Positions 1 to 64,000 of a stretch of DNA of 64,000 bases are shown here, piece by piece. Under the pieces are notes generated by a model that saw only the letters and a list, made by a program, of their open reading frames with translations, was not told the origin of the DNA and searched no databases. The DNA is taken from NCBI GenBank assembly GCA_937974625.1, contig CALJVJ010000036.1:1-64000 (forward strand). Direction: 5' to 3'. The position numbers and the translations under genes are program-made. The stretch is from an uncultured Saprospiraceae bacterium. Its GTDB lineage: Bacteria; Bacteroidota; Bacteroidia; Chitinophagales; Saprospiraceae. How positions within the stretch are numbered: position 1 is the first letter of the stretch; every line of letters starts with the position of its first letter.

Positions 1-543
1 AGGAGGAGTATTGTCAATAATCCTAAAAACAGCAGTTACACTCGCACCTGAACCAGAAAGCACAGGATTACTAATGTGATTAGGGCTACCAAACTTCAAA
101 GCATTGGTTCTAGTAGTTGGCAAATCAAAATAAGAGAAAAATGTCACCGACATTAAATTGTCTAAAGTATCCAATTGGCTATCAATACCATATTTTATAG
201 ATTGATCACCTGCATAAATAGCAGTATCACAACCAACATAAAATATCTGGGTATTATTATCTGGGATATAAGTAGTGTCTCTTAAAGCTGGACCACCAGA
301 TACAATAGCATCAATATTATCAAAGAATAATAAATCACTAGGGTTTAATGCATCATGCAATTGTTGTCCTGTGACAACTCCTTTGTTATCGTTAGCTGGA
401 ATAATGACATCAATTGTGTCCTGAGGATTCGTAAAAGTCTGTGCATTTATACTCCAGTGGAAACCTAAGCATAAAAGAAGGCATAGAATTTTCGATTTGT
501 TCAAGCTTTTAATGAGCAAGGTTCGAAATGAAGGAAGATTCAT
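1..543 (-). CDS. Secreted protein of unknown function, N-terminal part (gene runs off the left edge)
   Basis: Reverse-strand ATG at 543 opens MNLPSFRTLLIKSLNKSKILCLLLCLGFHWSINAQTFTNPQDTIDVIIPANDNKG..., with a signal peptide ending in NAQ and no stop down to position 1. Missing from the ORF track because it is truncated. Confidence 0.75.
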   Translation of the reverse strand, partial: MNLPSFRTLLIKSLNKSKILCLLLCLGFHWSINAQTFTNPQDTIDVIIPANDNKGVVTGQQLHDALNPSDLLFFDNIDAIVSGGPALRDTTYIPDNNTQIFYVGCDTAIYAGDQSIKYGIDSQLDTLDNLMSVTFFSYFDLPTTRTNALKFGSPNHISNPVLSGSGASVTAVFRIIDNTPP

Positions 544-1399
544 TTTACCATTAATTTTTGAATTATGTAATGGGTGCGGCATATTACGGTTTTTGGTATT
601 CACTATTAACATGGGAAAGTGAAAAATGTCTTTAAAGAAATTTTTTAGCAATTTTGATAAATTTTGGTGGCACTAAAATAGCTAAAAAAAGGTATTTGTT
701 TAAAAAATAAATAATCATACAGCAATAGGAATACATTGCCGTGCTATGCAGGTAAGTAATATCTCGATCGGTAACTGGGTGAAATATATTATACATAAAT
801 AATATAAAAGTCCTTAATTATCAGTTTGTTAGTAACAATTGGTGCAAATGTAAAAGAATTTAGCAAATATTAAGCCAAATCATCATGTATTTACGCCAAA
901 TCGTTTCAGATTGATGCAAATAAGTGTCACTATTTATGCTAATATGTATGTATTATTCCTAAATCAGGGGGAAATTGGAAGGAACCAAACAAAATAGGGA
1001 CGCCTATTCTATCTTTAATAGAATGTATAAAATGACCAAATTTGAATGGTTGATTGTTATTGCTAGATAGAATCCTAGGGATTGGATTCCTGCAATGGGA
1101 ATACAGTGTAAAGATTGTGCTGTTCATGGATGTCGTTGTTCTGGGAAAATTAAATAAATATTTTTATGAATTTCTAAATGCTTTGGGATGAAGCGTTTAA
1201 ACATTCTAAATATTAGACGTAAAAGTAGCAGATAGTAACAATAAAAGCAATTAAATTTATGAAAAAACCATGTTTTTAAACAAAAGTTAAGGTTTTGTCG
1301 CTTATTAGCAGTAAGATTCTCGATTCTGTTAACACTTCTTTAAGTTTGCTACAAACCCTGAAGTAAAGAAGCAAATTATACTTATTACCTTTCCTTTGT

Positions 1400-2569
1400 T
1401 CAGGCCCACCACCACTTAGCAGATTGCCGTTGTCCAAAGTTCAACCTATCATCTAACCAAAGCATCCATCTTCGTAGTGGACTATTCGCCAAGCGTATAC
1501 CTAATCTATTCCACCATTTTTTATAGTCTTTATTATAAGGACAAACTCTAATACAAATCGCACAGTCTGTATTCATACCAACCCAAAATTTAAAACACTT
1601 CTCCGCATTAACTGTCCATTTTTTGATAAAAGAGTGGCTAGAAAAATTAGGAGGAGTATTGGTGGCTGCACCTTGAGCAATAGCTTTCACAGGGCAAGAA
1701 TCTGCGCATTTTCGACAAGACTCACAAAATTGTTTAACACCAAATTCGATTGGTTGGTCTGGGACTAGCGGCAAATCAGTAAAAACCTTAGCTATCCTAA
1801 CATTTGGGCCATATTTGGGCGTAATTAATAAACCATTTCGGCCATATTCTCCTAAACCAGCCTGAATAGCCATGGGAATACTCTGTGCAGTATCATTCAA
1901 AGAAGCTATTGCCTCAAATCCTAGATTGGTGATAAACTGAGCTAAGCCTGTAGCCACATTTAGACTAGAAGCATAGCCCAAACCAGTCGTTGAACCCCCT
2001 AATGCTGAGGGAATTGTCTTACTCAGTTCATAATCCATCGGCAAAATCAATAAAATAGCATGGCTAATATTTTGAGGTAAATCTAATTTTTTAGGAGCTT
2101 GAGTTTTTCTACTAAAATTATGAGAATAGACCCATCGGTCATCCAATTCACAAATCCCAACCATCCCTGCGCCTAACATTTCTGCTGCTTTCTTCACTCG
2201 ATGTGTCGTCTCCCCCACAGAAGGCAAGGCTGCCTTAGCTGGAGGTCCTGCGGTCTGCGTTGTATAATAATCCGTAAATCCCTCTACTCTACCCGTTTCA
2301 GGAAAAGTCATTTCTCCAACCACATCCGTCAAATGCCAACTTGCATTTCGCAAAGCATAATCCCAATGGTCAAACCCTTTAGATTTTTTTGGCTTATAAT
2401 TCGTGATGTCATAGCTAACATAGAAATTCTTAGGGTCTATTTTATCATCCCACATCGACCGATTGAAGATGTCATTTTTTTGGTTGAACCTTTCAAAAGT
2501 AGGCTCTATCTCAAACAATTGATTGAGATAAGCTTTAGCCGGCGTGGTTATTTTTTTAATTTGGAACAT
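1400..2569 (-). CDS. Reductive-dehalogenase-like (RdhA/QueG-related) cobalamin/4Fe-4S protein, no Tat signal
   Basis: GLGEYGRNGLLITPKYGPNVRIAKVFTDLPL plus two ferredoxin-type Cys clusters, CESCRKCADSCP and CAICIRVCP, in the order typical of reductive dehalogenase family proteins. Confidence 0.75.
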   Translation of the reverse strand: MFQIKKITTPAKAYLNQLFEIEPTFERFNQKNDIFNRSMWDDKIDPKNFYVSYDITNYKPKKSKGFDHWDYALRNASWHLTDVVGEMTFPETGRVEGFTDYYTTQTAGPPAKAALPSVGETTHRVKKAAEMLGAGMVGICELDDRWVYSHNFSRKTQAPKKLDLPQNISHAILLILPMDYELSKTIPSALGGSTTGLGYASSLNVATGLAQFITNLGFEAIASLNDTAQSIPMAIQAGLGEYGRNGLLITPKYGPNVRIAKVFTDLPLVPDQPIEFGVKQFCESCRKCADSCPVKAIAQGAATNTPPNFSSHSFIKKWTVNAEKCFKFWVGMNTDCAICIRVCPYNKDYKKWWNRLGIRLANSPLRRWMLWLDDRLNFGQRQSAKWWWA

Positions 2570-2673
2570 ATAATCTAAGCTAGTATAGTCATCTTATTCA
2601 AAAAAATTAGTTGTTATAGGAAAACATCTTTTTGCAAAATCAATTAAGTTAAGGAAATAAAGTTAAAAAGCAC

Positions 2674-2752
2674 AAGTTCAAGCATCAAGTTCAAGTACGA
2701 TAATCAATTGTTAACCTCCTTTAATTTGAGCTTGATACTTGAGCTTGAACTT
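2674..2752. repeat. Imperfect inverted repeat in a divergent intergenic region
   Basis: aagttcaagcatcaagttcaag ... ttgagcttgatacttgagcttgaactt are near reverse complements, with the internal motif TCAAG/CTTGA repeated. Confidence 0.6.
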
Positions 2753-2985
2753 AAAAAATTTAAATCTTGTCTTAGCTTTATGAATTTCTGAAAAAGAATA
2801 ATATTAAATGTACTCATTACAGTCCGCTAGAGGACAAGCTATAATAGGTTTAGTCGGTAATTATAAGGAGAAAGCTAATTCCGGTGGATATTATCACCAA
2901 ATAATAAGTAACTTTAGAAATAAAAACCTTATTTCTTTCATAAAAGTAGCCAATTTTCATTCGACTACTTCAAAATTACTTTGAA

Positions 2986-3408
2986 ATGAAAAAAATCTAC
3001 CTTCTTACCTGTGCAATTTGTTTTCTAGCAAGTTGCGCGCCGATAGCTAATCGAAGCTTTAATGGTCAAAAAGTCAACCAACGAGCAATAAAGCAAATGG
3101 AACCCGACAAATTGGCTTTAAAAGATAGTGAAGTTAATTCCATCAATCCATTAGAGTCCTACTTATTACGAGTACCTGGCGTTCAGATTCTTGGCTCAAA
3201 GGTAAAAGTAAGAGGGGCTGATTCATTTTTTAGTGAAACAGAACCATTGTTTATACTAAATGGAACAGATATTGGCAGCAGTTATGCAAAAGCAGCAAGT
3301 CTAGTCCAGGGGATGGAGATAAAATCGGTACGCGTTTTAAAAGGCCCTGATGCTTCATTTTATGGCGTAAGAGGAGGGAATGGTGTAGTCGTAATAAAAG
3401 CACAATAA
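2986..3408 (+). CDS. Small lipoprotein consisting of a solitary TonB-dependent receptor plug-like domain
   Basis: 140 aa, lipobox LASC, then LLRVPGVQI...VRGADSFFSETEPLFILNGTDIG...IKSVRVLKGPDASFYGVRGGNGVVVIKAQ, typical of the SusC-type plug; no beta-barrel follows. Confidence 0.8.
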   Translation: MKKIYLLTCAICFLASCAPIANRSFNGQKVNQRAIKQMEPDKLALKDSEVNSINPLESYLLRVPGVQILGSKVKVRGADSFFSETEPLFILNGTDIGSSYAKAASLVQGMEIKSVRVLKGPDASFYGVRGGNGVVVIKAQ

Positions 3409-3644
3409 AATAAGAAATAAATTCCTCAACCTATGTGAACCATTTATTTTTCTACAAAAAAAGTGGTCAAAATGATTAAATTAGCGCCTTTATGTGCTGA
3501 ATTAATCATTTTTTTTTATGACAATTTAGTATTAATCAATCTGCCTCCATCACAAAATGGAGACAAGTCTATCAAAATTGAGCGAATTACGATCCAACAA
3601 GAATAAACGGAGATTAAAATCATTAATCAAAACAAAAAACAATC

Positions 3645-4994
3645 ATGTTAAAAAAAATACTCTTTATGCTCGGAGCAATCATAGGTTTTGCAGCTATGTA
3701 TTTTTACTTAACAGTTTATCCAATGATTCCAATCGGTACAGGGTATGCTGCAAAGAAAATGTGTAGTTGTCATTTTATAGCGGGTCGGACACAAGAAAGC
3801 ATTCAAAAGGATGACTTAAGCATGTCTCCCCTTAATTTGACGAGTACCTTTATTGATAAAGAAGCAAAAAGTGCAACGGCTACACTTTTTGGGTTAGGAA
3901 GTAAAACTGCCGTTTTTAAAGAAAATTTAGGTTGTATTTTATTACAAGGCAAAGATGATTATCAAGTAGCACTGAACTTACCAAAACAAAAAGTAAATGT
4001 AGAAAAAGAATGGCCATTAGGAGAAAGCACTAGTCCTACTAAAATCAAAGGAGTAGATTATAACGCTTTAGACCAAGCCATCAATAAAGTATTTGACGCT
4101 TCTTTAAATATGGATAGCATTAAAACTAGAGCTGTAGTAGTAGTTTATAAAGACAGTCTTATTGCAGAAAAATATGCCAATGGATTTAATAAAGATACCG
4201 AAATATTAGGTTGGTCTATGAATAAGAGTATCACCAGTACTCTGATAGGAATGTTAGTAAAAGATAATAAGTTGAAGCTTACCGATGACCATCTATATGA
4301 CCATTGGACAGATGAACGTAGCAAAATCACTTTAAACGATTTACTACAAATGCAAAGTGGCTTAGCCTTCGAAGAAAACTATGCAGAAGTATCAGATGTA
4401 ACTAAGATGTTGTTTATGAATGAAGACATCGTCAAAGAAGTGGCCGCTAATCCTTTGGATACCGCTATAGGTAAAAAATGGTCTTACTCAAGTGGCACGA
4501 CCAATTTAGTTGCAGGGATAATCCGTCAACAATTTGATAATCAACAAGATTATTTAAAATTTCCGCATGAACGTCTTTTTAGAAAGATTGGGATGCATTC
4601 TATGGTTTTAGAAACGGATGAATCAGGAAATTATATTGGGTCTTCCTACGGTTATGCTACACCAAGAGATTGGGCTAAATTTGGACTTTTATATTTAAAT
4701 GAAGGTAATTGGTATGGCGAACAATTGATAGATACAAGTTGGGTCCACTTTACACGTCAGCCAGCAGAACATAGTGGCGGCATTTATGGAGGTCATTTTT
4801 GGCATAACCACAATCATGCAGCTTATAAAGATGTTCCAACTGATTTATATTCTTGTAATGGCTTCGAAGGACAATATGTTTATATCATACCTTCGAAAGA
4901 TTTAGTAGTTGTAAGAATGGGGTTAAATCAAGGCGCTGAATACGATGCGAATGGGTTTTTAAGAGATGTTATCAAAGCGATTAGTCTGGAATAA
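3645..4994 (+). CDS. Serine hydrolase, beta-lactamase class C / penicillin-binding-like family
   Basis: SMNKSITSTLIGMLV (SxxK), YSSGTTN (YxN-like), HxG-like region near HSGGIYGGHFWHN; N-terminal membrane anchor. Confidence 0.85.
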   Translation: MLKKILFMLGAIIGFAAMYFYLTVYPMIPIGTGYAAKKMCSCHFIAGRTQESIQKDDLSMSPLNLTSTFIDKEAKSATATLFGLGSKTAVFKENLGCILLQGKDDYQVALNLPKQKVNVEKEWPLGESTSPTKIKGVDYNALDQAINKVFDASLNMDSIKTRAVVVVYKDSLIAEKYANGFNKDTEILGWSMNKSITSTLIGMLVKDNKLKLTDDHLYDHWTDERSKITLNDLLQMQSGLAFEENYAEVSDVTKMLFMNEDIVKEVAANPLDTAIGKKWSYSSGTTNLVAGIIRQQFDNQQDYLKFPHERLFRKIGMHSMVLETDESGNYIGSSYGYATPRDWAKFGLLYLNEGNWYGEQLIDTSWVHFTRQPAEHSGGIYGGHFWHNHNHAAYKDVPTDLYSCNGFEGQYVYIIPSKDLVVVRMGLNQGAEYDANGFLRDVIKAISLE

Positions 4995-5376
4995 GACGTC
5001 AAGAATAGAGCACAGTTGAACTATTATAGTAAAATTCCGTTTATAATATAAGGAATTACTTTAATTTGGTATATTATAGCAAGGTCAATAATAAACCATA
5101 AATAGCTAAAAACAATGAAATAATGGTTTTTTTAGAATAAAAATTATATCTTGTAGAGGAATACAAGATGTATTTTCTCCTAAAAAACCATGAAATCAAT
5201 GAAATTCGGCAAATACTTTTTAAAAAGTGCCGTTCCTAACCAACTTTACCATCCATTTACAATCTCATTTTCAGTTTAATATAATGACTGAATTTAATTT
5301 TCAAAACTATTTTTACGGATTAATACAAAAAAACGAGATTATTTAATCTCTTAAAATATAGTGTTTCATAGTGTGT

Positions 5377-5415
5377 AGAGGGTAAGTAGTGTTTCGATAC
5401 TGCTACCCTCTTTTT
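5377..5415 (+). terminator. Putative intrinsic terminator
   Basis: agagggtaagtagtgtttcgatactgctaccctcttttt: GC-containing stem followed by a T run. Confidence 0.55.
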
Positions 5416-5660
5416 AGTTTTCCTTCTTTGATTGGAGGCACAAATAGATTAATTCCTACCCATATTTTCCTTTTAAAACAATTACACTTCTTCACATTCA
5501 GACAGTCAAACATCCATAAAATATTGTTTTTAATTTTTTTTTTTGAAAAAACAGAAATTCTTAATAAAATATTAAATCGCTAACCTCTAAAATAACATAA
5601 GTCCCTAAAAACTAGTCGCTTACCAAGCAATCGCATCCTAAAATGCTTGTGGATAAAGTG

Positions 5661-5693
5661 TTAATTAAAACAAAAACTTTTTGTTTTAATTAA
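5661..5693. promoter_or_regulatory. Perfect 16-bp inverted repeat with 1-nt spacer, likely operator
   Basis: TTAATTAAAACAAAAA-C-TTTTTGTTTTAATTAA; further TTTGTTTTA half-sites follow downstream. Confidence 0.75.
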
Positions 5694-5710
5694 TTAATTT
5701 GTTTTATAAA

Positions 5711-5742
5711 TTTGTTTTAATAAAAGTATTTGTTTATATTTG
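5711..5742 (+). promoter_or_regulatory. Bacteroidota-type promoter (-33 TTTG, -7 TATATTTG)
   Basis: TTTG at 5711-5714, 20-bp spacer, TATATTTG (TAnnTTTG consensus) at 5735-5742, 23 bp before the ATG at 5766. Confidence 0.65.
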
Positions 5743-5765
5743 TAGCGTAATTAAAACGCAATACA

Positions 5766-6566
5766 ATGGAATTACAGATTTTAATCAGCAAAAAAGGTAC
5801 AAAAGTTGTCACTGCCAGTAATCTTTATGGAGCACTGGAATTACCAGAACAACATTATGGTACAGCACTCTTAAAGTGGATTGATAATTTTTATGAATTC
5901 ACAGATGGTATTCGCAAGCCTGTAAGACTACAGGACTATGCCAAAAGAAAGATTTCTAATAATCCTATCTTAAAGGACTATTATTTATCCATAGAAATGG
6001 CGAAGAAGATTGCGCTCCGTTCTAAGAGTAAATTAAAGAGAAAATTTGCCAAGCAATTACATGCTATACAAGATAGAGAAGAGTATGCAGAAGTGCTGAC
6101 TCAAGAGCAAATCGAAACTGTTTTAGAAGTTACTAAGATGATGACTAAAATGTCTTGTCAGGAATCGGCAGAGCGCAAACATCAAGAGATCTACACATCC
6201 CGTAATGGAGGTAGTGGGGCTAATTGGTGGAAATATCGCTCGCACCTCCTAGGCTACTCTGCTGATTACCTGCGCAAGCAAATGGAAGCTCAAGGCAAGA
6301 AGCATAAAGGTAAAACGCAACGCCAAATGCTATTGCATCTAAATAACAAACCAGAGATGATTAGAACAGCTGTAATTGATTTATTTATAGCCAGTGGTAA
6401 AAGTGACAGTCATGCTAAGAAATTAGGGGACATGGCTCGATTATTCGCATTAGAAATGCAGTTGGATGTATATGATGATAAAGAAAGCGGCAACTTGTTT
6501 GCCTCTAGCATCAATACTGCAATGCTAAGTGAATTGAAGAATTATAGACATGCAGCGGCTTTATAA
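5766..6566 (+). CDS. AntA/AntB-like antirepressor-type DNA-binding protein (phage-related)
   Basis: N-terminal VVTASNLYGALELPEQHYGTALLKWIDNFYEFTDG...DYYLSIEMAKKIALRSKSKLKRKFAKQL resembles AntA/AntB antirepressor N-termini; basic C-terminal region. Confidence 0.6.
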   Translation: MELQILISKKGTKVVTASNLYGALELPEQHYGTALLKWIDNFYEFTDGIRKPVRLQDYAKRKISNNPILKDYYLSIEMAKKIALRSKSKLKRKFAKQLHAIQDREEYAEVLTQEQIETVLEVTKMMTKMSCQESAERKHQEIYTSRNGGSGANWWKYRSHLLGYSADYLRKQMEAQGKKHKGKTQRQMLLHLNNKPEMIRTAVIDLFIASGKSDSHAKKLGDMARLFALEMQLDVYDDKESGNLFASSINTAMLSELKNYRHAAAL

Positions 6567-6650
6567 GCATTATTATATAAAAACTAATCTTACTAAGGGT
6601 AATTCTTCTTCTCACAAAGAATTACTGATATAATAAAAGAGGTCTCAAAA

Positions 6651-6690
6651 AAAAATGGGTTGCTGGAAATTTCCAGACAACCCATTTTTA
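6651..6690. terminator. Bidirectional intrinsic terminator between convergent genes
   Basis: aaaaatgggttgctggaaatttccagacaacccattttta: strong stem TGGGTTG/CAACCCA with A and T runs on the two sides. Confidence 0.8.
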
Positions 6691-6761
6691 ATTTTGAAGT
6701 TGTTTAAAACTTCTTAAATAGCACATGAATGACGTGGGGTGGCTTAACAATCCGCGTTGCA

Positions 6762-8381
6762 CTATCGACCACTTTCGCTAGTTCTCACATCCACTTCAAT
6801 TCGTTTATCTCGATTTGCCAATTCCCAAGCTGTATAAAAAATTAAGCGACCAATCTTCTCCATCTTTTCAAAATTAATTTTTTCTATCGTGTCAGAAATC
6901 ATATGGTAATCTGCATGTGTTCCATTGAAATAAAATATAGCAGGAATACCTTTTTTAGCAAAATTATAATGGTCAGAACGATAATAAAATCGATTAGGGT
7001 CATTCTCATCATTATACGTATAATCTAAAACTAAATTACTGTATTTATCATTTGCCGCTTCATTGATTTTGTGCAATTCTGTACTCAATCGGTCCGCTCC
7101 AATAACATAAATGTAGTTTGGGTTGTCTTCATATTTTTCGTGTACTCTACCCACCATGTCCACATTCACATCTACCACTGTGTTTTCTAATGGAAAGACT
7201 GGGAATTCAGAATAATAATCAGAACCTAACAAACCTTTTTCCTCTCCTGTCAACCAAATCATCATCACACTTCTACGAGGCCCTACTCCATCTGCCTTTG
7301 CTTTGGCAAAAGCTTGAGCAATTTCTAATATAGTCGTAGAACCAGAACCATTATCATCTGCACCGTTATAAACGGCGTTTCCACGTTTTCCAATATGGTC
7401 GTAATGAGCAGAAACGACGACTATTTCGTTTTTCAAAACAGGGTCCGTCCCTTCAATAAAACCAATAATATTATCTCCTAAAAGTTGATTGATATTTTTA
7501 CTTTGTGTCAGCGCAATATTGGTAGGTAAGGTCAGTGATTTACTTTTTCCTTTTTTCTCAATTTTCTTTCTTCGCTTAACAAATTTCTTTGTCTTGTCAC
7601 CAATAATATCTTTCGCAATATCGGTAGAAATATAAATACTATTGGCATATAACTCAGCCGTCTTTTCGCCTGCGCCCTTTTTCATTCGACCATCTAATAA
7701 TTGGCGGCGTAGTTCTCCTAAATTATTTTTTAAATTTCCATCAACAATTAAAACCGTTGCTACTCCATGTTTATGTGCTGTGGCTAATTTTTTCTTTCGG
7801 TCAGTAGTCCATTCAGAAATAGCTTTAGATTTAGTGACAAAAGAAACACCGTTTTTAGTAGGTTCTCCATCATAAATTAAGATAGTTTTTCCTTTTACAT
7901 TCTTGCCTTTATAATCGCTATAATTAGCATCATCAATTCCATATCCTAAAAAAACAACCTCATTGATTGTTTTAGGTGCTCGGTCTGTATTCAAGTTAGA
8001 AAAAGAGTAATATTCCCAAAGGTGTCGATATGGCTTATCCCCTACTTCTAATTTGATATCCTCCCATGATTCAGAAGTAAAAGCAATATTTTGAAAATAT
8101 CCACCTAATTTTTCCACTTCAGGAATGCCTATTTCTGCCAGTTTACTGGCAATAAATTTGGCAGCTTTAGCATTACCAGGCGTTCCTGTTTCTCGGCCTT
8201 CCATATCATCTGCCGCCAAAACACTTAGAATGGCTTTCATATCGGCTTGAGTAATTGTCTCCGCAAAAGGAACAGGATTATTAGGCGCAGTCAATTCAAA
8301 ATTTTTGTCCATAGCATTTTGTGCGCTTAGGAAAGTCGTTACACATAAACACAAAAAAAACAGTTGGGTTATTTTATTCAT
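6762..8381 (-). CDS. M28 family metallopeptidase (aminopeptidase), secreted
   Basis: Signal peptide; zinc-site motifs VVVSAHYDHIG, NGADDNGSGSTTILEIA, WLTGEEKGLLGS, YYRSDHYNFAKKGIPAIFYF. Confidence 0.92.
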   Translation of the reverse strand: MNKITQLFFLCLCVTTFLSAQNAMDKNFELTAPNNPVPFAETITQADMKAILSVLAADDMEGRETGTPGNAKAAKFIASKLAEIGIPEVEKLGGYFQNIAFTSESWEDIKLEVGDKPYRHLWEYYSFSNLNTDRAPKTINEVVFLGYGIDDANYSDYKGKNVKGKTILIYDGEPTKNGVSFVTKSKAISEWTTDRKKKLATAHKHGVATVLIVDGNLKNNLGELRRQLLDGRMKKGAGEKTAELYANSIYISTDIAKDIIGDKTKKFVKRRKKIEKKGKSKSLTLPTNIALTQSKNINQLLGDNIIGFIEGTDPVLKNEIVVVSAHYDHIGKRGNAVYNGADDNGSGSTTILEIAQAFAKAKADGVGPRRSVMMIWLTGEEKGLLGSDYYSEFPVFPLENTVVDVNVDMVGRVHEKYEDNPNYIYVIGADRLSTELHKINEAANDKYSNLVLDYTYNDENDPNRFYYRSDHYNFAKKGIPAIFYFNGTHADYHMISDTIEKINFEKMEKIGRLIFYTAWELANRDKRIEVDVRTSESGR

Positions 8382-8418
8382 TCTTAAAATATTAATATTA
8401 GTATCTATACAAATACTT

Positions 8419-8451
8419 CAAAGATAAAGGTTTGTTCTACATAAGTGCAAA
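8419..8451 (-). promoter_or_regulatory. Bacteroidota-type promoter for the M28 peptidase gene
   Basis: On the minus strand TTTG (8451-8448), 21-bp spacer, TATCTTTG (8426-8419), matching TTTG/TAnnTTTG. Confidence 0.6.
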
Positions 8452-8552
8452 TACAAGCAATTAGGGTAAAGGTAAATACTAAATTATAGGCCTAAAATTC
8501 ATAAAAAGCCTGTATATTACCGCCCTAAAATTTAAATAACGACTAACATAAT

Positions 8553-9608
8553 ATGAACGAGAAATTTATTTACGGTATTCAACAAATAGGCGTCGGTGTA
8601 GATGATGCCCCGAAGTTATTCGAATGGTATGCCACCAAATTGGGTGCAGATGTAAAAGTATTTGATGATAATAATACCGCTACCCACATGGCGCCTTATA
8701 TGGGAGGAGAAGCGCACGACAAACGCGCGATATTAGCCATGAATATGCAGGGAGGTAGTGGTTATGAAATTTGGCAATTTGAAGACCGCACCCCACAAGC
8801 TCCCAAGAGTCAAATACAATTAGGCGATACTGGTATTTTTCTAGTTAAAGTAAAAACACGAAATGCTGTCAAAGCATTAGCAGCAATAAAAGCTAAGGGT
8901 GTTCAGCCTTTATCCGAGATTGTCACTGCTCCTAATGGGGCAAAGTCTTTTTATGTAAAAGACCCTTGTGGCAATATTGTCCAAGTATTAGAGTATGATA
9001 ATTGGTATGCCACCAGTAAAAATATGGGAGGTGTTTGTGGCTGTACAATTGGGGTAACAGATATCGAAGCTGCGAAAAAATTATATGTAGAGGTCTTAGG
9101 CTATAATGAAGTTATCTATGACGAAACCGGCACTTTTGATGATTTGGCCCCCTTACCGAGTGGGAATGAAACTTTCCGCAGAGTCTTATTGCAAAAAGCA
9201 GAAACCGTCGGTGGGTTTTCCAAATTATTTGGCTCTAGTCAATTAGAATTAGTGCAAACAACCTCTCGAACACCAGAAAAAATCTTTGCTAACAGATACT
9301 GGGGAGATATTGGATTCATCCATTTATGCTTTGATGTAAGAAATATGGATGCAGTAGTGAAAGATTGTGCAAGTGCAGGCTTTCCTTTTTCCGTCTTAGT
9401 TGCCGAAGAGTTTGATATGGGGGATGCTAATGGTAAATGGGGTTATTTAGAAGACCCTGACGGTACTTTGATAGAATTTGTAGAAGCGTTAAAAATTCCA
9501 TTAGTTAAGCAAATCGGCTGGTCGATTAATATGAAAAAAAGAGACCCTCGAAAGCCTTTGCCTAACTGGTTGATAAAAGCGATGTCTTTTAATCGAGTTA
9601 AGTTTTAG
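8553..9608 (+). CDS. VOC superfamily (glyoxalase/dioxygenase) protein with two VOC units
   Basis: Repeated VOC endings YVKDPCGNIVQVLEYD and YLEDPDGTLIEFVEAL. Confidence 0.85.
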   Translation: MNEKFIYGIQQIGVGVDDAPKLFEWYATKLGADVKVFDDNNTATHMAPYMGGEAHDKRAILAMNMQGGSGYEIWQFEDRTPQAPKSQIQLGDTGIFLVKVKTRNAVKALAAIKAKGVQPLSEIVTAPNGAKSFYVKDPCGNIVQVLEYDNWYATSKNMGGVCGCTIGVTDIEAAKKLYVEVLGYNEVIYDETGTFDDLAPLPSGNETFRRVLLQKAETVGGFSKLFGSSQLELVQTTSRTPEKIFANRYWGDIGFIHLCFDVRNMDAVVKDCASAGFPFSVLVAEEFDMGDANGKWGYLEDPDGTLIEFVEALKIPLVKQIGWSINMKKRDPRKPLPNWLIKAMSFNRVKF

Positions 9609-9644
9609 GCAGATGAGTATTTGCAAACCAAAAAAAAATTAGGG

Positions 9645-10436
9645 ATGAATATTAATACCAAAAACTCAAGAATTGCTCAACAATTCGACTTAACCGGAAA
9701 AGTCGCTATTGTAACGGGAGCAAGTAAAGGAATTGGTGAATCCATAGCTAGAGGAATGGCAGAGTTTGGCGCAAAAGTCGTCATTAGCAGTAGAAGCCAA
9801 GAATCAGTAAATGCCGTAGCAGCAGCTTTTCAAAAAGATGACCTAGAAGCTACAGGAATTGCTTGTCACATAGGTAAAACCGAGCAGCTTCAACAATTGG
9901 TAGATAAAACTATGGAGATTTATGGTCGCATAGACATCATTGTCAATAATGCTGCTACAAATCCAGTTTATGCCCCTATTGATAAAGTAGAAGGCAGTGC
10001 ATTTGATAAGATTATGAGTGTTAATGTAAAATCTCCTTTTGCTTTCTCTAATATGGTTTATCCGATTATGAAAAAACAAGGAAGTGGTTCCATTATTCAT
10101 ATTAGTTCGGTTGCTGGTAAAAGACCAGATGACAAATTAGGTATCTATAGCGTTAGTAAAGCAGCTTTGATAATGTTGACAAAAAGTCAAGCAAAAGAAT
10201 GGGGAAAAGAGGGTATTCGAGTAAATGTGATTTGTCCTGGATTGATTCAAACAAAGTTTAGCGCAGCACTTTGGCAAAATGAAAAAATACTAAAAACAGT
10301 GGAGCAATTATTACCATTACGCAGAATGGCGCAACCTGATGAAATGGCAGGATTGGCTATGTTTTTAGCGGCGGATGCTAGTAGTTATTGTACAGGTGCT
10401 GTCTTTGATGCGGATGGAGGGTATTTGGCAGCATAA
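9645..10436 (+). CDS. SDR family oxidoreductase
   Basis: TGASKGIGESIA, NNAA, YSVSKAALIMLTKSQAKEW, C-terminal DADGGYLAA. ORF track start at 9621 is a TTG; the ATG at 9645 is preferred. Confidence 0.92.
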   Translation: MNINTKNSRIAQQFDLTGKVAIVTGASKGIGESIARGMAEFGAKVVISSRSQESVNAVAAAFQKDDLEATGIACHIGKTEQLQQLVDKTMEIYGRIDIIVNNAATNPVYAPIDKVEGSAFDKIMSVNVKSPFAFSNMVYPIMKKQGSGSIIHISSVAGKRPDDKLGIYSVSKAALIMLTKSQAKEWGKEGIRVNVICPGLIQTKFSAALWQNEKILKTVEQLLPLRRMAQPDEMAGLAMFLAADASSYCTGAVFDADGGYLAA

Positions 10437-10468
10437 GTCAAAATGTAAAATCTAAAAGTATCTGTATT

Positions 10469-10507
10469 AAAAAAGGCTTTCAGAAAGAGATATTCTGAAA
10501 GCCTTTT
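10469..10507. terminator. Bidirectional intrinsic terminator
   Basis: AAAAAGGCTTTCAGAA-AGAGATA-TTCTGAAAGCCTTTTT between convergent genes. Confidence 0.85.
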
Positions 10508-10531
10508 TCATCGGAATCATTTAGACAAACT

Positions 10532-11110
10532 CTAAATATATCGCTGGTCTAAAGAGAAATATTCAGGATATTTTCCTTTAATATTTTTATAAAAGTCCAT
10601 AATCTTTTTCATATCAGCTGCTACATCATCAGTGGGATAAACAACGCCTCCTATTCCTGCTTCCTTCTTTTCATAATCCAGATAGCCAAAGGTAATCGGT
10701 ACATTCGCTTTCTTAGCTACATGATAAAATCCCATTTTCCATTCTTCGCGCAAAGCTCGAGTTCCTTCAGGAGCAATAACTAAAGCTATTTGCTCATGCT
10801 CTCCAAAGAAGTCAGCCATTTGTTCAATCTGGCTTTTCCGTGGCTTATTGGGGTCTTTTTTACTTCGGTTGATACCCAATCCGCCCAAGGGTTTAACCAA
10901 CAAACCCATCGGAAATTTTGTCCAAAAATCTTTAATGGCAATTTTTACAGGAATCCCTAAAACTGAAAAAGCAACTTTTACTAAAATACCATCCCAATTT
11001 GTAGTGTGTGGTGCAGCAATAACCACACTCCGCTCTGCTTCCTTTGGAACATTAGGAGCTACTTTCCAGCCTATAATCCATAATATAAATCTAGCAATTG
11101 CTTTACCCAT
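10532..11110 (-). CDS. 1-acyl-sn-glycerol-3-phosphate acyltransferase-like (PlsC family)
   Basis: AAPHTTNWDG (HxxxxD-like NH...D block), VIAPEGTR motif. Confidence 0.85.
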   Translation of the reverse strand: MGKAIARFILWIIGWKVAPNVPKEAERSVVIAAPHTTNWDGILVKVAFSVLGIPVKIAIKDFWTKFPMGLLVKPLGGLGINRSKKDPNKPRKSQIEQMADFFGEHEQIALVIAPEGTRALREEWKMGFYHVAKKANVPITFGYLDYEKKEAGIGGVVYPTDDVAADMKKIMDFYKNIKGKYPEYFSLDQRYI

Positions 11111-11183
11111 AATGCAAAGGTAGGAAATGAAGATTGGTAGGACAAATTTTTCTACTAGTAGTAAAAAAATAGTTATGCCATTT

Positions 11184-11936
11184 TTAAAAAACTTTCAAAA
11201 ATCGAGTACCATACCAAGAGAAGGCTTCTCCATCTACGAGTTGAATAGGTATATTAGGAAAAGTCAATTTTAACTCCTTAATATGTTTTTGTTTAAAAGG
11301 GAAAGGCTCAGAGGAAAGTAGGATGATTTCGGGTTTGCGGTCGTTTAATTCTGCTAAAGTAAAGGAAGGATACCGAGCTTGTTCGCCAAACACATTCTCA
11401 TACCCTGTGTGTTTCAGCATATCATGTATGTAAGTATCATATCCAATAGTCATATAAGGCTTTTGCCAAATCAAATAAGCTGCCCTTACTTTTTTCTCCT
11501 GTTTGATTGATTGCAATAAAGTTTTAGAATCATTGATGATTTTATTAGCTACATCCTCTTTGCTCAACACTAAACCTAGTTGCTGAATCAGCTCCATCGC
11601 ATCAGCAAAATTGGCAATATCACTAATCCAAACGGGAAAATATTGACTCAATTGCTCAATCTGACTTTTATCATTTTCCTCTTTATTGGCTATTATTAAA
11701 TCTGGTTTCAAGGCAGCTACTCGGTCAAAATTTACATTTTTTGTTCCACCTATTTTAGGAATAGTACGCAAAGCTTCTTTAGGATGTACACAGAATTTAG
11801 TGCGCCCCACAATGTTTTCAAACAACCCTAAATCATAGAGTAATTCTGTAATAGAAGGAACTAAGGAAACAATCCGTTTAGGTGGAGAATCTAAAATGAT
11901 TTTTCTACCTAATTGGTCAGAATATATATTTGACAA
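11184..11936 (-). CDS. Helical-backbone metal receptor / BtuF-like cobalamin or siderophore-binding protein
   Basis: PPKRIVSLVPSITELLYDLGLFENIVGRTKFCVHP...IPKIGGTKNVNFDRVAALKPDLIIANKEEN; no obvious signal peptide. Confidence 0.8.
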   Translation of the reverse strand: MSNIYSDQLGRKIILDSPPKRIVSLVPSITELLYDLGLFENIVGRTKFCVHPKEALRTIPKIGGTKNVNFDRVAALKPDLIIANKEENDKSQIEQLSQYFPVWISDIANFADAMELIQQLGLVLSKEDVANKIINDSKTLLQSIKQEKKVRAAYLIWQKPYMTIGYDTYIHDMLKHTGYENVFGEQARYPSFTLAELNDRKPEIILLSSEPFPFKQKHIKELKLTFPNIPIQLVDGEAFSWYGTRFLKVF

Positions 11937-12009
11937 GATGATAAAAATTTAGATTTCCAGCAAAGGGTAAGCACTCAATATTACTATATGTATCGTATTT
12001 AATCAATAA

Positions 12010-12031
12010 CGACGAATGAATTCGTCGGTAC
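12010..12031. repeat. Short palindromic element (REP-like), copy 1
   Basis: CGACGAAT-GA-ATTCGTCG(GTAC); GAATGAATTCGTCGGTAC is 17/18 identical to the minus strand at 33408-33391. Confidence 0.5.
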
Positions 12032-12032
12032 T

Positions 12033-12578
12033 TTATTTCGCTGTCCAAACAACTTCTTCTGCCCCCAATTCTTTACCCACAAAACGAGCCAATACAAAAA
12101 AGTAATCCGACAAACGGTTTAGATATTGAATCAAAATAGGAGCAATCGTTTCAAGTTCACTCAAAGCAACTACATTTCTTTCCGCTCTGCGACAAACACA
12201 TCGCACCACATGGCAATGAGAAACAGTAGGATGGCCTCCTGGTAAAATAAAATTCTTTAAAGGTTCCAGACGCTCTTCCATACGGTCAATCCCTTTTTCT
12301 AGCATTTCAATTTCAGCAGGTTTAATTTCGGGTATCCAAAGGTTCTCTTTGGAAGGGTCAGCAGCTAAGTGAGAACCGATGGTAAAAAGCGTCTCTTGAA
12401 TAGACTTTAGTTCCCCACGCAATACATCATTCATCAAATGGTCTCTAACCAAACCGATAAAAGAATTCAATTCATCTACCGTTCCATAAGATTCAATACG
12501 AATATGATGCTTGGGCAAACGCGCGCCACCAAAAAGGGCAGTTGTACCTTTATCTCCTGTTTTAGTGTATATTTTCAT
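12033..12578 (-). CDS. Cob(I)yrinic acid a,c-diamide adenosyltransferase, PduO type
   Basis: MKIYTKTGDKGTTALFGGARLPKHHIRIESYGTVDELNSFIG...LPGGHPTVSHCHVVRCVCRRAER...YLNRLSDYFFVLAR. Confidence 0.95.
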   Translation of the reverse strand: MKIYTKTGDKGTTALFGGARLPKHHIRIESYGTVDELNSFIGLVRDHLMNDVLRGELKSIQETLFTIGSHLAADPSKENLWIPEIKPAEIEMLEKGIDRMEERLEPLKNFILPGGHPTVSHCHVVRCVCRRAERNVVALSELETIAPILIQYLNRLSDYFFVLARFVGKELGAEEVVWTAK

Positions 12579-12660
12579 ATGCTAATTTATTTTCCAACAA
12601 AATTAAAGAAGTAGCTTGAATTATAATTAGAAGTCTATCTAAAAAAGTAGAATTAACAAA

Positions 12661-12698
12661 CAACCCCTTCAAAATAATTAAATCTTGAAGGGGTTGTA
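12661..12698. terminator. Intrinsic terminator
   Basis: caaccccttcaa-aataattaaatc-ttgaaggggttg stem, downstream of the helicase gene. Confidence 0.75.
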
Positions 12699-12724
12699 AT
12701 ACTTATATCAATTATAGATAAATA

Positions 12725-14470
12725 TTAGTTACGGTAAGAACGTCTTCTATTTCCGCCACCGCCACCGCCTTTTCTTTCGAAACGGTCACCAGCATTGATA
12801 CGAATAGAACGTCCTTCGAATTCTGCATCTTTTAATTCACTAATAACTTGTTCCGCAGAATTTTCCTCAACTTCAAAGAAAGTAAATTTCTCTTGCATGT
12901 CAATTCGACCAATCGCTTGTCCAGAAATATTAGCCTCTTTACAAATCATATTGATAAAAGGGCCTTTCCCTCCTACGTCCATAGAACCAATATTAATAAA
13001 CAATCGCTGTCTTCTTTCTCTGCGGCCACCACCAGATCCAGCATCATCACGACGTCCATTATTTCGGCCACTATTTCGTCCACCATCTCGGCGTCCTCTA
13101 TGTCCACCACCATGGCTTACTCTATCTCTACGACCTCTTGATTCTCTTTGGTTTAAATCTTTAGCATCGCTGTAATTTTTCAAGAATCTGGCTAAAGAGA
13201 TAGTTGCTATTTTTGCTAACAATTCTTCTTTAGTTAACTCCTCTCCTAATTCTTCAACTAACTGAGGTAACAAAGCTTGTACCTGTTCATTCACCTCTGC
13301 TTCTTTAATAGACTTAACTTGTTCTACCAATCGCTGTTGGCAAATGGCATCACCAGTAGGAATCAATACTTGCGAAAATTCAACTTTAAGGGTTCGTTCC
13401 AGTCTTCGTAAGATACTTACATCTCTAGGATGCGCTAAAACTAGCGAAATACCTTTATTTCCTGCACGTCCAGTCCGTCCACTTCTGTGTGTATAAAAGG
13501 AAAGGTCTTCAGGAATATTATAATGAAAGACGTGTGTAATTTCATTCACATCAATCCCTCTTGCTGCGACATCTGTTGCGACCAAGATTTGTAATCGTCT
13601 GTCTCTAAATCTCGACATTACTCGGTCACGCTGTGCTTGGGTCAAATCGCCATGTAAAGCATCCGCCTTATAGCCGTCTCTACTTAAATTTTCTGCAACT
13701 TCTCTAGCATCTCTACGGGTTCGTGTAAATACCAAACCAAAGCAACTAGAATTAAAGTCTAAAAATCGGCGCAATACTTCATATCTATCAGAAGGATAAA
13801 CAGTCACATATTGGTGGTCGATATCTTGATTAGAAGAATTAGTAGTCCCAACCTTGATTTCTACAGGGTCAGTCATATAGTTTTTAGAAATTCTTCTAAC
13901 CTCTTTGGGCATCGTCGCAGAAAACAACCAAGTCAATTTATCATCAGGAGTGTTATCTAAGATTTCATCAATCTCTTCTTTAAACCCCATATTGAGCATT
14001 TCATCTGCCTCATCTAGCACGACGTACTCAATTTCATTTATATTAATCGCTTTACGCTTAATTAAATCTCTTAGTCGACCAGGTGTTGCCACTACAATCT
14101 GCACACCTCTCTTAATGGCTTTCATTTGTTGGTAAATATCTGTACCACCATAAACCGCTAAAATATTCAAAGCTCGATTATACTTACCAAATTGGTCTAA
14201 TTCCTTAGCAATTTGTAGACATAATTCTCTAGTAGGCGCCAAGACCAACGCTTGGGTAATCTTTTCCTTAGCATCCACTAAGTCAATTAAAGGCAAACCA
14301 AAAGCAGCAGTTTTCCCAGTACCAGTTTGAGCCAAACCAATAAGGTCAGATTCATCATTTAATAAAACAGGAATAGCTTGTTCTTGAATAGCTGTAGGCG
14401 TTACAAAACCTAATTTACCAATAGCATCTACTAACGGTTGAGACAGCCCCAACGAAGCAAAATCACTCAT
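12725..14470 (-). CDS. DEAD-box RNA helicase, DeaD/CsdA-like, with C-terminal DbpA-type RNA-binding domain and RG-rich linker
   Basis: AQTGTGKTAAF, PTRELCLQ, VLDEADEMLN, SATMP, HRSGRTGRAG; linker rich in RGRRD/GGRN; C-terminal GSMDVGGKGPFINMICKEANISGQAIGRIDM. Confidence 0.95.
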   Translation of the reverse strand: MSDFASLGLSQPLVDAIGKLGFVTPTAIQEQAIPVLLNDESDLIGLAQTGTGKTAAFGLPLIDLVDAKEKITQALVLAPTRELCLQIAKELDQFGKYNRALNILAVYGGTDIYQQMKAIKRGVQIVVATPGRLRDLIKRKAININEIEYVVLDEADEMLNMGFKEEIDEILDNTPDDKLTWLFSATMPKEVRRISKNYMTDPVEIKVGTTNSSNQDIDHQYVTVYPSDRYEVLRRFLDFNSSCFGLVFTRTRRDAREVAENLSRDGYKADALHGDLTQAQRDRVMSRFRDRRLQILVATDVAARGIDVNEITHVFHYNIPEDLSFYTHRSGRTGRAGNKGISLVLAHPRDVSILRRLERTLKVEFSQVLIPTGDAICQQRLVEQVKSIKEAEVNEQVQALLPQLVEELGEELTKEELLAKIATISLARFLKNYSDAKDLNQRESRGRRDRVSHGGGHRGRRDGGRNSGRNNGRRDDAGSGGGRRERRQRLFINIGSMDVGGKGPFINMICKEANISGQAIGRIDMQEKFTFFEVEENSAEQVISELKDAEFEGRSIRINAGDRFERKGGGGGGNRRRSYRN

Positions 14471-14634
14471 ATATTGTTTTTAGTGTAACTATCCAGGGAT
14501 TCTTTGTCTCAGGGGAGAGCGGTGGTGGTTTGCGCCAATTTTCTCTATACTATACCGACGAACTAATTTAAATTTTTCCTAATGTCGGGACATACAAACC
14601 TAATCTTAGACAGATACTTTTCTTAATTAGGCTG

Positions 14635-14667
14635 CAAAGGTACGACTTTATATTATATATTATCAAA
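14635..14667 (-). promoter_or_regulatory. Bacteroidota-type promoter upstream of the DEAD-box helicase gene
   Basis: Minus strand TTTG (14667-14664), 21-bp spacer, TACCTTTG (14642-14635), followed by CAGCC. Confidence 0.7.
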
Positions 14668-14707
14668 GTTTTTTTTAGGTAATCCTAAAAAAAGGTACTT
14701 CAGTTGT

Positions 14708-15403
14708 TTATTGCTTGACAGAAATCCATGTTGCCTTCGCAAAGGCGCACACTTTTCCCGCTTTATCATAAATCGCTGTCCCTGTCCAAGTCTTACGCCC
14801 TTCGGAGCCTAATACCCATCCCATAATGATATATGTTGCATTAATCTTTATGGGGTGCACCTCTTTAGCAGCCATTCTTCCGAGCAGGTAAAATTGGGAG
14901 TCATCTTGAATAGCCCATGCTCCAGGGCAATCCAATGCTGACCAAATAAATTCCGTTTTTACGTTTCCAAATTCATTTCCCAAGTTTTCGTAAGGCATCC
15001 ACGGAGCTGCGACCTTTTGGGGGCCTACATTCCCTGGGTAAATAGCTAAACCATCTCCTCTCATACGAACACTGCCGCAAACAAAACAGCTAGGAATAAG
15101 CACAGCATCATAAGTTTTTGGTGCCTGCATGGCTGCTACAGCTTCAGCATGGGTAATAACAGGAGGTATAGTTATTTGAAAATCAGTTACTTTTGCCTCC
15201 GCAATCAAATTATCCTGATGCATTAAAACTGCACTATCTGCTTGCACATTTAATTGCATAGGTTGTTCCAAAGGAGGTGGTTGTCTTAACGTAACCTCTG
15301 GAATAAAATTCAATTTTGCAGCAATAAGCCCAGCAGTATAGCCACCATTTCCAGAATTAGGTGGGCCTTTAAAACGCTTAGCAACTTGCAAAGAAAAGGT
15401 CAT
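14708..15403 (-). CDS. Hypothetical protein, possible hotdog-fold thioesterase-like
   Basis: 231-aa ORF; GPPNSGNGGYTAGLIAAKL and C-terminal INATYIIMGWVLGSEGRKTWTGTAIYDKAGKVCAFAKATWI resemble acyl-CoA thioesterase-like hotdog proteins. Confidence 0.6.
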   Translation of the reverse strand: MTFSLQVAKRFKGPPNSGNGGYTAGLIAAKLNFIPEVTLRQPPPLEQPMQLNVQADSAVLMHQDNLIAEAKVTDFQITIPPVITHAEAVAAMQAPKTYDAVLIPSCFVCGSVRMRGDGLAIYPGNVGPQKVAAPWMPYENLGNEFGNVKTEFIWSALDCPGAWAIQDDSQFYLLGRMAAKEVHPIKINATYIIMGWVLGSEGRKTWTGTAIYDKAGKVCAFAKATWISVKQ

Positions 15404-15580
15404 AAATAAATAGAAGTTGAAGAAAAATGGATGATAAAATTACCAAAAATATCAAATGGACATTGAATATACTCAACTTTTTTAAAACTAATAACGTTAA
15501 TGAATCTTGGTGCATTTATAATCTGCTCATAATAAGCGAATTGGCACTATTAATTTCAACTACACAAAGAAAATATAGAT

Positions 15581-16309
15581 ATGAAAAAAAAGAAAGCAGT
15601 AACCTCCAATCCACCTTCTATGAAGCAATGGACAAAGATAAAAGGAGAAAACTCTTGGACGATGTTCAAAGTCATTTCAGAGATGGTAGAAGGATTTGAA
15701 CGGTTGAATGAAATTGGCCCATGTGTTTCTATTTTCGGTTCAGCGCGTACAAAACCAGACCATCCCTATTATAAATTAGCAATTGATGTCGCTCGCAAAT
15801 TAACAGAAGAAGGTTTTGGAGTCATTACTGGAGGCGGTCCAGGGATTATGGAAGCAGGGAATAGGGGCGCAAAATTATATGATGGCGTTTCTGTAGGATT
15901 AGGCATTGACTTACCATTTGAATCAGGTGTCAACGAGTTTGTCGATACAGATAAAATTCTAAATCATCGTTTTTTCTTTGTCAGAAAAGTAATGTTTGTA
16001 AAATATGCGCAAGGTTTCGTGGTCTTACCGGGCGGATTTGGTACACTAGATGAATTATTCGAAGTGTTAACCTTGATTCAAACTAAGAAAATCACCAAAG
16101 TGCCTATTGTCTTAGTTGGAAAAGATTTTTGGTCTGGGCTTAAAGGTTGGATTAAAAGTGTAATGCTTGAGCAAGCTGGTAATATCAGTGAGAAAGATTT
16201 GGACTTAATACCGATTGTTGAAAATGCGGATGAAGCAGTGGCTATTATTTGCAATTTTTATAAAGGAAAAGATTCTGGTGAGTTGTCCCCTAATTATGAT
16301 GTGGGTTAA
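15581..16309 (+). CDS. TIGR00730/LOG family Rossmann-fold protein (putative cytokinin riboside phosphoribohydrolase-like)
   Basis: VSIFGSARTKPDHPYY, GVITGGGPGIMEAGNRGA, VVLPGGFGTLDELFEVLTLIQT (PGGxGTxxE). Confidence 0.92.
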   Translation: MKKKKAVTSNPPSMKQWTKIKGENSWTMFKVISEMVEGFERLNEIGPCVSIFGSARTKPDHPYYKLAIDVARKLTEEGFGVITGGGPGIMEAGNRGAKLYDGVSVGLGIDLPFESGVNEFVDTDKILNHRFFFVRKVMFVKYAQGFVVLPGGFGTLDELFEVLTLIQTKKITKVPIVLVGKDFWSGLKGWIKSVMLEQAGNISEKDLDLIPIVENADEAVAIICNFYKGKDSGELSPNYDVG

Positions 16310-16352
16310 TACACTTATTTCCTTATCCTTTCTTATCCATCAAAACTAAAGA

Positions 16353-17105
16353 ATGAACTTTACAGATAAAATAGCACTAATCACTGGCTCTGGTTCAGGA
16401 ATTGGTCGAGCTACCGCTATTATGTTTGCAGAAAAAGGGGCACACATCATGGTTTCAGACATCAATGAAAAAGGTGGGTTGGAAACCGTTAAAATGGTTG
16501 AAGCTATCGGTCAAAAAGCAGCTTTTTGCAAAACAGATGTTTCCAATTTAGCACAAGTTAAAAATTTGGTTCAACAAACCGTAGCTACTTTTGGTCGGGT
16601 CGATATAGCTGTGAATAATGCGGGGATAGGAGGAGATTTTAAAATCACTCATGAGTATCCTGTAGAAAATTGGGATAAAGTGATTGCGATTAACCAAACA
16701 GGTGTTTTTTACTGCATGCAAGCAGAATTAGCTCAAATGACCAAACAAGGAGGGGGTGCGATTGTCAATATCTCCTCCATCGCAGGTCTAAAAGCACAAC
16801 CATATACAGCTGCCTACACTGCCGCAAAACACGCAGTAGTTGGCTTAACAAAAACAGCCGCTCACGAATATGCTCGATATAATATTCGAGTGAATGCAGT
16901 TTGTCCTGTATTTACTATGACCCCTATGGTCAAAGATATGTTGACGATAGACCCTTCCTTTGAAAAAAAACTATTAAGAAACATTCCATTACGTCGATAC
17001 GGACAGCCTAAGGATATTGCCAATGCAATTGTTTGGCTCTGTGCGGAGGAGACTGGCTTTATTACAGGACATAGTATGCCTGTAGATGGTGGTATGACGG
17101 CATAA
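16353..17105 (+). CDS. SDR family oxidoreductase
   Basis: ITGSGSGIGRATA, VNNAGIGG, YTAAKHAVVGLTKTAAHEYA, GHSMPVDGGMTA. Confidence 0.93.
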   Translation: MNFTDKIALITGSGSGIGRATAIMFAEKGAHIMVSDINEKGGLETVKMVEAIGQKAAFCKTDVSNLAQVKNLVQQTVATFGRVDIAVNNAGIGGDFKITHEYPVENWDKVIAINQTGVFYCMQAELAQMTKQGGGAIVNISSIAGLKAQPYTAAYTAAKHAVVGLTKTAAHEYARYNIRVNAVCPVFTMTPMVKDMLTIDPSFEKKLLRNIPLRRYGQPKDIANAIVWLCAEETGFITGHSMPVDGGMTA

Positions 17106-17184
17106 CTTTTTAAGGAGTTAGGATATAAAATCAGTTTTTGCATCAAATTATTATTTTTAACAACCTGCTTATTATTGATTTTGA

Positions 17185-17231
17185 GATTTAAGATATGTCA
17201 AAATCTTAGAAGATTTGACATATCTTAAATC
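17185..17231. repeat. Near-perfect ~22-bp inverted repeat (hairpin)
   Basis: GATTTAAGATATGTCAAAATCTT / AAGATTTGACATATCTTAAATC, one indel between arms, 80 bp after the SDR stop. Confidence 0.7.
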
Positions 17232-17645
17232 CCAAAATTTTAATAGACTTTATAAGCAAACCTTACTTTCTTCCTACTCTATCCTACTAAAAATGAATAT
17301 TACAGCCCTTCAACGCTGCACGACGAAAACTGCAAAATGATTATAGTAGGGTATAGTAAGCCCTACTCCTTTCATTTATGCAAAAAAAATTCAATTAGGT
17401 TAAAAAAAATAAAACCTAATTGGGTATTTTATGAATATGTCGTATATTCACATATCTTATTTTTTCTCTCCTCTCAATAATACATTACGAGCAAACATTA
17501 CTTCTGCATAGTAATATTCCTTATACCATTCCTAGTATAGGTGTCAACGAAGTTGGGTTCGTTACACAAATAGACTATGCCAATACATGGCTATTTCAAA
17601 AACTAGCTTGAATAAATACCCTTATCAAGCCTTTAACCTCAAAAA

Positions 17646-20600
17646 ATGAAAAAAAATCAAACGCTTTCAATCAACTTCTTCTCTTTAAATTTAAAGCAAC
17701 TCCGTATTGCTTTTTTATCAATGAGTATGTTATGCACTATAAATATTTATGCGCAGCAATTTCTCTTTGAAGAAACAGTCAACAACATTGATTTTTCTAC
17801 AGAAGAAACACAATTACAACAGTCTTTTAATGCAACGAGTATCCGTTTTGCTAATTTCAATGGTATTACTGGCACACCAGATTTAGTCATAAAATTGTCT
17901 AGTGACATTTCCCATAAAGTTAGCTATCTCCGAACCGAAACTTTTACAAATGGCTCAGAAGCATGGGTGGGAAAAATAGCAGGGCAACCATTTAGTTCTG
18001 TCGTTTTTTCAAAAGCCAAAGGAGTATGGTATGGAAGAATTCAAGATGAGAATGGAAAAATATTCATGGTCTTTTCTACGGACCAACAAGGTGTCTATAG
18101 TATTATTGAGTTAGGCGATTCCTTAATGGCAGAAGGCGATGACCAAGTGTTAGTATCAGGTGGTCTAAAAAATAACGATGCCACTAGCAGAAATATGATG
18201 AGTGTTTGTGATGCAGGAAGTACCTGTACAGACGTTGTTGTAGATTTATTAATCCTTTACACAGATGATGTCAGGCTTAATAATGGAGGTACCGCTTCGG
18301 TAGAAGCATACATAGCAGGTGTGGTTGCTGACTTAAACCTAGTGAATACTAATAGTGGGGTAACCCATTCTTTTAACTTGAAACATACGGAAGAAGTCAA
18401 TTATGCTGAATCGGGCAGTTCTAATACGGATTTAAATAGACTTGCTGGAACAACGGATGGTTTTATGGATAATGCACATACACTAAGAGATGGGCATGGT
18501 GCGGATTTGGTAGGATTATTAGTAGAAGATGGAGGTGGTTTTTGTGGCTTAGGCCAACTTCCCGTTTCTGGGAGTAGCGAAAATTACGTATCAACTACCG
18601 CCTTTACAATCACACAATATGGATGTGCAGGAGGTAATCGTTCCTTCGCTCATGAAGTGGGGCATAATATGGGTCTTCGACATGATAGATATGTTGATGA
18701 CAACAATACACCTTGTGCTGAAAGTCATGGGTATGTGAATCAAGCTGCTTTTGTAGCAAGTGCTCCCACTGAAAAACGATGGAGAACGGTCATGGCTTAT
18801 AATAATGATTGTGCCGACAATGGAGGTTTCAATTGTATTCGTATAGGATATTGGTCAAACCCTTCCAATACACTTACTTCTGACCCAATGGGTGTCACTG
18901 CCTCTGGCTCAGAAGCAAATTCTACTTATGTACTGAATAGAGCTGCTTGTTTGGTTTCCAATTATAGAACTGCTCCTATTGAAAACCCTGTAGCTGGCTC
19001 CATTACCTGTGCAGGAGACAATCCCACTTTTGATGTTACTATTACAGCAACTGGAGGCTCTGGTAATTATAATGTGTACAATAGTACCTCAGTCTTCGAT
19101 GGTACGACCTTAGTAGGCTCAGTTACAGGAGCTGCAACTACAGGAACAGCAGTAATCCCTGTTACCATTCCAGGGCCAACCATCACCCAAGGAGCTACTT
19201 TAACCGTAAGACAAGCAGCGCCAGCTCCAAGCTCAAATATCACTTTTAGCGTACTATTGCCTAATTGTAATTGTACGAATAGCCCAGCGACAACTGAATT
19301 AACAGAAGATTTTAGTTTTGCTGATTTTGGTGGCTGTTGTTCAGGTGCTTTACCTTCAGGATATAGTAAGTCTCAAAACGCTGGCAATGGTTTCTTAACT
19401 GGTGATCAGTATAGTACAGGGGGAGAGTTGTACAAATGGGACAATACCACTGATGCATGGTTATTCACTAAACCAGTTACGCTGACAGAAGGGGTAAAAT
19501 ACACTTTTAGTTTAGACTACAGAAAACTATTTTCTACCTCTACCACCGAAACGGTCACTATAAAGTATGGAACTGCTCAATCTGAAGCATCAATGGTTCA
19601 TACCATAGGAAGTGCAACAGGATTTACGACTACTTACCAACCGACTTCCCATGATTTTACGCCGACTACATCTGGTGTTTATCACATAGGAATAAATGCA
19701 ACAAGCTCTTCAACAGGCGCTTATACCAATTTTGACAAATTCCTTTTAGAAGGTTCTTGTATCTGTCCTGATGGAAATATGATTGATGATGCCGCTACTA
19801 TTTGTACAGGAACCTTAGCCTCAGAAATCTCAACCTGGCAAACAGCAGTTACTACTGATGCTAATAATATGGTATCAATTGCAAGTAGTGTCACAGGATC
19901 TGCTGTTGTGTACTCCACAGTACTTATCGATGGAGCTGTGACTATGCCAAATGGAAATACTGCCAATGGTGTACATAGTGGTGGAGATAATTGTGCATCA
20001 GAGACACAAACTACTTATGCCTATCTATTATGTTATGGAATAGATGAGAACGTAGGCGGCGGAGATGATAGTTATTTACTATTAGGTACACATACTTTAA
20101 CTGTCAATCCTGATGTGCAAGCACCTTCAGAAAATGTAAATGACTGTATCAATACGATAGCTGTTGCTTGCTCCGGAGATACTTTTACAGGCGTGAGTAC
20201 CCCAACTGGTGGCGCAGCAATTAGTAAATGGAATGCGAGTACTGGTGTTTATACGGCCCTAGATGGAGACCCCGCAGGCACCATAACCATTAAAATAGAA
20301 AGTGGTGTGAGTGGTTCTGATTGTGAAAAAGAATTTATAATCACGACCCCTGCATGTGGGGAACAAGCCTGCCCACCAACCTTAGACGTAACGGCAGTTG
20401 CTGACGGTCAAGTTTATCAAGCAGCCAATACCCTAACATCATCAATTGTCATTCCTTCGAATAATACCGTGACTTTTTTAGCAGGGCAATCTATTACTTT
20501 AGGTGTCGGTTTTGAGGCGGCCCCAACTACTGGCTTTACATTTACAGCAGCAATCGCTAACTGTGCCCCACCACAAACACTACAAGCCCCCGCAGTAGCT

Positions 20601-20882
20601 AGAAATAACAATTTGGCTGAGCAAACAGATTTATCTATATACCCGAATCCTGCGAGAGAGACAGTGACCATTGATTATCAATTGGGCGCAGTATCTACGG
20701 CAAGTATTGGTTTGTATAACTTAACAGGAAAAAAAGTAACGGATATTCTACCAATGCAATCACAAGCAGAAGGAAAATATCAACAACAACTTAACCTGAC
20801 CAATCTACAAGCAGGTATGTACTTTGTATTATTACAAACAGAGACCGAACAGATTTCTAAGAAATTAATTTTAGTTCGGTAA
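17646..20882 (+). CDS. Secreted reprolysin-like (metzincin) metalloprotease with T9SS type A C-terminal sorting domain
   Basis: Signal peptide ...IYAQ; zinc motif HEVGHNMGLRHDR and downstream VMAYNN; C-terminal LSIYPNPARETVTIDYQL...GMYFVLLQTETEQISKKLILVR. Confidence 0.92.
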   Translation: MKKNQTLSINFFSLNLKQLRIAFLSMSMLCTINIYAQQFLFEETVNNIDFSTEETQLQQSFNATSIRFANFNGITGTPDLVIKLSSDISHKVSYLRTETFTNGSEAWVGKIAGQPFSSVVFSKAKGVWYGRIQDENGKIFMVFSTDQQGVYSIIELGDSLMAEGDDQVLVSGGLKNNDATSRNMMSVCDAGSTCTDVVVDLLILYTDDVRLNNGGTASVEAYIAGVVADLNLVNTNSGVTHSFNLKHTEEVNYAESGSSNTDLNRLAGTTDGFMDNAHTLRDGHGADLVGLLVEDGGGFCGLGQLPVSGSSENYVSTTAFTITQYGCAGGNRSFAHEVGHNMGLRHDRYVDDNNTPCAESHGYVNQAAFVASAPTEKRWRTVMAYNNDCADNGGFNCIRIGYWSNPSNTLTSDPMGVTASGSEANSTYVLNRAACLVSNYRTAPIENPVAGSITCAGDNPTFDVTITATGGSGNYNVYNSTSVFDGTTLVGSVTGAATTGTAVIPVTIPGPTITQGATLTVRQAAPAPSSNITFSVLLPNCNCTNSPATTELTEDFSFADFGGCCSGALPSGYSKSQNAGNGFLTGDQYSTGGELYKWDNTTDAWLFTKPVTLTEGVKYTFSLDYRKLFSTSTTETVTIKYGTAQSEASMVHTIGSATGFTTTYQPTSHDFTPTTSGVYHIGINATSSSTGAYTNFDKFLLEGSCICPDGNMIDDAATICTGTLASEISTWQTAVTTDANNMVSIASSVTGSAVVYSTVLIDGAVTMPNGNTANGVHSGGDNCASETQTTYAYLLCYGIDENVGGGDDSYLLLGTHTLTVNPDVQAPSENVNDCINTIAVACSGDTFTGVSTPTGGAAISKWNASTGVYTALDGDPAGTITIKIESGVSGSDCEKEFIITTPACGEQACPPTLDVTAVADGQVYQAANTLTSSIVIPSNNTVTFLAGQSITLGVGFEAAPTTGFTFTAAIANCAPPQTLQAPAVARNNNLAEQTDLSIYPNPARETVTIDYQLGAVSTASIGLYNLTGKKVTDILPMQSQAEGKYQQQLNLTNLQAGMYFVLLQTETEQISKKLILVR

Positions 20883-20908
20883 TAAATTATCAATAAAATA
20901 GAAAACTA

Positions 20909-20945
20909 AAAAAGCAGGTCTTTCAATTAAAGTCCTGCTTTTTTA
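20909..20945 (+). terminator. Intrinsic terminator
   Basis: aaaaaagcagg...cctgctttttt stem with T run just after the metalloprotease stop. Confidence 0.75.
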
Positions 20946-21032
20946 GTTCAACAATATTCCTACCTTTAATTATTTGGTATTTATTTTCTTCTTAAAAATT
21001 ATCCTTTATTCTATTTTTTAAAATTAGAGTAT

Positions 21033-21230
21033 GTCTTTATTTACGATAATGTTTATAAGCACAAAGATGCTGGCATATATCCTACTTTTGAAAAAAAGTT
21101 GAGAAATATTTCATTACGCAGCTATGGCCAGCCTAATGATATAGCCAATGCTATTGTTTGGCTCTGTGCGGAGGAGACTGGCTTTATTACGGGGCATAGT
21201 ATGCCCGTAGATGGCGGAATGAAGGCATAG
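21033..21230 (+). pseudogene. Truncated 3' fragment of an SDR gene, paralogous to the SDR at 16353-17105
   Basis: In-frame PTFEKKLRNISLRSYGQPNDIANAIVWLCAEETGFITGHSMPVDGGMKA* versus PSFEKKLLRNIPLRRYGQPKDIANAIVWLCAEETGFITGHSMPVDGGMTA* of the intact gene; no start codon or Rossmann region. Confidence 0.88.
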
Positions 21231-21643
21231 TATTTGCAATAGGAATAGTTATCAGTATTATAAATAATTACTCCTTTATTACACAGGAACTAAGAAAAAT
21301 CTCCTATTTCTACTTAAAAGTTCCCATCCTCCTTAACTCATCCCCTTTAAAATACTAAAAAACACCATCTAAAGGCGTTTTTATTTACACAATAGCCAGC
21401 ATTTCACTTAATGCATTATAAATTATTCATATATTTGATAAAACATTCCCTCTTTTGGTTTTTAATACCCTTTCCCTAACATAATCCATTTATTAACAAC
21501 AATAGTTATAGAGGTGAAATCATTATTGAACTATCTCTAAAACTATGATTAGTTACAAAATAATAATAGACCAAACAAATAATATTTTTTAACCCCGCTT
21601 GATATTCTAAATCAAGCTATTATTAAAATCCAAACTATTTTTC

Positions 21644-24600
21644 ATGAAACCCAAACACTTAAAAAGCATCGATTTTAATCCTTTAGTAGGATTAAAATCC
21701 TACAAAAACTTTGCTTTATTATTTCTTATTAATTTCATATTTTTTTCCTTCAATCAGGAAGCATTCAGTCAAATAGTAAACTCAGATTTACCAGAAACGG
21801 AAACTCATGAATCTACTGCCAAAGGCGATATACGCCAAGTAGATTTAATTTTAGATGACTCAGAGGAGTCACAAAGCGTTACAGTAAAAGTAGTTGATGG
21901 CCTCGTTTTTTTGGATGGAGATATGCTATTAGGGACGGAAGCAGAAGTATTTGGTAGCGCTGCTATTTATAATGTTGCTGCCAACGTATGGCCTAATTCT
22001 ACGATGCCTTATACCATAAAGGCAGGATATACTCAAGCAGAAGAGGATATGATTTCTTATGCTATTAATCATGTCAGTGAAAATAGTAACCTTTGTTTAA
22101 AGCCTAGAACCACAGAAGCTAACTATGTAGAGTTTAATAAGGACAATGGTGGATGTTTTTCTTCGGTTGGAATGACCGGAGGTAAGCAAATTATTAATGT
22201 CTCTATTAATTGTGGTATAGGCGCAACCATTCACGAAATTTTACATGCTGCAGGACATTGGCACGAACAATCCCGAGCAGATAGAGACACCTACGTGTCC
22301 ATTGATTTGTCTCAAGTACCTACAGGTAATCAACATAATTTTAATAAATATTCAACAGGAGCAGATATAGGTGCCTATGATTATGGTTCAATAATGCATT
22401 ATAATGAGACTGCTTTTACAACGGATGGCAGCAATTCCATTACTGTAATAAAGCCACCAGGTACAAATAATACAGATATTGGGCAGCGGTTAAATATGAG
22501 TGCAGGGGATATTGCGGCTATCAATCAAGTATATACTAGTACCCCATCCTGCACTCCAGTAACAGGATTGCCTTCAAATCTGCGCATAGACGATAAAGGA
22601 AGTATTTCTGTTGACCCAACAACAGGAATGGTAACTATCACAGGAGTAGTTATTAAAAATATTGGCAATGCTGCATCTGCGGCTACATCACTTTACTTGG
22701 TTAGAAGCAACGGAAGCAATATTGTTTTTAATCCAATAAGTATTCCAGTACTAGCAGCAGATGCTACCCAGAATATCGCTACTATAAGTTATAATGCTTC
22801 TGTATTATCTAATGGTGTATACGGGTTTGGTTTATGGATAGACCCTTTCAATAGTAGCGGAGATGGTAATTCATCAGATAATGTTCATTTATGGACCTTT
22901 CCAACCTTGACCCTTCCTTTGTGTGCTATTCCAACTCCTTCATTAGGGACAATAACTCAACCAACGACCTGTATAAGTACAGATGGAAGCATACAATTGA
23001 CAGGATTAATCGCAAATACTGGTTATGATTTATACTATCAGAAAAATAATGTTAGTATACTAGCAACGCCTATCACTACCGACGGTTCTGGAAATTATCT
23101 AATTTCAGGTTTAACAATTGGCGATTATACAGGCATTAATGTTGATTTAACAGGTTGTATCTCCGCAAATTTATCTCAAACCCTTTCCAGTCCTGATATC
23201 GTTCCAACCTTTAGTTTAGGAACTATTACCAATCCTACTACTTGTGGTTTTGGAAATGGTAGTATACAATTGACAGGACTTGATGCTTCCACAAATTATG
23301 ATTTGAATTATGTAAGAGATGGAGTGGCATATGGGCCCTTTGCTTTTTCTTCTGATGCCAGTGGAAATTATACCGCATCTGGTATGTTAGCAGGAGCTTA
23401 TACCGATATAACTGTTACTTTAGGTATTTGTCCTTCGCTGGGCATCTCAACTACGCTCACCCCTAATTACACACCACCTTCAACACCAAATTGTGAAAAT
23501 ACTACCTCAAGTACAGGGTTGAATAACTATTATGGGGGCTTAACTAGCATAAAAATAGGTACAGAAACAAGGACTTCAGGCCCTACAACTGAAGACCAAT
23601 CAACTTATGGAGGAAACGGTTTTATTGACTTCACTAATGATTGTACTAAAAACTTTGCCTTAACAGAGGGAGCAACTTATACCTATGAATTGACTACTTT
23701 TTATAATAATCACAATATAAAAGCTTGGATTGATTACAACAATAACGATGACTTTGATGCAGGTGAATTAATTTTTAACGCAAATACTATTGGTACCTAT
23801 AATTCTGGAAATAATATGGCTTCAGGGTCTTTTACTGTTCCCACTTCAACGGTAAATGATACGCATCTAAAATTAAGAGTCCTTTGTGAGTTGGGCAATG
23901 TTACCAATGCCTGTTATAATCCTACTTATGGTCAATCTGAAAATTATCCAGTTTTCATAGAAAGTTTGGCATCCTGCCCAACTGCAAGCGTTATTAGTGG
24001 AGATGCGACCATTTGCAAAGGCGAAAGTACAAATTTAAGCGTAGCAATAACCGATGGCGTTAGTCCTTATACCGTAGTTTATAGTGATGGCAGTAGTAAT
24101 ACAACAATCAATGGTTATACTACTGGCAGCAATATTCCTGTTTCACCTATGTCGACGACGACTTATACTTTAGTCTCAGTGACCGATGCTAACAGTTGCA
24201 CAGGGGTTGGAAATTCAGGCTCCGCAGTAGTTACCGTCAATGAAGGAAGTACCGCAGCAGTTATGAGTGGTACCGCTTCTATTTGTAATGGCGAAAGCAC
24301 AAATATTTCGGTCGCAATAACGGGTGGTACGAGCCCCTATACGTTGGTCTACACTACAATAGCCGGCACTACCACTATCAATAGTTATACTTCGGGAACT
24401 GCAATTGCTGTGAGTCCTTCTGCTGATTCTACTTATACTATCGTATCTGTGACCGATGCCAATGGTTGTGTTGGTGTAAATAATTCTGGCAGTGCCGTTA
24501 TTACTGTTAATGAAGGAAGTACCGCAGCAGTTATGAGTGGTACCACTACTATTTGTAATGGCGAAAGTACTGATATTTCAGTCGCAATAACAGGTGGTAC

Positions 24601-25852
24601 GAGTCCCTATACATTGGTCTACACTACAATAGCCGGCACTACCACTATCAATAGTTATACTTCGGGAACTGCAATTGCTGTGAGTCCTTCTGCTGATTCT
24701 ACTTATACTATCGCTTCAGTAACCGATGCCAATGGATGCCTAGGTGTAAATAACTCAGGCAATGCCGTTATTACCGTTAATGAAGGTAGTACTGCAGCAG
24801 TAATGAGTGGCACAGCTACTATTTGTAATGGCGAAAGTACCGATATTTCGGTTGCAATAACAGGCGGTACTAGTCCATACACTTTGGTCTATCATACAAT
24901 AGCTGGCGCTACGACTATAACTAGTTATACTTCAGGAACTGCAATTGCTGTTAGTCCTCCTATTGATTCTAGTTATTCTATAGTATCTGTGACCGATACC
25001 AATGGCTGCCTAGGTATAAGTAATTCAGGAAATGCGGCTATCACCGTTAATTCGGGTAGTACGGCAGCAACAATGAGTGGCACAGCCACCATAACAAGTG
25101 GCAACAGCACACCAATAGCTGTAGCAATTACAGGAGGTAGTGGCCCTTATTCGCTAGTGTACAGTGATGGTAGTACAAATACAACTATAGGAAGTTACGC
25201 CTCAGGAACACCAATCTCTGTCTCTCCTACTGTCAATACCACTTATACCATTGTTTCTGTAACAGATTCAAATGGTTGTCCAGGAGTAGGAAATACAGGA
25301 AGTGCAGTCATTACGGTCAATGCACCACCTAGCTGTCCAAATACCCTTAATGTGACAGCCGTCGCTCATAATCAAACTTATGCAGCTGCAAATACCCTAA
25401 CTTCCTCGATTGTCATTCCGCCTACGAATACCGTGACTTTCAATGCAGGGCAATCTATCACTTTAGGGGTCGGTTTTCATGCAGCACCGACTTCAACGCA
25501 TACTTTCACAGCAGCAATTTCAAGTTGTGCGGTATTCCAAGCGCCAGCGGTCGCTAGAAATAATAACTTGTCAGAAGATTTAGCCGAACAAACGGGTTTA
25601 ACCTTATATCCTAATCCTGCCAGAGATTATCTGACCATTGATTATCAATTGGATAAGTTTTCTACTGCTAGCATTGGATTATATGACATGACGGGTAAAA
25701 GGGTAATAGATATTGTACCTGCGCAATCTCAAGCAAAAGGAAAATATCAACATCAACTTAACCTAAATGAATTACCAGAAGGTATGTATTTTGTGTTGCT
25801 ACAAACAGAGCACGAACAAATTTCGCAGAAATTGATTGTCGTTCGGCAATAA
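21644..25852 (+). CDS. Secreted astacin-like (M12A) metalloprotease with GEVED-like domain, five ~90-aa repeats and T9SS sorting domain
   Basis: TIHEILHAAGHWHEQSRADRD (HExxHxxGxxHExxR) and SIMHY; IKAWIDYNNNDDFDAGELIF (GEVED type); repeats ITGGTSPYTLVY...VTDANGC; C-terminal LTLYPNPARDYLTIDYQL...KLIVVRQ. Confidence 0.93.
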   Translation: MKPKHLKSIDFNPLVGLKSYKNFALLFLINFIFFSFNQEAFSQIVNSDLPETETHESTAKGDIRQVDLILDDSEESQSVTVKVVDGLVFLDGDMLLGTEAEVFGSAAIYNVAANVWPNSTMPYTIKAGYTQAEEDMISYAINHVSENSNLCLKPRTTEANYVEFNKDNGGCFSSVGMTGGKQIINVSINCGIGATIHEILHAAGHWHEQSRADRDTYVSIDLSQVPTGNQHNFNKYSTGADIGAYDYGSIMHYNETAFTTDGSNSITVIKPPGTNNTDIGQRLNMSAGDIAAINQVYTSTPSCTPVTGLPSNLRIDDKGSISVDPTTGMVTITGVVIKNIGNAASAATSLYLVRSNGSNIVFNPISIPVLAADATQNIATISYNASVLSNGVYGFGLWIDPFNSSGDGNSSDNVHLWTFPTLTLPLCAIPTPSLGTITQPTTCISTDGSIQLTGLIANTGYDLYYQKNNVSILATPITTDGSGNYLISGLTIGDYTGINVDLTGCISANLSQTLSSPDIVPTFSLGTITNPTTCGFGNGSIQLTGLDASTNYDLNYVRDGVAYGPFAFSSDASGNYTASGMLAGAYTDITVTLGICPSLGISTTLTPNYTPPSTPNCENTTSSTGLNNYYGGLTSIKIGTETRTSGPTTEDQSTYGGNGFIDFTNDCTKNFALTEGATYTYELTTFYNNHNIKAWIDYNNNDDFDAGELIFNANTIGTYNSGNNMASGSFTVPTSTVNDTHLKLRVLCELGNVTNACYNPTYGQSENYPVFIESLASCPTASVISGDATICKGESTNLSVAITDGVSPYTVVYSDGSSNTTINGYTTGSNIPVSPMSTTTYTLVSVTDANSCTGVGNSGSAVVTVNEGSTAAVMSGTASICNGESTNISVAITGGTSPYTLVYTTIAGTTTINSYTSGTAIAVSPSADSTYTIVSVTDANGCVGVNNSGSAVITVNEGSTAAVMSGTTTICNGESTDISVAITGGTSPYTLVYTTIAGTTTINSYTSGTAIAVSPSADSTYTIASVTDANGCLGVNNSGNAVITVNEGSTAAVMSGTATICNGESTDISVAITGGTSPYTLVYHTIAGATTITSYTSGTAIAVSPPIDSSYSIVSVTDTNGCLGISNSGNAAITVNSGSTAATMSGTATITSGNSTPIAVAITGGSGPYSLVYSDGSTNTTIGSYASGTPISVSPTVNTTYTIVSVTDSNGCPGVGNTGSAVITVNAPPSCPNTLNVTAVAHNQTYAAANTLTSSIVIPPTNTVTFNAGQSITLGVGFHAAPTSTHTFTAAISSCAVFQAPAVARNNNLSEDLAEQTGLTLYPNPARDYLTIDYQLDKFSTASIGLYDMTGKRVIDIVPAQSQAKGKYQHQLNLNELPEGMYFVLLQTEHEQISQKLIVVRQ
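23971..25320 (+). repeat. Five tandem in-frame 270-bp (90-aa) repeats
   Basis: Equivalent motif GSTAAVMSG begins at 24241, 24511, 24781 and 25051 (exact 270-bp spacing); a first divergent unit starts about 23971. Confidence 0.9.
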
Positions 25853-25924
25853 AGTATAAATAGACATTGAAGTTGTTTAAAGTTATTCTAATGATCTGCT
25901 TGCAAAACCATAAACAACTTCATT

Positions 25925-25963
25925 AAAAAAGCGTGTATCAGTAGTAACCGATACACGCTTTTT
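25925..25963. terminator. Bidirectional intrinsic terminator
   Basis: AAAAAAGCGTGTATC-agtagtaacc-GATACACGCTTTTT between convergent genes. Confidence 0.85.
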
Positions 25964-25980
25964 AAATTATAAAATCAAGC

Positions 25981-26370
25981 TTAAAGTTGTTCATCTACAT
26001 CCCGCAATTCATCCTCATCATAATCGCCAAACCACTTCGTCAACTGCGTTCGAGCATTCTTTTTGACTTCATCGTTAACATAGCAAGCAATAGTCACTAA
26101 ACCAAAACTGAGCATACCAATATCATCTGTATAACCAATAATCGGCGTTAAATCTGGAATGGCATCAATGGGTGCTATAAAATAGCCTAGTACACCAAAT
26201 ATAACCCGTTTAGCCCATGCAGGCGTATCTTTTCGCTTATAAGCATAAAAGAGTAACAAGGCAGAATAAACAACCTTTAGGCCAGCCTGTTGAGCATAGG
26301 CTTTGATTTTACTCCACATCTTTGCCTCCGAAAAACGATTTTTATATTTTTCTATTAACTTTTTCATCAT
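25981..26370 (-). CDS. DUF1232/YkvA family membrane protein
   Basis: RVIFGVLGYFIAPIDAIPDLTPIIGYTDDIGML motif. Confidence 0.9.
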   Translation of the reverse strand: MMKKLIEKYKNRFSEAKMWSKIKAYAQQAGLKVVYSALLLFYAYKRKDTPAWAKRVIFGVLGYFIAPIDAIPDLTPIIGYTDDIGMLSFGLVTIACYVNDEVKKNARTQLTKWFGDYDEDELRDVDEQL

Positions 26371-26574
26371 TCAAATTTTATTGCATGTTAGTTGGACTAA
26401 AGAAATCCCACCTACAACTAAAACGCATGAATATTAGATTTAGTTTTTCAATCGTAATATACTGTCATTTCAAAAAAAAGCCCTATTAATTAGATTAATG
26501 CTTCATAAAGTTAGACTTTTGAAGGAGCTTTAAGTAACTAAGTATCGACCAATTCCTTCTAAAAATCAGTTCTA

Positions 26575-27411
26575 ATGAAAAAAGTTATCGGATGTTTATT
26601 CTTTTTTAGCTTAAAATTGATGCTTTTAGCGCAGTCAATGACTTTGATGAGTTATAACATTCGCTATGATACGAACCGAGATTCGATGAATGCATGGACG
26701 CACCGAAAAGCATTTTTGCTCAATCAAGTTCAGTTTTATGAACCAGATATAATGGGCACGCAAGAAGGCTTAAAGCATCAATTGGATTATTTAGCTGAAG
26801 GTTTGGCGGATTATAAATATGTCGGCATTGGTAGAGATGATGGACAGACTAAAGGAGAGTACACCGCCATTTTTTATAATCAAAGCAAATTCAATTTATT
26901 AAAAGAAGGCACTTTTTGGTTATCTCAAACACCTGATACCGTTGGTTTAGGCTGGGATGCAGTATGCAATCGAACCTGTACTTATATTTTAATAGAACAT
27001 AAGCAGACCAATCAAAAATATTGGGTTTTCAATACGCATTTTGACCATATTGGAAAAATAGCAAGGGCTAATGCCGCTAAATTGATTTTGGCAAAAGCAA
27101 AAAGTATCAATACTCAAAATTATCCCATCGTTCTTATGGGCGATTTTAACGTAGAACCAACAGACCCCGTTTATAGTCTATTGAACAACCAATTAGCTGA
27201 TTGTCAGAAAGTGAGTGAGCAAGCACCTTTGGGCAATGAAGGTACTTTTAGTGGTTTCAAATTTCATGAACCATTAACCCGTAGGATTGATTATATCTTT
27301 GCGGATACTACTCAATTGAAGGTTCTGAAATATGCTGCTTTGAGTGATTCAAAAGATTGTCGTTATCCATCTGACCATTTACCTGTTTTTGTGAAGGTAT
27401 CGATGAAGTAG
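26575..27411 (+). CDS. Endonuclease/exonuclease/phosphatase family protein, secreted
   Basis: MSYNIRYDT, DIMGTQEGL, NTHFDHIG, MGDFNVEPTD, DYIF, SDHLPV. Confidence 0.93.
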   Translation: MKKVIGCLFFFSLKLMLLAQSMTLMSYNIRYDTNRDSMNAWTHRKAFLLNQVQFYEPDIMGTQEGLKHQLDYLAEGLADYKYVGIGRDDGQTKGEYTAIFYNQSKFNLLKEGTFWLSQTPDTVGLGWDAVCNRTCTYILIEHKQTNQKYWVFNTHFDHIGKIARANAAKLILAKAKSINTQNYPIVLMGDFNVEPTDPVYSLLNNQLADCQKVSEQAPLGNEGTFSGFKFHEPLTRRIDYIFADTTQLKVLKYAALSDSKDCRYPSDHLPVFVKVSMK

Positions 27412-27523
27412 TTTTACGGTTTGAATACTAACCTCTCTATTAACACATAGGTACTATGTGGTAAAATGGTTAGCTTAGTTTTATCTTTTCATTAAGCTAT
27501 CATAAATAATAACAACCAAAAAT

Positions 27524-28648
27524 TTGGCAGGACTCTATCTACATATTCCATTTTGCAAGCAAGCTTGTCATTATTGTAATTTCCACTTTTCTACTTCTCT
27601 AAAACAGAAAGATGAGATGGTTCAAGCCATTTTACAAGAACTCACGCTACAAAAAGATTATTTAAAAGGGGCAACACTAGACACCATCTATTTTGGTGGT
27701 GGCACTCCTTCCCTATTAACGCAGCAAGATTTATTAAACATTTTTGAAAAAATAAATCAGGTACATCCAGTTGCCAGCAACGCAGAAATTACGTTAGAAG
27801 CCAATCCCGATGATTTATCTACTGAAAAATTAACCGAATTAAAAAATACACCAATCAATCGATTAAGCATTGGCATTCAGTCCTTTTTTGAAAAGGATTT
27901 AACTTTTATGAATCGGGCGCATAATGCAACCGAGGCAAAAAATTGTATTCAAAATGCCCAGTCTATAGGCTTCAATAATCTGACCATTGATTTGATTTAT
28001 GGTACACCGACCACTTCCAATGAGATGTGGCAACAAAATATTCAAACAGCGCTCGATTTTAATATTCCTCATATTTCCTGCTATTGTATGACGGTTGAAC
28101 CGAATACGGCTTTAGACCATTTTGTCAAAAAAGGAAAAGCAGACCCCGTAGACGAAGAAAAAGCAGCACAGCAGTTTGAAATGCTCATGACTGACTTAAA
28201 ATCAGCAGGTTACGAACATTATGAAATTTCCAATTTTGCCAAATCAGGCTGGCACGCTCGCCATAATTCCAACTATTGGCTAGGTACAGATTATTTGGGT
28301 ATAGGCCCTTCTGCTCATTCTTTTAATGGTAAAAGTCGGCAATGGAATGTAGCAAATAATGCACAATATATCAAAGCATTAACCGCACAAGAAACTGCTT
28401 TTGAAGTAGAAACATTAAGCAAGGAGCAACAATACAATGAATATATTTTAACGGCTTTACGGACAAAGTGGGGCTGTGATTTAGCAAAAATTGAAAATTG
28501 GGGGCAAGCATTTAAACATCATTTTGAAAAAATCAGTAAAAGCTATTTAACGAATCAATTGATTCAGCAAAAAAATAATATTTTTACCTTGACAGACAAA
28601 GGAAAATTGTTAGCGGATAGAATAGCGTTAGAGCTGTTTATGGATTAA
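27524..28648 (+). CDS. hemW: Radical SAM heme chaperone HemW (coproporphyrinogen III oxidase-like)
   Basis: GLYLHIPFCKQACHYCNF, YFGGGTPS, LSIGIQSF, HYEISNFAK; apparent TTG start. Confidence 0.92.
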   Translation: MAGLYLHIPFCKQACHYCNFHFSTSLKQKDEMVQAILQELTLQKDYLKGATLDTIYFGGGTPSLLTQQDLLNIFEKINQVHPVASNAEITLEANPDDLSTEKLTELKNTPINRLSIGIQSFFEKDLTFMNRAHNATEAKNCIQNAQSIGFNNLTIDLIYGTPTTSNEMWQQNIQTALDFNIPHISCYCMTVEPNTALDHFVKKGKADPVDEEKAAQQFEMLMTDLKSAGYEHYEISNFAKSGWHARHNSNYWLGTDYLGIGPSAHSFNGKSRQWNVANNAQYIKALTAQETAFEVETLSKEQQYNEYILTALRTKWGCDLAKIENWGQAFKHHFEKISKSYLTNQLIQQKNNIFTLTDKGKLLADRIALELFMD

Positions 28649-28673
28649 GCGTCATTAGGAATTAAATAGAAAC

Positions 28674-29645
28674 GTGCGATATAAACTGCCAAAAATAGAC
28701 ATTGACAAAGAAGCCATTCAAGCATTCTTTAAAACAGATAAAGGTATTCTACTTATCAGTATGGGTATTTCTTTGCTATTTTGGTTATTGGTCAAATTAT
28801 CTCAAAATCACAAAGCCAATCGCCAAGTTGGTATTTCCTATACTTTGCCTGCCGATATGTCTTTTGTCACAATACCACCGGACCAAGTACGCGTTACGCT
28901 TGAAGGTAGAGGTTGGGATTTAATGTACGATTATTTCGGTCGCAGAAATAATTCCGTCAATTTTGATTTAGCCAGCACGGCTTTACAAAACATCACCAAT
29001 AATCAGCTCAAAGGAAGGATGGTCGACAACACAAAATCTTCAAATATAACAGTCGAAGACATGAGTTTTGATTATATTTCTATTGAATTAGGAGAAAGTT
29101 CCACCAAAAAAGTGCCCGTAATTTTAGACCGTCAACTAAATTTTGCGGCTGAGCATCAACTCCAATCTGCTATCCAATTAACTCCCGACAGTATTACCTT
29201 AAGTGGGCCCAATTCGATTTTAGAAAATTATATGGGCTGGCCAACTACTTTGTTATCAATAGAAAATTTAAAAAACACCACCACTCGTCCGATACAGCTT
29301 CAACCCAATAATACACCTCAGATAAAGCTTTCCGCATCCGTTGTGCAGGTGCATATACCCGTAGAACAATTCACCGAAAAATCGATATTCGTGCCTGTAA
29401 TGGTGAAAGGCGCACCAGATAGTTTGAAGGTATTTCCCAATAAAGTAAAGACCAATTTTGTAGTCGGCTTAAGTCGATATGACTCGATTTCTGAAAAAGA
29501 TTTCCATTTAGAAGTTGATTTAAAAGGGGTCCCTATTAATCAATCCAATAATACCGCTCCAATCCTCTTAACACGACGGCCATCGGAAGTGAAAAATGTA
29601 CAGTTCTCCCCAAAATCCGTGCAATTTCTTTTTGTGAAAGAATAA
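28674..29645 (+). CDS. YbbR-like domain protein
   Basis: N-terminal TM segment then YbbR-type repeats (YTLPADMSFVTIPPDQVRVTLEGRG..., VPVILDRQLNFAAEHQLQSAIQLTPDSITLSGP); GTG start. Confidence 0.8.
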   Translation: MRYKLPKIDIDKEAIQAFFKTDKGILLISMGISLLFWLLVKLSQNHKANRQVGISYTLPADMSFVTIPPDQVRVTLEGRGWDLMYDYFGRRNNSVNFDLASTALQNITNNQLKGRMVDNTKSSNITVEDMSFDYISIELGESSTKKVPVILDRQLNFAAEHQLQSAIQLTPDSITLSGPNSILENYMGWPTTLLSIENLKNTTTRPIQLQPNNTPQIKLSASVVQVHIPVEQFTEKSIFVPVMVKGAPDSLKVFPNKVKTNFVVGLSRYDSISEKDFHLEVDLKGVPINQSNNTAPILLTRRPSEVKNVQFSPKSVQFLFVKE

Positions 29646-29674
29646 AAAAGTCAGAAAATTTATTGCAATAAATT

Positions 29675-30907
29675 ATGATAAAAAAAATAGCCAAATGGAT
29701 TGGAATATTAATTCTAAGTATTTCCTTACTCGTAGGTTTCTTCATTTTTAATACCTTTTCTCAATTTGACAAACTTAAACAAGGAAAGCTTCACGAAGAT
29801 TTCCAACAAGATACTATTCCTTTTAGATACAATAATACAGGGCATATTATAATAGATGTGAAAATAAATAATAGTGATAGAAAATATCCATTCATCTTAG
29901 ATAGTGGTGCTAGTAATTACGTATTTAAAAATTTCACAAAAGAAAATCCACTTAAAGGAAACGGTTTCGCGGTTTCAATGGGTATAAGTGGAAATATCTA
30001 CTTTTCCAGGATTCGAAAAATTCCATCGTTAAAAATTGGAAAAGCTACATTTAAATCATTAAATGCGGAAGAAAGTACCCTTCATTGGGATTGTGTAGAA
30101 GATATATATGGTCTTATTGGAGCAGATGTAATGAGACATTTGGTTTGGGAGATTGATTTTCAAAAACAACTAATTGTGCTATCAAAACAACTGACTACCA
30201 AAAAACTTGATAATCGGACCATAAAGATTCCAGTCAGAGGTAATAGATACACCTCTTTTTTAGAAACTTCTATAAAATTTAGGCAGAAGAAACCTACAAA
30301 AAGTGTAAGAATTGATTTAGGGAATTCAGGAGCATTATCTTTAGCTGAAAAGTTCCTAATCGAAGACGGATTAAACTTTAAAAAAAAGAAAATCCTAGGA
30401 TTAGGAAGTAAAGGATTAGGCAATGCAAGTAATAATATGAGTTTAAATGAAAAGTATTATTTAGTAGATAGTCTAATTTTCAATAATACCCATTATTCCA
30501 TCCAAAAAACACCCGTAGTAGCTAGTCCAAATCATATGAACCTCCTTGGTCTAGAATTCTTCGAAGCATATAAAACAACTATAAGTTGGCAAGACGAAGT
30601 CATTCTTCTATCACCTTATGATAGTGTTCAAAATTTTGTTTGGAAAACATATGGCTTTTCGACGGAGTTTAATGAGGAACAGAATAAGGTAGAAATAGAA
30701 AGTATTACGGAAAATACACCTGCTTCGAAAGCAGGTTTACCATTATTTTCAGAGGTTATTTCAATTAATCAAAATCCAGTTACGGATTTACAAGCTTATT
30801 GTGAATACACAAAATTGAAGAAGATAAGTGATACTATAAATCTAGAAATCAGGCATAATGATTCTATTCAATGGTATCAATTAACCAAGGAATTAATTTT
30901 TGATTAA
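29675..30907 (+). CDS. Membrane-anchored retropepsin-like aspartic protease with C-terminal PDZ domain
   Basis: FILDSGASNYVF and IGADVM/RIDLGNSG..LLGLEFF pattern; PDZ-like ITENTPASKAGLPLFSEVISINQNPV. Confidence 0.82.
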   Translation: MIKKIAKWIGILILSISLLVGFFIFNTFSQFDKLKQGKLHEDFQQDTIPFRYNNTGHIIIDVKINNSDRKYPFILDSGASNYVFKNFTKENPLKGNGFAVSMGISGNIYFSRIRKIPSLKIGKATFKSLNAEESTLHWDCVEDIYGLIGADVMRHLVWEIDFQKQLIVLSKQLTTKKLDNRTIKIPVRGNRYTSFLETSIKFRQKKPTKSVRIDLGNSGALSLAEKFLIEDGLNFKKKKILGLGSKGLGNASNNMSLNEKYYLVDSLIFNNTHYSIQKTPVVASPNHMNLLGLEFFEAYKTTISWQDEVILLSPYDSVQNFVWKTYGFSTEFNEEQNKVEIESITENTPASKAGLPLFSEVISINQNPVTDLQAYCEYTKLKKISDTINLEIRHNDSIQWYQLTKELIFD

Positions 30908-30938
30908 TAATCGCCACCAGTAACTTAATGATTGTATA

Positions 30939-32072
30939 ATGAATAAAAAATTAAAGTTCGAAACACTCGCCATCCAAAGCACTCAACTACCTGACAAGAC
31001 AACAGGAGCGGTAGCCACGCCAATTAACCTATCCACTACCTTTGAACGAGAAGCAGATGGTTCCTATAAAAGTGGCTTTGTATATTCAAGAGCCGAAAAT
31101 CCTAATCGGCAATTATTAGAAGATAGTTTGGCTGTTTTAGAAAAAGGAGCCGTTGGTTTTGCCTTTTCTTCTGGCATGGCAGCAATCACCGCCCTCTTCA
31201 ATACCTTGAAATCAGGCGACCATTTGCTCTTACCTCATGATGTCTATTATGCCACAAAAGTCATGGCAGAAATGCTATTTGGAGATAAAGGTATCAAAGT
31301 AGAAACCGTGGTCATGTCTGATTTAAAAGCAGTTAAAAAAGCCATTAAAAAAAATACGGCATTGGTTTGGTTAGAAACACCTTCTAACCCTCAATTGAAT
31401 GTGAGTGACATTGCCAAAATTTCAAAAATGGCGCATAAAGTAGGCGCCATTTGTGCGGTCGATAATACTTGGCCTAGTCCAGTTTTACAAAGGCCACTTG
31501 AGCATGGTGCAGATGTATCCATGCATTCTACGTCCAAATACTTTGGTGGACACAGTGATGTGTTAGGCGGTTGTTTAATTTTAAAAGAAAAAGGGCCATT
31601 AGCAGAGCAAATAAAAAGTATTCAGACCTTAACGGGTGGCGTACCTTCTCCATTTGAGTGTTGGTTAGTTACTAGAGGCATAAAGACTTTACACGTCCGA
31701 GTCATGCAGCAAACCAAAAATGCGGCAAAACTCGCCACTTTTTTAGAGCAGCATCAAAAAATTGAGCGGGTCAACTATCCCGGTTTAAAAAGTCATCCGC
31801 ATCATAAAGTAGCCAAAAAACAAATGATTGGAGGTTTTGGTGCTATGCTTTCTGTGCAAGTAAAAGGCAGTGCTAAGAACGCTATGAAACTAACAGGGCG
31901 ATTAAGGTTGTTTACAACGGCTACTAGCTTAGGTGGCGTAGAGAGTTTAGTCGAACATCGAAAATCTATTGAAGGCCCTGATAGTCCTACACCAGATAAT
32001 TTATTGCGAATTTCGGTTGGTTTGGAAAATGTGGAAGATTTGATTGCGGATTGGCGGCAGGCGCTGAGATAA
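30939..32072 (+). CDS. PLP-dependent trans-sulfuration enzyme (cystathionine gamma-synthase/lyase family)
   Basis: YSRAENPNRQLLEDSLAVLEKGAVGFAFSSGMAAI, VDNTWPSPVLQRPLEHGADVSMHSTSKYFGGHSDVLGG (PLP lysine). Confidence 0.93.
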   Translation: MNKKLKFETLAIQSTQLPDKTTGAVATPINLSTTFEREADGSYKSGFVYSRAENPNRQLLEDSLAVLEKGAVGFAFSSGMAAITALFNTLKSGDHLLLPHDVYYATKVMAEMLFGDKGIKVETVVMSDLKAVKKAIKKNTALVWLETPSNPQLNVSDIAKISKMAHKVGAICAVDNTWPSPVLQRPLEHGADVSMHSTSKYFGGHSDVLGGCLILKEKGPLAEQIKSIQTLTGGVPSPFECWLVTRGIKTLHVRVMQQTKNAAKLATFLEQHQKIERVNYPGLKSHPHHKVAKKQMIGGFGAMLSVQVKGSAKNAMKLTGRLRLFTTATSLGGVESLVEHRKSIEGPDSPTPDNLLRISVGLENVEDLIADWRQALR

Positions 32073-32098
32073 TGACTAACTAGATGGCAAATTAGATA

Positions 32099-32212
32099 GG
32101 ATAGTCCCACTGATTTGCGCAGATTGAACGGATAAGAACTGATTTTTCTTTTAGGGTTCTATTTCAAATCAGCTTTTATCCGTTCAATCGTTTTAAATCC
32201 GTGGGACTATCC
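32099..32212. repeat. Long imperfect inverted repeat (two 47-bp arms)
   Basis: Arms 32099-32145 and 32166-32212 match about 39/47 when one is reverse complemented (GGATAGTCCCAC..GATTT....GATTGAACGGATAA....CTGATTT). Confidence 0.8.
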
Positions 32213-32228
32213 TCCTAGCAAAAAAGAA

Positions 32229-33362
32229 CTAATTTTTAACCTCCTCTAAAGATACTTCCCGCTCTACCCCATCTGATTTGCTCAAATGTTCTCGAGTATT
32301 TTTAGCAAAATATTTCATTGCTGCTTTATCGGTAGCCGACATATTCAGAAGTTGTTCTTGCCCGTTTTCAAAAGCAGAAACTGGCACTGCAAAATATTTA
32401 CGTTTTCCATTTTTATTTTTCTGGACATATCTCCAAACAGGAATAAAATGATGGCTAGCTAAATTAGTTTTGTTCGTTTTTGTATTTTTCACTAACTCTA
32501 CTTCCACCATAATTCCACCATCCGTGTTAGGTTTGGTTTGATTAGAAATAAAATTACCCATTGAATAAACGGCTAAATGTTGTTCATCCGCTGTTGAAGA
32601 TGGATGTTGTTTAATAGGTTGAATAACATGAGGATGAGCCCCGATGACTATATCTGCGCCATTTTCAAATAGCCAAGTTGTTAATTTTTGTTGTGTTTTA
32701 CTCTCATTCAATTGGTATTCTTTGCCCCAATGCATAATAACGATGATAAAATCAGGATTAATTAATTGGGCTAATGCCAAATCTTTTTTAATAATCGTTG
32801 TATCAATATAATTAACAACAGTAGGCGGTTTGGTTTTCAAGCCATTGGTACCATAAGTATAATTTAAAAAGCCAAGTTCAAAATTATTTTTGTGGACGAT
32901 AAGTGGATAAAATAAACTTCGTTCCTCTTCATTCTTGAAAGTTCCCGTTTGGTAAAAGCCATAATTTTTCAAAGTTTCTATCGTATTTATTACCCCAGTT
33001 TTTCCCGCATCGTTCGAGTGATTATTAGAAGTGACCATCACATCAAAGCCTGTAGCTTTAAGCCCCTTTGCCAAATCATCAGGGCTTCTAAATTGGGGAT
33101 ACCCTTGATAAGGTGGTTTTCCAGGTAAAGTCACCTCCAAATTACCAACTGCTAAATCCGCTTTTTCAATAATAGGCTTTACGTATTTAAAACAAGATTC
33201 ATAATCATAGGATTGATTAGCTTTGATTTCAGCAGCTTTGATTTGAGGTTTATGCTGCATGACATCCCCGACAAAAAGTAGCTTGAAATGTAAAAGACTA
33301 TCTGTCTGTTGTGCCAACAAGTTTGTAGATATTATTAATAAGAAGGGAATTAAAAATTTCAA
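32229..33362 (-). CDS. CapA family protein (poly-gamma-glutamate biosynthesis-type metallophosphatase-like)
   Basis: LLFVGDVMQHKPQI, VGNLEVTLPGKP, TSNNHSNDAGKTGVINTIETL, VIMHWGKEY, GADIVIGAHPHVIQP. Confidence 0.9.
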   Translation of the reverse strand: MKFLIPFLLIISTNLLAQQTDSLLHFKLLFVGDVMQHKPQIKAAEIKANQSYDYESCFKYVKPIIEKADLAVGNLEVTLPGKPPYQGYPQFRSPDDLAKGLKATGFDVMVTSNNHSNDAGKTGVINTIETLKNYGFYQTGTFKNEEERSLFYPLIVHKNNFELGFLNYTYGTNGLKTKPPTVVNYIDTTIIKKDLALAQLINPDFIIVIMHWGKEYQLNESKTQQKLTTWLFENGADIVIGAHPHVIQPIKQHPSSTADEQHLAVYSMGNFISNQTKPNTDGGIMVEVELVKNTKTNKTNLASHHFIPVWRYVQKNKNGKRKYFAVPVSAFENGQEQLLNMSATDKAAMKYFAKNTREHLSKSDGVEREVSLEEVKN

Positions 33363-33390
33363 AATAAGTATTGGTTTATCAGACTAAAAT

Positions 33391-33417
33391 GTATCGACGA
33401 ATTCATTCAGCCGATAC
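33391..33417. repeat. Short palindromic element (REP-like), copy 2
   Basis: gtatcgacgaattcattcagccgatac; shares an 18-bp core (1 mismatch) with 12014-12031 in inverted orientation. Confidence 0.5.
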
Positions 33418-33436
33418 TTGTAAACTTACAGATTCC

Positions 33437-34177
33437 CTATTCAAAAGGCTGTAAATCCTTAATAAACACTTGTCGAATAGAAAAAATATGTAGTGCTAAT
33501 GCGTAAGGTACAATAAATGTAGGAATCCAAATAAAAGGAAAAGTTGCGATAATAGCACTAGAAGGTTCATTCATAAAAACTCGAAATGGAGCAGGTGTAG
33601 AAATGGTGGTAATAAACACAATATTAACCAGTAGCAGGATACCAAAAACATTCCAAATAACCGTTTCTATTTTAAAAAAACGTCCTTTTCTAAAAAAAAT
33701 ATTTCCTGCAAACAAAGCCGTAATCCCCGCAATGATATCCATATTAAATCCTTGAAAAGTCATCTGAAAAGGCATCAAATTCCCTATAAATGCCAACCAC
33801 AGCATCAACTCCATCGCAATTCTAAAACTCTGTACTTTTATTAACCAAGCGGGCGGGATTCGTTGTAATATTTTGGTAAAGGACTTAGAAAAACAAAGAA
33901 CAATAGTCAAGATTAGTGGAGGTAAAATACCCAAAACAAATATCCTTGGCGGAAGGTATTTAAAATTACTGTAATATCCACCAATAGCCAAAACCGCTAT
34001 CAATAATAACCAGAGCGTTAGGGTATAAAAAACAAATTTCACAACTTTTGTCTGTTGGTCATAATCTGCCTTTAAAGCTAAATAAGCACGCCTTAAAGTA
34101 TAGGTTGTGAATGCCACAAGTCCAAAGACTATTAGAAAGATGGTAATCACGCAAATAATATAAATAACAGTGGACAA
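33437..34177 (-). CDS. Polytopic membrane protein of unknown function
   Basis: 246-aa ORF with multiple hydrophobic helices; no family motif recognised. Confidence 0.65.
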   Translation of the reverse strand: MSTVIYIICVITIFLIVFGLVAFTTYTLRRAYLALKADYDQQTKVVKFVFYTLTLWLLLIAVLAIGGYYSNFKYLPPRIFVLGILPPLILTIVLCFSKSFTKILQRIPPAWLIKVQSFRIAMELMLWLAFIGNLMPFQMTFQGFNMDIIAGITALFAGNIFFRKGRFFKIETVIWNVFGILLLVNIVFITTISTPAPFRVFMNEPSSAIIATFPFIWIPTFIVPYALALHIFSIRQVFIKDLQPFE

Positions 34178-34265
34178 TCAGTGGTGGTATTAGTGTTTAT
34201 CTAAAAGAGCTCCTATATTTTGGAAGCACTAAACGAATAGACATAAAGTTGATTAAGTGGCCATG

Positions 34266-34369
34266 AAAAAATAAGTCCGTCATTTTGTTTTAGTGTCCTA
34301 TTTATAAACAGCTATGCTGTCTATAAATAGGAGGCTAAAGCAAAATGCTAAAAGACGGATTTGTTTTTT
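34266..34369. repeat. Compound ~100-bp palindrome with nested hairpin
   Basis: Inner CCTATTTATAAACAGC-tat-GCTGTCTATAAATAGG (one mismatch), outer arms AAAAAATAAGTCCGTC..ATTTTGTTTTAG / CTAAAGCAAAAT..GACGGATTTGTTTTTT. Confidence 0.8.
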
Positions 34370-34377
34370 CATCATCA

Positions 34378-34797
34378 TTATGACGCAAAAATCTGGTCAA
34401 AATTTTGGAAAGCTTTGAATTCAACGGCATTTCCAGAAGGGTCTAAGAAAAACATGGTTGCCTGTTCTCCAACTTCACCTTTGAAACGAACGTAAGGCTC
34501 GATGATAAACTCAATATTCGCAGCTTTCAATTTTGCGGCCAATGCTTCCCAAACGGGCATTTCTAGAATCGCACCAAAATGTTTAACTGGTACATCTTTA
34601 CCATCTACATGATTAGTGTTCACCTCGATTTCTTTATTATCTACTAAATGCGCAGAAATTTGAGAGCCATGAAAATTAAAATCTATCCATCGGTCAGACG
34701 TACGACCAACGCCACAGCCTAATAAATCTTCGTAAAATTCACGCGTCGCTTTGAGGTCGTAAACAGGAAAGGCTAAATGGAATGGTGCTAATTTCAT
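34378..34797 (-). CDS. VOC family protein (glyoxalase-like)
   Basis: [26 protein letters not shown]...[16 protein letters not shown]. Confidence 0.9.
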
Positions 34798-34803
34798 AAG
34801 AAG

Positions 34804-35565
34804 TTATTTATTATTCACAAAATCTTTTAAAAATTCAATTCTATCGGTAATCGTCGCTTCAAAATCTTGCTCAATTTGCAAACCTTCTTTTAAGGTATTC
34901 AACTCTCCTTGCCGATATAGATGCTTCATGGCAGCAATGGTTTGTCGACTGTTCCCTAGTATTTTATTAACCATTTCGTTGACGGTATCATCTAAATCTG
35001 CCAATGGAACTGCCTTGTTTACCAAACCAATTCGAGCTGCTTCTTTACCAGAAATAGGCTCACAAGTAAAAGATAGTTCTCTAGCTTTTTGTGGACCAAC
35101 TAATTGGCTTAATCGTTGACTCATACCCCATTTTGGTATTATGCCCCATTTCGCATGAGTATCTCCAATTTGGGCTTCTTCGGCAGCAACAACAATATCA
35201 AATGCCATCATTAATTCTAAAGCGCCTGTGAAGCAAAAACCATTGACTACGGCAATAGTCGGTTTAGGTATGGTTTGGAGCAAATGCATCAGTTCATTTC
35301 CATCGTTTAACATTTTATCCGATGTGAAAGCACCGTCCTTTATGCCATCATTCAACGCTTTTAAATCAACGCCTGCTGACCAAGCTCGTCCTGCTCCTGT
35401 GACCATTACCACCTCCACTTCAGGGTCTTTACCTGCTATTTTCACGGCATCTCTTAACTCTTCCACTAACTGTGGACTCAAGGCATTCATTGCTTCAGGT
35501 CGATTTAGAATAATCGCCGCAATAGGGCCTAATGAATGAAAAGCAATGTATTTATAGTCAGCCAT
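34804..35565 (-). CDS. Enoyl-CoA hydratase/isomerase family protein
   Basis: AIILNRPEAMNALSPQLVEEL, VMVTGAGRAWSAGVDLKAL, KPTIAVVNGFCFTGALELMMAFDIVVA. Preferred start is internal MADYKYIAFH rather than the longer ORF start at 35622. Confidence 0.9.
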   Translation of the reverse strand: MADYKYIAFHSLGPIAAIILNRPEAMNALSPQLVEELRDAVKIAGKDPEVEVVMVTGAGRAWSAGVDLKALNDGIKDGAFTSDKMLNDGNELMHLLQTIPKPTIAVVNGFCFTGALELMMAFDIVVAAEEAQIGDTHAKWGIIPKWGMSQRLSQLVGPQKARELSFTCEPISGKEAARIGLVNKAVPLADLDDTVNEMVNKILGNSRQTIAAMKHLYRQGELNTLKEGLQIEQDFEATITDRIEFLKDFVNNK

Positions 35566-35872
35566 TATTTTTATATAAAAATGAAAAACCCAAAAGTAAG
35601 AAAGGGATTTGGGAATTTTCAATTTTCAATGTTCAATTTTCACTTTTCAAGGGGAGCATTAGTCATCTCTTGTGCAAGGAGTTCTTCTTTTAAGCAATAG
35701 TTGACTTTATTTGTGCGTCGTTCTTAAACCAATGATAATTAATTTTACAAGATGCACACTAATCAAATACAGCTAAAAAGGAAGTTTTTATCCTATCAGA
35801 CTTCCAATTAGCAGTAAAAGTTGCCATCAACTGATAAGTTTTGAAAATTCTAAATTGAAAATTCTAAATCAC

Positions 35873-37573
35873 CTAGCTCAATTCCCCTTTTTTAACCTGT
35901 TCCAGTGCATAATTCGCAGCTCTAGCAGTCAATGCACAAAAAGTCAAAGAAGGATTTTGAGTAGCAACGGAAGTCATACATGCCCCATCTGTCACAAAAA
36001 CATTTTTACAAGCATGCAACTGATTCCATTTATTGAGCATAGAAGTCTTTGGGTCTTTACCCATACGGACGCCGCCCATTTCGTGAATATCCAAGCCAGG
36101 ATTCCTTTTATCATCGGTTGTTTTAATATCTGTAAACCCAGCTTTTTGGTACATATCAGTCAATTGCTCAAAAAAGTCTTGAATCATCTTTTCATCATTA
36201 TCATCGTAATCGATATCTATTTTCAATAAAGGAATGCCCCATTTATCGACTTTCTCAGCATCTAAACTTACCATATTTGATAATTTCGGAATCGTCTCGC
36301 CCATCATATGAGAACCAACTCTCCAAGGTCCTAAATCATGTTGCTTTAATAAACCTTGTGTCAGTTCTTGGCCGAAACCTTCTGCATTGACATTTCGATA
36401 GCGATTCGCCCCAAAGCCAGCGGCATATCCTCTTAAGAAGTCCGTTTCTTGCTTGTAAACATTTCTAAATCTTGGAAGATAGCCACTCGTTGGACGTCCA
36501 CCAACGGCTCTTTTATCTTTATGCCCTGAATGCGTCGCACTAATCCGAGCTCGATAATTATGAAATGCGACATATTTGCCTAATACACCACTATCATTCC
36601 CTAAACCATCAGGAAATCGCTCCGATTTAGAATTTAACAAGAGGGCATTGGTATTTAAGGTAGCAGCATTGACAAAAATGATTTTAGCAAAATATTCGGT
36701 CGTTTCATTGGTATTGGCATCAATTACTCGAACACCTGTTGCTTTATTCAATTTATCATCAAAAATGATAGAATGCACGACAGAATGCGGTTTCAAAGTC
36801 AAATTACCCGTTCGGTTCGCCCAAGGAATTAAGGTGGAATTGGCATTAAAATAACCACCAAAAGGGCAACCTCTTTGGCAAATATTTCGACCTTGACAAA
36901 GCACTCGACCTTGCTCTTTGAAAATAGGTCGATTCTCGGTCAAGTGGGCACAACGCGCATAAATGACATGCCGATTCTTATAATTCTCTTTTATTTTTTC
37001 TTGGAAATAAGACTCTACACAATTTAAATCGAAGGCTTTTAGAAAGTCGCCATCAGGCAACATATCTAAACCATCTTTATTGCCAGACACCCCAATAAAT
37101 CCTTCTACTTTGGTGTACCACTTTTCTAAGTCTTTATAGCGAATCGGCCAGTCTACAGCAAAACCATCTCGAGCAGGTCCTTCAAAATCAAAATCACTCC
37201 AACGCTGCACTTGCCTCGCCCACATGATTGACTTTCCTCCTACTTGATAGCCTCTAATCCAATCAAAAGGTTTTTCTTGGATATATGGATGGTCTGTATC
37301 TTTTACAAAAAAGTGCATGGCGTCTTCTTTATAAGCATAGCATCGACTGATAACAGGATTCGCTTTTTTGACATCATGGGGTATTTGTCCGCGATGCGGA
37401 AATTCCCAAGGTTGCATACTAGTGGTCGGATAATCTTTGATGTGTTCGACATTGCGCCCTCTTTCTAATAGCAAGGTTTTCATGCCTCCTTCACAGAGTT
37501 CTTTGGCAGCGTAACTGCCGCTCATGCCTGCTCCGATGATGATGGCGTCGTAGGTATGGTCTGTATTATTGGT
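35873..37573 (-). CDS. GMC family oxidoreductase (FAD), gluconate dehydrogenase large-subunit-like
   Basis: YDAIIIGAGMSGSYAAKEL dinucleotide fold; GRNICQRGCPFGGYFNANST; C-terminal NPSLTFCALTARAANYAL. Start MTNNTDHTYD preferred. Confidence 0.92.
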   Translation of the reverse strand, partial: TNNTDHTYDAIIIGAGMSGSYAAKELCEGGMKTLLLERGRNVEHIKDYPTTSMQPWEFPHRGQIPHDVKKANPVISRCYAYKEDAMHFFVKDTDHPYIQEKPFDWIRGYQVGGKSIMWARQVQRWSDFDFEGPARDGFAVDWPIRYKDLEKWYTKVEGFIGVSGNKDGLDMLPDGDFLKAFDLNCVESYFQEKIKENYKNRHVIYARCAHLTENRPIFKEQGRVLCQGRNICQRGCPFGGYFNANSTLIPWANRTGNLTLKPHSVVHSIIFDDKLNKATGVRVIDANTNETTEYFAKIIFVNAATLNTNALLLNSKSERFPDGLGNDSGVLGKYVAFHNYRARISATHSGHKDKRAVGGRPTSGYLPRFRNVYKQETDFLRGYAAGFGANRYRNVNAEGFGQELTQGLLKQHDLGPWRVGSHMMGETIPKLSNMVSLDAEKVDKWGIPLLKIDIDYDDNDEKMIQDFFEQLTDMYQKAGFTDIKTTDDKRNPGLDIHEMGGVRMGKDPKTSMLNKWNQLHACKNVFVTDGACMTSVATQNPSLTFCALTARAANYALEQVKKGELS

Positions 37574-37656
37574 CATATTTATATTTTGTAGTACCAAGCT
37601 CTACTTGGCTTATTTTCAAGTTAGTTGCTTCACCAAACAGCGCTTGGCGCTATAGA

Positions 37657-38172
37657 TTACACAGGTTCACAACCCAAATATCGTCCTGGCGCAAATTCAA
37701 AATCGAGGTGATTTTTCATAAAATATGCTGAGCTTGTAAAATGTTGGCGAGTTGCCCCTACCGTTCTATTGAAAAAGGCTTTGGCAGCATCCGTCATTTT
37801 TTCAGATTCGCCTAGCGTATTAAATAGTTCTATTTGCTTTTCGGGCATCATTTTCTTAAAAGAAGTGTTGTACAGTTCTTTGATACCCACCTGAAATTCT
37901 TTCATACCTAAAAGGTACTGTTGAATGTCTTCTGGTGAAGAGCAATCATTTAACATCGTCAATATAAAATCTGTGGTACTTTCTGGGGTAGTCACTTTTG
38001 TGCCTTCTCTTGGTAAGATGGCATTGGTTAGCAAGTTCATCAAGGTTCTTTGTCCCTTTTCTAAAGGAACGTTTGCATAAACAGGCCCTTTTTCTTCCAT
38101 CTGACAGTTAGGCAACAATGCGATTCCAGCAGATAAAAGAAAGATATTTTGAATGGCTTCTCGTCTTTTCAT
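37657..38172 (-). CDS. Gluconate 2-dehydrogenase subunit 3-like protein with RR-containing N-terminal signal
   Basis: MKRREAIQNIFLLSAGIALLPNCQ signal followed by LMNLLTNAILPREGTKVTTPE, typical of subunit 3; adjacent to the GMC gene. Confidence 0.85.
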   Translation of the reverse strand: MKRREAIQNIFLLSAGIALLPNCQMEEKGPVYANVPLEKGQRTLMNLLTNAILPREGTKVTTPESTTDFILTMLNDCSSPEDIQQYLLGMKEFQVGIKELYNTSFKKMMPEKQIELFNTLGESEKMTDAAKAFFNRTVGATRQHFTSSAYFMKNHLDFEFAPGRYLGCEPV

Positions 38173-38467
38173 AATTCTTTATTAGCTAAATAATTATTTC
38201 GTCGAATGTACGCTTTTTTAATAAAAAAAATGTCTTTATAGATAAAAATAAATTGACCATTTGTTTTTTCAAAGTTCTTGATAAATAATGAAAATTAGCT
38301 TTGTCACAAGAAAAAATAGGTATTCCACACTACTTAATGAGAAATATGATTTCTTCTTGACAAAAGAACATTCTAAGCTTACAAAAAAATTAGTAATTTT
38401 AACTTTAGTATGGTTCTTTGACAAATCCCGTGAAAGAGCAAAAAAATTAAATAAATAATCAAAACAG

Positions 38468-39664
38468 ATGAAATCTATTATTTTTAAAACTATTCTATTT
38501 TCTTTTGTTATACTTTCTTTTGGGTGTGGAGGAGATGGTGGCATGACAACACCTCCTGCAAGCTTAGTGGAAATATCCGTACAAGAAAGCAGGGCTTTTG
38601 AACAAACGGGCAACTCCATCATGCTTTTTGAAATTTTTCCCGCATCACCTCCTGAACAAGCCGTTACCTTAAATTATACCATAGAGGGAATTTCTGCCGA
38701 ACCAGGTGTAGACTTTATAGAAACGAGCGGAAGTGTTATATTAGAAGCTGGTGCTAATAGAGCAAGAATTGAAATCACAGTAGTAGACGATGATATTAAT
38801 GAAGTAGATGAGAAGATGAGCATGACCCTTTCTTCCCCTGATAATGTATCTATTGACAACCCAACAGTCATCGGCGTCATCAAAGACAATGATGACCCTT
38901 CTAATTATGACGATGAGGGGTATCAAACGCCGAGTAGCTATTATGGCTATGACTTACAATGGCAAGATGAATTTGATGCACAAAGTCTTAATTTAGAAGA
39001 TTATAACTTTGATATCGGAGATGGTTGTCCAAATCTTTGTGGTTGGGGTAATGCGGAATTAGAATGGTATACAAATTTAGAACAAAACATCTTCCTAGAA
39101 AATGGCAAATTAGTTATTAAAGCTTTGAAAGAAGGAGATAGTAATTATACTTCTGCAAAAATACATACTAAAGACAAACAAGACTTTCAATTTGGTCGAA
39201 TTGACATCAGGGCTAAATTGCCCAAAGGACAAGGTCTTTGGCCCGCTATCTGGATGCTAGGAAAAAACATTGATAATGTTGGTTGGCCTGCATGTGGAGA
39301 AATCGATATTATGGAATTGGTAGGTCACGAACCCAATCTTGCCCACGGAACAGCTCATTGGGGCGCACAAGGAAGTGGAAGGAGTACCTATAAAGGCTCT
39401 TCTATTGGAGATGTCAAAGGTTATGATAGTCAATTTAATGTATTTTCTCTTGTTTGGGAACCGAATCAATTGGTTTGGTATAAGAATGAAGTCGCTTTTC
39501 ACACGATTGGTCTTAATGACATGCAAGGAGAACAGTACCGTTTTAATGCACCATTCTATATGATTTTTAATGTAGCGGTTGGTGGTCAGTGGCCAGGTAG
39601 TCCAGATGCAACGACAGTCTTTCCTCAGCAGATGGAGATTGATTATGTGCGGTATTTTAAGTAG
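38468..39664 (+). CDS. GH16 family glycoside hydrolase (beta-glucanase/laminarinase-like) lipoprotein with Calx-beta domain
   Basis: Lipobox LSFGCGG; Calx-beta ILEAGANRARIEITVVDDDINEVDEKMSMTLSS; catalytic GEIDIMELVG; GLWPAIWMLG. Confidence 0.93.
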   Translation: MKSIIFKTILFSFVILSFGCGGDGGMTTPPASLVEISVQESRAFEQTGNSIMLFEIFPASPPEQAVTLNYTIEGISAEPGVDFIETSGSVILEAGANRARIEITVVDDDINEVDEKMSMTLSSPDNVSIDNPTVIGVIKDNDDPSNYDDEGYQTPSSYYGYDLQWQDEFDAQSLNLEDYNFDIGDGCPNLCGWGNAELEWYTNLEQNIFLENGKLVIKALKEGDSNYTSAKIHTKDKQDFQFGRIDIRAKLPKGQGLWPAIWMLGKNIDNVGWPACGEIDIMELVGHEPNLAHGTAHWGAQGSGRSTYKGSSIGDVKGYDSQFNVFSLVWEPNQLVWYKNEVAFHTIGLNDMQGEQYRFNAPFYMIFNVAVGGQWPGSPDATTVFPQQMEIDYVRYFK

Positions 39665-39670
39665 GGAGGT

Positions 39671-39779
39671 TGATGAGGCTAATGAGGTTTATAAGGTGAT
39701 GAGGTTCTATAGAACCCTTACATGACCTTATAAACCTCATTAACCCTATAACCTTATAGACCTCGCTCACCTCATCAAC
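39671..39779. terminator. Bidirectional palindromic region between convergent genes
   Basis: Perfect 17-bp arms AATGAGGTTTATAAGGT (39681-39697) and ACCTTATAAACCTCATT (39725-39741), with GGTTCTATAGAACC (39703-39716) in the loop; outer ttgatgagg/cctcatcaa arms. Confidence 0.7.
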
Positions 39780-41149
39780 AAAACATCTCCGCCAATTATT
39801 TTTTGCTCGCCATTGGTAAATAGTACTTTGAATTGAAATAAATAAATACCTTGTGGAGCATCAGTTCCATCCGTTTGTCCATCCCACCCTTCTCCAATTT
39901 GATTAGGTAAAATATTAGTATTGTTATAAACTAAATTACCCCATCGGTCAAAAATAGAAAGGCTTTCTATGCTTTCGATATTAGTCGCACCATATAAATT
40001 AAAACGATTATTTTCAGATATGCTATTGGGTCTAAAAATATTTGGGGTGTACACTTCTAAGGGCAATGCTTCCACTAATATGGAAAAAGTAGCCATGTTT
40101 TGACAACCATTGGCATCTATTACAGATACCGACAATTCATTATCGATTACGGGAAAGTAGGTTGTTTCGGGGCAATTATCACAAACTATGCGACTATTAC
40201 TCCTCCACTCTTCCACCACGAAAGGTTGAGTATTCGAGCTTGTACTTATCGAAACATGGACAGGGTTGCCTTCAAAAACTTTAGCTTGGTCTGCTATTAT
40301 TTCTATGGAAAGCGGGTCAAAATTTTCTAATAAAAAAGAGGCGCTTCCTTCACAATCTTGGTCATTGGTAACAGTGACTTGATACGTACCTGCCTGGTTG
40401 GTAATCATGGTCTCTTCAGTATCTCCCGTTGACCATTGATAAGATGCAAAATTGGCGGTTTTGAGTTCGACATCTGTACTTTCGCAGAATTGAGCAGGGC
40501 CTTTGATATTTACCTCTAATTTAGCAATATCTGGTATGTCAATTTCGCCATCAAAGGTACAGCCTATTTCATCTGTAACCGTTAAAGTATAAAGGCCACC
40601 TTTCGTTATTTCTAAAGTAGTTTGATTTCCAGTTTGGCCATTCCCAGACCAACTATAAGTAGTAAAATCATCTGCAGCTGTTAAGATTTTTATCCCTTCT
40701 GTACATCGACTATCATCTACCGTAATGGGAACTTTTAAGTCAATATTATTTTCTAAAGCAAATTCACATTCAAACCCTGAGGTACAATTCCATAATTGAA
40801 GAATAGTATCTGCAAAGGTGTAAATCGTAAAAGCATTGCCTCCAAAACCGCATTCACTAATACCATTTCTAGAAACACACTCACTTTCAAGTGTGCCATC
40901 TAAAGTATACATTCTAGCAAAGGACTCTGTAGTGGAGCAACTATATCTCAAAAAAACATACTCCGCAGCATTAAACCTGACAAAGGAGAGCGTGGGATTC
41001 ACCCATATACAGCGTTCACATAAATCTGTTTCCTCCAAAATTTCTTCCGTCAATTGCACAATCCAATCTGCCTCATCTATTTGTCCCTGTCCTGTTACAG
41101 GTGCAACAAGCAGCAAGAAAAGAAGGAAGTATCGTCTTAAAAAGTGCAT
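39767..41149 (-). CDS. Secreted protein with gliding-motility-associated C-terminal (CHU_C-type) domain
   Basis: C-terminal YTPNIFRPNSISENNRFNLYGATNIESIESLSIFDRWGNLVYNN...GWDGQTDGTDAPQGIYLFQFKVLFTNGEQKIIGGDVLLMR. Confidence 0.9.
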   Translation of the reverse strand: MHFLRRYFLLFLLLVAPVTGQGQIDEADWIVQLTEEILEETDLCERCIWVNPTLSFVRFNAAEYVFLRYSCSTTESFARMYTLDGTLESECVSRNGISECGFGGNAFTIYTFADTILQLWNCTSGFECEFALENNIDLKVPITVDDSRCTEGIKILTAADDFTTYSWSGNGQTGNQTTLEITKGGLYTLTVTDEIGCTFDGEIDIPDIAKLEVNIKGPAQFCESTDVELKTANFASYQWSTGDTEETMITNQAGTYQVTVTNDQDCEGSASFLLENFDPLSIEIIADQAKVFEGNPVHVSISTSSNTQPFVVEEWRSNSRIVCDNCPETTYFPVIDNELSVSVIDANGCQNMATFSILVEALPLEVYTPNIFRPNSISENNRFNLYGATNIESIESLSIFDRWGNLVYNNTNILPNQIGEGWDGQTDGTDAPQGIYLFQFKVLFTNGEQKIIGGDVLLMR

Positions 41150-41191
41150 TTATGCTGGCTTTTTCAGAAAATGAAGGAAGAAACATTTTTT

Positions 41192-42691
41192 TTATTCAAA
41201 AATAGACCGTCCATCCTGCCCCATATAATTCCCCCATTTAGCGGAGCTAGCAGGACGATTCAATTCTGTTCGTTCAATGACCAAATCTTTGAAAGAATAA
41301 AATTGTACAGGGTCGCCCATATACGTATAGACTACATCCAAGTATCCATCATCGTCTAAATCCGTCAATAATGGAGTCGTTCCAAGATTTGTACCCAATG
41401 TTGTTTTAACTAATAAAAAAGGTTTTCCCTGACCATTAGGATATACATATAAATTATTGCCTAAAAAGCTCATATGGCTACCTTTTAAATCACTGGTCAC
41501 CTTCGCATTAATGGCTAATAAAACATCTGATTTCCCATCATTGGTAAAATCTGCCACGACAGGAGAAGCGTATTGAAAAGTACCTAAGGTATCTTGAAAA
41601 ACTAATTGACCAGTCTTTCCATCTACCAAGGTATGCACCGTATATTCTGTATTGGGCCAAGGTCCTTTTCCAAAGCTAGTAAAAAAATCAGGAACCTCAT
41701 CTTCGCCCACAAAATAACCAGGAGCAGGCATATTATAAGTATCGAAAGTGCCACTTAATTGCATTTCCCACAATAATTGATTGGATTGTCCGTCAATTGC
41801 TATTAAGCGTCCATCTACACTATTCACTACGATGTCTTTTATTAAATCCAAATTTATATCTATCAATAAGGGTGGCGCGATAAAGCCTTTTGCTTTGCCA
41901 TCTGCCAATAGCCTAGCCTTACTTAGATTTCCTTCCATTACATCAGCTAAGTTGGCCTGAAATAAACCTCCTGCAATATCTTCTCCACCAGTTCCAAAAA
42001 TTACTTGAAGCTTGCCATTATTCTGAAAATCATGGACAATCGGAGAACAATAAATCTCCTTTCCGTCGGGCATCGGAGCATTGGCGATTACTTGCCCCGT
42101 TTGGCTACTCAAAACCATTAAAGCACCTTTGGGGCGGTCTAATTGACCAGGTTTAGCTTTAATAAAACCGCCATAAGCAGTTAAAATATCAGGTTGTCCA
42201 TCTTTATCTACATCAGGGATAAATTGAGGAGAATAAAAATTTAAAATGGTAGAATCATTGAAATAATCAGTTTGGGTATCGTCTGGTAGAAACTCCCATA
42301 TTTTTTTTCCATTACTTCCATCCAAAGCATAAAAGATGGCAGAGCGACCGCCTATAAAAATATCTGGAATACCATCTTCTGTAATATCTTGACAAATAGC
42401 AGAACCAACCACTTGATTTCTAGCAGGAACCTTCCAGAGAATAGCTCCAGTCTTTCCGTCTAAAGCAAGTACGCCTTCAGGTGTAGGGGAAAACTCTTTA
42501 CCTCCTGCCCCAATCACAATATCTTTAATACCATCTTTATTCAAATCAATCGCTACAGGAGAAGACATAGAGCCCACACCCGAGATTCTCTGAGACCAAG
42601 TATTAGGTTTAAAAATAAAAGACTGGCAAGCAATACCAAAAAGAAGCGTAGTAATAAAAAAAGCAATAATGTAGCATAGATTTTTCGTCAT
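41192..42691 (-). CDS. FG-GAP/VCBS-type beta-propeller protein
   Basis: Repeats such as VAIDLNKDGIKDIVIGAGG, DITEDGIPDIFIGG, DVDKDGQPDILTAYGG, DFTNDGKSDVLLAI, DLDDDGYLDVVYTY. Confidence 0.88.
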   Translation of the reverse strand: MTKNLCYIIAFFITTLLFGIACQSFIFKPNTWSQRISGVGSMSSPVAIDLNKDGIKDIVIGAGGKEFSPTPEGVLALDGKTGAILWKVPARNQVVGSAICQDITEDGIPDIFIGGRSAIFYALDGSNGKKIWEFLPDDTQTDYFNDSTILNFYSPQFIPDVDKDGQPDILTAYGGFIKAKPGQLDRPKGALMVLSSQTGQVIANAPMPDGKEIYCSPIVHDFQNNGKLQVIFGTGGEDIAGGLFQANLADVMEGNLSKARLLADGKAKGFIAPPLLIDINLDLIKDIVVNSVDGRLIAIDGQSNQLLWEMQLSGTFDTYNMPAPGYFVGEDEVPDFFTSFGKGPWPNTEYTVHTLVDGKTGQLVFQDTLGTFQYASPVVADFTNDGKSDVLLAINAKVTSDLKGSHMSFLGNNLYVYPNGQGKPFLLVKTTLGTNLGTTPLLTDLDDDGYLDVVYTYMGDPVQFYSFKDLVIERTELNRPASSAKWGNYMGQDGRSIFE

Positions 42692-42718
42692 AGTAAGTTT
42701 GTACTTTGTAGCAATTAT

Positions 42719-43777
42719 TTAAAATTCCCAGTATTCGGGTTTTTCTCTAGTGCTACTGTTCACCTCCAAACAATTCATACAACCAAAAGGAGGCGTAAAG
42801 AAAAATCCTGCACATTTTGGGCGCACAAAGACATCCAACTCATTACTATTGATAAAATTTCGGACAAAAGAAACTGATGCTACTGAAAAATAACCAACTG
42901 CTACATCATTAACATTATCTACATTGACAATATTTCCAATCACCGTACCTGGAGGTGGGTCAAACAAACTACCATCTATATCAATGACCTCTTTAATATT
43001 ACTCCAGTAATTAAATTCATCTTCGGAGATAGAATATTGGGAAATATGATAACAAAATTGGTCACCAAATCTAAAATCGTAAGTTGTTTCTGAAATAACC
43101 TGTTCGAATAATGCGTCTCCATTTACTTGCGAGGCATCAAAAAGTCTAATATCATTAATATCCAAATTGACATTTACATAACATCTTTGTGGATTCAAGG
43201 CTCCTCTATATTGTTCTTGTAATTGATACTGACCTGATACTCTCCATCTTAAAAAAGGTCGTTCAGCTGCGTTAGAAAAATCTGATGCAATTTTAGTCAA
43301 AATCCTATTTTCAGTTATCAAATCTCCCACATTATTTCGATAAGTTTCTTCTGTAACTTCATAAGAAATATTATCAATTTTACTACTTGACCGAAGCGTA
43401 GCAGGTTTAGACTGATAATGATTCCCGTCAGGCAAAATCACATCAATAAAATAAGCTTTTCCTCTAAGTGCCTTAAAATCAGCTAATTCATATACTCCCG
43501 GCTGTTCTTCTAATTCTAAGTAAGGATAACTACCGCCATCTGTGTCCAATAACTGAACAGTAGCACCTGGTACTGGGTCTAAAATATTATCATTTCCAAT
43601 ACCAATAACGGAGCTTTGGGATAACTTTACTTGAAAATTGCCTAAGCTATCGGTCACAAAGCCATCGACCACTAAAGTCCGTTGCTCTGTATCGACATTT
43701 AAAGCAATTTCGTCAATGCAAGACCAGATACTTACGGAAAAAGTCAATAGGATTAGCGCGTATAGTATTTTTTTCAT
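42719..43777 (-). CDS. DUF4249 family lipoprotein, copy 2
   Basis: MKKILYALILLTFSVSIWSCIDEIALNVDTEQRTLVVDGFVTDSLG...; close paralog of the next gene. ORF-track start at 43855 extends upstream of the signal peptide. Confidence 0.88.
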   Translation of the reverse strand: MKKILYALILLTFSVSIWSCIDEIALNVDTEQRTLVVDGFVTDSLGNFQVKLSQSSVIGIGNDNILDPVPGATVQLLDTDGGSYPYLELEEQPGVYELADFKALRGKAYFIDVILPDGNHYQSKPATLRSSSKIDNISYEVTEETYRNNVGDLITENRILTKIASDFSNAAERPFLRWRVSGQYQLQEQYRGALNPQRCYVNVNLDINDIRLFDASQVNGDALFEQVISETTYDFRFGDQFCYHISQYSISEDEFNYWSNIKEVIDIDGSLFDPPPGTVIGNIVNVDNVNDVAVGYFSVASVSFVRNFINSNELDVFVRPKCAGFFFTPPFGCMNCLEVNSSTREKPEYWEF

Positions 43778-43826
43778 GAGTTCAATATTTAGACATATGC
43801 TTAACGAACTTGCAGATTTGAATCCG

Positions 43827-44882
43827 TTAAAATTCCCAATAAGGTGGTTTTTCAAGCGTACTATTATTCAACAAAAGGCAATCATCACAAGCGAAAGGTA
43901 CTCTCAAGAAAAAACCTTCACATTTAGACCGAACCGAAAAACCAGTTTCATCTCGATTGACAAAGTATCTTTTAAAAAAGACGGAAGCGACAGAAAAATA
44001 TCCCACTGCTACATCTTCTGGGTTGTCCACATTTCTTATATTTCCAATCACTGTTCCAGGAGGTGGGTCAAACAAACTACCATCTATATCTATGATTTCT
44101 TGAATATTCGCCCAATAATTATATTCGGCTTCGGAGATAGAAAATTGAGAGATATGAAAACAAAATTGTTCTCCAAATCTAAAATCGTAGACTGTTTCCG
44201 CAATAGTTTGCTCTAATAACCTGTCGCCATTTACTTTGGAAGCATCAAAAATTCGAATATCATTAATATCCAAATTGACATCTACATAACATCGAAGGGG
44301 ATTCAATGCCATCGGATAATTTTCTTGTACTTGATATTGTCCTGTTACTCTCCATCGTAAAAAAGGAGGATCCTCTGAGGAAAAGCTAGTTGCGATTTTC
44401 GCAGAAATAATATTTTCGGTGATTAATTCTCCTGCATTATTTCGATAAGTTTCTTCGTTAACATCATAGGAAATTTCATCAATCGAACTAGTTGACCTCA
44501 ATTTTTCAGGGGTAGATTGATAGTGCTTCCCATCAGGTAATACAATATCAATAAAGTATTCTTTTCCACGTAAAGCTTTAAAACTAAACAACTCATAAGT
44601 TCCAGGTAATTCTGTTGATTCCTCATAAGGATGTGCTTCTCCGTCATTAGTCAATAATTGTATGGTAGCCCCTGGAACTGGGTCTAGAATATTATCATTG
44701 CCTATTCCGATGATGGAACTTTGTGACAATTTTAGTCGAAAATCGCCCAAACTATCCGTTACAAATCCATCTATGACCAATGTTCTTTGTTCCGTATCGA
44801 CATTTAAAGCAATTTCATCAATACAAGACCAAATGCCTGCCGTAAAAATTAATGCTATGAGGTATAGTAAATATTTTTTCAT
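43827..44882 (-). CDS. DUF4249 family lipoprotein, copy 1
   Basis: MKKYLLYLIALIFTAGIWSCIDEIALNVDTEQRTLVIDGFVTDSLGDFRLKLSQSSIIGIGNDNILDPVPGA... Confidence 0.9.
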   Translation of the reverse strand: MKKYLLYLIALIFTAGIWSCIDEIALNVDTEQRTLVIDGFVTDSLGDFRLKLSQSSIIGIGNDNILDPVPGATIQLLTNDGEAHPYEESTELPGTYELFSFKALRGKEYFIDIVLPDGKHYQSTPEKLRSTSSIDEISYDVNEETYRNNAGELITENIISAKIATSFSSEDPPFLRWRVTGQYQVQENYPMALNPLRCYVDVNLDINDIRIFDASKVNGDRLLEQTIAETVYDFRFGEQFCFHISQFSISEAEYNYWANIQEIIDIDGSLFDPPPGTVIGNIRNVDNPEDVAVGYFSVASVFFKRYFVNRDETGFSVRSKCEGFFLRVPFACDDCLLLNNSTLEKPPYWEF

Positions 44883-44889
44883 TTCTTAA

Positions 44890-47349
44890 CTATTTCAAAT
44901 CAAAATTATAAGTGATAGAAGGGAAAATAGTTCCCAATGTAGCCACACGGATAGCCTTTACACTTTCAAAAGAATTTTGTCTAAAGTAAACCGAATAGGC
45001 ATTTTTACGACCATATAAATTATAAACTGATAAGGTAATACTATGGTCTACTTTTCCATCTTTTTTGCCAAATGGTCCAATAGTGTACGCTAAATCTAAA
45101 CGATGAAAATCAGGTACTCTAAATTTATTTCTATCTGAATAAATCGGCACATTTAATACATTATCACTGGAGTAAGAACTTACAGGGGCAGTCGTAGGTC
45201 GACCACTTCGATAGGTGAAATTAATCGCCAAATTGGTTTTATTGTTAAATTGCTTTACCAAACTAGCATTAAAAACGTGAGGAATGTCATAGTTGGAAGA
45301 ATACCATTCTCCTCGATTTACGCCAACTTGTTCATTCGTAGGCAAAATCTGTCTTTCAGAACTAGAAAAAGTATAATTCATATCCCAACGAAAACTACCC
45401 GTTTGCTTTTTTAGGTTTAATTCAACGCCATAAGACAAACCCTCGCCTGTTACCAATTCTGTTTCTATTTGTCGGTTCAATAATAATTGAGCAAAATCTT
45501 TATAATCTAAAATACCTACTGATTTCCGGTAAAATACTTCCACAGAACTTTGATATTTTTTAACACCAAAATCTTTAAAGAAACCAACAGAATAATTATC
45601 AGAATACTGAGGCGCAACATGCTGATTGGCCAATTGCCAGATATCAATGGGCGTGGCAGAAGCAGTATTGGAAACTTGTGCTAAAAATTGGTAGGTTCGA
45701 GCGTAGCCCAACTTTGCCGAAGCCCTTTCGTTTAATTCATACCGCAAAGAAAGTCTTGGTTCGAAGCCCGTAAAAGAGGCAATTGTTTCTCCATCACCAT
45801 AGGTTTGTTGGTTGATAATATTTCTATCCGTTTTTATTTCTCCATCGGGATAAATATTGACCGTTTTAGCCCCTATATTCGCAAAGGAAGTAAATCTTAA
45901 ACCTGCAGAAATTTCTAAATTTTCTTTTATGGTAAATTGGTTCTCTATATAGCCTGCAATCTCTCGACCATTCTCCTTCTCTAATTCATCTGGAATAATG
46001 AAGGATTCATTTCTTGGAGCAATTTTACCTGGGCTAATTTCATACAAATTCAAATCAGCTCCGACATTTAATTTATAATTATCCGATACCACATATAAAA
46101 AATCTAACTTCCCTCTGGTATAATCAATGGCGTTGGTAAATTTTGATTGGTCATTTCCTTTCAAATCAAAAAGTGAACTCTCATAGCGACCTTTATTCAC
46201 ACTCAATGTCAAGTTCATTTTATCGCCAATTAGCTGTTTTAGATAAGCCTCCCCTGATACGGTCGAATAATCAAATCTAGCTTCGTCACCCAATTGAAAA
46301 TCATCTCTACTCCTTAGAAAACTACCTCCCAAATTGGTAGTTGGAGACAGTCGAGCATTAATCTTTGCCGTTACATCATTAAAAAAAGCACTACTTTCTG
46401 CCACTTCAGGATTGTCCACTAAATTAAAAATCCAATCTGCATAACTATACCTTGACCCAACAATAAAAGAGACTTTGTCCTTAATAATTGGTCCTTCTAA
46501 GGATAGCCGACTAGAGACCATGCCAATTCCTCCTTTCATTTTGAATCGCTCTTTGTCTCCATCTCTAGTTTCTACCGCTAAGACAGATGATAAACGGCCA
46601 CCATATTTGGCTGGAATCCCTCCTTTGTATAAATCTACATACTGGACTAAATCTGGATGAAATAAAGAGAAAAAGCCTAAAGCATGAGATGGATTAAAAA
46701 TCAAATGTCCATCTTGTAAGATTAAATTTTGGTCAGTATTTCCACCTCTCACATTAAAGCCTGAAGCACCTTCTCCTGTGTTACTCACCCCAGAAATAGA
46801 TTGTAGACTTCTAAGAATATCAATTTCTCCGAAAAACTTAGACTGAGTCTCTAGTTGTTCGGCATTCAATCGTTGTAAGCCTGGGGTAACTTCTTTCAAA
46901 GCACTTCTATCTGAGGCACCACTTACAATAACCTCATCTATCAAAACTGCTTCTACATTTAAGATAAGGTCAAGTTTCGCAGAAGTATAAGCATCAATAC
47001 TCACCTTTTTATCTTCAAAGCCTAGTGCTGTAATGGTAAAAATATGTGTTCTTTTAGGTAAGTTAATTTTAAACCTACCATCCAAATCCGTGATGGCATT
47101 GATACCACCGTCAGACTGAAGTACCGCATTGATTATAGGTTCATTCTTCTCTGAAGAGTAAATGGTTCCTGTCCAAGTAATGGGTTTTATGACAGTTGTT
47201 TTCTCTCCTAGTTGAAAGGTTTCTATCTCTTGCCCCATCAGTGAAGTTGGACTAAAAGCTAAAAGCAAAAACAGGAAATAGCAACCACATCTTACAATTG
47301 ATTTTAACCTATTATTTTTATTCATAATAAAATGCATACGTTTTGTCAT
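44890..47349 (-). CDS. TonB-dependent outer-membrane receptor with CarboxypepD_reg-like N-terminal domain
   Basis: GTIYSSEKNEPIINAVLQSDGGINAITDLDGRF; plug VSGASDRSALKEVTPGLQRLNAEQLETQ..., FNVRGGNTDQNLILQDGHLIFNPSHALGFFS; barrel to C-terminus. Confidence 0.93.
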   Translation of the reverse strand: MTKRMHFIMNKNNRLKSIVRCGCYFLFLLLAFSPTSLMGQEIETFQLGEKTTVIKPITWTGTIYSSEKNEPIINAVLQSDGGINAITDLDGRFKINLPKRTHIFTITALGFEDKKVSIDAYTSAKLDLILNVEAVLIDEVIVSGASDRSALKEVTPGLQRLNAEQLETQSKFFGEIDILRSLQSISGVSNTGEGASGFNVRGGNTDQNLILQDGHLIFNPSHALGFFSLFHPDLVQYVDLYKGGIPAKYGGRLSSVLAVETRDGDKERFKMKGGIGMVSSRLSLEGPIIKDKVSFIVGSRYSYADWIFNLVDNPEVAESSAFFNDVTAKINARLSPTTNLGGSFLRSRDDFQLGDEARFDYSTVSGEAYLKQLIGDKMNLTLSVNKGRYESSLFDLKGNDQSKFTNAIDYTRGKLDFLYVVSDNYKLNVGADLNLYEISPGKIAPRNESFIIPDELEKENGREIAGYIENQFTIKENLEISAGLRFTSFANIGAKTVNIYPDGEIKTDRNIINQQTYGDGETIASFTGFEPRLSLRYELNERASAKLGYARTYQFLAQVSNTASATPIDIWQLANQHVAPQYSDNYSVGFFKDFGVKKYQSSVEVFYRKSVGILDYKDFAQLLLNRQIETELVTGEGLSYGVELNLKKQTGSFRWDMNYTFSSSERQILPTNEQVGVNRGEWYSSNYDIPHVFNASLVKQFNNKTNLAINFTYRSGRPTTAPVSSYSSDNVLNVPIYSDRNKFRVPDFHRLDLAYTIGPFGKKDGKVDHSITLSVYNLYGRKNAYSVYFRQNSFESVKAIRVATLGTIFPSITYNFDLK

Positions 47350-47635
47350 TAACTTTAAGGTAAAGCAAGAAAATGCGCCAAGATATAAATATATATCAAA
47401 TATAATTTGTAGAAATTCTGATTTTGGTGGTATTGGCTAAGAACAAGCAAGAAATAAACTAAAATCGATTAAAATAGTTGTAAAAATAAGGTCTTTTATA
47501 GGGTAAAAAATGATTAAGGAACTTTGATAAAATAATTTTACCTTTTTTCATCACTACTAAGAAAGATATAATTTGAGTAAAAACACAACCAGTTTAAACT
47601 ACCTAAAAAACATCACTTCGAACTGGCTATAATTT

Positions 47636-50600
47636 TTATTGCGTCGACAATTCTCCGACAGCAATCGTTCTTTTATCCCCTTTGTCATTAGTTATTATCA
47701 CCTTAACTATCGCATCATCCATTAAGACCGACCGACTTGACTGTGATAAAAATCCAGTACCGAAATAAAACTCTTGTTTTCGTGTTTTTCCATTCTTAAG
47801 CTGAATCAGTGCAGATACATCTGATTCTTTTAAATCAATAGTTTTATTTTTTATTCCAGTTGTAAAAATTTTGAGCGGTCCTCTATTTTGAGAAGCGATA
47901 AACAATTGTTCACCCGTTGCCTGATGCGCAATAGTGACCAATGCTTTGGCATCTCCTTGCACCAGAAACCCCGATGTACTAGCATCTTGAATGTCAAAGT
48001 TTCCTTGTCCGTCACCATAAGCAACAATACCATCATGGGCATCCATACGTCCGACAGAAACTTCCATTCCGTAATCATTCCCAACCATTAAAACATCTAA
48101 ATGTCCGTCTTGATTTACATCTACTGTTTGCATACCATAAATTGGAGACCGTTGTACACTTTTAGGCATCGCTTTTAGGGAGAATTTTCCGTTACCCAAA
48201 TTTTCTATATAAGAGCTATTAAAATTATTAGCGGCTAAGATGAGACAACCTTCCATTTCTTCAGGAGTAAATAATTTATCCATTGTTGTCACTGCCAATT
48301 CTTTATGGAAAGGGAATTTTCTCGGTATAACATTATACTGTTTAGCAATTTCAAGTCGACCGAAATAAGGATATTCTTGCATTTCACCTGCTCTATCTGG
48401 AAAATAACAAGCAGGGAACAAATCACCATTTCCATTATTATCAAAGTCCTTATAATACACTTTGATTGGGTGGTTTTCAGAGATATCGGTATTCGTATTT
48501 CTACCTGTATTTCCAACAATATAATCCATATCTCCATCATTGTCAAAATCACCACTTGTCAAACTATTCCACCACCCCGTATGTCGTTGAATACCACTAA
48601 TCTTTGTTTCGTCTTGGAAAGTACCACCTACATTTTTCAAAAACTGAATAGGCATAAATTCGCCTGCTAAGATTAAATCTATTTGTCCATCATTATTATA
48701 ATCGGTCCAAAGTGCATCAGAAATCATACCTATTTCTATCAGCATAGGTGCCACCTCTGCAGTTACATCTACAAATCGAATTCCGTTTTCACTACTTTCG
48801 TTTTTCAAAATATAGCTATCGACAGGTAAAGGATATTTAGTAGGATTGACCCTGCCGCTAACAAATAAATCTAAATCCCCATCTTGGTCATAATCTGCGG
48901 CTCTTACTGACAAACCACTGCTCAAATTCTCAGGTAAGGCATTCGGGCTCCAAACAAATCGCCCATTGTTATTGAGGTACATTCGGTCAATATATTGGCT
49001 ATCTGTCAATACATATTCATAACCACCATGCACGATATACAAGTCGTCATCTCCATCTTGGTCAGCATCAAAAAATAGAGCGCCCAATTCTTCTGGTTTT
49101 ACGGCTTCTTTTTCATCACCATATTGAATCAAGTCTTCTTCTGTAAACCGTCCATTTGTTTGTTGTATTAAAAAAGTACCTTTTTCAAAATGAGAGCCAC
49201 TAATGAATACATCTTCCAAGCCATCTCCATTCACATCACTTACTGCCAAAGCAGGACCGTATTGAGAAAGTTTATGTGGCAACATCGGCTGTACATTGAA
49301 ATCAATAAAGTCTAACTCTTGATGTATAAAATTGACCCCGACTTCCTTAGTAATTTCTTTAAAAAGAGAGGGCGCAGCTGTAGCTTTCGCTAAAGTATAA
49401 GGTAGAGCATTAGCCGATTGGTGCAAGACGACAAGGGTTTGATTAGCAGAAACATTGGTTAGTTTTTCTTGTTTTCCATCTTGCCAAATAACTACGAGAC
49501 TATCGACTTCCTTCTGATTAGCTAAACCAAAATGTAGCAAAGGTTCTACCGATGACAAATAACCTCTCGTCAAAGTAAAATCTACCACTTGCATCCCTAT
49601 ACTATCCGCATATACGAATACTTTTGTCCCAATACCCAAAGGGTTAGTTTTTGGCCCCTTTAAAGCTATTCTTAGCCAATTGGTTTGAGCTAAGTTTTTA
49701 TTTTCATAAACAGAAGCAGTCTGATTAATATTATTAACCACATAATCCAAATCGCCATCATTGTCCAAATCGCCATAAGCTGCTCCATTAGAAAAAGAAG
49801 GTTCAGTTATCCCCCACGCTTTAGAAACATCTGTAAAAGATAAATCTCCCTTATTTTTAAAGGCATAATTATTGATTTTGACGGAAGGAATTTTATCTAT
49901 CAAAAAGCCATCCTCTGCATAAGACCCAACATCCATATTATAATCAATAAAATCTCTATCTGTCACATCCTTTGGAAAACCATTGGTGACAATCAAATCT
50001 CGTTGCCCATCATTGTCAAAATCTGCTACCAAAGGCGTCCAACTCCAATCCGTAGCAGCAATACCAGCCATTAAGGCCACATCGTTAAATACCGCTTGGC
50101 TGTCTTGTAAACTGGTTACGCCTCGATTAGCTTGCAGGGTGTTTCGCATAGATTGAAACTGATAGCCAAATTTTTCATTATTGATATAGTCTACATATTT
50201 ATTAGGAGGCATCATCGTCTTTCGGCGATAGTTATCTTTCGGTAACATATCCAAAGCTATAATTTCTGAATCTCCATCATTATCCAAATCCATTACATCG
50301 TTCCCCATCGCAGAAAATGAGGTGTGCTTAAAATAGATGTCCGCTTGATTGGTAAATGTGCCATCTTGATTATTGATGTACAACAAATCATTGGACAAAT
50401 AATCGTTAGTGATATAAATATCTTTCCAACCATCTTCATTCAAGTCACAGATGTTTACTCCTAGACTAAAGCCTTCTGTCAAAATACCAGCTGCTTTACC
50501 AACATCTTGGAAGACAGGGTGCCCTAATGCTTCATTCCATACATTCTCATATAATTTATCAGTCGTTGCCGAACTACCATCTTTCGCCTTTTTTCGATAG

Positions 50601-51208
50601 CGGCTTGGTTGTTGGTCAGGTCGCATTTTATTGACGATTACAAATAAATCTAAATCGCCATCATTATCGTAGTCAAAAAAGGTAGCATTGGTGCTGTTGG
50701 AATTATCTGCCACTCCGTATTCCGTTGCTTTCTCTAGAAAGGTTGGAATCCCATTTTCATTCGCACCTTGATTGACAAATAATTGATTCGTTTTATCAGC
50801 TACTTTATCATGTCCTGTTGCTGTAATGTAAATATCCAATAAGCCATCTACATTTACATCCACCAAGGTAACCCCTGAACTCCACCGCTGACCGTCTAAG
50901 ATGCCCGATACTTTAGAAATATCTTGGAATTTAAGGTTGCCTTGGTTCAAATAAATGGCATTATCCACCATATTACCTGTGAAGACCACGTCTTGTAAAT
51001 TATCGCCGTTTAAGTCCCCAATTGCTACCCCACCGCCATTATAAATATATTCATAACTCAAAATACTCAGCGTATCATGGTCTTGAATGACATTATTAAA
51101 CGTAATGCCCGTTTGGTCAGCAGGTAAGGATTGAAATTGGGTGGTTGGTTTGGATTGGCATCCAAACAGTATCGCTAAAAGGTATAGGGTTAATATGCGG
51201 TTTATCAC
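47636..51208 (-). CDS. Large VCBS/FG-GAP repeat lipoprotein with ASPIC/UnbV domain (paralog 2)
   Basis: LFGCQS lipobox; DLNGDNLQDVVFTGN, DVNVDGLLDIYITATG repeats; UnbV-like LRIALKGPKTNPLGIGTKVFVY...TRGYLSSVEPLLHFGL. Confidence 0.92.
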   Translation of the reverse strand: MINRILTLYLLAILFGCQSKPTTQFQSLPADQTGITFNNVIQDHDTLSILSYEYIYNGGGVAIGDLNGDNLQDVVFTGNMVDNAIYLNQGNLKFQDISKVSGILDGQRWSSGVTLVDVNVDGLLDIYITATGHDKVADKTNQLFVNQGANENGIPTFLEKATEYGVADNSNSTNATFFDYDNDGDLDLFVIVNKMRPDQQPSRYRKKAKDGSSATTDKLYENVWNEALGHPVFQDVGKAAGILTEGFSLGVNICDLNEDGWKDIYITNDYLSNDLLYINNQDGTFTNQADIYFKHTSFSAMGNDVMDLDNDGDSEIIALDMLPKDNYRRKTMMPPNKYVDYINNEKFGYQFQSMRNTLQANRGVTSLQDSQAVFNDVALMAGIAATDWSWTPLVADFDNDGQRDLIVTNGFPKDVTDRDFIDYNMDVGSYAEDGFLIDKIPSVKINNYAFKNKGDLSFTDVSKAWGITEPSFSNGAAYGDLDNDGDLDYVVNNINQTASVYENKNLAQTNWLRIALKGPKTNPLGIGTKVFVYADSIGMQVVDFTLTRGYLSSVEPLLHFGLANQKEVDSLVVIWQDGKQEKLTNVSANQTLVVLHQSANALPYTLAKATAAPSLFKEITKEVGVNFIHQELDFIDFNVQPMLPHKLSQYGPALAVSDVNGDGLEDVFISGSHFEKGTFLIQQTNGRFTEEDLIQYGDEKEAVKPEELGALFFDADQDGDDDLYIVHGGYEYVLTDSQYIDRMYLNNNGRFVWSPNALPENLSSGLSVRAADYDQDGDLDLFVSGRVNPTKYPLPVDSYILKNESSENGIRFVDVTAEVAPMLIEIGMISDALWTDYNNDGQIDLILAGEFMPIQFLKNVGGTFQDETKISGIQRHTGWWNSLTSGDFDNDGDMDYIVGNTGRNTNTDISENHPIKVYYKDFDNNGNGDLFPACYFPDRAGEMQEYPYFGRLEIAKQYNVIPRKFPFHKELAVTTMDKLFTPEEMEGCLILAANNFNSSYIENLGNGKFSLKAMPKSVQRSPIYGMQTVDVNQDGHLDVLMVGNDYGMEVSVGRMDAHDGIVAYGDGQGNFDIQDASTSGFLVQGDAKALVTIAHQATGEQLFIASQNRGPLKIFTTGIKNKTIDLKESDVSALIQLKNGKTRKQEFYFGTGFLSQSSRSVLMDDAIVKVIITNDKGDKRTIAVGELSTQ

Positions 51209-51287
51209 TTATCTTTTTGTTTGAATTATCATCATAAACTTTCAACGTTTACGATATAAAAGAAGGCTAGGAGCTTCTCTATAGCGG

Positions 51288-51349
51288 CCTTGGTCTAAAG
51301 ACCAAGGGACAGGACAGGATAAATCCTGTGCTACCAGTGTGCTACCAGT
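51288..51349. repeat. Intergenic mosaic of two palindromes plus an 11-bp direct repeat
   Basis: CCTTGGTCT-AA-AGACCAAGG (51288-51307), CAGGAT-AA-ATCCTG (51315-51328), gtgctaccagt x2 (51328-51349), the last copy overlapping the stop codon of the upstream UnbV gene. Confidence 0.75.
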
Positions 51350-54300
51350 TTAATACTTTTATTTCTTCGTTGTTTATGCCAATCAACAATAGTTTTTGTT
51401 GTTGGTTATTGGTCAAAATTTGGGCGTCTCTAACTTCTCCTGCAATAGGTGTCACTAATTCATTAGCAACTTTAAATTGTCCATTAGTTTGTCCTAATAA
51501 TAAGACCCCTCTAGAATCATTATGGCGACCAACTTCTGGTTTAAGTCCATAAAAATTACCACTCATCCAGATGTCTTGCAGACCATCTTGGTTAAAATCT
51601 TCAACTACAGAAGCAAACATCGGCGCAACTTGCGCTTCGATAGGTAGCGTTTCTAAATTGTAGTTTCCGTTATTATTTCTTAGAATAGCTGTTTGTAGGG
51701 TGACTGCTTTTCTACCTATTGCCCCTTTCCTTTCAGCATTTGTAAAGAGCGTTTCATAATCTGCTTTCGCAAATTGTTCATATTTTAGAAACTTCTTTTT
51801 TAGGTGCGGCAATTGAGCAGTCATATCCATTTTAGTATGAAAAGGGTATAGTTTATCATCTGCTGGTGCTTTCCAATTTAAGACAAATTCAGATTTGCCA
51901 TTTTTATCAAAGTCTTTAGTGTATAATTCGATTGGATGTTGAGGAGAAGCCTTAAATTTAGTATTCAGCCCCCAATTACCCAATACAAAATCCATATCCC
52001 CATCCTTATCTAAATCATTGGAAGTAATATCTAACCACCAGCCTTCACTATTTTTAATCGTCTTGCTTTTTTCAAAGGTATTGCCATCATTTGCAAAAAA
52101 GGTAATTGGCATATATTCACCGACTAGCAATAAATCATCATCTCCATCTCCATCATAATCTGTCCAAGTCGCATCGGTAATCATCCCAACAGTCGCCAAT
52201 TCTTTTTTAGTAATATCTCTCCAAGTATTACCTGATTTTTTCAGTAAGAAACTACGAGGCGTCAAACCATAATTGCCAGGAATAGACCTTGCACCAACAA
52301 ACAAATCAATATCCCCATCTTTATCGAAATCATTAGGCGCAATCACAGAAAATTGTCCGCCAGCAGGAGGGGTTAAAGTTTTATTTTTAGTAAAATTTCC
52401 TTGACCATCATTTTCATAAAATCTTAGTAAAAAGCCATCCATGCCCTTACCAAAGTCATTTCCACCAGAACCTATGACTAGGTCCAAGTCTCCATCTCTA
52501 TCATTATCAAATAAAGCAGCACAAGTACTTTCAAAAGCTACGTCTTCTGTAAAAGCTGGATTTTCTTTTCGTTCAAACTTACCAGCTACATTTTGAAGAA
52601 AGACTTTATCTACATCTCCTGTTGCGCCCAAAGTGATAAAATCGGTATGTCCATCTCCATTTAAATCGCCCGTTTCAATTTTAGGCCCTTCGGTAGATAA
52701 CATTCTAGGTAATAATCTTTCAAAATCAAAATCATTAAAATTACTTTCCTTGTGTTCGCTATCGCCAAGAATAACATTAGTCGATTTCAGTAGATACTCC
52801 GAGTCTGCAATAGTTGAGATAGCCACCTTTTTATTGGTATCTTTTATTATAGTTAGTGGTTGGTCAATTGGAGGATTATTAATGGTTTGAACGGTTCTAT
52901 CAGGCCAAACCACTGTTACCGATTCTACAGCAGTCGCACTATTCAATCCAAATAAAAGTCCTGAAGCGACACTACTTTGAAAGCCTCTTGCTACATAATG
53001 CTGTTGACTATATTCGCTTTCTGCTGTTTTTACTTTAACCGTCGCGCCTATAGCTGATTGGTTCTTGCTTTTTTCGTCTTTGAGGTCAATGCTGATAAAG
53101 TGATTTCCTTTTTTACTAGCTGTATTTTGATAGACACTAGCTGACATATTCACATTATTAATCACCAAATCTAAATCTCCATCATTGTCCAAATCCCCAT
53201 AAGCTGCACCATTACTAAATTCCGCGTCCACGAAACCTAGGTCTGCCGCTTTATTTTTAAATAAATTATTATGTTGGTTGAGAAAAGCATAATTAGGCAA
53301 TGGAGACGATTTCATAAAAGGTAGAAAATCTCTGAAGTCAAATTTTCCTTTTTCTTGTACTATCTTTTTTACTTCGTCTCTATCTGCAAGAAAGTTGGTA
53401 AAATCTTGGTCCATGATATCCTTGTAGATACCATTACAAACATAAATATCTTTCCAACCATCATTGTCAAAATCAAAAATCAAAGCTCCCCAGCTCCAAT
53501 CTGTTGCCGCTGCATCACTAAGGTTGGCTACTTCTTGGAATTCTCCTTTTCCATTATTAATCTGTAGGCAATTTTGCAAAACTTGATAATGAAAACTAGA
53601 CCGATATTGTAAATCATCTAAATAGACAGGGTCAAACATGGTATGTGCTTTCAGTCGATAATTATCTGCTGCTAACATATCCGTCGTAAAAATATCAGCA
53701 TACCCATCATTGTTCAAATCAGCAATATCTGCGCCCATACTAGATACCGAACAAATATTGAATCTTTCTGGTAACTCCTCTGAAAAAGTACCATCCCCTT
53801 GATTGATATACATATAATCTCTTTCCCAAAAGTCATTACTAACATAAATATCAGGGAAGTAGTCCCCATTAATATCACTGACGGAAACTCCTAATCCAAA
53901 GCCAATCGAACTCTTATAGATACCAGCTTTTTTGCTAACATCTATAAAAACACCATTATCATTTCGCATTAGTTTATCGCCACCCATTTCATCTTCGATA
54001 GCTCTAGTCTTGCTAAAGGAAGCTAGCTTACTGGGGTCTTTAAAGCTATTATTTAAAATGTAGCAATCTAAATCCCCATCCAAATCATAATCAAAAAAAG
54101 AAGCATGGGTACTAAATCCTTCATCGGCAAGATTATATTTTGCAGCTTGTTCTGTAAAGGTTAAATCCCCATTATTGATGTATAATTCATTGGTTCGGTC
54201 ATCTCCTGCAATGTCTCCTGAATTGGACACATAAATATCCAAAAAGCCATCATTATTTACGTCTACCATTGATACACCTGTACTCCACCCTCTTTGTCCT

Positions 54301-54665
54301 GCAATACCAGCAGCTTCACTGATATTTTTAAATTTTAAGTCTCCTTGGTTTAAATAGAGTTGATTGGATTGCATATTGGCGGTAAAGAAAATATCATCTA
54401 ATCCATCATTATTGATATCACCAATACCAACTCCTCCCCCATTATAAAAATTACGATAAGTTAAGACATTGAAATCCTTTCCATCCTTTACTTTATTGAT
54501 AAAGTCGATGCCTGTTTGAGTCGGTGCTAGTTTTTGAAATAAAGCATCTTTAGGAGGGGTGATAGATTTAGCGGTAGGTTTAGTTGTTTCTTGACTATCA
54601 GGTTGACAAGCGAACAGACTAATTATTAAAAAGAAAGCTAAATTATAAAAGCTATGTTTTCTCAT
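51342..54665 (-). CDS. Large VCBS/FG-GAP repeat lipoprotein with ASPIC/UnbV domain (paralog 1)
   Basis: LFACQPDSQ lipobox; DINNDGLDDIFFTANMQ, DVNNDGFLDIYVSNSG repeats; UnbV-like ISIDLKDEKSKNQSAIGATVKVK...ARGFQSSVASGLLFGL. Confidence 0.92.
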   Translation of the reverse strand: MRKHSFYNLAFFLIISLFACQPDSQETTKPTAKSITPPKDALFQKLAPTQTGIDFINKVKDGKDFNVLTYRNFYNGGGVGIGDINNDGLDDIFFTANMQSNQLYLNQGDLKFKNISEAAGIAGQRGWSTGVSMVDVNNDGFLDIYVSNSGDIAGDDRTNELYINNGDLTFTEQAAKYNLADEGFSTHASFFDYDLDGDLDCYILNNSFKDPSKLASFSKTRAIEDEMGGDKLMRNDNGVFIDVSKKAGIYKSSIGFGLGVSVSDINGDYFPDIYVSNDFWERDYMYINQGDGTFSEELPERFNICSVSSMGADIADLNNDGYADIFTTDMLAADNYRLKAHTMFDPVYLDDLQYRSSFHYQVLQNCLQINNGKGEFQEVANLSDAAATDWSWGALIFDFDNDGWKDIYVCNGIYKDIMDQDFTNFLADRDEVKKIVQEKGKFDFRDFLPFMKSSPLPNYAFLNQHNNLFKNKAADLGFVDAEFSNGAAYGDLDNDGDLDLVINNVNMSASVYQNTASKKGNHFISIDLKDEKSKNQSAIGATVKVKTAESEYSQQHYVARGFQSSVASGLLFGLNSATAVESVTVVWPDRTVQTINNPPIDQPLTIIKDTNKKVAISTIADSEYLLKSTNVILGDSEHKESNFNDFDFERLLPRMLSTEGPKIETGDLNGDGHTDFITLGATGDVDKVFLQNVAGKFERKENPAFTEDVAFESTCAALFDNDRDGDLDLVIGSGGNDFGKGMDGFLLRFYENDGQGNFTKNKTLTPPAGGQFSVIAPNDFDKDGDIDLFVGARSIPGNYGLTPRSFLLKKSGNTWRDITKKELATVGMITDATWTDYDGDGDDDLLLVGEYMPITFFANDGNTFEKSKTIKNSEGWWLDITSNDLDKDGDMDFVLGNWGLNTKFKASPQHPIELYTKDFDKNGKSEFVLNWKAPADDKLYPFHTKMDMTAQLPHLKKKFLKYEQFAKADYETLFTNAERKGAIGRKAVTLQTAILRNNNGNYNLETLPIEAQVAPMFASVVEDFNQDGLQDIWMSGNFYGLKPEVGRHNDSRGVLLLGQTNGQFKVANELVTPIAGEVRDAQILTNNQQQKLLLIGINNEEIKVLNW

Positions 54666-54771
54666 TGTTCTTTTTGAACGTAAGCTAAATTGTTTTTTAG
54701 TAGCTTAGACCTTAATCAGTAAATATTATCTATACTAGTGTTCGGATAAAATCATAAGCTAGGGCAAAAAT

Positions 54772-54809
54772 AAAAAAAGAGCGACTATTAAAGAATAGTC
54801 GCTCTCTTA
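54772..54809. terminator. Intrinsic terminator downstream of susD-like gene
   Basis: AAAAAAAGAGCGACTATT-aaag-AATAGTCGCTCTCTT; on the minus strand the hairpin is followed by a T run. Confidence 0.8.
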
Positions 54810-54833
54810 AAATTATTTTATTAACAAACTGGC

Positions 54834-56540
54834 TTAGTAACCAGGATTTTGTTGTAGCATTGGCGAACCATCTACCTTACTCAATTCAATTTGAATTGTT
54901 GGTAATGGCATTAAGTCATGCTTAGCAGAATAACCAGCAGAGTTACTTAAGTAAGTAGTTCTTATAGTTTTCTCTACCTCTAAATAAGTATTGATAACAT
55001 CACCAGCAACACCCCATCTTCTTAAATCAAAGAAACGGTGACCTTCTAATGCTAATTCCAATCTTCTTTCGTATCTAACTGCATCTCTTGCAGCACCTTG
55101 GTTAGTCCAAGCATCATCGTAAGTAGCAACGCTATAATTACCATAAGCTGCTCCTTCAGCAGCAGTAATACCTGATCTAGCGCCATCTGCACCTTGTGCA
55201 CAGCCAGCAGCTCTAGCTCTTACCATATTGGTCAATTCTCTAGCTCTCTCTAAACTTCCTGATTCTACTTCTGCTTCTGCTAACATCAATAAGACATCAG
55301 AGTAACGGATGATAGGGAAGTTAATTGGAGATAATTGAGTAGATACCCAACCACCAGCTTGTTGATTTTGTCCAGCCTCGTAAGAAAATTTCTTAGGAGA
55401 GTATGGTCCAGAGAAAGAACGCGCTCTAATCCAAGATGGATCATGTACACCAATATCTAAGAAAGGAATACCATCACGTCCAACCGTCCAATCTAATCTA
55501 GGATCAAGTGGTCCAGTATAGTTCTCATCAACTATTACATCGTTGAAAGTAGAGAATAATGGTAAACCAGCATCATCTACTCTGTGTGCATTAACTAAGT
55601 TTTGAGAAGGTTGGTGGAAACCACAACATCCAAATGGGCTACCCCCGTGAGGGAAGTTTAATCTATCTCCAAACATTCCGTTCTGGCCTTCAGAAGTACC
55701 ATCATTTACAGATGCTTGAATAGAGAATACCATTTCTGGTCCATTTTCTAAACCAACAGAGAAAATATCGTGGAAACATGGATTCAAAGAATAGTTTCCG
55801 CTATTTACTACTTTGTCTAAAGCAGCTTTAGCTTCACTCCAGTTACCATTGTATAAGTGCAACTTACCAATATAAGCATTAGCTGCACCAGATGTTACTC
55901 TACCTGGCTGACCCTGAACTGCTGGCAAAGAACTTGCTGCTGCTTCAAAATCCGCTAAGATATTAGGAACAATATCTGCTGTATTTGCTTTTCTAAAATC
56001 AGTATCTTCCTCAGAGTAATAAGGAACATTTTTCCACATTTTCCATGCTTCAAAATGGTAGTGACCTCTTAGGAATCTAGCTTCACCACCTAAAGCAGCT
56101 GATTTTGCTGCATCGATTCCTTCCACACTGTTTAATAGTGCCAATGCTGCATTTACTCTAGCAACACCTTCATAAAGAATTACGAATCTATCATTAAAGT
56201 AAGAGTTACCAGGTGCCCATTGGAATAATTCTAATTCCTCAGATTGACCTTGGTCACCCGCTTCAGAGCCTTTGTGCGCATCATCAGATAATACAGAGCC
56301 CCAAATCCAGTTAGAACCAGAAGCAGGCCATGGAGAAGAAACAGAACCCCAAGATTCCGCCCAACCATCTAACATAGAGTAAGCAGAAATAATAGCTGCA
56401 TCAACCCCCGCTTCGTTCGCTAAGGTACCGCCATCTAATGCACCCTGTGGTGGTGCATCTAAAAATTCATCAGAACAAGCAACAATACCCATACCGAGTA
56501 ATGCTACTGCAAAGAATAAAAGAAATTTATTTTTTTTCAT
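54834..56540 (-). CDS. RagB/SusD family nutrient-uptake outer-membrane lipoprotein
   Basis: MGIVACSDEFLDAPPQGAL; ARFLRGHYHFEAWKMWKNVPYY; IRYSDVLLMLAEAEVESG; RRLELALEGHRFFDLRRWG. Confidence 0.95.
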   Translation of the reverse strand: MKKNKFLLFFAVALLGMGIVACSDEFLDAPPQGALDGGTLANEAGVDAAIISAYSMLDGWAESWGSVSSPWPASGSNWIWGSVLSDDAHKGSEAGDQGQSEELELFQWAPGNSYFNDRFVILYEGVARVNAALALLNSVEGIDAAKSAALGGEARFLRGHYHFEAWKMWKNVPYYSEEDTDFRKANTADIVPNILADFEAAASSLPAVQGQPGRVTSGAANAYIGKLHLYNGNWSEAKAALDKVVNSGNYSLNPCFHDIFSVGLENGPEMVFSIQASVNDGTSEGQNGMFGDRLNFPHGGSPFGCCGFHQPSQNLVNAHRVDDAGLPLFSTFNDVIVDENYTGPLDPRLDWTVGRDGIPFLDIGVHDPSWIRARSFSGPYSPKKFSYEAGQNQQAGGWVSTQLSPINFPIIRYSDVLLMLAEAEVESGSLERARELTNMVRARAAGCAQGADGARSGITAAEGAAYGNYSVATYDDAWTNQGAARDAVRYERRLELALEGHRFFDLRRWGVAGDVINTYLEVEKTIRTTYLSNSAGYSAKHDLMPLPTIQIELSKVDGSPMLQQNPGY

Positions 56541-56697
56541 TTTTATATGCTTTTTATTATTTCAATAAGCTGATTTTCGAATATAATTTTGTCTAAGCAG
56601 CTACTAAATAAATAACTATATCTCGTTTTACAAAATTTACTGTGTAAGTGTTTTGTAAAATTTAAGTTTAGACGAATATACGTCCGCTAATTTACAC

Positions 56698-56725
56698 ACG
56701 TTCTGTCTTTGTAGAGACAGAACGT
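56698..56725. promoter_or_regulatory. SusC-SusD intercistronic hairpin (no T run)
   Basis: ACGTTCTGTCT-ttgtag-AGACAGAACGT, perfect 11-bp arms. Confidence 0.65.
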
Positions 56726-56741
56726 ATGGTCTCACTAGCTA

Positions 56742-59700
56742 TTAGAAAGAAGCGTTGATACCAAACTGAAGAATCTTTGACGCTGGATAATTACCAAAAT
56801 CAAAACCATTTCTTTGGTCACCTCTACCGTTATCATTGAAACTAGATAAAGTTGGGTCAATACCACTATATTTAGTAAACGTGAATAAGTTCTGACCTTG
56901 TAAGTAAATTCTTGCAGAACCTAAACCAACCTTACTCAAAATATCAGCAGGCAAAGTATAACCAACTTGGATAGTTTTTGCTCTTAAGAAAGAACCATCT
57001 TCTACGTAGAAGTCAGTAGAGTTCTCAGAGAAAATATCCGATTCATTGATTTGTGGATAATCACCATCTGGGTTAGATGGGCTCCATGCTCTATCCAATA
57101 CATCTTTTCTTACGTTCGTATTGAAGAAACGGAAAACTTCAAATAATTTATTGTAGTTATAGATTTCGTTACCAATAGACGCCGTCCAGAATGTAGAAAT
57201 ATCAAAATCACCAAAATTAACACCGATGTTGATACCTAAAGTTAAATCTGGGATTGGGTCACCAATAGTTCCTAAATCATCATCATTGATTTCTCCATCA
57301 TTATTTAAATCTTTCAATCTGAATTGACCAACAGCTTTACCATTTTGGTTAGCGTGTGCATCTACTTCAGCTTGAGATTGGAAGATACCATCTGTTTGCC
57401 ATCCGTAAAAAGCACCAATTGGGCCACCTACTGCATTATAACCAGTATTTCCAATTCTACCTCCTCCTGGAGAGAAGAAAGAAGTTTGAGCACCATCAAT
57501 TTCTAAGATTTCGTTCTTGTAGTGAGAAACATTAACACCAATGTTATAGCCAAAATTAGAGCTTGTCTTATCTCTCCAATTCAAACCAACATCAACACCT
57601 TTGTTATTCATCTTCGCGATATTTACGAAAGGAGGATTTGCAGAACCCGCCGTTGCAGGTAATAAAGGATTGAATAATAAACCATCCGTTGTTCTATCCC
57701 AAAGGTCAACAACAAAATCTAATTTACCATTCATTAACGACCCATCAATACCGAAGTTGATAGAAACATTCTCTTCCCACTTTGTATCTGCGTTACCTCT
57801 ATTTTGTAATGCATAACCTGTTGCTAAAGAGTTGGTACCTGTAATGTCATAGAAAGAGTTACCTGGTCCACCACCGAATCTATTCACGGTGTTACCACCT
57901 GGAATGTTTTGGTTACCTGTAATACCCCATCCAAATCTTACTTTCAGGTCGTCAACTATATCATTTCCTTGTAAGAAAGTATTAGATAATCTCCAACCAA
58001 CAGAAACTGCTGGGAAGACACCATATCTTTGGTCTCTACCAAAATTAGAAGAACCATCTCTTCTTAAGGTGAAACTCAATAAGTAAGTATCATCATAAGA
58101 ATAATCTATCTTACCGAAACTAGAAGCCAAAGTATTGAAGAAACCATTAGAAAATACCGTTCGAGAATCCGGAGCACCTAAACCAGTATTCAAGTACCAT
58201 GCGTTAATATCCGTTGTGAAATAGTTACCTAATCCACCACCAATCGTTCTTCCAGAGTTTCTAATTGCTTCATAACCAACAATAACGCCGATATCATGTA
58301 CGCCATCTAGGTTAGTGTTATAAGCTAAAGTATTTGTCCAAGTCCAGTTAAAAAAACTTTGGTTTTGCTCGTTGAAAGCATTCGTTGTATTAGGCTCAGA
58401 GTTTTCCCAAGTAGGGAATCTAAATCCTTGCGTAAAATTATTAGCGAATTCAATACCGATACTTGACCTTGCAGTCAATCCTTCAACTAATTCAATAGCT
58501 AAGTAAGCGTTACCTAAAGCTTTATAGAAAGTACCTCTATTATTCTGATTTCTAGTTTGGATAGCTACTGGATTAGAACCGTTACTTGTTCCATTTGCTT
58601 TACCACCAGCGTAATTAACACCAGAGACATCAAAAACAGGAATGATAGATTGCGCTTTAAGGATTTGCGTCATGATATTTTGCTCAGATTGGTTACCACC
58701 TGCCTGTCCAATAGAAGTAGAACGAGCAAAAGAGAAGTTTTCTCCAATAGTGAACCGACCTTTGCTAAATTCAGAGTTAGCACGGAAGCTTAAACGGTCA
58801 AAATCTGTATGCAACATCGTACCGTTTTGGTCTAAATAACCAAAAGACATCGCGAAAGTAGAATTTTCTCCACCTCCAGATACCCCTAAGTTATGCTCCA
58901 TAATCAAAGCTGGGTTGAATACTTCATCCCACCAATCAGTACCTTGTTGATTAGCTCGCATGATTAAGTTATTTGGATAAGAATAGTTGGCTTCGTTAAC
59001 TGGCTGACCAGCTGGGTAACCGCTATAATCACCTGCATAGACATATTCAGGAATTACACCTCTACCCGCAGAGTAAGGCACTTCTGCAGGAATTTCAGCT
59101 CCTGCATTTTCAAAAGACCTCCAAACTACTTCAGAATAATCCTTAGGGTCAACAATCAAATCGTACTTTCCAACAGGGTTTTGAGAACCGATTGTTGCGT
59201 TATAAGTAACTCTTGTTTTTCCTTTCTTACCTTTAGTAGTGGTAATAATAACTACTCCATTATTTGCTCTTGCTCCATAAATAGAAGACGCAGAAGCATC
59301 CTTCAACACCTGAATAGACTCAATGTCATTCGGGTTGATACCTGTATTATAAGTATCCGTAGTAGGAACCCCATCAATAATGTATAATGGATCATTGTTT
59401 TGGAAAGAAGAAATACCTCTAATCCGAACTTGTGTACCTGCACCTGGCGCACCAGAAGATTGTACCTGAACACCAGCTACTTTACCTTCTAATTTCTGAG
59501 AGAAACTAGTTGCTGTAACCTCATTCAATTCTTCGGCTTTGACAACTGAAACCGCACCAGTAATATCTCTTTCTCTTTGAGAAGAGTAACCTGTTACGAC
59601 TACTTCGTCAATCAAAACACCTTGAGAAAGGCGAATAGCCATATTAGTTTGAGAACCAACAGTGACGTTTTGAGTAGAGTAACCTGTATAGGAAATTTCT

Positions 59701-59930
59701 AAAACATCGCCTGCATTGGCATCAAGACTGAAATTACCGTCAATATCGGTAACTGTACCGGTAGCAGTACCGGCAATTAAGACAGATGCACCAATTAATG
59801 GTTCATCGTTACTGTCGTCAACTATTGTACCTGTAATCTGCGCAAACATTGTAGCAGAAAACAGCATGCAAATTGCGACAAGGCTGCTTGGCAACCATTT
59901 CAAAGACATACGTAATGCTTTTTGTCTCAT
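56742..59930 (-). CDS. SusC/RagA family TonB-linked outer-membrane protein
   Basis: GTIVDDSNDEPLIGASVLIAGTATGTVTDIDGNFSL; VVTGYSSQRERDITGAVSVVKAEELNE; IRGISSFQNNDPLYIIDGVPT; VLKDASASSIYGARANNGVVIITTTKGKKG. Confidence 0.97.
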   Translation of the reverse strand: MRQKALRMSLKWLPSSLVAICMLFSATMFAQITGTIVDDSNDEPLIGASVLIAGTATGTVTDIDGNFSLDANAGDVLEISYTGYSTQNVTVGSQTNMAIRLSQGVLIDEVVVTGYSSQRERDITGAVSVVKAEELNEVTATSFSQKLEGKVAGVQVQSSGAPGAGTQVRIRGISSFQNNDPLYIIDGVPTTDTYNTGINPNDIESIQVLKDASASSIYGARANNGVVIITTTKGKKGKTRVTYNATIGSQNPVGKYDLIVDPKDYSEVVWRSFENAGAEIPAEVPYSAGRGVIPEYVYAGDYSGYPAGQPVNEANYSYPNNLIMRANQQGTDWWDEVFNPALIMEHNLGVSGGGENSTFAMSFGYLDQNGTMLHTDFDRLSFRANSEFSKGRFTIGENFSFARSTSIGQAGGNQSEQNIMTQILKAQSIIPVFDVSGVNYAGGKANGTSNGSNPVAIQTRNQNNRGTFYKALGNAYLAIELVEGLTARSSIGIEFANNFTQGFRFPTWENSEPNTTNAFNEQNQSFFNWTWTNTLAYNTNLDGVHDIGVIVGYEAIRNSGRTIGGGLGNYFTTDINAWYLNTGLGAPDSRTVFSNGFFNTLASSFGKIDYSYDDTYLLSFTLRRDGSSNFGRDQRYGVFPAVSVGWRLSNTFLQGNDIVDDLKVRFGWGITGNQNIPGGNTVNRFGGGPGNSFYDITGTNSLATGYALQNRGNADTKWEENVSINFGIDGSLMNGKLDFVVDLWDRTTDGLLFNPLLPATAGSANPPFVNIAKMNNKGVDVGLNWRDKTSSNFGYNIGVNVSHYKNEILEIDGAQTSFFSPGGGRIGNTGYNAVGGPIGAFYGWQTDGIFQSQAEVDAHANQNGKAVGQFRLKDLNNDGEINDDDLGTIGDPIPDLTLGINIGVNFGDFDISTFWTASIGNEIYNYNKLFEVFRFFNTNVRKDVLDRAWSPSNPDGDYPQINESDIFSENSTDFYVEDGSFLRAKTIQVGYTLPADILSKVGLGSARIYLQGQNLFTFTKYSGIDPTLSSFNDNGRGDQRNGFDFGNYPASKILQFGINASF

Positions 59931-60760
59931 AAGCTGATTTTAAATTAAACTAGTGATTTTAAATAATTAAACAATTCTCTAGTTCATATTTTGAAAAAAA
60001 AGGTTGAAAAATTGTTTTTACTTTCTAGCAAAACATAAACTATAGTATCTTATTAGTTCTATTCAATTTGGTAAGTAGCGGTTATAAATACGTTGGTTAG
60101 TGTTAAAGTGCTAATTTTCTTAAAAAATTGTTAAGAAAGAAAAACAGCCAAATGTAATAAATTTATTGGTAGTTAAAATATAAATATGCGTTTTTTTTGG
60201 TTTTTATTCTGTCTTCCATTCTTTTGTTTAACAATTTAGATTATTACCAAATAATATTTTAAACAGTTTTTTTAAGAAACGTAAAAAAGCATAGTTGCGC
60301 TTCCTTATATTTGAAAAAAAAATCTTAATATTTTGTTAAAAAAAATATTCCATAAATCTATCCATAAGATTTTAACTCACTTTAGCGTAGACCCACAAAT
60401 ATATTAAATACAAAATTAGGCATATGAAATATACCTTTAGATATTGGAGATTTCTGGATTATTGTTTTTTCAAGCTTCATTAGAATAAAAAGCTAAAAAG
60501 AACCTACCAACGTATTGTCAGCAAGTTCGTATTGTATGAAACTAAATGTCGTTCTTCTATTTGATAAATCAAAAGATTTATAAGTCTAATTAAATTGATT
60601 AAATTATTATTAACAAATAACCCCATTTAACCAAACTTTATTACTGCCCTAAATGTAGGAAAGAATAAATAAAAATTTAAACTATTTGAATAAATAGTAT
60701 CACTTTTTAACAAAAAAGTATCAGTGTGGCCTCAAAAAATGAGCGTCATTAGTGTTGAAA

Positions 60761-61669
60761 CTACACGAACCTCTCTGCGACAAAGGGAAGTTCATACCTT
60801 AATTGACGCCGATATTCTACAGGTGTCATCCCCTTATACTTTTTAAAAAGTCGATTAAAATTAGATAAATTAGAATAACCACAACTAAAACAAATTTCAC
60901 TAACACTATCCTGCGTTTCTAAGAGGAGCTTACAAGCTTCCCCTAATCTAGTGTCCGTTAAAAATTTAGAAAAACTTCGTTTTGTAGATTTTTTGAAAAA
61001 GTGGCTAAAAGCAGACTCACTCATATTAATCATACTAGCTACTTCTTGAAGGGTAATTTTATCCTGATAATTATCCATAATAAATTCATACACTCTATCC
61101 ATTCGTTTATTCTCAGGAGAAGGTATTTTGGAAGAGTACCCAGCACTAGCCACAAACCGATTTTCGTTTGAAGTAGCCAAAATTTGCAAAATATTTAAAA
61201 AAGAAATAGCTCCTTCAAACGCGTCTAAATGGACCAATTTTAGCATTTGCTCCATGACCAATGCTCTCGTCTCCCCATAAAATTCGATTCCTCTGACAGA
61301 ATAACTCAACATCATTTTAATAGCCTGAAAAGCTTTTTTTGATAAAAAGTTATTTTGGAAAAGTTTTTCTCCAAATTGCAAAACCACCGTGTGCGTTTCT
61401 GGATGTTTTTGCTTATCCGTATCCGCCCCATCCCAAGCGTGTGTCAAATAAGGGCCTAACAGCACTAAATCATAATCCTGGTACTTCTCCATTTTATCCC
61501 CTACAATCCGATTACCAGAAGCTCTCATAATTAAATTTATTTCATATTCGGGGTGATTGTGTAAAGGATAATCGAAAGTAGCATTAGGATAGCTAAAGAT
61601 AGCATAGATATCATCTCGGTGTAAGGGCGTTATTTCACGGTAAATTTTCATAATCTGCTTTTTTTTCAA
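60761..61669 (-). CDS. AraC family transcriptional regulator (cupin-like N-terminus plus AraC HTH)
   Basis: DYPLHNHPEYEINLIM; C-terminal KITLQEVASMINMSESAFSHFFKKSTKRSFSKFLTDTRLGEACKLLLETQDSVSEICFSCGYSNLSNFNRLFKKYKGMTPVEYRRQ. Confidence 0.95.
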   Translation of the reverse strand: MKKKQIMKIYREITPLHRDDIYAIFSYPNATFDYPLHNHPEYEINLIMRASGNRIVGDKMEKYQDYDLVLLGPYLTHAWDGADTDKQKHPETHTVVLQFGEKLFQNNFLSKKAFQAIKMMLSYSVRGIEFYGETRALVMEQMLKLVHLDAFEGAISFLNILQILATSNENRFVASAGYSSKIPSPENKRMDRVYEFIMDNYQDKITLQEVASMINMSESAFSHFFKKSTKRSFSKFLTDTRLGEACKLLLETQDSVSEICFSCGYSNLSNFNRLFKKYKGMTPVEYRRQLRYELPFVAERFV

Positions 61670-61795
61670 AAAATTCTAAAAAGCTGTTTGGAAAAAAGTA
61701 AATTTAGGCAAATAAGGCCCAACAAAAAAATAAGTTCCCTATTTTTTAAAAGCGTAAAACTTGTTTCCATACCGCTCTAATAATACACATTTCTT

Positions 61796-63229
61796 ATGAA
61801 GAAAATTAGCTTCTTATTTTTAGCAAGTATATTTATTGGCAACTTGTCAATGGCACAAGCACCCAATATTCTCTTTGTATTAATTGATGATATTAGAAAT
61901 ACTAGCTTAGGCAGTTATGGGCATCCAATCATTCAAACACCAAATATTGATAGCTTGGCGGACAAAGGCACAAGATTTACCAATGCCTTTGTAACCACCT
62001 CCATTTGTGCAGCTAGTCGAGCATCCATATTAACAGGCTTATATGAAAGTAGTCATAATTTCACCTTTGGGAAACCACCTATTGTAAAAAAGCAAACAGA
62101 CCAAAGTTTTCCCAAATTGCTCCAAAATAAAGGTTATACAACTGGTTATATTGGAAAATGGGGTATGAAAACGGTAAGTCCGCCCCAAAATTTATACGAT
62201 TATTATTATCCACTCCATCGCAATCCTTATTTTAAAGTACAATCGGTAGCAGCCCATAATCATGAAACTGGTATTTGTGTCAATCATGCAAAAGATTATG
62301 ACCCTACTTTTATAAAGCCTGCCGATTCCTTGAGACATATCACTGAACTTTGTGGAGATTTTGCCATCCAATTTATAGAAAATCAACCGACAAATATTCC
62401 TTTCTGTCTACAAGTCAGTTTCAATGCAGTTCACGCAGAAGACAGTGATAAAGCCGAACATTTTCCGCCGCCAAAGAGCGTAGCGGCAATGTATTCGGAT
62501 GTTACCATACCTGAACCACGACTTAATAATCCAGCTATCTATGAAAACATGCCTGATTTTCTAAAAACGTCCTTAAACCGAAAACGTTATTTCTGGCGAT
62601 GGGATACGCCCGAAAAATATCAAAAAAATATAACCGATTATTATAGGATGATAAGTGGCGTGGACAAAGTCATTGGGCGTCTAGTAGCCGCCTTAAAGAA
62701 AAATGGCTTAGACAAAAACACCATCATTATCATCACAGGAGACAATGGATATTATATGGGAGACCGAGGGTTTGCAGGCAAATGGTCTCATTTCGAAGAA
62801 TCGCTTCGTGTTCCTTTAATTATTTATGATCCGACTATAAAAAAGCAACAAAGTCAAGAAAAGATAGCCTTAAACATTGACATTCCTGCCACTATTTTAG
62901 ATTATGGGCAAGTAAGCATTCCAAAAAGTTATCAAGGGACAAGTTTAAAACCACTTGTAGAAAATAGGAAAGTAGACAATTGGCGAACTTCCTTTTTTGC
63001 AGAACATCGCATGAACCATAAATCTCTTCCAAAATGGGAAGGCGTTCGGCACGAACGGTATGTCTATGCTAATTATTACGAACAACAACCTACCTATGAA
63101 TTTTTACATGATTTGGAAGTGGACAAAGACCAACTAATGAATCTAGCAACTGATAAAAAGTATCAAAAAATTTTAAGAAAGATGCGTAAAAAATGTCGCA
63201 AAAAAGAAAAAGAGTACGGTATCAAATAA
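61796..63229 (+). CDS. Sulfatase (type I, Cys-type), secreted
   Basis: Signal peptide SMAQAPNILFVLIDDIRNTSLGSYGHP; CAASRASILTG (CxAxR formylglycine motif); ITGDNGYYMGDRGFAGKWSHFEESLRVPLIIYD. Confidence 0.95.
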   Translation: MKKISFLFLASIFIGNLSMAQAPNILFVLIDDIRNTSLGSYGHPIIQTPNIDSLADKGTRFTNAFVTTSICAASRASILTGLYESSHNFTFGKPPIVKKQTDQSFPKLLQNKGYTTGYIGKWGMKTVSPPQNLYDYYYPLHRNPYFKVQSVAAHNHETGICVNHAKDYDPTFIKPADSLRHITELCGDFAIQFIENQPTNIPFCLQVSFNAVHAEDSDKAEHFPPPKSVAAMYSDVTIPEPRLNNPAIYENMPDFLKTSLNRKRYFWRWDTPEKYQKNITDYYRMISGVDKVIGRLVAALKKNGLDKNTIIIITGDNGYYMGDRGFAGKWSHFEESLRVPLIIYDPTIKKQQSQEKIALNIDIPATILDYGQVSIPKSYQGTSLKPLVENRKVDNWRTSFFAEHRMNHKSLPKWEGVRHERYVYANYYEQQPTYEFLHDLEVDKDQLMNLATDKKYQKILRKMRKKCRKKEKEYGIK

Positions 63230-63271
63230 TTTTTTTGTTAAATTTAGGATTCAATATTTAGTGTCACTATT

Positions 63272-64000
63272 ATGATAAATTTCAAAACCAAGGTATCCTG
63301 TTTGTTTTTAGCCGTTGTACTAACAACCGCTTGCAACACGTCTATCCCTGAAGAAATACAGCAAGCCTCCACTAATCTGCCAGATAAAATAGATTTCAAT
63401 TATCACATCAAACCTATTTTATCTGACCGTTGCTATAAATGTCATGGCCCAGATGCCAATCAGCGACAAGCAGATTACAGACTAGATATTGCAGATAAAG
63501 CGTATGGTAAAACGAATGGCGAAAATAGCCAAGCAAGCAAAAACCTAACGGCGGGCAATCTAAATAAAAGTGAAATTTTTCATCGTATTATTTCGGACGA
63601 CGCAGAATATATGATGCCGCCACCAGATGCTAACTTAGCACTCAATGCAGAAGAAAAGGCTTTAATCACAAAATGGATAGAGCAAGGTGCAGCATATAAA
63701 CCACATTGGTCTTTTGTAGCTCCACAAAAAGAGGTTTTGCCTGCTGTTCAAAACAAAGATTGGGCACAACAAGATTTTGATTATTTCCTATTAGATAAAA
63801 TCGAAAGAAACGGTTTAGAACCTTCCGAAAAAGCAGATAAGACAACCTTATTAAGACGAATCACGCTAGACTTAACTGGCTTGCCCCCTACTCCGACAGA
63901 AATTGATGCGTTTATAAATGATACTTCTGCGGATGCCTATGAAAAAACGATTGACCGCTTATTGGCAAGTCCCCAATATGGAGAAAGAATGGGTGTGGAA
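63272..64000 (+). CDS. PSD1-type (DUF1549/DUF1553) cytochrome c domain protein, N-terminal part (runs off right edge)
   Basis: MINFKTKVSCLFLAVVLTTACNTS lipobox; ILSDRCYKCHGPDANQRQADYRLD (CxxCH); TLDLTGLPPTPTEIDAFINDTSADAYEKTIDRLLASPQYGERMG. Confidence 0.9.
   Translation, partial: MINFKTKVSCLFLAVVLTTACNTSIPEEIQQASTNLPDKIDFNYHIKPILSDRCYKCHGPDANQRQADYRLDIADKAYGKTNGENSQASKNLTAGNLNKSEIFHRIISDDAEYMMPPPDANLALNAEEKALITKWIEQGAAYKPHWSFVAPQKEVLPAVQNKDWAQQDFDYFLLDKIERNGLEPSEKADKTTLLRRITLDLTGLPPTPTEIDAFINDTSADAYEKTIDRLLASPQYGERMGVE

Follow-up and report, generated by a model that had tools for sequence, protein, structure and literature searches.

How do two neighbouring genes come to encode secreted proteases of different catalytic families that nevertheless end in closely related C-terminal segments? 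We examined this question in an uncultured Saprospiraceae bacterium, within a window of 64,000 nucleotides (the whole stretch of DNA that was analysed). Between positions 16353 and 25852, an intact SDR oxidoreductase gene, protease A, the 3' remnant of a second SDR gene and protease B follow one another, all on the plus strand. A sequence-only reading of this DNA had described this order, with a reprolysin-like and an astacin-like protease, and all four parts were found where it had placed them (Table 1). It had gone on to propose a block duplication in which the catalytic module was swapped onto a constant type IX secretion system (T9SS) cassette.

Table 1 Features of the SDR–protease locus, in window positions.
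Feature	Positions	Strand	Evidence
SDR oxidoreductase, intact, 250 aa	16353..17105	+	adh_short_C2 235 bits, adh_short 203 bits
Imperfect palindrome, 62 bp	17178..17239		self-blastn inverted match 90%; 17160-17260 fold -34.9 kcal/mol
Protease A, 1078 aa	17646..20882	+	ORF and domain profiles
Shared tail, copy A (3-coathanger GCX_COOH and T9SS sorting domain)	20370..20882	+	75% aa identity to copy B
Hairpin terminator 3' of protease A	20904..20948		fold -23.0 kcal/mol with T-run; inverted match
SDR 3' remnant, 155 bp	21075..21229	+	84% DNA identity to intact SDR
Protease B, 1402 aa	21644..25852	+	ORF and domain profiles
Tandem repeats of ~270 bp within protease B, about 90 aa each	23990..25322	+	TRF and self-blastn
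Shared tail, copy B	25334..25852	+	75% aa identity to copy A
Hairpin terminator 3' of protease B, before convergent gene 25981-26370	25922..25967		fold -19.9 kcal/mol; inverted match

The 62-bp palindrome between the intact SDR gene and protease A folds into a strong hairpin and is probably terminator-like or a repeat element. Elsewhere in the window, at 42722-44882, two adjoining minus-strand ORFs of 351-352 aa have very similar N-termini (...SIWSCIDEIALNVDTEQRTLVVDGFVTDSLG...) and look like a tandem duplicate.

Two metzincin families on sister export tails

Protease A comprises a signal peptide, a propeptide, a reprolysin-like (M12B) catalytic domain, accessory domains, a 3-coathanger domain and a T9SS type A sorting domain. 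It scored above the cut-offs of the reprolysin families PF13688, PF13583 and PF13582 (57 bits against 27 for PF13688), and its zinc motif HEVGHNMGLRHD at residue 336 (HExxHNxGxxHD pattern) and Met-turn VMAY are both intact, which identifies it as reprolysin-like (M12B). A search of protease A against PDB sequences gave no match at E 0.01. Protease B consists of a signal peptide, a short propeptide, an astacin (M12A) catalytic domain, Ig-like and GEVED domains, repeats, and the same two C-terminal domain types. Its catalytic domain, which carries HEILHAAGHWHEQSRADRD, matched Astacin PF01400 at residues 116-298 with 154 bits (cut-off 22.5), and the zinc motif HEILHAAGHWHE at residue 197 (HExxHxxGxxHE pattern) and Met-turn IMHY are again intact, identifying it as astacin-like (M12A). 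The catalytic domains thus belong to different metzincin families, as the sequence-only reading had recognized. Compared with astacin (1ast), meprin beta (4gwm) and BMP1, the catalytic domain of protease B matches from end to end, zinc motif and Met-turn included; unlike them, protease B is bacterial, and its catalytic domain is followed by Ig-like and GEVED domains, repeats and a T9SS tail. TRF counted 3.1 copies of the repeat with 87% matches at 24231-25080, and the array is longer by self-blastn; this expansion is more recent than the tail duplication.

The last ~170 residues of both proteins are formed by the 3-coathanger domain (NF045639, GCX_COOH) and the T9SS type A sorting domain (TIGR04183, PF18962). 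The sorting domain lies above the curated cut-offs in A and B alike (Por_Secre_tail, 62 and 58 bits against 27; TIGR04183, 47 and 45 against 23), which classes both as T9SS type A cargo. Judged from these domains, the shared tail should address both proteases to the T9SS after Sec passage of the inner membrane, and their family membership predicts that both are secreted and proteolytically active.

Over 167 codons, the two tails are identical at 75% of amino acids (dN 0.18, dS 1.11), evenly across the coathanger and sorting parts, and their DNA is 72% identical over 528 columns (blastn). The very similar C-terminal region noted from sequence alone is therefore real. The shared stretch begins with the 3-coathanger domain and runs to ~10 bp past the stop codons. 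N-terminal to it, nothing was convincingly alignable between A and B, with blastp returning the tail only and the best forced local alignment being of low complexity. The catalytic domains do differ, as had been claimed, but the non-shared part is the entire N-terminal portion of 908 and 1230 residues, spanning signal peptide, propeptide, and catalytic and accessory domains.

With at least 150 sorting domains in the same genome, the resemblance might be ordinary, reflecting convergent or generic T9SS tails. However, the next-best tail in this genome is 42% identical to the pair, the closest ones belonging to M36 fungalysin-like proteases on contigs C321 and C130. In a sample of 398 family genomes, no tail was closer than A and B are to each other and none exceeded 42%; at E 1e-25, two further tails were recovered, both in the congener G006 and 37-38% identical. 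A scan of genome contigs with the tail alignment gave only one distant match (24%). The dS between the two tails is measurable rather than saturated, and A and B came out as sisters (support 99/98) in the tree built from 33 tails; the nearest tails were those of L114 in G006 and L121 in the congener G002 (support 92/70). We therefore rejected a generic tail as the explanation and assign it a negligible probability. The cassette is not equally similar to many T9SS proteins, a finding that would have counted against the sequence-only reading; its term "constant" is nonetheless too strong, as the tails are old (dS ~1.1) and exist in two copies only.

The SDR remnant and the age of the duplicated pieces

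The remnant corresponds to codons 199-250 of the intact SDR gene (E 3e-43), with its own stop codon and one codon deleted, and 45 of 52 residues are identical in the tblastn alignment. Third positions account for 17 of the 22 substitutions (dS 0.79, dN 0.05, dN/dS about 0.07). In simulations, about 29 non-synonymous differences were expected on the remnant's own branch had it been neutral since duplication, compared with six observed, and no more than about 15-20% of the divergence could be attributed to neutral drift (20% neutral time, p about 0.001). The kept amino acids show that the remnant functioned as an SDR through most of its past, its truncation coming late. The same counts led us to reject a simple tandem duplication whose left breakpoint lay inside the SDR gene, a scenario in which the remnant would have been incomplete from the start. 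The remnant probably reaches back, as a weak and decayed extension carrying two single-base deletions, to ~21027 (0/2000 in end-anchored shuffles; p 0.076 when unanchored).

Such constraint requires that the remnant come from a working gene, which would also fit a fragment of some other full-length SDR, since lost or lying in the ~15% of the genome missing from the incomplete assembly, that was inserted here independently of the tail pair. Yet the window SDR is by far the closest known relative of the remnant, and other SDRs reach at most about 60% identity to the window SDR: its closest relatives elsewhere are 55-60% identical, and none above 60% was found among the 398 family genomes. We consider such an insertion very unlikely.

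The sequence-only reading had suggested comparing the synonymous divergence of tails and SDR copies. The synonymous difference pS was 0.58 for the tails (120 sites) and 0.49 for the remnant, without a clear age difference (Fisher p=0.33), a comparison of low power because the remnant offers 51 codons and 33 synonymous sites. On this test the dS values of tails and SDR copies are indistinguishable, which is compatible with, rather than proof of, one block duplication. For orthologous flanking genes, dS against G006 and G002 ranged from about 1.2 to saturation, which dates the duplications to about the time of the split from the closest congeners with sequence data, or to somewhat after it.

The duplicated pieces lie in the order SDR-A-SDR'-B on the same strand and are each other's best match, which supports block duplication. 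On balance, we lean towards a tandem duplication of a unit of SDR gene and T9SS protease, followed by replacement of the front end in one copy. In this lineage, tandem duplication would have doubled an ancestral unit of an SDR gene and a T9SS-exported protease. One protease copy would then have lost its N-terminal part, from signal peptide through accessory domains, and gained a different metzincin front end through recombination that ended at the start of the 3-coathanger domain and kept the export tail. Purifying selection would have acted on the second SDR for most of this period, until it was cut late to its 3' end, leaving the present locus with two extracellular zinc proteases, reprolysin-type A and astacin-type B. 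Between the two SDR-to-protease intergenic stretches, and between the two signal peptides, no similarity was detectable; this is weak counter-evidence, because neutral sequence would in any case no longer be recognizably similar at dS ~1.

The earlier proposal thus stands in part. The pieces in register, their common orientation, their status as mutual closest matches and their similar divergence agree with block duplication, but a single event is not proven by them. Different heads do sit on sister tails, but we infer the swap of the front end, and local copying of a tail would look alike.

Possible local copying of tails, and the locus in relatives

Heads A and B each occur once in their own genome at E 1e-20, and no donor for either was found elsewhere in this assembly, which is 84% complete. 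Head A was found in none of eight congeners; head B had no close counterpart there, with G006 carrying one astacin at 34%. The closest relatives of the heads reach 37% identity in G061 and 43-46% in G080, G081 and G100. Neither an intermediate state, with two units bearing the same head, nor an outgroup unit was found in the eight congeners or, for the heads, in 100 relatives. This and the lack of a donor count against block duplication without excluding it. The base composition of heads compared with tails gave no clear foreign signal.

Such sporadic heads are what would be seen of acquired genes, and they fit a history in which A and B were unrelated neighbours until local recombination replaced the 3' end of one with that of the other, through gene conversion or because an incoming protease captured the tail; the SDR remnant would then be a separate event. 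The sharp edge of the homology at the 3-coathanger domain and its end just past the stop codons agree with such copying, the edge also counting for block duplication, and a second neighbour pair in this genome, on contig C15, shows a similar pattern. However, copying needs an independent SDR duplication that landed in register between the proteases with statistically indistinguishable divergence, and we regard it as rather unlikely, although still a serious contender.

The C15 pair came from a comparison of neighbouring T9SS genes in regions of this genome chosen for closeness, which is not a rate estimate. Most compared pairs had unrelated tails, and those on C166 and C332 were ordinary tandem duplicates with homologous heads. 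The A/B pair (contig C36) had the top tail score of all compared pairs, without head homology. The C15 pair (L119, G000:C15:33000-47662; 2210-6928 and 10554-14663) is a second case, older than that on C36. It comprises a CEMIP/F5-F8-type protein and a CpaA-like metalloprotease with ricin-type lectin domains, whose N-terminal heads are unrelated and whose sister C-terminal segments total about 420 residues at 42-46% identity. M36-type tails cluster in the tail tree, and all scanned ones carry M36 heads; tails therefore normally stay with their heads, and A/B is an exception. On contig C134, a 138-aa ORF (L154, G000:C134:6000-11758, at 5332-5745) holds little beyond a T9SS sorting domain and lies 149 bp 3' of a DUF5122 T9SS protein; the two tails are mutual best matches (42%), and the ORF is perhaps a duplicated or orphan tail.

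The window's locus lies between a LOG-type gene (15581-16309) and a YkvA-like gene (25981-26370). The flanking genes on both sides have orthologs in G002 in the same arrangement, so the contig is native. In G002, a T9SS protease of about 705 aa, also reprolysin-type, sits in the slot between the LOG-type and YkvA-like genes; other genes come after it, and the slot contains neither an SDR nor an astacin. This slot is split across two contigs (L126 end and L136 start) that overlap by exactly 141 bp inside the protease gene. We rejected the G002 protease (protease C) as a positional ortholog of A, its best head match being E 0.04 over 12 residues. In G006, the contig breaks off next to the YkvA-like gene, at a dispersed repeat of ~53 bp (L141:1-55). 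Copies of this repeat lie at the ends of about 40 contigs or close to them, and it resembles the terminus of a multicopy mobile element.

A survey of relatives for other heads on the same cassette, as the sequence-only reading had suggested, yielded no close tail in the family sample; the proteins with the nearest tails (L114 and L121) include a reprolysin head. If block duplication with front-end replacement holds, this would favour A as the ancestral protease; an Ig-like pair common to protease B and the G002 L121 protein (33%) counters that direction.

Comparison with known modular T9SS cargo

The KLIKK proteases of Tannerella forsythia are encoded by six genes in two clusters; their catalytic families differ, yet their C-terminal domains, which serve T9SS-type export, are near-identical (PMC4404884). 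They have no counterpart in a close relative, and acquired proteases fused to common flanking segments have been proposed as their origin (Ksiazek et al. 2015, PMC4404884). Like them, A and B are neighbouring protease genes of different catalytic families with close C-terminal domains. In contrast, A and B end in KKLILVR and QKLIVVRQ rather than Lys-Leu-Ile-Lys-Lys, their tails are not near-identical, and there are only two genes, with the tail preceded by a 3-coathanger domain and an SDR flank that was probably co-duplicated. The A/B pair thus resembles the KLIKK set and is not a member of it.

In Porphyromonas gingivalis, T9SS cargo modules of the gingipains and HagA have been rearranged and exchanged between proteases and adhesins (PMC5266723). 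There, too, T9SS cargo is assembled from exchangeable modules, but it is adhesin domains that gingipains and HagA have in common, whereas A and B are metzincins sharing a 3-coathanger and sorting domain. The T9SS-exported M36 fungalysin-like proteases of the same genome (C321 and C130; cf. NF038113) have tails of the same two domains as A and B, but they belong to another catalytic family, and their tails and heads have diverged together, without a change of head.

Different heads on near-identical tails were already known from Tannerella, and the mix-and-match principle itself from Tannerella and Porphyromonas; A/B is a more recently found, older and smaller instance with an SDR remnant as a marker. 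Cases such as this, with two metzincin families on one recognizably duplicated export tail and an SDR remnant that helps to tell how the tail was doubled, make it possible to ask whether block duplication, gene conversion or capture of incoming genes spreads T9SS tails. It is conceivable, though we think it improbable, that neighbouring T9SS genes of this genus serve one another as partners in local recombination, with tails copied or duplicated in place and new fronts joined at the 3-coathanger domain. If so, secreted protease repertoires would diversify at fixed loci, and the C36 pair, the C15 pair and the protease in the G002 slot would be instances of this process.
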